Both the position numbers and the translations under genes were made by a program. Shown here piece by piece: positions 1 through 29,599 of a stretch of DNA of 29,599 nucleotides. Source of the DNA: a virus; IMG/VR virus record IMGVR_UViG_3300032267_001872, positions 1 to 29,599 of that record. One strand, 5' to 3'. Each line of letters starts with the position of its first letter. The first letter of the stretch is position 1. Under the pieces are notes generated by a model that did not search any database, was not told the DNA's origin, and saw nothing but the letters and a program-made list of their open reading frames with translations.

Positions 1-9
1 TTTTGTTTT

Positions 10-72
10 CTCCTTTAATTCTTGCGCAAAGCAAGAAACGTGATTATACTATAGATTGTATCAATATTGCAA
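10..72 (-). promoter_or_regulatory. Promoter, leader hairpin and RBS for a gene beyond the left edge
   Basis: On the minus strand a sigma-70-like promoter is visible: -35 TTGCAA (67-72) and a perfect -10 TATAAT (43-48), 18 bases apart. The transcript would start near 36. It would immediately enter a 7-bp hairpin with arms TTCTTGC and GCAAGAA (19-25 and 31-37) and a 5-base loop. A strong Shine-Dalgarno AAAGGAG (10-16) follows, so the start codon should lie just left of base 1. The downstream gene is not visible. The hairpin sits close enough to the ribosome site to affect translation, but that is inference. Confidence 0.6.
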
Positions 73-283
73 CCTATAAATGTATAAATTTAATTTTATG
101 CTGAGCAACTTTACCAATTGCTTTGTACGGACGGCGTTACAATCTATTAGATTGGTAAAAGGATCTCATCCTAAGCGTCGTTTTTCTCCGGCGTCATGAT
201 GAATGGCGCTGCATGTTTAATTATTCCAAAAGACGGTCGAGGTCAAAATCTTTGCACGCTAACTTACGCTGTCGCTTGTTTTT

Positions 284-305
284 AAAAAATGCGCTGACGC
301 TGCGC
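284..305 (-). terminator. Possible terminator after the gp41 helicase gene
   Basis: Directly after the helicase stop codon the minus strand has a short GC-rich inverted repeat, arms GCGC (302-305 and 291-294) around a 7-base centre, followed by ATTTTTT. This is a short-stemmed intrinsic-terminator layout. The stem is only 4 perfect pairs, so strength is doubtful. Confidence 0.35.
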
Positions 306-1742
306 TTATTGTTCTTCGTCTGAATGTAGGTCGTTAAGCAGTTGTCTTAATTTGCTGCCTTCTACCGTGGCTCTAATTTTACCCACTTCTTCTCCTTTAG
401 TAGGATCTAATTCTGTGCGAGCATCAGTGGCAGTGCCATCTCCAGATATTTTACTTTTTTGTTTTAACGAATCATACACAGTGGATGTCTGTTTTTTAAA
501 TTGATACTGCTCAGTATCTTCTGGTAAATCTCTAATTCTTAAAGTATCCAAATCAAACTCTAAATCCACTTTCTGTCCTACACCACTAGAACTTCTAGTT
601 TTCATAAACTGTAATTGATATCTGCCACGCTCTTTCATTGCTCGGCTAGTGAATATACCAAACACGTTGTCTGCTGTTTGTACTTTAGACAAGCCACCTG
701 CTATGTGACTGTGATCAAACTCAATTTCCTCTACAGATGCTCTATTCAATTGCGATGCTGTGGCCATCAACATTTGTGATTCTACAGCTAAATTTCTCAA
801 CTCCTCTGATACATACTTGTCTTTAATAAACAAATCAGCAGGTGATACTTTTTTACTCTTTGGCATCATAAGATCAAGATAATCGATCAATATACAATCT
901 ATTTTCTTTTTAGATTTAATTTCTAATTCTTTTAGATATGTTTTGATATCTAATACTGTGCTACCCGACGGCAAATATTTAATTTGTAGATTGCCTGACT
1001 TTTTAGCAAGTAATTTAATTTTCATTTCAACATTTGCAATTTCAGGAAATATTTTTCTTGTAGGGATATTAGTAATCATTGCATCTAATCTCATTGCCAC
1101 TAACATTTCACTTAATTCAAAACTAATATAACAACAATTCAAACCAGCAGTAGCCCAGTTAACTGCTAGATTTTGTAAGAATAAAGATTTACCTGCACCC
1201 GATCCTCCTGCAAATATGTTTAACTCACCGCGATTAAATCCTCCAAACAATTTCTTGTCGATGCTGGGCCAGCCTGTGCTGATTTGTCCATTAGAGTTTT
1301 TTAATCGTTCTAATCTACCTCGAGGATCTTCGAAGTAATCTGTGCCTATGTCTCGAGTCAATCCAATGTTGACAGCTGCCTTAATCTTATCTTCTACTGG
1401 AGCATAATCACCGTGCTCTAATAAATCTGCAGATTCTAGAATGGCTCGCTCTAATGCTTTGTGTCGAGAAAATGTTTCAAACTCATCTAACAACCAAGCG
1501 AAATGAGAAGGGTTAAGGTCTTTGGCTGTTTTTAATTTAATATCAAATTTAGCATTGACTTGATCCACTTCTGGCAATACTTTATATTGTTCAGCATACT
1601 CTTTAATAAATTTAGCAACAGGCATTAATTTTCTATCAAAATTATTACTGTCAAATATATTCTGTGCTCGTGCAAATGACTCTGCATCTGCCAGCATCAT
1701 TTCTAAATATAATTTCTGTACATCAAAAGTATAATCAGCCAT
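306..1742 (-). CDS. gp41: Replicative DNA helicase, T4 gp41 type
   Basis: This is a DnaB/gp41-family hexameric helicase that unwinds the phage fork 5'-3' on the lagging strand and works with the gp61 primase. The 478-residue length is close to T4 gp41 (475). An N-terminal helical domain covers about 1-135. The RecA-like motor starts near 155, with Walker A GGSGAGKS at 179-186, a Walker B-like run ending in LIDYLDLM near 285-295, and the sensor-type segment MATASQLNR near 325. The C-terminal 60 residues are charged and probably flexible. The start ATG follows a purine-rich AAAGAAAT ribosome site, a variant seen before several genes here. The gene is last in a minus-strand run; the usual neighbour primase is separated from it by a radical SAM gene. 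Confidence 0.93.
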   Translation of the reverse strand: MADYTFDVQKLYLEMMLADAESFARAQNIFDSNNFDRKLMPVAKFIKEYAEQYKVLPEVDQVNAKFDIKLKTAKDLNPSHFAWLLDEFETFSRHKALERAILESADLLEHGDYAPVEDKIKAAVNIGLTRDIGTDYFEDPRGRLERLKNSNGQISTGWPSIDKKLFGGFNRGELNIFAGGSGAGKSLFLQNLAVNWATAGLNCCYISFELSEMLVAMRLDAMITNIPTRKIFPEIANVEMKIKLLAKKSGNLQIKYLPSGSTVLDIKTYLKELEIKSKKKIDCILIDYLDLMMPKSKKVSPADLFIKDKYVSEELRNLAVESQMLMATASQLNRASVEEIEFDHSHIAGGLSKVQTADNVFGIFTSRAMKERGRYQLQFMKTRSSSGVGQKVDLEFDLDTLRIRDLPEDTEQYQFKKQTSTVYDSLKQKSKISGDGTATDARTELDPTKGEEVGKIRATVEGSKLRQLLNDLHSDEEQ

Positions 1743-1764
1743 AAATTTTTATTTCTTTATACAA

Positions 1765-2952
1765 TTATAACACATTTTCTATTTGAATCCACTCTAAAAA
1801 TGTTTTTGGAAATACCGTTAAATCAATATCTTTACGTCTTTTTGTAAATTCGTATAAGAATTCTTTAATATTTTGCCTTTCCATTTCGTTGGGTTCTTTC
1901 TTTATTGATCTTAATATAGGCTCATAAACATCTTTTGGTAATGTTAATAGATCCTGTTCGATTAATGCTTTACTATTTTTATCAATAATATGTGGACTCA
2001 TCATTCTAGGTTGATAAGCAAACGTTACAACTATTTTATGCGATTTAAATAGCTCATAAAATTTTTTAAATCCAAATATTGTAAGATTTGACAACGTTGA
2101 ATGAAACTCAAAATTAATTTTTTCTTTTTTTAATATATCAATCTTATCGGAAAATTCTACCCATTTTATCCCGTATCTATTAAACTCTAACAATTCTTCT
2201 ATATTCTCCGAGCTAACTTTTATCAAAAGATTTTTTACTTTTTTTAATTTTTCGAGCATGCCCATAAATCTAGAATTGCTAACACCTAATCCTGTATACA
2301 ATTCTATCTGTGTTGAGGAAGGTAGATTTATTTTTTCTAAAACATCTATAAGAGCATTGTCTAATAATGGTTCACCTCCAGTTACTATTAATTTTTTTAA
2401 TTTTGATGAAGCTAGTTCTATTTCTTTTAGTAAAATTTGATAATGTTTTGTATTTTTTAATTTTGACTGACTAATTTTTAACAAAGTTTTATCTTTAATA
2501 TTACCTTGATATCTATCATCTTGTGAGTCTGTAAGATTATAATTGCCATTATTAATAACGTCTCTCCTCCACGCATTGCTGTATTCTTTGCAGCAGTATG
2601 AACAAGTTAGATTACAATCTGCTCCTATAGTTAAATCAATTGTTTCTGTCTGAGTAACAGTTTCTTGATGTGTTTTTTCTACCCCTCCTTGATAAAGTCT
2701 TGGACTTTGTGCACCATGGTCTTCTGCTGACCAACAGTTTTGCTCACAACTGGCATTGCGCTCATTCTTTAACATTTGTTCTCGTTCAAACACATTTACT
2801 TTGGTATTAAAAAGGTTTCCTGGATTTTCTTTAAGCCAATCAAAATCAATTGAATGTGGAGCGGCTGCATGACAATTATATGTTGTTTTAGATCCTAAAT
2901 CTATCTTTAGGAATTTAAATTTCATTGAGCAATAATAGTTTCTATTGTCCAT
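1765..2952 (-). CDS. Radical SAM enzyme, unknown substrate
   Basis: A 395-residue radical SAM protein. The [4Fe-4S]-binding motif CxxxCxxC is at C113, C117 and C120, within the usual beta-strand context (TIDLTIGADCNLTCSYC), and a glycine-rich VTGGEPLL segment matches the SAM-binding GGE motif. The N-terminal about 105 residues hold further cysteines (C8, C27, C69, C73; SCEQNCW at 68-74) that could bind a second cluster or metal. I see no clear C-terminal SPASM cysteine set. The start overlaps the primase stop by 11 bases, so it is co-transcribed with primase and helicase. The radical SAM call is secure from motifs. The substrate is unknown: peptide or RNA modification and cofactor-type chemistry are all possible. 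Confidence 0.85.
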   Translation of the reverse strand: MDNRNYYCSMKFKFLKIDLGSKTTYNCHAAAPHSIDFDWLKENPGNLFNTKVNVFEREQMLKNERNASCEQNCWSAEDHGAQSPRLYQGGVEKTHQETVTQTETIDLTIGADCNLTCSYCCKEYSNAWRRDVINNGNYNLTDSQDDRYQGNIKDKTLLKISQSKLKNTKHYQILLKEIELASSKLKKLIVTGGEPLLDNALIDVLEKINLPSSTQIELYTGLGVSNSRFMGMLEKLKKVKNLLIKVSSENIEELLEFNRYGIKWVEFSDKIDILKKEKINFEFHSTLSNLTIFGFKKFYELFKSHKIVVTFAYQPRMMSPHIIDKNSKALIEQDLLTLPKDVYEPILRSIKKEPNEMERQNIKEFLYEFTKRRKDIDLTVFPKTFLEWIQIENVL

Positions 2953-3961
2953 GTTTCTTTCTCTTTAAATCTATTTTTAATGCTGTGGATTCTGTAGATT
3001 TTAATATTGATTGTAAAGTAAACAACCTACCATATTTAGATACAGCATCAGCAACATCGGTAATATTTTCATGCCATTCTGGGAACGCCACACTCCAACC
3101 AAACTCTTTTGCTTGATCTATAAGTTTTTGTCCTGGTTGATCTCTATCCGGTACTACAATTACCTGTCTGTTTAATCCTTGTATCAGTTCTCTTTGTGTA
3201 TCGTTAATCTCTGATCCTAGAATTGCCACGCCACCCAATGTTATAGCATCAAACGGTCCTTCCACGACCAACACAAACTTTCTTTGCCAGTCTTGAGCAT
3301 CTAGATTGAATACATAACCCGGCTGTGTCTCTGTATAATATTTTATTTCTTTGTTGCGAGTATCAAATAATCTTCCTGTGTATCCTACCACTTCACCATG
3401 CCAATAAAACGGCACAATCACTCTACGATGAAAATCAGCAGCTTGGTCCGGAGAGTAAAAGAAATCATACCACTCGGGTGCTATACCTCTACCTTTTAAA
3501 TAATTCAATAACTGATCTATTTTTTCATACTGTGCAGTTGTGAGATCTTCTGCAACATATTTTTCTAACCAGTGTTCTAATTTAAAACTGTTCTTTGGTA
3601 GTTCTTTTTTTTGGAATGAGACGAATTTCTTTTTTTCATACTTAACATCGGCTTCTTCATGGCGCATGGCCTCTATAGCTAATTTCTTAATAGTATCTTC
3701 AGCAACACCCAACCAACCCATGAGTGTTTTCATTTTGGTTGATAATTTTCTACCAATCACGTAAGATGCTGTGTAACCACAATTGAAACAGTGATAGCTT
3801 AGTGTGCCATCTGCAGAAGTCATTACTCCTCCACGTTTTCTTTTATCTGGAGATTCCCCATTGTATACACAACACGGGGCATTAAAACTCATCCAGCCTG
3901 ACGGAGTTTTCTTACGCCCGGCCGGCAACGATGTCAGGATTGTAGACTGAATCAGATTCAT
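2942..3961 (-). CDS. gp61: DNA primase, T4 gp61 type
   Basis: Primase that makes RNA primers for lagging-strand synthesis and binds the gp41 helicase. Length is 339 residues against 342 in T4. An N-terminal zinc-binding region has cysteines at 30-31 and a CFNC pair (C58, C61). The Toprim catalytic core is plain: VVEGPFDAI with E234 and D238, then PDRDQPGQ with D272 and D274, the expected metal-binding acidic positions. The C-terminus is lysine-rich. The stop overlaps the start of the radical SAM gene. The start ATG lies 9 bases from the stop of the gene upstream (3971). Confidence 0.92.
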   Translation of the reverse strand: MNLIQSTILTSLPAGRKKTPSGWMSFNAPCCVYNGESPDKRKRGGVMTSADGTLSYHCFNCGYTASYVIGRKLSTKMKTLMGWLGVAEDTIKKLAIEAMRHEEADVKYEKKKFVSFQKKELPKNSFKLEHWLEKYVAEDLTTAQYEKIDQLLNYLKGRGIAPEWYDFFYSPDQAADFHRRVIVPFYWHGEVVGYTGRLFDTRNKEIKYYTETQPGYVFNLDAQDWQRKFVLVVEGPFDAITLGGVAILGSEINDTQRELIQGLNRQVIVVPDRDQPGQKLIDQAKEFGWSVAFPEWHENITDVADAVSKYGRLFTLQSILKSTESTALKIDLKRKKHGQ

Positions 3962-3970
3962 TCTTATAGT

Positions 3971-4771
3971 TTAATGTCTATAAAGGATTTTGTCAATTTG
4001 TCCGGTATTACCAGAATTATTCGCCCAACTAAATCTTACATTCTGATAAACACCTATAAAATTATAATAGGTAACCCCTGAAGCGTTGTTAAAAGTGATT
4101 GGCGAAGACTGATCGATTGCTGTGATATTGAAATAATCAGAATCGGTAGGTAGTACTGACATAGTACCTTGAATTCTTAAAGATCCTGAAAAAGATTTTG
4201 TGTATACTGCAATTGTGTGTAGAGCCACATTATTATTAATTCCTGGATTAGCATCTATTGCTGAACTTGTTCTAGATAAAGGCCCCGTTGTACTAGTAAA
4301 ACTAGCAATCTCTTCACTGTTGATCATATCAGGATAAGCACCATCTAATACTTCCACAGTACCTGCAGCATTGTAGGCAGTGTCGGCAAATGTCACTGTT
4401 CGAGAGTTATCTGTTGCAACTTCTCTAATAGCATAATTGTAAAACTTTGCATCTAATATTAAAAGATCACCCTCTGTTACAGTTATACTAGCAGTACCTT
4501 TACTAGAGGTTGAAGAACCGTCATCTAAAATAGTTAAGTTTCTAGTTAAAACAGATTGTTTAGTTTCTGAATCTATCAACACAAATTCGTAAGTTTTAGC
4601 TGTTATATCCTGTGCTTTTTGATCTTCATTCTTAAACGTAAAAGTAAGCGGATTTGACACTCCTTTATACAGTTTTATGCGTCTATCGTACACAGTAGAA
4701 TTCCTTCCATGATAACCAGATGTGTATACTATTACCACATTGTTTAGTAAATACCTTGATACAGTTTGCAT
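3971..4771 (-). CDS. Probable virion or baseplate-type structural protein
   Basis: A 266-residue protein rich in Ser, Thr, Asn and short beta-type strands, with almost no cysteine or catalytic-looking motif. The opening (SRYLLNNVVIVYTSGY, then RRIKLYKGVSNPLTFTFKNEDQKAQDI) matches my recollection of a structural protein family common in marine T4-like phages, and its layout resembles the N-terminal beta-sandwich of baseplate upper proteins (BppU-type): a 'kind-of-force' strand followed by DQKA and a definable beta domain. The C-terminal half looks like a second beta-sandwich. A T4-late-promoter-like AATAAATA lies 17 bases upstream, which would suit a late structural gene. Function as a virion component is inference; its position next to primase is unusual for a structural gene but seen in marine relatives. 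Confidence 0.55.
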   Translation of the reverse strand: MQTVSRYLLNNVVIVYTSGYHGRNSTVYDRRIKLYKGVSNPLTFTFKNEDQKAQDITAKTYEFVLIDSETKQSVLTRNLTILDDGSSTSSKGTASITVTEGDLLILDAKFYNYAIREVATDNSRTVTFADTAYNAAGTVEVLDGAYPDMINSEEIASFTSTTGPLSRTSSAIDANPGINNNVALHTIAVYTKSFSGSLRIQGTMSVLPTDSDYFNITAIDQSSPITFNNASGVTYYNFIGVYQNVRFSWANNSGNTGQIDKILYRH

Positions 4772-4787
4772 AGTTCATTGCTCACTG

Positions 4788-4795
4788 TATTTATT
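4788..4795 (-). promoter_or_regulatory. Possible T4-type late promoter
   Basis: The minus strand reads AATAAATA here, 7 of 8 bases of the T4 late consensus TATAAATA. It faces the probable structural gene starting at 4771. The resulting leader would be only about ten bases long and has no clear Shine-Dalgarno, so the call is weak. In an AT-rich genome such matches also arise by chance. Confidence 0.3.
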
Positions 4796-4804
4796 GAATA
4801 TACT

Positions 4805-5179
4805 ATGAATGAAATTTTTGAAACATTAAAAAGTAAGTTTCCGTTCTTATCCTTAATACGCAAAGGGGATTTAGAATTTATAGGAATTGTACAAAATCAA
4901 GACACCCAAGTAACCAGCTTCTATGATTATGGAAGAATCATGTTACCAGCAGATAAAATGAAATTCTTAAAATTAGGAGAAACTTGGTGGTGGGAATCTA
5001 ATAGAAAAATACCAATTAATATATTCCTTAAGAAAGACTTTACTTATTTTAAGCCAACACTAGTAACACTATCTAGTAAAGATATAAAAATAGTACATGG
5101 ACCTGTTGTGAGATTGGAAGATATATCCAAAAAAAGAATCAAACGCAGAACTATACAGTTAATGCGTCGACCTGTTTAA
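4805..5179 (+). CDS. Conserved small phage protein, unknown function
   Basis: A 124-residue basic protein beginning MNEIFETLKSKFPFLSL. An in-frame upstream ATG at 4766 would overlap the divergent gene and adds a poorly supported 13 residues, so I prefer 4805. Features seen: a central aromatic run ETWWWES, a mixed alpha/beta pattern, and a strongly basic tail (KKRIKRRTIQLMRRP) that could contact nucleic acid or a nucleoprotein. It is one of the few plus-strand genes and its stop overlaps the convergent DnaE-like gene by 4 bases. I recall similar proteins in marine T4-like genomes but know no function. Confidence 0.7.
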   Translation: MNEIFETLKSKFPFLSLIRKGDLEFIGIVQNQDTQVTSFYDYGRIMLPADKMKFLKLGETWWWESNRKIPINIFLKKDFTYFKPTLVTLSSKDIKIVHGPVVRLEDISKKRIKRRTIQLMRRPV

Positions 5180-5742
5180 TTTTTATTTCTCTTTATTAAA
5201 TTCATCTGTACCACAATAGCTTGGGCGTATGCAACAGCATGTGATTTTTTAAAAAAATAACTGTCGTCTTTCGGTTTCAACCAAACCTCTTTTAATATTT
5301 CCAGCCAATACTTGTGCATGAGGTGACGTTTGGCCGGTCGTATGATCGCTAATACAGCTGCCAACTGCTCAATGTTTTTAGGTTCCAGTTTAGATACTAT
5401 ATCAAAATGACCATTGATATGAAACAGTTGATCCACAATGTTTTTATCTTTTAACATATTCCAGTCTGGTTCTTCTAACATTAACTCTACTAATTGTTGT
5501 TCTGTCCTTATAGCTTCGTAGAGATTTACATTTAATAAATCTATTTTAAAGTATCCTCGTTCTTCTGCTCTTTTGTAATCAAAACTACAGGAATTTAACA
5601 TCGGATCTACAGGCACTTCTTGAAAGTATACTCCTGTTTTGTGTTTTTCTATTTCTTCATCTTTAATAATAGAAGCTGGCACATGTTTAAACAACTTCAG
5701 TGCGTGGTCTCTATTTGCAAAATCTATATCTACATCAGGCAT
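5176..5742 (-). CDS. Miniature DNA polymerase III alpha (DnaE)-like protein
   Basis: A 188-residue protein in which motifs of the C-family polymerase catalytic core occur in the right order. PDVDIDF at 2-8 matches the DnaE PDFDVDF motif (candidate catalytic D5 and D7). HKTGVYF then GYFKIDLL at 63-70 matches GLVKFDFLGL (third aspartate, D68). QLFHINGHFDIVSKLEPKNIEQLAAVLAIIRP (about 105-136) matches the DnaE fingers region ending in ALFRPGP. FFKKSHAVAYA at 163-173 matches FNKSHSAAYAL. The PHP domain, most of the fingers, the beta-binding and OB regions are absent; the E. coli protein has 1160 residues. The start overlaps the preceding stop as TGATG, with purine-rich AGAAAGAAA upstream. Relationship by motif is strong; polymerase activity is uncertain. 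It could be a real minimal enzyme or a replisome-binding relic. Confidence 0.7.
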   Translation of the reverse strand: MPDVDIDFANRDHALKLFKHVPASIIKDEEIEKHKTGVYFQEVPVDPMLNSCSFDYKRAEERGYFKIDLLNVNLYEAIRTEQQLVELMLEEPDWNMLKDKNIVDQLFHINGHFDIVSKLEPKNIEQLAAVLAIIRPAKRHLMHKYWLEILKEVWLKPKDDSYFFKKSHAVAYAQAIVVQMNLIKRNKN

Positions 5743-5966
5743 CAGTTATATTTCTTTCTATTAGTTTCCGATCTTATCAATGCACCTTTTTCTTTGTCAA
5801 TAAATTCTAATACATTCAAAGTCAATTTATAACCCTTGCTCTCTTGTGCTGGATTGTTAACTTCTGGCAGAATCACTTCTCCAATAGATCCATTTTCTTT
5901 AATCACTATAATACAATCTCCATCAGACACGTCTATACCTTCTTCTATTTTAACTTTATTACTCAA
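5742..5966 (-). CDS. Small conserved protein with a TTG start
   Basis: A 74-residue protein beginning SNKVKIEEGIDVSDGD. The longer reading from an ATG at 6005 adds 13 arginine-rich residues that merely read through the preceding gene. The TTG at 5966 is preferred because a textbook AAGGAGG lies exactly 6 bases upstream (5973-5979), whereas the upstream ATG has none. The protein is a mix of strands (DCIIVIKENGSIGEVILPEV) followed by a basic tail, with no cysteine or catalytic motif. It overlaps the zinc-finger gene upstream and the DnaE-like gene downstream, so all three should be translationally coupled. Function unknown. Confidence 0.75.
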   Translation of the reverse strand: MSNKVKIEEGIDVSDGDCIIVIKENGSIGEVILPEVNNPAQESKGYKLTLNVLEFIDKEKGALIRSETNRKKYN

Positions 5967-6645
5967 TTTTGGCCTCCTTGGCTGTCTCCTGTACAAATAT
6001 TGCATCTGCTGGCGATGATTTAAATTTGTTTGACCAAAACTCTGGATTAATAAATCGCTGTACCATTTGTAATTGTTCGTCCGTAAAAGAGTTTAACATC
6101 TTTTTACCAGCACCACAACCAAGCACCAACCATGGAGATACTTTTCCGGTTTGTATGTGTTGCACAGCTCGAGGAGTATTAACTAAGCGAAAATAATCCG
6201 CCCATTGTACATTTTGTTCTTCTGCCCAATCCATCATGGTTTGTATAGATCTCGTGAGTGCTGCTTCTACCGGTTCTGCTTTTAACATGTCTATAAGATA
6301 TGCTTCGTACAAATCGTCTCTTGCCCAGTGATCTAATTTTATTCTTGATTTGATTATGTAATCGATATATTTTTCTGGATACAACGGACCCACATGCATA
6401 ATGTATCTACCAAACTTTACAAAAGCATTATAATAAGCACTCTTACAAAAGTCTTCGTAGGTTTTTGGTTTTCCGTTATTCTGATGTATTTGATAGAATC
6501 TTTGAAATACTAAAAAAGCATTCTGCACCCATTTTTCATTTTTTTGTAGATGTCGACGCTTAGGTTCACACACGTGAACTTGTAGAGTTCTCTCTTTTGT
6601 AAAACTTTTGCTGCAGAATGTACAAGTATTAAGATTGTTTTCCAT
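5959..6645 (-). CDS. Conserved phage protein with an N-terminal C2H2-like zinc finger
   Basis: A 228-residue protein. The N-terminus has CTFCSKSFTKERTLQVHVC: C8, C11, then H24 and C26, with H32 as an alternative ligand, which is a C2H2-type zinc-finger layout including the usual aromatic and leucine core positions. The remaining about 190 residues are mostly helical, rich in Trp, Tyr and Lys, without a catalytic signature I can name. It sits between gp62 and two small genes in the replication operon and overlaps both neighbours (17 and 8 bases). A DNA-binding or replication accessory role is inference from the finger and the context. I recall homologues in marine T4-like phages annotated only as hypothetical. 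Confidence 0.7.
   Translation of the reverse strand: MENNLNTCTFCSKSFTKERTLQVHVCEPKRRHLQKNEKWVQNAFLVFQRFYQIHQNNGKPKTYEDFCKSAYYNAFVKFGRYIMHVGPLYPEKYIDYIIKSRIKLDHWARDDLYEAYLIDMLKAEPVEAALTRSIQTMMDWAEEQNVQWADYFRLVNTPRAVQHIQTGKVSPWLVLGCGAGKKMLNSFTDEQLQMVQRFINPEFWSNKFKSSPADAIFVQETAKEAKIE
5967..5979 (-). promoter_or_regulatory. Strong ribosome binding site deciding a TTG start
   Basis: AAGGAGG (5973-5979) followed by 6 bases and TTG. It is embedded in the coding end of the zinc-finger gene, where it also encodes part of AKEAK. It is one of the best Shine-Dalgarno matches in the window and fixes the start of the 74-residue protein. Confidence 0.8.
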
Positions 6646-7081
6646 GATCCTCTAGCAGTTGTTCTAGTTCGCCGTCGGTTATAAGTTTATCCAGTGTTTC
6701 TAGATCTGATTGTTTTGTATTAGGAAAAATTTCCATTAACTTTTGTAAAGATTTATTCACTGTTTTTTTCATTGGTTTAACCCATGGATGAAATTGTTGT
6801 TTTAATCCCCCACACATAGCAGTTAATAGCCAACATAATTTTTTGTGTTTTCCGCTTAATTCAAAAAGATTTTTATTAACACACTCATTAATCATTTCAA
6901 CGTAATGCTCTTGATAGAATCTATCTCCTGATACAGCAGAAGCATATCTCATAATCATATAAGGACTATATAAAGACCTTTCATGATCGTCTATTCTATC
7001 GTAATAATCTTTGTTACGAAAGTCTATGGCTTTCATACCATTCCTTAATTCAAAAAACTTTTTTTTCTTTTCTTCACTCAT
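6629..7081 (-). CDS. gp62: Sliding-clamp loader small subunit, T4 gp62 type
   Basis: A 150-residue, mostly helical protein. The pattern SPYMIMRYASAV, then YVEMINECVNKN, then KLCWLLTAMCGG and a tryptophan-containing WVKP follows the spacing of gp62 proteins (in T4 YSKFMVENALS, then an AMN segment, a YLMAAV segment and KW). Gp62 with gp44 forms the ATP-driven loader of the gp45 clamp; it carries no ATPase motif itself, consistent with what is seen. T4 gp62 is 187 residues and marine relatives are shorter. The gp44 gene is not in this window. It overlaps both neighbours by under 20 bases within the operon that starts near 10591. The call rests on pattern likeness, not on a catalytic motif. Confidence 0.65.
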   Translation of the reverse strand: MSEEKKKKFFELRNGMKAIDFRNKDYYDRIDDHERSLYSPYMIMRYASAVSGDRFYQEHYVEMINECVNKNLFELSGKHKKLCWLLTAMCGGLKQQFHPWVKPMKKTVNKSLQKLMEIFPNTKQSDLETLDKLITDGELEQLLEDHGKQS

Positions 7082-7316
7082 CTTCTCTCCATGTTAGTGC
7101 AAACACCGATGCATGCTTAGGGTTTTTAAAAGTTATTTCTATGTTCTTACCTTTCAACTGATAGCCCTGTATGCTTAATCTCTTTTTCTTAGCATGAGCC
7201 ATAATCCATGTAATGTAATGTCGATTCATTAACACAGGTATCTCTCGATCTTTTTCGTCTGGAACTAAGATAACAGGAGCTTCCATACGAACCACGTTGT
7301 CTTTTATTTTTACCAT
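7074..7316 (-). CDS. Small protein of unknown function in the replication operon
   Basis: An 80-residue protein with alternating predicted strands (NVVRMEAPVILVPDE, GKNIEITFKNPKHASVFALTW) and a basic centre (HAKKKRLSIQGY). No cysteines beyond chance and no named motif. The start ATG overlaps the previous stop by 7 bases and its end overlaps gp62 by 8 bases, which implies coupled expression with clamp-loader components. I do not recognise the family. Confidence 0.65.
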   Translation of the reverse strand: MVKIKDNVVRMEAPVILVPDEKDREIPVLMNRHYITWIMAHAKKKRLSIQGYQLKGKNIEITFKNPKHASVFALTWREDE

Positions 7317-7813
7317 ACCGAGCCGTAATCCATAAATTCTGATTGTCTAGATATGTCTTTAACAAAATAAGCACAAGGTGGATTATCCCCATCTGTTAAA
7401 GGTACTGCAAGTATTTGTCCTGATTTAATTTTAGGAAAGTACCATTTGACTTCTTGATAAATGTCTACAATATCTATTTCTGCAAATTCGGGTCTTGACC
7501 CAGTTATCGGATTATATATAAATGCAGAAAAACCTCGATCGTTCAAACTAGTTATTGGCAGTACATGTAGTTCTCCTTGTTCCGGATCTCCTATAATCAT
7601 CTTCCAATCTAGCGGCATTTTTATTTTATGTTTTCCTATTTGTAATACTGCTGCTGGGGCATTGAAAGATTCTAAAAATATTAGTGGTATAAAAAAATAA
7701 TCAGGATCAGCTGGGTTAGAGTTATCCAGCACGGCGAATCTTAATTTGTCATCCACATATTCTGGTATTTTTTCTAGTATGTATGTTTTATTTTCTAATG
7801 TAAGGATTTTCAT
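7310..7813 (-). CDS. Conserved phage protein of unknown function
   Basis: A 167-residue protein of mainly beta character: KTYILEKIPEYVDDKLRFAVLDNS, then DPDYFFIPLIFLESF, AAVLQIGKHKIKMPLDW and a proline-rich C-terminus. The central IGKHKIKMPLDWKMIIGDPEQGELHVLPI segment looks like a small barrel; proteins with this stretch are, as I recall, conserved in marine T4-like phages without assigned role. The start lies 26 bases inside the end of uvsW, so it is read from the same transcript. No signal peptide, membrane segment or catalytic set is seen. Confidence 0.65.
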   Translation of the reverse strand: MKILTLENKTYILEKIPEYVDDKLRFAVLDNSNPADPDYFFIPLIFLESFNAPAAVLQIGKHKIKMPLDWKMIIGDPEQGELHVLPITSLNDRGFSAFIYNPITGSRPEFAEIDIVDIYQEVKWYFPKIKSGQILAVPLTDGDNPPCAYFVKDISRQSEFMDYGSVW

Positions 7814-9257
7814 AATCTATCTTTTGTATATTATACGGGTAATTGGCCTCTTTGTAAAACTTTTTTCTTTGCCCAAGATGTCTTTTTGCAAATTTACAAC
7901 TAGAAGTTATATCCCATATGTTAACGTGATCTTTGTCTTCTGCTTTCCTTATACCTCTACCAATGCTCTGTATTACACGCACAAAGCTCTTGCCGGGCTC
8001 TATTAATACAAGATTAAAGATTCTAGGTATGTTTATTCCCACAGATGCTACACCATAGGTAGCAATAATAACTTTGTGTTGTGCTATAGAAACTTCGTCA
8101 TAGTGTTCTTTTCTTTCAGTATTCTTTGTAGAACCAGATATAAACACACTGTCTGGTATTTTCTTTTCTAACAATTCTCCAGCAGATATTCTATCCACTA
8201 GAATCATTGTATTACCTGTAGTCGCAATATCCTCAATGGTTTTTGCAATCCACGACATTCGAGTTTCGTCTGTGGTTAACCATTTTAATTCTTCTTGATA
8301 ATTTTTAAATTCTGGATGGTCCTGCGTTTGTAGAACATTCACATTACATTGTGCCAACACACCTTTGTCTTGTAATTCTTTGGCTGCTATTTTATTCGCT
8401 ACTTCTCCTATGCTGCATTTTAATCCATAAAATTCATAATCTGCTTTCGGTACTGTGCCAGTAAGTCCCCAACGTATGCCGCATTTAGCAAATGGACCAG
8501 TGAGCATTCTTTTTAACACATCAGCCTTGGCCATGTGTACTTCATCCACTATAATAGTATTAATATTTTCTATAGCTTCAAGGAATGCTGTAGTTTCATC
8601 ATCGCGGCTTTTCTTTTCCAGTATGTTTAATGATTGCCAAGTAGCAATTGTGTTGTGTCTGCCCAATTCTTTTCGATCTCCATAGTATACTCCTACGTCT
8701 AGATTACAAGCCAAAAAATCTTCTTCTGTCTGTGTAACAAGACTTTTATTTGGCACAAAAGTCAAAGTACGTCCATAATTTTCAACCAATCTACATAGAG
8801 CCGCAGTGACAATTGTTTTGCCTGCTCCTGTGGCAATCTCTTGAATACATTGAGGATTCTCTAGGAATTTGTTTATAGTTTCTACTTGATAATCTCTTAA
8901 TGTTATGGCTTGTCCAGCACAAGGATGATGCTTCGGCCAGTTAATATCAGATAGATAATTTTCATCTATTAATTTAAATTGAAAGTTGTGCGGAGTTCTT
9001 TGATCTTCTAATTCCACATACACTCCGGCATCTTCTAGGATGGGTAATATTTCTCCCACCAATGCTAGATAGGTATTGCCTCCTAAACCAAAGAAACTGA
9101 CTTTGCCGTCCCATCTGCCCAGTTTTACTGCTGGTAGATGTCGAGCATACGGTATTTCAAATTTAAATTTATTGCTGAGTGACTTTCTATGTTCTAGAGA
9201 AAGATTTTCAAATTTAACGTTTACTTCGTCTTTAATTACTAATTTGCATGAACTCAT
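7788..9257 (-). CDS. uvsW: Recombination and branch-migration helicase UvsW
   Basis: A 489-residue superfamily 2 helicase, close to T4 UvsW (about 500). T4 UvsW unwinds R-loops and branch-migrates recombination intermediates, helping the switch to recombination-dependent replication. An N-terminal about 105-residue accessory domain (ARHLPAVKLGRWDGKVSFF) precedes the motor. Motif Q-like ITLRDYQ is at 118-124, Walker A IATGAGKT at 141-148, DEVH at 238-241, LTGT at 265-268, and motif VI QSIGRGIRK near the C-terminus. The start forms an ATGA overlap with the stop of the 454-residue gene, so the two are tightly coupled. Confidence 0.95.
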   Translation of the reverse strand: MSSCKLVIKDEVNVKFENLSLEHRKSLSNKFKFEIPYARHLPAVKLGRWDGKVSFFGLGGNTYLALVGEILPILEDAGVYVELEDQRTPHNFQFKLIDENYLSDINWPKHHPCAGQAITLRDYQVETINKFLENPQCIQEIATGAGKTIVTAALCRLVENYGRTLTFVPNKSLVTQTEEDFLACNLDVGVYYGDRKELGRHNTIATWQSLNILEKKSRDDETTAFLEAIENINTIIVDEVHMAKADVLKRMLTGPFAKCGIRWGLTGTVPKADYEFYGLKCSIGEVANKIAAKELQDKGVLAQCNVNVLQTQDHPEFKNYQEELKWLTTDETRMSWIAKTIEDIATTGNTMILVDRISAGELLEKKIPDSVFISGSTKNTERKEHYDEVSIAQHKVIIATYGVASVGINIPRIFNLVLIEPGKSFVRVIQSIGRGIRKAEDKDHVNIWDITSSCKFAKRHLGQRKKFYKEANYPYNIQKIDYENPYIRK

Positions 9258-10591
9258 ATAGATTGTAGTATAATGTCAGATGGCATCTGACTCATATAAT
9301 ACAACCTTTTTGGCAAACTTTCAACCAATCTGTCTAGAGTGTTAGTAGACATCGGCCATCTAGGATTATCCTGTAACATAAAGGCAACACAGGGCTTAAT
9401 ACCGGACTTTAACAGCGTTCTTGGTATTTTGTTTCTAACAAATATAATTTTAGTTGCAGCAGTAATTTTACGATTGCTAATACTTAACTCGTGCATCTCT
9501 TTCCAATCAGCATATATCTTTGCTCGTTCTTCCATAGAACTATCTGCACCATAAACAAAATTAGCAGAAGGAAACTGTTCCAGTTCAGGATTAGTATTGC
9601 CGTTTATAGGAGTATCAAATTCAAAACCAAAAGCGATATTATCTTTTGATATACCCGCAGATTCAAATGCTCTCAACCATTCGTGAATTGTAATAATTTC
9701 TTCTTTGGATTGTATGTCTCCACTAAATGGACATAATGCTGGTAAATCGTTTAACTTTATAATTGCTTCTAATAGTGTTTTCTTATCATAAATTTTTCTG
9801 TCTACAAACAAGTTAGTGCCCGATGCATATGCTATCTTCTCTGCTAGAGTGTTTGCAGGGGGTGAGTTATTCCTTGTGTAAGAAACACCAAGTTGTTTCA
9901 CATGGTCTCTTTGTTGAAGATATGACAGCGATTGGCAATGTTCCTGCCAATATTCTTGTAGAGATGCCGGAGCATTAATAAATCTTATAGAACTAACATC
10001 TATATCTGCAATAATAGGACGATACTGTTTCTTTTCTTGTTTGATTTCTTCATAATCTTCTAATATTTTTGTTTTAAGTATATTAAAATCATATCTTACA
10101 GCAATCAAAGTAGCATAGTAGGCCACTGTGTCGGTGTAGTTCATAGTCCATTTTTTGTTTTCACCGTCGTACAGCATAGGAACCAATCCTTGTGTTTTCT
10201 TTTTAAGACATCTTATCAATGATATAAATTTTTCATTGTAAGGGAATCGCATCTCTAATATTTCTCTACCATCTTCGGCGGCAAACGTATCTATACTTTT
10301 GTCAAAGCTAATTGTCCTAAATGGTTGATCATATCGTGGATTGTTTATTAATTCATCAGTGTCAAATCCAAACTTGTCTAGGAGTGTTTTATATCTTTTT
10401 AAGAACATCATGGCTAGATTAGCCTGCTTCTCTGTCCAAGCATAAGGAGCATCTGCTAGACTCTGTATGGTTTTAAAATCTTTATCATGCACCCCAGAAT
10501 TCTGGAAAATACCCCCAGTATTATAGGCCAGTACTCTAAGAGCAGCTTCTAAAGACTCTAATCTACGTAGCGGTATTTTTGAATTTGTCAT
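9254..10591 (-). CDS. Large unknown protein coupled to UvsW
   Basis: A 445-residue protein from ATG 10591 (MTNSKIPLRRLESLEAALR). A longer reading from TTG 10618 begins inside the promoter and is rejected. There is no Walker A. Residues about 120-165 read FPYNEKFISLIRCLKKKTQGL followed by DGENKKWTMNYTDT, a layout resembling the HARP/SNF2-associated DNA-structure recognition module (aromatic strand, 'iK.i.g', conserved WT). The C-terminal half has alternating hydrophobic strands (KIIFVRNKIPRTLLKSG, KPCVAFMLQDN) that could be an inactive RecA-like fold. ATGA coupling to uvsW suggests partnership with that helicase. All functional statements are inference; homologues in marine phages are, as far as I recall, uncharacterised. 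Confidence 0.75.
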   Translation of the reverse strand: MTNSKIPLRRLESLEAALRVLAYNTGGIFQNSGVHDKDFKTIQSLADAPYAWTEKQANLAMMFLKRYKTLLDKFGFDTDELINNPRYDQPFRTISFDKSIDTFAAEDGREILEMRFPYNEKFISLIRCLKKKTQGLVPMLYDGENKKWTMNYTDTVAYYATLIAVRYDFNILKTKILEDYEEIKQEKKQYRPIIADIDVSSIRFINAPASLQEYWQEHCQSLSYLQQRDHVKQLGVSYTRNNSPPANTLAEKIAYASGTNLFVDRKIYDKKTLLEAIIKLNDLPALCPFSGDIQSKEEIITIHEWLRAFESAGISKDNIAFGFEFDTPINGNTNPELEQFPSANFVYGADSSMEERAKIYADWKEMHELSISNRKITAATKIIFVRNKIPRTLLKSGIKPCVAFMLQDNPRWPMSTNTLDRLVESLPKRLYYMSQMPSDIILQSI

Positions 10592-10614
10592 TTTTAAGAT
10601 AATTACAGTATAGC
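10585..10614 (+). promoter_or_regulatory. Possible promoter for the SprT-like gene
   Basis: Plus strand: -35 TTGTCA (10585-10590) and -10-like TATAGC (10609-10614), 18 bases apart. It overlaps the oppositely oriented promoter at 10607-10634, so the two would compete for polymerase. The gene start at 10651 has GGAG 7 bases upstream. Confidence 0.4.
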
Positions 10615-10634
10615 ACAAAGGACGAAAAAGTCAA
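10607..10634 (-). promoter_or_regulatory. Sigma-70-type promoter for the uvsW operon
   Basis: Minus strand: -35 TTGACT (10629-10634) and -10 TATACT (10607-10612), 16 bases apart, each 5 of 6 to consensus. Transcription would start near 10600, only about 9 bases before the ATG at 10591, with no Shine-Dalgarno. It can drive the operon 10591 to 5176. Confidence 0.6.
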
Positions 10635-10650
10635 CAGTGTTGGAGCTTTT

Positions 10651-11055
10651 ATGAGAAGAAAAAGAGCATTAAAATTAAGACGTAAAATACAAGTGGAAAC
10701 ACTTAACGATAAGGGTCCTTATCTTACCAACAGACATGCTATAGACCTTTGGTTTCGTTACATCAATCGAGCAGTGTTTGATAACCAGTTGCCCAATTTT
10801 CACAAGATATTAATCAAGAAATGGTTAAAGCGGGCCATGGGACAGGTGTGTGCATATCCGGACAAAAATCCTAAAAGATTTGAACTGGAAATGTTAAAAA
10901 AATATAGAACCAAAAGAGATTTTATAGAGACACTGGCACACGAGATGATACATCTATATCAGTTTGCGTTGAAAAAGGACACCGGCAACCACAACAGTAT
11001 GTTCTATAGTTTTAGGTCAAGGTTTAAATTTATCGGCCTAGGACTTTCTCAGTAA
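10651..11055 (+). CDS. SprT-like zinc metalloprotease
   Basis: A 134-residue protein with the zincin motif HEMIH (H97, E98, H101) inside the helix ETLAHEMIHLYQF and a third ligand candidate H114 in GNHNSMF, the SprT/Spartan layout (HExxH then a downstream histidine). Before it lies the SprT-like W-helix (AIDLWFRYINRAVFDNQLP). Spartan proteins cleave DNA-protein crosslinks; the phage role is not established. The N-terminal 15 residues are strongly basic (RRKRALKLRRK), suitable for nucleic-acid contact. It is on the opposite strand to its neighbours and its 3' end overlaps the convergent GT42-like gene by 26 bases. The family call is solid; the substrate is unknown. Confidence 0.85.
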   Translation: MRRKRALKLRRKIQVETLNDKGPYLTNRHAIDLWFRYINRAVFDNQLPNFHKILIKKWLKRAMGQVCAYPDKNPKRFELEMLKKYRTKRDFIETLAHEMIHLYQFALKKDTGNHNSMFYSFRSRFKFIGLGLSQ

Positions 11056-11782
11056 ATTCCGCATAGGTCATTAATTGAGTATTTTTTAAATCTGTGCCTG
11101 TTTGTAGATGATGCAACGGTTCCGGGGGATTATCATGAACCACAATAAATTGACAATACGGCCTTTGTTTGATACAAATTCTAAATTGAGTCAACCATCC
11201 TTCGTGTGTAACATCGCTGTCTCTAGCACCATAATGTTGAGTATCTTGATAGATATTATTCAACTGTCCTTTGCCGTATTCTTTAAAATCAAAACCTATT
11301 AGATAGATATTTTTATGACCATGCACACACGCAGTCCAAAAAGCAGCAGAACCAGATACCCAATGAGGATTATTTGGTATTAAATTTAATTTTTTTTTAC
11401 TTCTAGTATATTCTAATGCAGGAGCATAACAAATAGATTTTTCATAAACTCTTTCATCCACTATGGTTTGTGAAATAAATCGATCCACCATAAAAAGATA
11501 ATCGGGAGTAAAATCTCTATATAGAGCATTACAACCATAAATTTGACCTGTGTCTTTTAAAAGATTTAAATCAAAATCCTTTCTAGAAGGACCATTACCA
11601 ATAATATAGGCATTGCCTCGTGGCACTGCTTTGACAGCGTCTTCAACATATTCTGTTTCTTGCGTTTTTTTACCGCCCTTGATTAGAATCCTAGTTATTA
11701 TAGTTTCTCCGGTATAGGGTTTCCACTCTATAGGCGTAACTGTGGTTAAGTCTTTATGTTTTATAGTTGGTTCAACAGTCAT
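11030..11782 (-). CDS. GT42/MptE-like (DUF115-type) transferase
   Basis: A 250-residue protein whose motifs follow the sialyltransferase GT42 and MptE/Maf-like fold: AYIIGNGPSRKDFD (GNGPS at 62-66), YGCNALYRDFTPDYLFMVD (83-100), SGSAAFWTACVHGHKNIYLIGFDF (143-166). GNGPS is the nucleotide-binding turn in Campylobacter CstI/CstII, and the SG-x-hydrophobic-ACA-x-G plus GxDF segment is also shared. The N-terminal 50 residues are an additional basic segment. Likely roles are transfer of a CMP-linked or other nucleotide sugar, or flagellin/surface glycosylation type chemistry. It directly follows the stop of the next gene (TAA then ATG, no gap) at the left edge of the sugar island. Donor identity cannot be read from the sequence. 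Confidence 0.65.
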   Translation of the reverse strand: MTVEPTIKHKDLTTVTPIEWKPYTGETIITRILIKGGKKTQETEYVEDAVKAVPRGNAYIIGNGPSRKDFDLNLLKDTGQIYGCNALYRDFTPDYLFMVDRFISQTIVDERVYEKSICYAPALEYTRSKKKLNLIPNNPHWVSGSAAFWTACVHGHKNIYLIGFDFKEYGKGQLNNIYQDTQHYGARDSDVTHEGWLTQFRICIKQRPYCQFIVVHDNPPEPLHHLQTGTDLKNTQLMTYAEFTEKVLGR

Positions 11783-12655
11783 TTATTTTATATATTTCTC
11801 TTTTAACCTTTCTCTAATTCTAGCCCACGGCATGCCATCTTTAATTTCTTGTGTGGTCCATTCGGTATAAGAAAGTTTGTTTGCCCAATTTTGTCTAGCA
11901 GGCATGGCTGGATGTTCAATATCTGACAACGTAACATTGCCAACATCGTGGCATAGACTAGACTCACTTACAAAAACAGGTATACCACCAATCACTGCTT
12001 CCATGGCAGGATTACTAGAATGATTTACAACTGCCCATGTTGATTTAAGTACTTTTTTAAAATCAGTATCATCATAAGTGTTCCAATCTCTTTGAGGTTT
12101 TTTAATTCTTACATGAGGGTATTTTTTCTCATCAAAATCAAAAGTGTTCCTAGGATGTGGTCTTATTAATATTGGTTTTTGACTATACTTTCTAATTTCT
12201 TGTATTTGTTTTTCAATCCAATTGGTCATACGAGGATTTTTCTTCCATTGGTTGCTGGTGTCATGCTGTCCACATATTACTATTACATTTCCTGTTTGTT
12301 TCCATGGTTTCATCTCAATATTGAATAACGGCCATCTTTTATTATCAAACGTTTGATTAGCGAAATCAGCATCTCTATTAATTCCGTTTATTCCCATCTT
12401 CCAAGTAACGTTTCTTTTGAGTCCTCCTACTTCCATAACTACTACAGGTTTCTTTTGTGCTTGATAACTGTCCCATATTTTTTTATTACCGGCCATTCTT
12501 CCTAACCATAACACAGACCAAATCACAGCAACATCACAATCTCGATCTTCATTGATGTATACTTCTTCTCCCTTCGAACGTAGATGATCAATGAGAGCAG
12601 CAAACACAGGCTTGCTGTTAATACTACCGTTGTCTGGAAATAGTGCTATCCTCAT
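11783..12655 (-). CDS. Capsule-polysaccharide-type transferase, copy 1
   Basis: A 290-residue protein beginning MRIALFPDNGSINSKPV. The ATG at 12655 forms a perfect ATGA overlap with the preceding stop; the longer reading from 12697 is rejected. It has two Rossmann-like halves: N-terminal DVAVIWSVLW, then PILIRPHPRNTFDF (a conserved RPHP turn) and AVVNHSSNPAMEAVIGGIPVFVS, the 'hidden in a repeat' donor-site segment of capsule-synthesis (KpsC/KpsS, Capsule_synth) and related GT-B transferases. The C-terminus YTEWTTQEIKDGMPW is shared with the three other copies in this island (15325, 16298, 19650). A sugar transferase acting on a surface polymer is likely; substrate unknown. Confidence 0.7.
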   Translation of the reverse strand: MRIALFPDNGSINSKPVFAALIDHLRSKGEEVYINEDRDCDVAVIWSVLWLGRMAGNKKIWDSYQAQKKPVVVMEVGGLKRNVTWKMGINGINRDADFANQTFDNKRWPLFNIEMKPWKQTGNVIVICGQHDTSNQWKKNPRMTNWIEKQIQEIRKYSQKPILIRPHPRNTFDFDEKKYPHVRIKKPQRDWNTYDDTDFKKVLKSTWAVVNHSSNPAMEAVIGGIPVFVSESSLCHDVGNVTLSDIEHPAMPARQNWANKLSYTEWTTQEIKDGMPWARIRERLKEKYIK

Positions 12656-13560
12656 TTTAATGACGTTGGTGCTTTCTTCCAATAATCTATATCCCACACA
12701 TTGGCAGGAGCATCTTTCATCGCGGGTCTCAAATCAGTTTTAGCACTGCTGCCTACTTTTTTTCTCTTGCCTTTCATATGATCCATATATAAACCCAATT
12801 CGCTGTTTACAAACACATGATGGCCCTTGACATTTTTAGCATAACCAATATCATTCACTTCTATGTTATATGTTTTTTGAAATTGTTTTACAAGGTGCCA
12901 GAACAAAAAACTATCATGCCATTCCAATAATTTAAAAACATCATCTGTAACGAATAATTTTTCCCATTCTTTTACAAATTCTTGTATATTAGAATGTCGT
13001 AAATTGTAGCCTACAAATCCACACTCTGGATATTTCCCCCCATCGTTTAGGGAAAATCTTTCTCTGCCTAGATAGGTCACCATAGTATTGTTGGGTAACA
13101 GTGTTTTGAGAAAGTCTAACGGTATTGGTCTAAAAGTAAATGTATCTGCGTCGATCCATATTATATAATCATAATCTTTAGAATTGCGTATGGCATTGAC
13201 CACACAAAAAACTTTATTACTGAATCTCACAGCGTCCCAAAGGAATGATCCTTTGTTTTTATCTTGTCCTCCTTGTTGTTGCAGGGCAGCAGGTCTCTTA
13301 ACACCACCTGCAATTTCTTGTAACTCTCCACACGCCACGGGATCATTTTTATGTTTGTTTTTAAATTTAAAAAGTTCTGGTTCAGCTGCATTGAGATCAA
13401 CCCACTGTATTCTAGGATGGTCGTAGTTGGGCTTGGGTTCTTCGAGATAAACTACTAAATCTGTTTCTATAGGCCATTGTTCAGCAATGCTCTTAATACC
13501 TCTACCAGAATAAAGATCCCATGTACCTGGTTTGTAGGAAGTAATTACTTTGATTTTCAT
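12652..13560 (-). CDS. GT-A fold glycosyltransferase
   Basis: A 302-residue protein with the metal and nucleotide-sugar binding DxD motif as DAD at 137-139 within the strand DYIIWIDADTF, preceded by a nucleotide-binding N-terminal strand (KIKVITSYKPGTWD). Further conserved-looking segments are ECGFVGYNL and WHDSFLFWHLV (acceptor or catalytic side), typical of GT-A enzymes that act on polysaccharides. The protein has no signal peptide or membrane helix and should be cytoplasmic. It is followed by copy 1 of the capsule-type family through an ATGA overlap. A 44-base gap separates it from the asparagine-synthase gene; the gap holds a perfect 7-bp palindrome across that gene's stop. Confidence 0.8.
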   Translation of the reverse strand: MKIKVITSYKPGTWDLYSGRGIKSIAEQWPIETDLVVYLEEPKPNYDHPRIQWVDLNAAEPELFKFKNKHKNDPVACGELQEIAGGVKRPAALQQQGGQDKNKGSFLWDAVRFSNKVFCVVNAIRNSKDYDYIIWIDADTFTFRPIPLDFLKTLLPNNTMVTYLGRERFSLNDGGKYPECGFVGYNLRHSNIQEFVKEWEKLFVTDDVFKLLEWHDSFLFWHLVKQFQKTYNIEVNDIGYAKNVKGHHVFVNSELGLYMDHMKGKRKKVGSSAKTDLRPAMKDAPANVWDIDYWKKAPTSLK

Positions 13561-13597
13561 ATATAAACTTTCATATATTTACTGATACAAATCTTTT

Positions 13598-13612
13598 ATG
13601 AATATTATTCAT
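13598..13612. repeat. Palindrome across the asnB-like stop codon
   Basis: ATGAATA-T-TATTCAT is a perfect 7-bp inverted repeat that includes the TAA stop of the asparagine-synthase gene. No T-run follows on the minus strand, so it is not an evident intrinsic terminator. It may be a weak mRNA hairpin or chance in AT-rich DNA. Confidence 0.4.
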
Positions 13613-15323
13613 GCATATCATATCTTTTGATCCAATCTTGCATTACCCAAGACGGAATGAGAGCTTTACTTGCCTTTTGGCTTACTGTAACTCGATCTAA
13701 TATAGATTTTTTCCCCATGCTGCTCGCATAAAAGTTTTTTAAATCTTTATCAGTGCCTGCGGCCAACCACTGTCCAATTGGCACAGTCCAACCAGTTTTT
13801 GGTTTATTGATTATAGCATCTGGCAGTAATCCTTTGTAGGCAATTTTGGTTAATAATTTGGTTTCATGTTTATCTTTTCCTATTTTATAACTCGTTGGTA
13901 TGTCTAGACAGTATTGCATAAACATCTTTGTGGTCAAAGGAAATCGTCCTTCCATACCGAATGCCATGCCATACTTGTCATTCCTAGCAAAGAATTCATT
14001 GGGTGCTTGTGCCACACAATCAAGTGCCATATAAGATGCTACGGGATCTGCGGGATTCCATAGAGTATCAGGATACAATTTTATTAACTCTTCTCTCAAT
14101 ACAGATGCTGACAGAGTAGGTACACCCACCACTAGCGGTCTTTTTATTCTTTGTAACCATTTGTCTATTATGCTGCTCCATGAATTAAATTTTTCATCTT
14201 TCATCTTCCAGTACTTAGGATACCCTCCTAGGATTTCATCACCCATATCGCCAGCCATGGTTATGATTGTGCCGGCTTCAGATAATTTACGATTGGTATG
14301 ATAGTACATGCTCATGCTGGGATTGTACACAGGTTGCTCCATGAAGTAGATGCTGTTATCCCATGCTGCAATAACATCAGCAGGAGTAATAATGACTTCT
14401 GTATGATTAAACTTTTCTTGCTCGGCTAATATTTTTGCACAAGCAGCATCACTGTTATAATCTTCGTCTGTTATGATATTAGGGTTCATTCGGTTAGTAA
14501 ATGTATTCACTGCACCGTGTATCTTCATCATCTCGTAGGCTATTACACTGCTGTCTAATCCACCACTGAGAAATACTCCTATCTGTCTTCGTCCTATGCT
14601 GCACATCTGCACGGTCTTTCTAGCCTTATTTCTAAACTCTGCAGGATCAAAAGAAGAATTAGATCTAGGGGTGATATAAATTCTTTCTGATGATTTTATT
14701 CTTTTATTTGTGCAATCGTATACAATTGTTTCTCCAGGCATCAATTGTTTTATGTTGGTGAAGAATGTGTTCCTAGTGGCATTGATGCCTGTGAGACTCA
14801 TACAACTGATTGCCAACTGATCTATCTTTCTAGAGTTAGGCACTCGATCCAGCATGCCTTTTATTTCAGAACCAAATATTAATCCTTCTGCTGTTTCGGC
14901 ATAGTATAGAGGTTTAATACCGGCGTGATCTCGACTCAATATCAGTTGTTTTGTTTGAGTGTTATAATAGGCAAAGGCATGCATACTATCGATCTGCTCA
15001 ACAAATTTTTCACCATAGTGATCCAACCCCCATGCTAGTAATTCTGTGTCACATGTGGTCTTGGGTTTAAATTCTGTATATTTTTTTATTAGATCAAAAT
15101 AATTAAAGATTTCTCCATTATAGATCAATATGTTGCCTCGCTCAGTACGCCATGGTTGATGCGAAACCGTGGGTTGATCGGTTATGCTCAAAAGATTGTG
15201 TCCTAGAGTAACATAATCATCGTTCCAGATATCATGTCCATCCGGTCCTCGATGTTCGCAAATCTTTATATACTTTTCTACAAATTCTCTGTCTCGTTTG
15301 GTTATACCATATATGCCACACAT
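13605..15323 (-). CDS. asnB: Glutamine-dependent asparagine-synthase-type amidotransferase
   Basis: A 572-residue AsnB-family protein, complete. The Ntn glutaminase domain starts with catalytic C2 (MCGIYGI) and has RGPDG at 25-29, NGEIFNY at 69-75 and SRDHAGIKPLYY near 130-141. The synthetase domain has the ATP-pyrophosphatase loop SGGLDSS at 253-259 and a downstream MAGDMGDEILGGYPKYW segment typical of the family. AsnB makes asparagine from aspartate, but members in polysaccharide loci amidate sugar acids or other carboxylates. Its place between glycosyltransferases favours the second role; free asparagine supply to a streamlined host remains possible. It is 1 base from the stop of the preceding gene, with AGGA upstream of its ATG. 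Confidence 0.93.
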   Translation of the reverse strand: MCGIYGITKRDREFVEKYIKICEHRGPDGHDIWNDDYVTLGHNLLSITDQPTVSHQPWRTERGNILIYNGEIFNYFDLIKKYTEFKPKTTCDTELLAWGLDHYGEKFVEQIDSMHAFAYYNTQTKQLILSRDHAGIKPLYYAETAEGLIFGSEIKGMLDRVPNSRKIDQLAISCMSLTGINATRNTFFTNIKQLMPGETIVYDCTNKRIKSSERIYITPRSNSSFDPAEFRNKARKTVQMCSIGRRQIGVFLSGGLDSSVIAYEMMKIHGAVNTFTNRMNPNIITDEDYNSDAACAKILAEQEKFNHTEVIITPADVIAAWDNSIYFMEQPVYNPSMSMYYHTNRKLSEAGTIITMAGDMGDEILGGYPKYWKMKDEKFNSWSSIIDKWLQRIKRPLVVGVPTLSASVLREELIKLYPDTLWNPADPVASYMALDCVAQAPNEFFARNDKYGMAFGMEGRFPLTTKMFMQYCLDIPTSYKIGKDKHETKLLTKIAYKGLLPDAIINKPKTGWTVPIGQWLAAGTDKDLKNFYASSMGKKSILDRVTVSQKASKALIPSWVMQDWIKRYDMHE

Positions 15324-15324
15324 A

Positions 15325-16308
15325 TTATAATCCTAATCTCTGTTTGAATCTACGAAACACTGTGCCATCTTTGATTTCTTCTGTGGTCCACATCTTATAT
15401 CCTAGGTCATTCAACCATTGTGTTCTATCAGGGTATTCTGGTGATTCTATTTTAGTTAGATCTCTATTAGCCACAGGCCAGCATATCGCTAGATCTGACG
15501 TGCAGAAAGTAGGGATACCTCTCACACAACTGTCTGTGCTGGCAGTTGAATTGTGTGTTATCACGGCATGACAACTAGCAATTGCTTCTTGAAAATTGAA
15601 TCTATAGAATTTTTTATTATCTCCCGAAAAAAATTTTTCTCCTATTATCAATTCAACATCTGCAGGAAATTCGTTTTTTCTTTGTTCCATAACTGCTACA
15701 TGATTAGGATGAGGCCTCACTAAAAATTTTCTAGAAGTTAATGGTCTCAGTGTTTTATAAACGCTATTGAACCAATCGATAGGATCTAATTCATTCATAC
15801 TCCAGTTGTCTTTAGGTTGTAATACAAACAGTATTGGATCACTTAGATTAGATTTCCTCCATGGATCGTTTTTAATATTCCATAAACCTTTCATCATTTC
15901 CCAACGATCTGGCGGAGAATTATCTGATAAAAAGTTACCATTGTTCATGGGAGAATACAGAGCCACTCTCCAGTGATGTTTAGGATGATCCACTGTGTTT
16001 CCAAAACTGCTCAGTAGACCCCCATCGAATGTAATAATATAGATACCTTTCTTTTTGGCACGCTCTACAAGATCTCTTCTTCTGCCTTTGGTGTGATGCA
16101 TCTGTTTGTCGCCACCGTAACCAAACATACAACCAATCGGAGCAGTGGGTTCCATTTCATCCTGACGCCACTCTCCTGTGAGAGTTTCATTAACAATTAC
16201 GGGTTCATCGCCAGATTTTTTTATACCCTCAGCCATGTGTTGTAATAATTCCCAGCTGGCTCCTCTACGTCTATCTTTTACTGTTCTTCGAAATATTTCA
16301 ACTTTCAT
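15325..16308 (-). CDS. Capsule-polysaccharide-type transferase, copy 2
   Basis: A 327-residue relative of the genes at 11783, 16298 and 19650. Visible landmarks are FLVRPHPNHVAVM (the RPHP turn), CHAVITHNSTASTDSCVRGIPTFCTS (donor-site glycine-proline segment), and a C-terminal MWTTEEIKDGTVFRRF tail. A strong ribosome site GGAGG lies 7 bases before the ATG, and the start overlaps the stop of copy 3 by 11 bases. The N-terminal half carries a glycine-rich FGYGGDKQMHH segment not shared with the other copies. Likely a GT-B-like sugar transferase of a surface polymer; the acceptor is unknown. Confidence 0.7.
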   Translation of the reverse strand: MKVEIFRRTVKDRRRGASWELLQHMAEGIKKSGDEPVIVNETLTGEWRQDEMEPTAPIGCMFGYGGDKQMHHTKGRRRDLVERAKKKGIYIITFDGGLLSSFGNTVDHPKHHWRVALYSPMNNGNFLSDNSPPDRWEMMKGLWNIKNDPWRKSNLSDPILFVLQPKDNWSMNELDPIDWFNSVYKTLRPLTSRKFLVRPHPNHVAVMEQRKNEFPADVELIIGEKFFSGDNKKFYRFNFQEAIASCHAVITHNSTASTDSCVRGIPTFCTSDLAICWPVANRDLTKIESPEYPDRTQWLNDLGYKMWTTEEIKDGTVFRRFKQRLGL

Positions 16309-17113
16309 CTAATATCCTCCATGCCCAACCATTTTGCATTTCTTCTGCTGAGAATTGTCCGTATGCTAGAGAATAATAACAAGGTTCTCTATCTGCATAC
16401 TTGGGTGTTTCTATTTTTGAAAAATCTTGCTCTGCTATAGGCGCACACGAATTCATAACATCTGTGTACACAGGTATGCCTCTTGCTGTGGCTTCTATGG
16501 TTATGTTGCTATTAAATGTTACTATAGCATGTGTATCATTCCAATCGATCGGTGTTGCTGTGTCTTCGTTATCGTTGGCTCCCGGCATTAATCGACCCAA
16601 CGTATCAATTTTACTGTCTGGATTATATCCTTTATTTCTCACAACTATTTCTCGATCAGTATTTGCTCGTAAAGTTTCTAAAGTTTTAGATAACCAATCC
16701 TCTTGTTCAAACATAACTGCCATACTGTGTGTGGGAGGACATACCACAATTTTACGACCGTTCTTCTTCCATGGTTCTATCTTGAATGGAAAATATTTTT
16801 TAAATCTATCATCAGGTCTAGATTCTAAGTAATTCTTCACATGACCGTTTTTGGTTATTCTCATTAGATAAGGATTGCCTCTACTCTCTCCCCAGTAAGG
16901 ACGATCCATGAAATAAAAATCAATTTTGTTTTTTAGAGCCCAATGATACACCATATTTGTGCCTCTTAATATTCCCATTAATACAACTTTGTCAGCATCT
17001 CTCTGTTGTATCACTTGATCGTATGGTAAAATCTTTGATCCTGGTAATCCTTGTTGAGCCCATGTTATATATTTTTCTGTAGCGGGTCTATCGGTTTTGC
17101 TGAGATATATCAT
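16298..17113 (-). CDS. Capsule-polysaccharide-type transferase, copy 3
   Basis: A 271-residue member of the same family, closest in length and pattern to the plus-strand copy at 19650. Shared landmarks: DFYFMDRPYWGESRGNPY (compare DYWYTDTPYFGRFDN), a 'P-x-W' segment before a strand KIVVCPPTHSM, AIVTFNSNITIEATARGIPVYTD, and the tail YSLAYGQFSAEEMQNGWAW. In copy 4 the tail reads YSLAYQQFTPEEFKNG. It heads the minus-strand run 17113 to 11030 and its start faces the divergent glycosyltransferase at 17161 across 47 AT-rich bases. I see no strong promoter there. Confidence 0.7.
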   Translation of the reverse strand: MIYLSKTDRPATEKYITWAQQGLPGSKILPYDQVIQQRDADKVVLMGILRGTNMVYHWALKNKIDFYFMDRPYWGESRGNPYLMRITKNGHVKNYLESRPDDRFKKYFPFKIEPWKKNGRKIVVCPPTHSMAVMFEQEDWLSKTLETLRANTDREIVVRNKGYNPDSKIDTLGRLMPGANDNEDTATPIDWNDTHAIVTFNSNITIEATARGIPVYTDVMNSCAPIAEQDFSKIETPKYADREPCYYSLAYGQFSAEEMQNGWAWRILDES

Positions 17114-17160
17114 CGTTATTAATTATTTTGTTTTTTTCATAGCTTAAAAATAAATATTGC

Positions 17161-17913
17161 ATGAAAAATCTCATAATTCAATATTATATAGATACCAACC
17201 TATATACTCAACCAAATTTTAATAATCTCTATGCCAGTCCTGCGGAGCAGTATTCTAGTCATAGTTTTCAACTATATTGCAAAAAACATGGTATAGATTA
17301 TATTAAAATTACCAAACCTAAATTAGGATTTAAACATCCAACATGGGAAAGATTTGATCTATGGATAGATCAGTCTTGGAGAGATCAATATGATAGAATA
17401 TTATATGTGGATAGTGATGTTTTTGCCTTACCACATGCTACAAATATATTTGATGAATATCCAGATCTAGATACATTTAAAGCAGCCGTATATAAAAAAT
17501 ATCGACAAGGAACTCCAGAACAATGTAAGGAAATTACTAAAGATATTAGTTTATTCAATGATATAAATGGAGAAGATATAAAAACAAAATTTATACAACC
17601 TGGAGTATTCATGTTGAATAAAAAATGTATAGAAGACATGTTACCTTATATTAGCCAATATAAAGACATCACAGATGATAAGATTGATGACGGTATGTTT
17701 TTAAATTATTGTATAGTAAAAAGTGGAGTGTCTTATAAAGATATGATGCCGCAATGGAATTTTAAAAATAACGGTTGTGAAAAATTTAATAAAAAATCTA
17801 CATATTTCTTGCATGCAGCAGGAGGAAAAAAACATAAAAAAGGCAATATGTGGAATCTGTTAAACAACATTTATCCAGAAATAAATGCGGATCTTTCACA
17901 GTTTTCTAATTAA
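17161..17913 (+). CDS. GT-A glycosyltransferase, paralog of the gene at 20459
   Basis: A 250-residue GT-A enzyme. DSD at 84-86 lies in the strand YDRILYVDSDVFALP and is the metal/donor-binding DxD. The N-terminus MKNLIIQYYIDTN and the segment HPTWERFDLW match the paralog at 20459 (MKNCIVQFFMES; HPTFERFDLF), and both have an IQPGVFMLNKK or FNAGVFMLNW acceptor-loop segment and a final HAAGGKK or HGYGQKK motif. So the two genes arose by duplication and then diverged. It is cytoplasmic, lacking membrane segments. The 3' end overlaps the convergent GT61 gene by 18 bases. Confidence 0.8.
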   Translation: MKNLIIQYYIDTNLYTQPNFNNLYASPAEQYSSHSFQLYCKKHGIDYIKITKPKLGFKHPTWERFDLWIDQSWRDQYDRILYVDSDVFALPHATNIFDEYPDLDTFKAAVYKKYRQGTPEQCKEITKDISLFNDINGEDIKTKFIQPGVFMLNKKCIEDMLPYISQYKDITDDKIDDGMFLNYCIVKSGVSYKDMMPQWNFKNNGCEKFNKKSTYFLHAAGGKKHKKGNMWNLLNNIYPEINADLSQFSN

Positions 17914-18975
17914 TTCAAAAAGAACAGCAGTATCAACGGATATATTATTAAAATCTTTTTTTCTTTTAACTCCTTTAATTTTATCTCCTAGTATTGGTAC
18001 TTTCTTTCCCAGCAATACATGATGTGATAATCCTAAATGATGACTTAGCACCGGATAAACTTTCTTCTCCAATAATTCTTCTTGGGTTATTTCTATCACC
18101 TGTGTTCCGGGCTGGCACCATAATATGTTAACCAATCCAGCACCGTGTGTGGTTATAATCTGTTTTGCATTACTAAATGTTTCTATTTGCTTTTTTATGG
18201 GCATGTCTTCTAGTATAATAGTTTGCCAGCCTTTTAACTTCATGAATAATTCTTCAGCATTTGTTAATTGTCTTGCAGGAGCATCTTTTCTAGAAATAAA
18301 AATTTTATCTTGCGGGTTTGATACTACTTGCCCGAACTTGTATCGTAACCATTTAGGCATATCAGGCACAGTTATACCATCATTGTGATTACTCATCGAT
18401 GGAACTATTAGATGTGAAAATCTCCATGTGGTATCTTTTGGCATAACATAATATTTTAATTCTGGAAATAGTTCTTTGGCCAAATGATCAAAGTATTTGC
18501 TAGGACTACTTAAAATATAAACAAAGTCTGTATATTTGATACTAAATTTTTTTTCTAATAATCTAAATTTAGAAATAACATCAATCCATATATGCCATGC
18601 ATTGTTAGCACTCTGCTCATCGATAGGCAACCACACATATCTATAGTTCTCGTTAAAATTTTTACTAACAGCGGGTAAATTAATATCTATCTTATCCCCC
18701 CAGTTCTTCCAAAGGCTGTGTGTCTTTTCTGGTTTGTTTTTAACTTTATCTAACAAAGGCCAGATGTGAGAAGTAATTAAAGTATCTTCGTTAGTTATTA
18801 ATAAAGGTAAACTATGCACCACGCAATCATGAAATTCTCCGGCAAATGTAGGATTGGTAAAAAACATCTTTTGAGGAGCTCTTGCATGATAATCTACCAC
18901 ATATTCTTTTGGGTAATCTATCAAATCAAATCTTTCCAAGAAGTATTGTATGGCTGATATATTTTTAACTATCAT
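17896..18975 (-). CDS. Glycosyltransferase family 61 (DUF563) protein
   Basis: A 359-residue GT61-type enzyme. Landmarks are NNAWHIWIDVISKFRLL in the middle, IFISRKDAPARQLTNAEEL (the family 'R-x-x-x-x-R' strand and turn), and THGAGLVNILWCQPGTQVIEI, the donor-site HGAGL signature. Family members transfer xylose or N-acetylglucosamine-type sugars in eukaryotes and act in bacterial capsule loci. I start it at ATG 18975 (MIVKNISAIQYFLERF); the reading from 19029 begins inside the divergent gene and lies upstream of the promoter. A TTGTCA-16-TATAAT promoter precedes it with a very short leader. Confidence 0.85.
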   Translation of the reverse strand: MIVKNISAIQYFLERFDLIDYPKEYVVDYHARAPQKMFFTNPTFAGEFHDCVVHSLPLLITNEDTLITSHIWPLLDKVKNKPEKTHSLWKNWGDKIDINLPAVSKNFNENYRYVWLPIDEQSANNAWHIWIDVISKFRLLEKKFSIKYTDFVYILSSPSKYFDHLAKELFPELKYYVMPKDTTWRFSHLIVPSMSNHNDGITVPDMPKWLRYKFGQVVSNPQDKIFISRKDAPARQLTNAEELFMKLKGWQTIILEDMPIKKQIETFSNAKQIITTHGAGLVNILWCQPGTQVIEITQEELLEKKVYPVLSHHLGLSHHVLLGKKVPILGDKIKGVKRKKDFNNISVDTAVLFELIRKL

Positions 18976-18988
18976 TGTATTTTCTATA

Positions 18989-19016
18989 ATTATACTATAA
19001 AATAGTAAAATGACAA
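18989..19016 (-). promoter_or_regulatory. Sigma-70-type promoter for the GT61 gene
   Basis: Minus strand: -35 TTGTCA (19011-19016) and a perfect -10 TATAAT (18989-18994), 16 bases apart. The -35 lies inside the first codons of the divergent SGNH gene. Transcription would begin near 18982, leaving about 7 bases before the ATG at 18975. Confidence 0.55.
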
Positions 19017-19675
19017 AGTTATTTTCCAATGGATGTAGTTTTTTGGTATCTAGACCAACGGATGATGTTCATAGTTTTTCTTCTGAATTCCTAGCAAAAT
19101 CCTACAATTTGAATCTATTTAATATTGCAATGGGCGGAAGAGGTAATGATAGAATATCTTTTACCACAAAATTATGGTTTTATCAAAATGGATTCAAGGA
19201 TACTTTTGCTGTTATAGGATGGACCAGTAGTTATAGGATGGACTATGTCACCAACGATGAATGGAAAAAAGGTCGAATCCCTAATATGGATTTAACTTGG
19301 CGCACATGGAAGATATCTGAAAATTTAAAATTTATAAAGTCATGTCCGGGTTGGGATATTGAACAAACTGCTTGTATGAGATTATTAAATCATGTTTTAG
19401 ATTTACAAAACTTTTTTGTTTTAAATAAAATACCGTATGTGATGTTTAATTCTTTACCTGCCATATGGAATAAAAAGATTAGTGATTTTCAAACCACATA
19501 TGAACAAATTGATAAGAAAAGATACTTTAAACCACAATCAAGCCAATTGGATTTTATACAAGAGAATAATTTAATTGTAAGTAAACACGACCCGCACCCA
19601 AGTCTAGATGGACACAAGAAATGGGCAAACCAACTGAAAGAATTTATTGATGTTAACAATTTACGCACCATCTGA
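19010..19675 (+). CDS. SGNH/GDSL-type hydrolase or O-acyl transferase
   Basis: A 221-residue protein with the SGNH block layout: FSNGCSF at 5-11 carries the nucleophile serine in block I (S10 in the position of GDS), GGRGND supplies the glycine and asparagine of blocks II and III, and DPHPSLDGHKKWA near residues 193-205 supplies the Asp and His of block V (DxxH spacing in DGHKK or DPHPS). The family includes esterases and sugar O-acetyl transferases or deacetylases, which fits a polysaccharide-modifying island. No signal peptide, so it acts in the cytoplasm. It opens a plus-strand run of three genes; its end overlaps the next gene by 26 bases. Confidence 0.7.
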   Translation: MTKLFSNGCSFLVSRPTDDVHSFSSEFLAKSYNLNLFNIAMGGRGNDRISFTTKLWFYQNGFKDTFAVIGWTSSYRMDYVTNDEWKKGRIPNMDLTWRTWKISENLKFIKSCPGWDIEQTACMRLLNHVLDLQNFFVLNKIPYVMFNSLPAIWNKKISDFQTTYEQIDKKRYFKPQSSQLDFIQENNLIVSKHDPHPSLDGHKKWANQLKEFIDVNNLRTI

Positions 19676-20462
19676 TAATCCCAAAAGTAAATGTTGGGAA
19701 GTTTTTAATGGAATACGAAAAACCTGGCCCACCGAAACAGAAATAAAAAACAATTTAGAAACAGATGTAAAATCTCCTGCAATGTTTTGGGGGTTTATTA
19801 ATAACAATATTAATCTTGTGCATCAGCTAGAACAACAACAATTAGATTACTGGTATACAGACACTCCTTATTTTGGAAGATTTGACAATACAAATTTAAA
19901 AGATGATAATCATTATTGGAGGATTTGTAAGAATCAGATACATGCTAGATACTGGAGAGACTGCCCATCTGATAGATTTAATAGATTTAATTTAACAATT
20001 AAAACAAGAAAAACTGATGGAAAATATATTCTTATCTGTCCCAGTAGTTTGGGTATACACGCATATCTTAAAAAATCCAATTGGTTAAATGACACTGTTA
20101 ACGAAATAAAAAAATATACTGACAGACCCATTAAGATAAGACAAAAACCTAGAAAGGCCGGCACATCTGGTCCTAGTGTGGCTGATGTGCCTTTAGAACA
20201 AGATCTACAGAATGCATGGGCATGTGTAACCAGTTGTAGTATCAGTGCAGTGGAAGCAGCATTACAAGGAGTGCCGGTATTCAGTGATCCAAAAAGTTTT
20301 GCTTGGACTATATCATCTGCCAGCCTATCTGAAATAGAAGATCCTTTTTATATTGACCCTACCCAATGGTTATATTCTTTGGCCTACCAACAATTTACAC
20401 CCGAAGAATTTAAAAATGGCGTGGCAGTTAAAACATTAAAAGACTTAAATATTTTACAATGA
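19650..20462 (+). CDS. Capsule-polysaccharide-type transferase, copy 4
   Basis: A 270-residue member of the four-copy family. ATG 19650 is preferred to the TTG at 19647. Shared landmarks: DYWYTDTPYFGRFDN, GKYILICPSSLGIHAY, PIKIRQKPRKAG (in the position of the RPHP turn, here changed to RQKP), AWACVTSCSISAVEAALQGVPVFSD, and the tail YSLAYQQFTPEEFKNG. The loss of the histidine in the turn distinguishes it from copies 1 and 2. It is translationally coupled to both neighbours: it overlaps the SGNH gene and ends in ATGA with the next glycosyltransferase. Role as a sugar transferase is inferred from the family. Confidence 0.7.
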   Translation: MLTIYAPSDNPKSKCWEVFNGIRKTWPTETEIKNNLETDVKSPAMFWGFINNNINLVHQLEQQQLDYWYTDTPYFGRFDNTNLKDDNHYWRICKNQIHARYWRDCPSDRFNRFNLTIKTRKTDGKYILICPSSLGIHAYLKKSNWLNDTVNEIKKYTDRPIKIRQKPRKAGTSGPSVADVPLEQDLQNAWACVTSCSISAVEAALQGVPVFSDPKSFAWTISSASLSEIEDPFYIDPTQWLYSLAYQQFTPEEFKNGVAVKTLKDLNILQ

Positions 20463-21154
20463 AAAATTGCATAGTACAATTCTTTATGGAGTCTAAAACA
20501 TTCTCTAAACCGGATTTTGTAAATATTGGTGTTAATCAAGAACTTTTAGAATATTCTAAAAAATCTGCAAAAAAATATGCAGATAAGTGTGGTGTTGATT
20601 ACCTCTTAATTTCAACACCGAGAATAAATCATGTGCATCCAACGTTCGAACGATTTGATTTATTTTTTAATAATGACTGGTGGAAAGAATATGATCAAAT
20701 TTTATATTTAGATACAGATGTGGTTTGTTGGCCCGATGCACCCAGCGTTTTTGAAATGTATCCTAAAAATAATACTTTTAAAGTTTGCGAAGATAAAAAA
20801 GCATTAAAGAAATCAATCGACTGGCATGGAGAAAACGAAACAAATAGTATTCTAACAGAATTTGAACCTAAAGTATTAAGAAAAGAAAGATTTAATGCAG
20901 GAGTTTTTATGTTAAATTGGTATTCTGCTAAAACCATGGCACCTTTTTTAAAATATAAAGAATATCCAGACGATGATAACAAACTTTTAGTATATGCAAC
21001 TTTAAAAAGTCAAGTTGTTGTTGAAAAAATGGATTCAAGATTCAATAAAAAGAACGGTAGTCCAAAGTCTTGGTTTGGACACGGATACGGACAAAAAAAG
21101 TACCTGCCTGATAGTAAAATAATAGTTGAAGCTAGAAAAGTCTTTAAAGATTAA
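20459..21154 (+). CDS. GT-A glycosyltransferase, paralog of the gene at 17161
   Basis: A 231-residue GT-A enzyme with DxD as DTD at 85-87 in YDQILYLDTDVVCWP. It shares start, HPTFERFDLF, acceptor-loop (RFNAGVFMLNW) and C-terminal HGYGQKK segments with the gene at 17161, so the pair is a diverged duplication. The start overlaps the preceding stop as ATGA. The stop overlaps the convergent gene at 21151 by 4 bases. Cytoplasmic, no membrane helix. Donor and acceptor unknown. Confidence 0.8.
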   Translation: MKNCIVQFFMESKTFSKPDFVNIGVNQELLEYSKKSAKKYADKCGVDYLLISTPRINHVHPTFERFDLFFNNDWWKEYDQILYLDTDVVCWPDAPSVFEMYPKNNTFKVCEDKKALKKSIDWHGENETNSILTEFEPKVLRKERFNAGVFMLNWYSAKTMAPFLKYKEYPDDDNKLLVYATLKSQVVVEKMDSRFNKKNGSPKSWFGHGYGQKKYLPDSKIIVEARKVFKD

Positions 21155-21603
21155 TATAACAATTTTTTTATTTTTTTATTAGTAGCTTGATCGAAATACA
21201 TTTCACAAAACGGTCTTTGAGGTAACTCGTGTTTTCTAGGAAGTACTGTAAAACTTTTATCGGATTCTATTATTAAAATTGTATTACTCCAATAACTTAA
21301 TATTTTTTTATCGGTTCCGTTTATAAGCTCTATTTCTCCACCCGTGCTTCTATCTGTGCGTTGTTGAAAGAACCAATAACCAATATATTCATTACTTTTT
21401 TTTGGAATCAACATACGGGTAAAATCGTTATGAAAATACACTTCAACTTTCATATCATCGATAAATTTTTTCCAGTGTTGATGTTCTATATTATTCCACT
21501 GTTCATATAAATTGTCGTAGGTATTTCTAGATACAAGAGTACTGGACCAAATATGAGATATGGGGTTTTTATGACAATTAATATTAGCTATTGACCAACT
21601 CAC
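21151..21603 (-). CDS. Small protein resembling a 2-oxoglutarate/Fe(II) oxygenase
   Basis: A 150-residue protein read from GTG 21603, which forms a GTGA overlap with the preceding stop; the longer frame from 21636 reads through that gene. The pattern follows the prolyl-hydroxylase-like double-stranded helix: HND (H58, D60), then GYWFFQQRTDRSTGGEIELI (the GGE/L strand), then NTILIIESDKSFTVLP and an arginine (R130). The second iron-binding histidine expected in 'SFH.V' is threonine here (T119); H125 is the nearest substitute. So it may be inactive or use another ligand. If active it could hydroxylate a protein or a sugar. The family call is tentative. Confidence 0.45.
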   Translation of the reverse strand: MSWSIANINCHKNPISHIWSSTLVSRNTYDNLYEQWNNIEHQHWKKFIDDMKVEVYFHNDFTRMLIPKKSNEYIGYWFFQQRTDRSTGGEIELINGTDKKILSYWSNTILIIESDKSFTVLPRKHELPQRPFCEMYFDQATNKKIKKLLY

Positions 21604-22274
21604 GACGAGAAAAGATTTATTAATTCTTTCTTCCAAACATCACTGTATTCGCAGTTTCTATAATTCTCAAACCACGGACCACCCTCGGTATAATGTAAAA
21701 TTTTTGGATGTCCATCTTGGGGTTCTTTATACCAACCCACTAACCAATTGTATTCATGAGGTAGAGCTCCTATATCGGCATCTTCTAACCAACTAAATCT
21801 ATGTAGGAACTTGCCTGTTTCTTGATTAAGCAGTTCAGGAGTTAATATTCGATTTTTAGGATGAGCACAGTTCCATAACACCATAGAACTCCAATTCTTT
21901 CTAGGATAAGCCAATTGCATCTGTCCATCCATCTTAACACCCTCTTCAGGAGTGTAATCATGTTGTACACACACCACTGCTTTACTGTCATCACAGTATT
22001 GTTTTAATTCATCAACATCTATTTGCCAAACAAAATCACAATCACAGAACACTGCCCAACCTTGATAATTCTGTAGATACGGTATAAAAAATCTTGTGAA
22101 TGTAAATTCTGTGCTGGCTAATCGGTCTATTTCTCGAGTGTATATACCAGATTCTCTCAGCAGTTTCATTTTTAATGGAACTACATCTACATCTTTATTT
22201 CTACGTTTAATTGAATGCTCACATACTTGGTATGTGATATCTTCTCGTGGATCATATCCTACAAATATTTTCAT
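21600..22274 (-). CDS. GT8-like GT-A glycosyltransferase
   Basis: A 224-residue protein from ATG 22274 (MKIFVGYDPREDITYQV), chosen because AAGGA lies 6-7 bases upstream and the upstream gene stops 2 bases before. DxD is DCD at 78-80 in WAVFCDCDFVWQ. Further GT8-like marks are the N-terminal YDPRE turn, a SSMVLWNC acceptor segment and a C-terminal KILHYTEGGPWFE, which resembles the 'H-x-x-G-x-x-KPW' metal/donor segment. Cytoplasmic. It belongs to a minus-strand run headed by uvsX, so recombination and sugar genes may share transcripts. Confidence 0.8.
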   Translation of the reverse strand: MKIFVGYDPREDITYQVCEHSIKRRNKDVDVVPLKMKLLRESGIYTREIDRLASTEFTFTRFFIPYLQNYQGWAVFCDCDFVWQIDVDELKQYCDDSKAVVCVQHDYTPEEGVKMDGQMQLAYPRKNWSSMVLWNCAHPKNRILTPELLNQETGKFLHRFSWLEDADIGALPHEYNWLVGWYKEPQDGHPKILHYTEGGPWFENYRNCEYSDVWKKELINLFSS

Positions 22275-22276
22275 TT

Positions 22277-22861
22277 TTATATCCTTTTGGTAATAATTTT
22301 GTATATGTGTTCCCAATTATTTACTCTAATAACATCTCGGTGTGTTGATCCTTGGTTGTAATCATGATTATACAACAATGGTTTCAAACCATATTCTACT
22401 CCCTTTTCTGCATTTATCCGTTTGTCTTCCACCCACCATAAACCTGTTCCGTGGAATTCTGCTAGTGCTGCATCTTTGTGATCACCTGTTTCTAATATAA
22501 AATAATTTGTGAACACAGTGTCACCGAATAATTCTGCTAATCTTCTTTTCCTTAATTCTTGTGCTGGTATGTCAGATGTTTGTGATGTTATAGGTATAAA
22601 TGTCCAACCCTCTGCATGTAATAATTTTATCCAGGTTTGTGCATCAGGCATAGGCTGTTGTGTGCTCATCCATGCACTCTTGTTAAATTCTCTAATTAAT
22701 TCTCGTGAAAGATCTCGGTGTATACCGTATCGAATACTCATGTCATACTCGTGCTCCGTATTTTCTAATTGTGGGAATCCTTTAGTCGCCATCCATTTAC
22801 TAAAATGGTTTTCCCATTCTAATAGTACACCATCCACATCTGTTAGTATGATTCTTTCCAT
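22277..22861 (-). CDS. HAD-family phosphatase (5'-nucleotidase-like)
   Basis: A 194-residue HAD protein from ATG 22861, which overlaps the previous stop as TAATG. Motif I is LTDVDGVLLEW with D8 and D10; motif II is the threonine or serine in FIPITSQ; motif IV is WWVEDKRINAEKG with a final acidic pair. Length and DVDGVL start suit the deoxyribonucleotidase-like (NT5C) branch or sugar-phosphate phosphatases. In this place it could dephosphorylate nucleotides for phage DNA synthesis or a sugar phosphate for the island. The catalytic aspartates are intact; the substrate is unknown. Confidence 0.8.
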   Translation of the reverse strand: MERIILTDVDGVLLEWENHFSKWMATKGFPQLENTEHEYDMSIRYGIHRDLSRELIREFNKSAWMSTQQPMPDAQTWIKLLHAEGWTFIPITSQTSDIPAQELRKRRLAELFGDTVFTNYFILETGDHKDAALAEFHGTGLWWVEDKRINAEKGVEYGLKPLLYNHDYNQGSTHRDVIRVNNWEHIYKIITKRI

Positions 22862-23433
22862 TACTTGTTTCTTTCTAAAATTAAAAAACCACAATCGTTG
22901 ATATCATGATATAGTTCTTTCCAATTATTATTTTCTTCTTTTAACCATTTTTCTATGCCTAAGTGTGTTTGAAATCGTTTGGGATTAACATCGTGAAAAG
23001 CAAGATATTTTTTTACTTGATTACTGTGTTTTTTTAATTCTTTATATGTATGATCTTCTGTGTGCATCGTGTCGATGAATAAAAGATCTGTTTCTTCTAT
23101 TGTTATAGCCAAATCATCATCTATTATGCATTTAAATTCTATGCCTAATTCTTTAGCAATTACTTCGTGTTCTGTTTGATTTAAAAATTTATTAATATCA
23201 ATTGTAACTAATTTTTTAGGCAAGCAAGCCAGCCAAACAGCAGTTGAGCAACCTTGATAGTGTCCAAACTCTGTTATAGAATCTAAATTCGAAAATTGTT
23301 CAACCAACCAATCCATTCGACCGGGCATGTCACCGGCCATTTTCCATTTGGTATTTGGCCTAGTTTTATTCTTCCAAGAATTGTATAATATTTTTAAGTT
23401 TTGAGACTTATTGAGATTATCTGATTGTGGCAT
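22861..23433 (-). CDS. Class I SAM-dependent methyltransferase
   Basis: A 190-residue protein with the Rossmann SAM-binding motif SITEFGHYQGCSTAVWLA near 56-72, an acidic strand end KLVTIDINK (ribose-binding position), and DLLFIDTMHTEDHTYKELKKH, then KYLAFHDVNP. This resembles the Methyltransf_24 or cephalosporin-hydroxylase-like branch, often found in polysaccharide loci as sugar O-methyltransferases. The start overlaps uvsY by 17 bases. The fold call is firm; the substrate is unknown and could be a sugar. Confidence 0.8.
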   Translation of the reverse strand: MPQSDNLNKSQNLKILYNSWKNKTRPNTKWKMAGDMPGRMDWLVEQFSNLDSITEFGHYQGCSTAVWLACLPKKLVTIDINKFLNQTEHEVIAKELGIEFKCIIDDDLAITIEETDLLFIDTMHTEDHTYKELKKHSNQVKKYLAFHDVNPKRFQTHLGIEKWLKEENNNWKELYHDINDCGFLILERNK

Positions 23434-23875
23434 CTTCCATACCAGCCACTCGTAGTTTAACTATGTTAGTTAACTGCCATTGTTTTTGATCTAATCCTTT
23501 AGTTATACCTAACCATTTATTTCTTAATAGAGCAAATTCATTAATAATTTTTTCCATATCCACAACATCTGACTCTCCATCTACATATTTGTCAGCATCT
23601 CTAGATGTAAGTGCTCTGTTGTAATTTTCTAGGAATTTTTTAAATGTTTTAGATCTTAATCTTCTATTTTCAATATTTAAATACTCTAATATGGCTTCTA
23701 TTTCTTGTAATTGATTAAATCGTTGTTCTACTACTCCCGGTAGTGATGCTGCTGATTTTTCAAGATTTCCAAAGATGTATATTTCTTTTCTTGCTGCTTC
23801 AAACTCTTGATCGAAATATTTTATACAATCAGGTATTAAACTAATATCCTGACTTACTTTTGTGTACCAGCTCAT
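23417..23875 (-). CDS. uvsY: Recombination mediator UvsY
   Basis: A 152-residue helical protein. The C-terminal part (LLRNKWLGITKGLDQKQWQLTNIVKLRVAGMEDA) matches marine UvsY proteins as I recall them, and the length is near T4 UvsY (137). UvsY loads UvsX onto ssDNA covered by gp32. The location next to uvsX and gp32 supports the call. The start overlaps the stop of the 74-residue gene as TAATG. The basic, charged middle (ENRRLRSKTFKKFLENYNRAL) could be the ssDNA-contact region. No ATPase motif, as expected. Confidence 0.85.
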   Translation of the reverse strand: MSWYTKVSQDISLIPDCIKYFDQEFEAARKEIYIFGNLEKSAASLPGVVEQRFNQLQEIEAILEYLNIENRRLRSKTFKKFLENYNRALTSRDADKYVDGESDVVDMEKIINEFALLRNKWLGITKGLDQKQWQLTNIVKLRVAGMEDATIR

Positions 23876-24099
23876 TATTCGTCGTATCCATCTTCTTCGT
23901 CTTCGGCAAACACGCTTTCGATCGCTGCTTCTAATTTCTCGTCATACTCTCCAGAGGATTTGATCACTTTGGTTGGAACACCGATGTCCACTAATGTTTT
24001 GATAAAGTCCACAGCACAATCCACTTTTTGCCTATCAGGCACATAGTGATTGATTGAATTCCATATCTGTTCTATTTCTTCGTGTGTAAACTCTTGCAT
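23875..24099 (-). CDS. Small acidic protein between uvsX and uvsY
   Basis: A 74-residue protein beginning MQEFTHEEIEQIWNSINHYV and ending in a strongly acidic tail (FAEDEEDGYDE). It is mostly helical with no cysteine pair or catalytic motif. The start follows AAAAAGAAAT, the common purine-rich ribosome site here. The gene is coupled to uvsY through TAATG, which suggests a role in the recombination machinery; an acidic tail might mimic DNA or bind a basic partner such as UvsY, but that is speculation. I recall similar short proteins in this position in marine T4-like phages. Confidence 0.7.
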   Translation of the reverse strand: MQEFTHEEIEQIWNSINHYVPDRQKVDCAVDFIKTLVDIGVPTKVIKSSGEYDEKLEAAIESVFAEDEEDGYDE

Positions 24100-24189
24100 C
24101 TTTATTTCTTTTTCATTTTCTACAATATTTTTTTATAATAAAAAATCCAAACATCTCCGCTAAAATGTATGTAGCATCCTTTTATTTCT
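24100..24189 (-). other. Intergenic gap after uvsX
   Basis: Ninety AT-rich bases between the uvsX stop and the 74-residue gene. The minus strand has TATAAAAA-type and TATTATAA words that could be late or -10-like elements. I see no convincing hairpin terminator or -35. Confidence 0.3.
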
Positions 24190-25263
24190 TTATTTTTTTT
24201 CTTTTTTAGTTTCTTTTTCACTCTCTTCTTTTGGTTCTAGCTGTTTAACATTTAGATAATCTTTCATTATCATTGTTAATTTATCTCCATCCCAATCTTT
24301 TCTATATTCTAGATGTTCTTTGCCCTTGCTGTCTATGTACTTTAATCTGTTGCCGGATTGCACTAGCACTCCTTGTTTCTCAAACAAGTCAACTAGTCCG
24401 GAGTAAGGATCCATGCCAGTGTCATACGGAATCTTAACTTGTACACTTTCAAACGGTTTAGCATATCGAGTTTTCATAACTTTACAAGCTGCTCTAATAC
24501 CTCTTACTTCGGTAATTTTATTACCTGCTTCGTCTTCTTTTAATTTTAATTTCTTCATTGCTATCACAATAGATGAAGCATAGATAAATCCTTGACCTCC
24601 CGATATTTTATCATCTGGATCAAACATGTCTTGTGAAGCATATGTGTGATTCGTACATACCATGCCTACGTTCCAAGAACCAAACATGTTTACACAATTT
24701 CTAACCAAAGATGTTAGAGCTTTGGGTTTTCAACCTAAATCACCTTTCATCTCTCCTGCTTCAAATTGATTAACATCTGTTGGAGTTAATAACATACCCA
24801 ACGAATCTATTACAAATAAAATTTTAGGAGCAGTTTCTTTATTATCTGGGTTTTCTTCTCTGTAACCTTTCATAAATTCTGATATTGTTTTAGCAACATC
24901 GTCCACCATAGAAAGACTTAATTTTAATAATTTCTTCTCATCTGTGTCCACACCCAGTGCTTTAAGCCATTTTTCGTCTAGTGCATTTTCAGAATCAATT
25001 AGTATCACATAGATGCCTTGTTCCTGTGCATTCTTGATTATGTTGCCTGATGCTATGTAAGACTTGCCTGCACCCGATTCTCCTGCTAGCACAGATACTT
25101 TGCCTAGAGGAATACCTCGGTTGAAATCTCCAGATATCAAATAGTTTAATGCGTAGTTGCCTGTAGAGATCCAGTCTGTAGGATCATTGAATCCTAAACC
25201 TAAACCTTGAATTGATTTTGTAATGCTTTTTCTAAATTTTGTTGCGTCAAATACTTTTGTCAT
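24190..25263 (-). CDS. uvsX: Recombinase UvsX, interrupted by an in-frame TGA
   Basis: A RecA-like strand-exchange protein, 357 codons, shorter than T4 UvsX (391). Walker A is GESGAGKS near 61-68; the Walker B strand is ILFVIDSLGMLL near 150-160; the conserved FGSWNVGMVCTNHTYASQDMF and DPYSGL segments follow. The frame is continuous but codon 178 (24730-24732) is TGA: the sequence reads GDLG, stop, KPKALTS, then VRNCVNMF. Homologues appear to have arginine there (GRKPKAL), so one C-to-T or A-to-T change explains it. Read literally the product is a 177-residue fragment with the ATP site but without the ssDNA-binding loops. TGA serves as a normal stop elsewhere here, so general recoding is unlikely. 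It has its own promoter and AGGA ribosome site. Confidence 0.88.
24730..24732 (-). other. uvsX: In-frame TGA codon inside uvsX
   Basis: Minus-strand TGA at codon 178, between GDLG and KPKAL, with no frame change on either side. No Shine-Dalgarno precedes the TTG at 24708 that could restart translation. It is best explained as a point mutation, a sequencing error or minority-strain base, or stop readthrough. Confidence 0.9.
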
Positions 25264-25284
25264 TTTTTTTATTCCTATGTTCTT

Positions 25285-25313
25285 ATATTAACACTAATTG
25301 GCTCCAGTGTCAA
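25285..25313 (-). promoter_or_regulatory. Strong sigma-70-type promoter for uvsX
   Basis: Minus strand: perfect -35 TTGACA (25308-25313), 17-base spacer, -10 TAATAT (25285-25290). A leader of about 15-20 bases with AGGA precedes the ATG at 25263. The -35 falls in the loop of the inverted repeat at 25290-25343. Likely an early or middle host-polymerase promoter. Confidence 0.65.
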
Positions 25314-25343
25314 TCTGCTGGAGCCAAAAGGTAAATTAGTGTT
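25290..25343. repeat. Nested inverted repeat between gp32 and uvsX
   Basis: Inner arms TTGGCTCCAG (25298-25307) and CTGGAGCCAA (25318-25327) form a perfect 10-bp stem with a 10-base loop. Outer arms AACACTAAT (25290-25298) and ATTAGTGTT (25335-25343) extend it by 8 further pairs after a 7-8 base bulge on one side. The outer right arm touches the gp32 stop codon. As minus-strand RNA it is a stable 3' hairpin of the gp32 message, but no T-run follows, so termination is uncertain. It also overlaps the uvsX promoter and could be a DNA operator. Confidence 0.75.
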
Positions 25344-26322
25344 ATTTGCTTTGTCTTGATCTAATCAATTTCAAGATATCTTCTGCTCTTTTAGCACTGT
25401 CAGTTGATGGCTGAGGCGCTGCTGCAGGAGCCGCTATTACCGCTTCTACTTTGGTAACAACTGCTTCTCCGTTGACCGGAGTAGATACTGATGTTGATGC
25501 TGATGTTGATGCTGATGTTGATCCATTTGCAGGAATCGACACGCCAGCTGGTCTAAAATATTGACCATATTTTTCCAGATCATACGCTTCACCTTCTACA
25601 GATTTTTCAAATAATTCTTTGATTATTTTTAGTTCTGCATCAGTGGGCTTCTTGGGTCTGAAGTCATTTAGATTAAACAAGCCAAACTTGTCAATGGCTG
25701 CTCTTTCTGCTTCATCTAGAGCTCTTTCTCTTCTGCTCCATTTTGAAGTAGAGTAATCAGCATACCCACCTTTGGATGTTTTGGTTATTCTAAAATCCAC
25801 ACCTCTCACAGCATCAGTTGGTAACTCTTCCATTTCTGGATCCAGTAACGCAGATCTGATTATGTTAAAAATTTGTGGCCCGATAATGAATCTTCTTATC
25901 GGATTCTCTGATGTTTTATCATCACTCAATGGATTTGTTAACACAAAACCTTGGAATATATAACTTTTCTTTTTCCAATATTTTCTGCCCATGTCTTCCA
26001 TTGACTTGTCTTTGAACCAGGGTCTAACTTCTGTTAGAACTGGGCAAGTTTCTCCATACATCTCCATGCACGGTACTTGTACTTGTACTGGTCTTGAATC
26101 CGCTTGTCCTTTAACTCCAGCGAAAGGCAATTTGATCATTGCTCTTTCAGTCCAGAAAAAAGTATTAGTTGGATCCTTGTCAGGTAAGAAACGCACTACT
26201 GCTTCTTGATTTTCCTGTATGTTCCAGTGTGGGTAGATGGCGTTGTCGCCGCCTGTTGATGAAGTGGAGCGATTCACTTCTTGAGATTTTAATCTCGCTC
26301 TTATTTCAGCTAGTGTAGCCAT
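25342..26322 (-). CDS. gp32: Single-stranded DNA-binding protein gp32
   Basis: A 326-residue homologue of T4 gp32 (301 residues), which coats ssDNA in replication, recombination and repair. The N-terminus (ATLAEIRARLKSQEVNRSTSS) is basic and suits the cooperative-binding B domain. The core has AIYPHWNIQENQEAVVRFLPD, FFWTERAMIKLPF and CMEMYGETCPVLTEVRPWF; only two cysteines (C85, C93) are in the zinc-site region, so the T4 three-Cys-one-His zinc finger is probably not conserved. A Ser/Thr/Ala linker with a 12-base DNA repeat follows near 268-282, and the C-terminal peptide AEDILKLIRSRQSK is basic, unlike the acidic T4 tail. The start has AGGAGG 8 bases upstream and a separate promoter. Confidence 0.9.
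   Translation of the reverse strand: MATLAEIRARLKSQEVNRSTSSTGGDNAIYPHWNIQENQEAVVRFLPDKDPTNTFFWTERAMIKLPFAGVKGQADSRPVQVQVPCMEMYGETCPVLTEVRPWFKDKSMEDMGRKYWKKKSYIFQGFVLTNPLSDDKTSENPIRRFIIGPQIFNIIRSALLDPEMEELPTDAVRGVDFRITKTSKGGYADYSTSKWSRRERALDEAERAAIDKFGLFNLNDFRPKKPTDAELKIIKELFEKSVEGEAYDLEKYGQYFRPAGVSIPANGSTSASTSASTSVSTPVNGEAVVTKVEAVIAAPAAAPQPSTDSAKRAEDILKLIRSRQSK
25488..25523. repeat. Three 12-base tandem repeats inside gp32
   Basis: Three copies of CTGATGTTGATG (last base differs in the third) at 25488-25499, 25500-25511 and 25512-25523. On the coding strand they encode the Ser-Thr-Ser-Ala linker of gp32. Length may vary between strains by slippage without changing frame. Confidence 0.85.
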
Positions 26323-26382
26323 GATGTAAGCCTCCTATTGTGCCTATGTTTGTTTTTGTTTTTTGCCTAATGTATATTAGAC
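26323..26382 (-). promoter_or_regulatory. gp32 leader: hairpin, unstructured A-rich tract and RBS
   Basis: Going toward the start codon the minus strand has a 7-pair hairpin (arms 26376-26382 and 26365-26371, one G-U pair, 4-base loop), then about 20 bases of nearly pure A and C (26345-26364), then AGGAGG (26331-26336), then the ATG. T4 gp32 represses its own translation by binding a structured element followed by an unstructured A/U-rich stretch over the ribosome site. The same order of parts is seen here. Autoregulation is inference. Confidence 0.5.
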
Positions 26383-26391
26383 ATAAAGAAT

Positions 26392-26420
26392 AATATACAC
26401 ACTTATTTATCAAAGATCAA
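26392..26420 (-). promoter_or_regulatory. Sigma-70-type promoter for gp32
   Basis: Minus strand: -35 TTGATC (26415-26420), 17-base spacer, -10 TATATT (26392-26397). It lies just after the stop of the methyltransferase gene and gives a leader of about 60 bases. Confidence 0.55.
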
Positions 26421-26425
26421 GTGAA

Positions 26426-26950
26426 TTATTTTGGTATTTCTATTATAATACTACTCTTATCGTGTGTTTTTGAAAAATCAAATACTTTAAATGGTAATTT
26501 TTTTGATTCTAAATATAGTTTCATTTCTTCAAGATTATAAACGTCTTCTATTATATAAATGCCATCTTTTATAAGTTTTGGATATAAAATTTCAAATGTT
26601 TTTATCTGACTACTACTTTTATGATCACCGTCATCTATTATAATATCGAAATGATTTGGTAAATTATTGTATGTTTCTTTGTTAGTAGAGTCGCCAGTTA
26701 ACAACTGTATTCTTTCGAAGTTATCAAAATGTTCTTTTCTATTTTTCCAATCAACACCCACAATATTAGCATTAATAAAGTAGTCTTTCCATAATTTAAT
26801 AGAACACCCATACCACACCCCAACCTCTAGTAAATTTTTAACACTCTCTTTTAGAACAGAAAATCTTTTTTCGTAATATTGTTGCAGATACGGATGTTTT
26901 GTTCCTTTATCGCTCTTGTGCTGCTCGTTAAGTTGTGTAAGTGATGGCAT
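26426..26950 (-). CDS. Class I SAM-dependent methyltransferase
   Basis: A 174-residue Rossmann methyltransferase. Motif I is NLLEVGVWYGCSIKLW near 39-54; the acidic second strand is IVGVDWKN; the catalytic-strand acids are DIIIDDGDHKSSSQIKTF; then LIKDGIYIIEDVYN. The DDGDH segment matches the MycE/macrocin O-methyltransferase-like branch, which binds a metal with those acids and methylates sugars. It begins TAAATG directly after the large protein upstream and lies outside the main sugar island, but may belong to it functionally. It is a different branch from the gene at 22861. Substrate unknown. Confidence 0.8.
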   Translation of the reverse strand: MPSLTQLNEQHKSDKGTKHPYLQQYYEKRFSVLKESVKNLLEVGVWYGCSIKLWKDYFINANIVGVDWKNRKEHFDNFERIQLLTGDSTNKETYNNLPNHFDIIIDDGDHKSSSQIKTFEILYPKLIKDGIYIIEDVYNLEEMKLYLESKKLPFKVFDFSKTHDKSSIIIEIPK

Positions 26951-29599
26951 TTAAATGCCGGATAGTCTTTTGATCACTGCCAATTCGTCTTCTTTTACTG
27001 ACTCGTTATCGCTGGCATATTTTTGATTTATTTCTTGTGCAGCTTCTTCAGCAGCTTCTCTGTCTTTTTTAACTTCTGCCACTGATGTGTGTAAGAAGTT
27101 GGCCAATTCAAGATCACTCATCTGTCGGATAGTTGGTCCACCGCCCACGCTCTCTGGAGTGAAATCAAAATCTTCTAATTGTAGGCCCGCTAGTTCTATG
27201 GCATCTTTAAGTGTATATTCTTTGTCAGCCACTTTAAACTTGTCGCCTGCTTTCATGCCAGCTGCCTTGGCTTTTTGCACTGCCTGGGCAAACTCGTTGC
27301 CTTCAGTTTTGGTATCTTGTGCATTTTTTTCGTCTCTATATTGTTTTGAAATGATTGCGTATTCTTGTGGTTTTAATTCATGCACTTGTTTATTATGTGT
27401 TTTTTTTAACCAATCACGAAATCTATACTGATCATCTATGCTGGCTTCAGCTTCTTTTTGTACTGTTTCTAATAATCCCATGCTGTCTAATCGGTCCATG
27501 ATCCACTGTTCAGGATCTCCTTCTCTAGCTTTCGCTATTTCATATGGCATCTCGCCAGTGCTCATGTAATAGGACATCAATTCACGATACAGTTTGCCAA
27601 ACGTGATCAGATCTTCTCCGGCCATCACTGCTTGATATGATTCTGCATTCTGGTCCAATATCTTTTGCACTTCTTCTTTCTCTTCGTCTCCCATGCCGTA
27701 GTCTCGAGCCTGAGGGCTTAGACCCATGTCTGCTGGCTCATCTTTCTCTTTGACTGTCACTGATTCTATTCCTCTTTGTGCGTAATCTTGCTGTACCCAC
27801 TCATTAAAATTTGAATCAACCATTAATTTTTCCATTTGTTCATCGGATAACTCTGTGCCATCTACAAACTTAGCACCTTGTAAATCGTATATATTATCAC
27901 CAACATCTTGCATATCATATTCTATGGTGTTTAGGTCTACTTGTTTGCCATCGATCATGATAGATTCGTTAGACGCTTCCGCCACTGATGCTTCTCCTGC
28001 CATTGCTGGTTGTGTTTGTTTTGCTGGTGCTTTGTCTGTTCTATTATCTGAAGCAGATGCAGCAGTTTGTAGAGCTGTGATCTGTTCTGGCGTGTAATAA
28101 TTTTGTATGTTGGGACTCTTTAATAGAGTGTTCATGATATAATCCTTAACAGTATCACAAGCACAAGCATCTGGCCCTTCTTTATCTGCTAGTTCTCCCA
28201 ATTGGTCAAACAATGCATCATCGCCAAATCCTAAACCTTGTAGAGTTGACACAGCATTAACTGCTTCGTTGCCCACAGGAAAATGTTTGCTCATTAATTC
28301 TTTTAATTTACTGAAATTCTCACCAGCATGATCTTCATCAGGTAATGAATGAATACCTTCGTTCACATTGGATTCTGTTCTGTTTGCCCATTTCTCAAAT
28401 TCTTCGCTTTCGCCCTTGACATTGCCTTGACGGTCTTTTTTAGGAGCAAACTTGCTTGGGTCTTGTCTTATTTCATCAGCGTATGTTGGATCTTGTTGCA
28501 TTTTTTTATAATCATCAATATATCTTTTCGCTAATTGTATTGCAATTTTTTTATTTTTTGTATAATTCTCATCTGGTTTAAAGAACGGTGCTCCTTCGTT
28601 GCCCATATCATCGGCTACTTGGCTAGCAAAATTAGCAATTCTATCTTCTTCGTCGTTTCTAGTTAACATTCTAGAAGCAATGTCTGATAGAATAGAACTT
28701 AACATAGTGTTCTTGTTTGTAAATTTTGTTACCTTTAACATCTTGTCAGCAGCAGGATCTGCTCTTAATATTAATTTTTTTTCTGGGTTAGCAAGGAATG
28801 ATTGTACCATTGCTGAATGATCCACAGGAGTTGGTATCTCACTATCTTTGTCATCATACTCTTTCATTAATGAATGAATCAATGGTAGAGCTGATTCCAC
28901 TTTGTCATCGAGATGTTTTAACGTAAATTTTTCTCTTAAACTATTTCTAGTAGCATCATCTAATTCAGCGATAGTGGTAGGTTGAAAACTTTCTTTAGTT
29001 TTCATATAGTGTGCTTGCTTGCTTAAATTTTTTACATAATTTCTCATGTTTTCTAATTTAAGTCGACTTTTTTCTATAATATCACCTACTGAATTGTTTA
29101 ATTGATCTTTGTTAGTAGCATATCGAGCAAAACTATTAAGTTGAGCAATCTGTTCGCTCATTTTAATAATATGTTGTCCAAACTCATCATGAGGTACGCC
29201 ACCATTGGCAACGTGTCGAGCCATTGCTCTTGCGCCTGCTAAATGTTTCACAGGATATTTAAATCTTTCACCTTGCTCATTTTCAACGTAGAGGCTATTG
29301 ATTTGTCTGCTTCTAGCACCAGGTACATCCTCATCTACTGCTTTTGCGTGTCTTATAATTAATCTTGTTTTGTCTAAATTTTCGTAAGAAGACTTTTTAG
29401 TTCCTGTAAGACTTTCTGCTACTGGAATACCTGCTAATTTTGTAATTCTTTTTAGTTCTTCTGACATATTATCATCTGTATTTACCGTTTGATTCACATC
29501 TGCAAGATTCTTAAAATCCTGCTGTGTAAGGCTACTTTTTGTGATGTCTCTAACATCAAAACTCACTTGATGCTCCACTGCAAAGTCTTTTAATTCTTT
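26951..29599 (-). CDS. Large acidic phage protein, 5' end beyond the window
   Basis: At least 882 residues. The first in-window GTG (29578) is not the start: the frame is open to the right edge (KELKDFA precedes it). The protein is acidic, helical and low in cysteine. Near both ends it carries a similar short motif, ELKRITKLAGIPV in the N-terminal part and ELAVIKRLSGI at the very C-terminus. The middle has a DGKQVDLNTIEYDMQDV segment followed by FVDGTELSDEQMEKL, and later GEMPYEIAKAREGDPEQWIMDRL, both reminiscent of large proteins of marine T4-like phages. No enzyme motif is seen. A virion or head-associated role is guesswork; its position upstream of gp32 does not decide it. Confidence 0.7.
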   Translation of the reverse strand, partial: KELKDFAVEHQVSFDVRDITKSSLTQQDFKNLADVNQTVNTDDNMSEELKRITKLAGIPVAESLTGTKKSSYENLDKTRLIIRHAKAVDEDVPGARSRQINSLYVENEQGERFKYPVKHLAGARAMARHVANGGVPHDEFGQHIIKMSEQIAQLNSFARYATNKDQLNNSVGDIIEKSRLKLENMRNYVKNLSKQAHYMKTKESFQPTTIAELDDATRNSLREKFTLKHLDDKVESALPLIHSLMKEYDDKDSEIPTPVDHSAMVQSFLANPEKKLILRADPAADKMLKVTKFTNKNTMLSSILSDIASRMLTRNDEEDRIANFASQVADDMGNEGAPFFKPDENYTKNKKIAIQLAKRYIDDYKKMQQDPTYADEIRQDPSKFAPKKDRQGNVKGESEEFEKWANRTESNVNEGIHSLPDEDHAGENFSKLKELMSKHFPVGNEAVNAVSTLQGLGFGDDALFDQLGELADKEGPDACACDTVKDYIMNTLLKSPNIQNYYTPEQITALQTAASASDNRTDKAPAKQTQPAMAGEASVAEASNESIMIDGKQVDLNTIEYDMQDVGDNIYDLQGAKFVDGTELSDEQMEKLMVDSNFNEWVQQDYAQRGIESVTVKEKDEPADMGLSPQARDYGMGDEEKEEVQKILDQNAESYQAVMAGEDLITFGKLYRELMSYYMSTGEMPYEIAKAREGDPEQWIMDRLDSMGLLETVQKEAEASIDDQYRFRDWLKKTHNKQVHELKPQEYAIISKQYRDEKNAQDTKTEGNEFAQAVQKAKAAGMKAGDKFKVADKEYTLKDAIELAGLQLEDFDFTPESVGGGPTIRQMSDLELANFLHTSVAEVKKDREAAEEAAQEINQKYASDNESVKEDELAVIKRLSGI

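Follow-up and report, generated by a model that had tools for sequence, protein, structure and literature searches.

Gene organization of the locus

The window (the whole stretch of viral DNA analysed here, a contig of 29.6 kb) carries on its minus strand a 188-residue ORF, hereafter gene A, in which an earlier note, silent about the strand, had recognized motifs of bacterial DnaE in their usual order. Both the ORF and the order of its motifs were confirmed. The genes on either side of A are arranged as follows:

306–1742, minus strand: DnaB/gp41-like helicase
1765–2952, minus strand: radical-SAM-like ORF between primase and helicase (Pfam match below cut-off)
2942–3961, minus strand: primase
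3971–4771, minus strand: structural-like ORF downstream of A
4766–5179, plus strand: convergent gene (phrog_11637) that shares 4 nt with A at the stop of the latter
5176–5742, minus strand: gene A (188 aa), putative C-terminal unit (Mg2+-binding palm and fingers) of a split minimal DNA polymerase III alpha
5742–7813, minus strand: run of five overlapping genes upstream of A; the stop of the gene next to A shares 1 nt with the start of A
5742–6005, 6629–7081 and 7074–7316, minus strand: members of this run
5959–6645, minus strand: conserved protein (phrog_11058) whose start resembles a C2H2 zinc finger (sub-threshold match); second gene upstream of A
7310–7813, minus strand: upstream gene, phrog_11279

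The proposed affiliation to a T4-like phage is supported by the gp32-, UvsW-, RecA/UvsX-, primase- and DnaB-like neighbours of A; a gp62 gene had also been named among them, and this one was not confirmed, as no family match was obtained and the alignment with T4 gp62 was unconvincing. Neither tRNA genes nor Rfam RNAs were detected in the window. The convergent gene lies beside A in phages Phosso, Atu_ph07, PA5oct, 121Q, Slicko01 and SCTP-2 as well, and a run of small genes also precedes A in other jumbo phages and in 121Q, where it is located downstream of a UvsW-like helicase gene. The order of genes after A (structural protein, primase, helicase) is the same in 121Q, PA5oct and Phosso. In one relative (L044), the primase and helicase genes are adjacent, without the radical-SAM-like ORF between them.

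Sequence conservation of gene A

Relatives of A were identified in 90 phage records, and three overlapping scans of IMG/VR yielded 425, 50 and 542 of them. Comparison of 146 distinct sequences, with identities to the window's protein down to about 35%, revealed not a single substitution, gaps aside, at residues D3, D5, D7, H34, G37, P44, K66, D68, R135, P136, K138, H168 and Y172. Residues D3, D5, D7, H34, K66, D68, R135, H168 and Y172 were found in 143 to 145 of the 146 sequences, the remainder being gaps, although conservation of the first strand was partly selected for, since some loci had been fetched with patterns containing MPDVDIDF/PDVDIDF or DIDIDFKD; K66 and D68 lie outside the patterns of two of the IMG/VR scans (those with 425 and 50 relatives), and the tblastn and profile matches are free of this bias. 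The aspartates D5, D7 and D68, for which the earlier note had suggested a survey of phage homologues, are thus among the invariant residues, as is D3. The dN/dS values between the A gene of the window and those of eleven relatives ranged from 0.03 to 0.08. In addition, the length of A and its gene order are uniform over many phages, and its relatives come from phages that infect very different hosts. As judged from these sequence comparisons, A is a real gene under strong purifying selection.

Gene A retains the DnaE motifs in a condensed form

The motifs PDVDIDF, GYFKIDLL, LAAVLAIIRP and FFKKSHAVAYA follow one another in A as they do in DnaE, and an additional DnaE motif, KHxxG, was found at K33–G37, corresponding to KHAGG 510 of DnaE. 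The ordered motif set was recovered in none of 200,000 shuffles of the A protein. The PDFDVDF sequence of E. coli DnaE begins at P400, so that D401, D403 and D405 correspond to D3, D5 and D7 of A; further along the chain, K553, D555 and H760 correspond to K66, D68 and H168. D401, D403 and D555 are the active-site aspartates of E. coli DnaE (PMC3919608, PMC8485763), and H760 is its steric gate (PMC8485763). Gene A keeps the equivalents of all five residues D401, D403, D405, K553 and D555. The candidate catalytic aspartates had previously been given as D5, D7 and D68: all of them are indeed kept, but the first pair was one step off and is correctly D3 and D5. The codons concerned are located as follows:

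5722–5739, minus strand: catalytic strand P2–D7 (PDVDID; D3 and D5 equivalent to D401 and D403, followed by D7), invariant in 143 of 143 distinct relatives that have the residue
5539–5547, minus strand: K66-I67-D68 (equivalents of K553 and D555, the latter the third catalytic aspartate), with K66 and D68 unchanged in all 145 such relatives
5239–5241, minus strand: H168, which lies in the fingers helix and is equivalent to the steric gate H760, unchanged in all 143 such relatives

Relative to DnaE, about 79, 10, 17 and 88 residues are gone between successive motifs, the stretch of about 79 lying between PDxDxD and KH and that of about 88 before the steric-gate helix. The 188 residues comprise palm and fingers alone: Pfam gave no further match, the PHP, clamp-binding and C-terminal domains are absent, and the GRGS triphosphate motif is likewise missing from the chain. 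The claim that over 80% of the usual protein is lacking is right for A taken alone.

Family assignment and predicted fold

The A protein matched phrog_11778, annotated as 'DNA polymerase', with an E-value of 1.3e-64 and, more weakly, larger DnaE-type families (phrog_405, E 6e-6), whereas Pfam returned only a sub-threshold match to the fingers. A phmmer search with A alone gave no match among PDB sequences, and the best C-family match in an hmmsearch of the PDB had an E-value of 0.76. HMM-HMM comparison, a check proposed in the earlier note, bore out the colinearity of A with E. coli DnaE, and with the one-piece phage polymerase U described below, but the matches were weak (E 0.0025–0.0044 at low probability for hhalign of A and DnaE), as is expected since so many of the inter-motif residues are gone from A.

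The AlphaFold2 model of A, based on 31 aligned sequences, had a pLDDT of 90.5 and a pTM of 0.76. When this model was compared with the PDB by Foldseek, the first 16 matches were all C-family polymerases, including those of Taq, E. coli and M. tuberculosis (best E 4.7e-4, probability 1.00), and no others were found below an E-value of 1; among viral structures, the first named matches were phage DNA polymerases. The predicted fold contains a Pol-beta-type palm. Altogether, family profiles, structure prediction and residue conservation support the proposal that A represents a genuine, if condensed, palm and fingers of the C-family (DnaE type), the palm being of the Pol-beta type.

Bacterial DnaE (Pol III alpha of E. 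coli, Taq and M. tuberculosis) and A have in common the motif order, the aspartate triad, the K553 equivalent, KHxxG, the RP motif, the steric-gate histidine and the predicted fold. On the other hand, DnaE comprises 1160 residues against the 188 of A, which has no PHP domain, GRGS half, OB-fold or tau-binding domain. The one-piece DnaE-like polymerases of phages (phrog_405, that of Streptomyces phage Sujidade, and U) have a C-family palm and fingers like A, and differ from it in being single chains with their own GRGS motif and a full catalytic core. The B-family replicase of T4 (gp43) has an unrelated palm fold and is not homologous to A.

A second gene carries the missing part of the palm

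A search with PF07733 revealed a second small ORF (gene B) in all 12 A-bearing records of at least 140 kb, which comprise seven named phages (Phosso, Atu_ph07, PA5oct, 121Q, Vibrio 2.275.O, Slicko01 and SCTP-2) and five contigs of 345–371 kb; tblastn also gave B matches in the same kinds of named phages. The B proteins, of about 160–195 aa, belong to phrog_11127 and match positions 16–96 of PF07733. Their sequence contains ..WGVGRGSSVASYVLYLIG.. and ends in ..EFLK, which corresponds to the DnaE stretch directly before PDFDVDF, the point where A begins. By profile, B was aligned with residues 321–392 of E. coli DnaE (E 9.5e-4), and a structure search was suggestive, its first nine matches, at E-values of 0.055 and above, all being Pol III alpha. 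The GRGS motif was present in all 93 non-redundant B sequences, one of the B scans having used this motif as a pattern and another not. The catalytic residues of A and the triphosphate loop of B are complementary, so that the two together would make up one minimal C-family palm plus fingers. No natural B-A fusion ORF was found among the loci examined, U being a one-piece polymerase that is no close relative of A or B, and no clamp-binding or thumb module was recognizable in either protein.

Gene B adjoins clamp-loader (gp44-like) and co-chaperonin-like genes and lies at least 11 kb from A; in 121Q, the two are gp16 (A) and gp56 (B). A is also present in eight of the ten B-bearing contigs that reach 220 kb or more; the two exceptions (G028, of 543 kb, locus L160, and G030, of 359 kb, locus L178), in which no A was recognizable, are also without a recognizable phrog_47 primase. 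A B-family polymerase was found in the 12 large A-bearing genomes and in the ten B-bearing contigs, G028 and G030 included. In G028, the matches to this polymerase fall in two separate ORFs, one of 549 and the other of 572 aa, with about 7 kb between them. These comparisons of sequences and models document the homology, fold, complementary break, conservation and co-occurrence of A and B.

Relationship to the split polymerase of jumbo phages

A split minimal DNA polymerase III alpha module of group 2.2 jumbo phages was described by Iyer et al. (2021), who, in their passages on this module, propose that the two units reconstitute an active enzyme and suggest a resemblance between the split forms and ancestors of the bacterial replicase (PMC7824862). 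Earlier genome papers had noticed only a truncated alpha subunit or an epsilon-like gene (PMC5259590, PMC6102473). A C-family polymerase in a T4-type phage, regarded as unexpected in the earlier note, had already been reported for group 2.2 jumbo phages (PMC7824862). The A gene of the window is a new environmental member of this described module: like the C-terminal unit of Iyer et al., it is a stand-alone Mg2+/template-binding unit that starts at PDxDxD, and it is surrounded by the same convergent small gene, structural protein, primase and DnaB-like helicase. In terms of families, A corresponds to phrog_11778 and B to phrog_11127, and the module is found beside a B-family polymerase, which coexists with A in the named phages. 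The window's clade differs from the described module in being uncultured and represented by fragments only, in which B and a B-family polymerase have not yet been seen, and many of its members add the unsplit polymerase U, which goes unmentioned in the passages of Iyer et al. on the split module. What is new here are the hundreds of uncultured relatives, the residue statistics, the structures, and the clade with A and U as a lead. Our literature searches retrieved no experimental follow-up of the split polymerase.

An unsplit C-family polymerase in the clade of the window

Relatives of A with more than about 73% identity to that of the window are found in environmental contigs of at most 122 kb. 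Many contigs of this clade encode U, an intact, PHP-less C-family polymerase of 563 aa, on the same strand as A and 4–8 kb downstream of it (for example at 268–1959 of locus L155, minus strand, and at further loci from L307 to L386). This arrangement was observed in all 26 U loci whose upstream sequence extends over at least 8.2 kb, the gene order being A, primase, helicase, an endonuclease III-like gene (where genes were listed) and U. The U protein matches almost the entire PF07733 and the fingers domain; its RGS, PDxDxD, KHxxG and KxD motifs and its fingers histidine are intact, and RGS, the aspartate triad, KHxxG and the histidine are invariant in 11 sequences. IMG/VR contains 295 relatives of U, and a distant homologue (38% identity) is encoded by an uncultured phage of 484 kb (LR756508) that lacks both A and B.

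At the left end of the window, bases 1–305, which follow the helicase gene, contain no minus-strand coding frame that could belong to U, and no U was found within 22 kb downstream of A in a relative of 121.8 kb (G001). A search for B in contigs of the clade matched only the N-terminal part of U itself, and common flanking genes gave no convincing link between B-bearing contigs and the clade. No B-family polymerase was detected in 14 contigs of the clade, all of them fragments, and gp43, gp44, gp45, gp62 and B were all missing from three long ones (121.8, 91.4 and 86.9 kb). The three longest contigs thus lack even gp44 and gp45, indicating that the core replication segment of these phages is unassembled, so that the absence of B and of a B-family polymerase means little.

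A proposed two-polypeptide polymerase and alternative readings

We consider it likely that A is the C-terminal half of a minimal C-family polymerase made of two polypeptides, with B as its partner. The physical assembly of A and B, their polymerase activity and their cellular role, as inferred from sequence, may be outlined as follows. A would provide the catalytic palm strand, with D3/D5 and D68 for two Mg2+ ions and with K66, as well as the fingers helix bearing the steric-gate His168, and B would provide the N-terminal piece of the palm, whose GRGSS loop would hold the triphosphate of the incoming nucleotide. The two would probably assemble into one Mg2+-dependent active site that comprises about 360 residues and has no PHP, OB-fold or tau-binding domain. 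This site would add nucleotides next to the B-family replicase of the phage, its most likely task being repair, gap filling or a special replication step. The location of B in the clamp-loader neighbourhood, and of A in a recombination/primase neighbourhood, suggests a role at forks or in recombination-linked repair synthesis. The phage from which the 29.6-kb window derives would presumably encode B as well.

An active site distributed over two small proteins, with genes kilobases to tens of kilobases apart and beside a full B-family replicase, is unusual. If active, the pair would count as a C-family polymerase of strikingly small size; it could serve as a simple system to define the indispensable parts of Pol III and to ask whether such split forms are similar to the ancestors of the bacterial replicase. 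The clade with A and U lends itself to comparing split and one-piece forms in a natural setting.

In that clade, the partner of A could instead be U and not B, with A serving as an accessory or regulatory subunit or as a second core. The position of U 4–8 kb downstream of A on the same strand in every eligible locus, its intact motifs and the failure to see a separate B in the clade would fit such a partnership, which we nevertheless regard as rather unlikely: U carries a complete active site of its own and occurs in LR756508 without A or B, the window ends just after the helicase gene and shows no U, G001 has A with no U in the 22 kb that follow, and the gp44/B region of the clade is not assembled. 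Given that no gp43-type polymerase has so far been found in the clade, U might even have become its replicative polymerase, A being re-used as a partner or second core, and to this we attach only a small probability.

The readings put forward in the earlier note, of a relic, a lone minimal nucleotidyltransferase or a decoy, are not supported by the data, since the GRGS part is held by the conserved B gene of the same phages and the metal-binding, lysine and steric-gate residues are undecayed. That A alone is a minimal nucleotidyltransferase acting on an unrelated substrate, and not a template-dependent polymerase, would agree with its fold and three aspartate ligands, which fit the Pol-beta nucleotidyltransferase superfamily; it is nonetheless improbable, as the GRGS motif needed for triphosphate binding resides in B and not in A, and a feature of template-dependent polymerases, the fingers helix bearing the steric-gate H168, is retained in A. 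Mimicry is conceivable for a protein that resembles the core of the host enzyme in phages that own a B-family replicase, and A might then dock on the host replisome, or imitate host Pol III alpha, and stall host replication. This decoy function appears very improbable, because the strictest conservation concerns catalytic and nucleotide-selecting residues, A has no beta-clamp-, epsilon- or tau-binding domain, a second gene preserves the matching GRGS half, and relatives of A are distributed over phages of very different hosts. The invariant steric-gate histidine and the complementary B gene make both the decoy and the lone nucleotidyltransferase poor explanations. As for a decaying relic of a captured dnaE gene, the loss of most of DnaE is what such a relic would show, yet the low dN/dS, the invariant active site and the uniform length and gene order over many phages leave it hardly any probability. 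Residue conservation, dN/dS and the B gene that complements A led us to reject both the decoy and the relic.

Other features of the window

The RecA/UvsX-like gene (24187–25263, minus strand) contains one in-frame TGA at residue 178 (GDLG*KPKAL), likely a point change or a sequencing error. Positions 11030–23433 are occupied by a long block of glycosyltransferase-like ORFs, several of them apparently paralogous, within which an asparagine synthase/glutamine amidotransferase ORF is located (13605–15323); the block resembles a surface-sugar or modification island. A gene for an SprT-like metallopeptidase was found at 10651–11055 on the plus strand, and SprT-like genes are noted for some group 2.2 jumbo phages in passages of Iyer et al. 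(PMC7824862).
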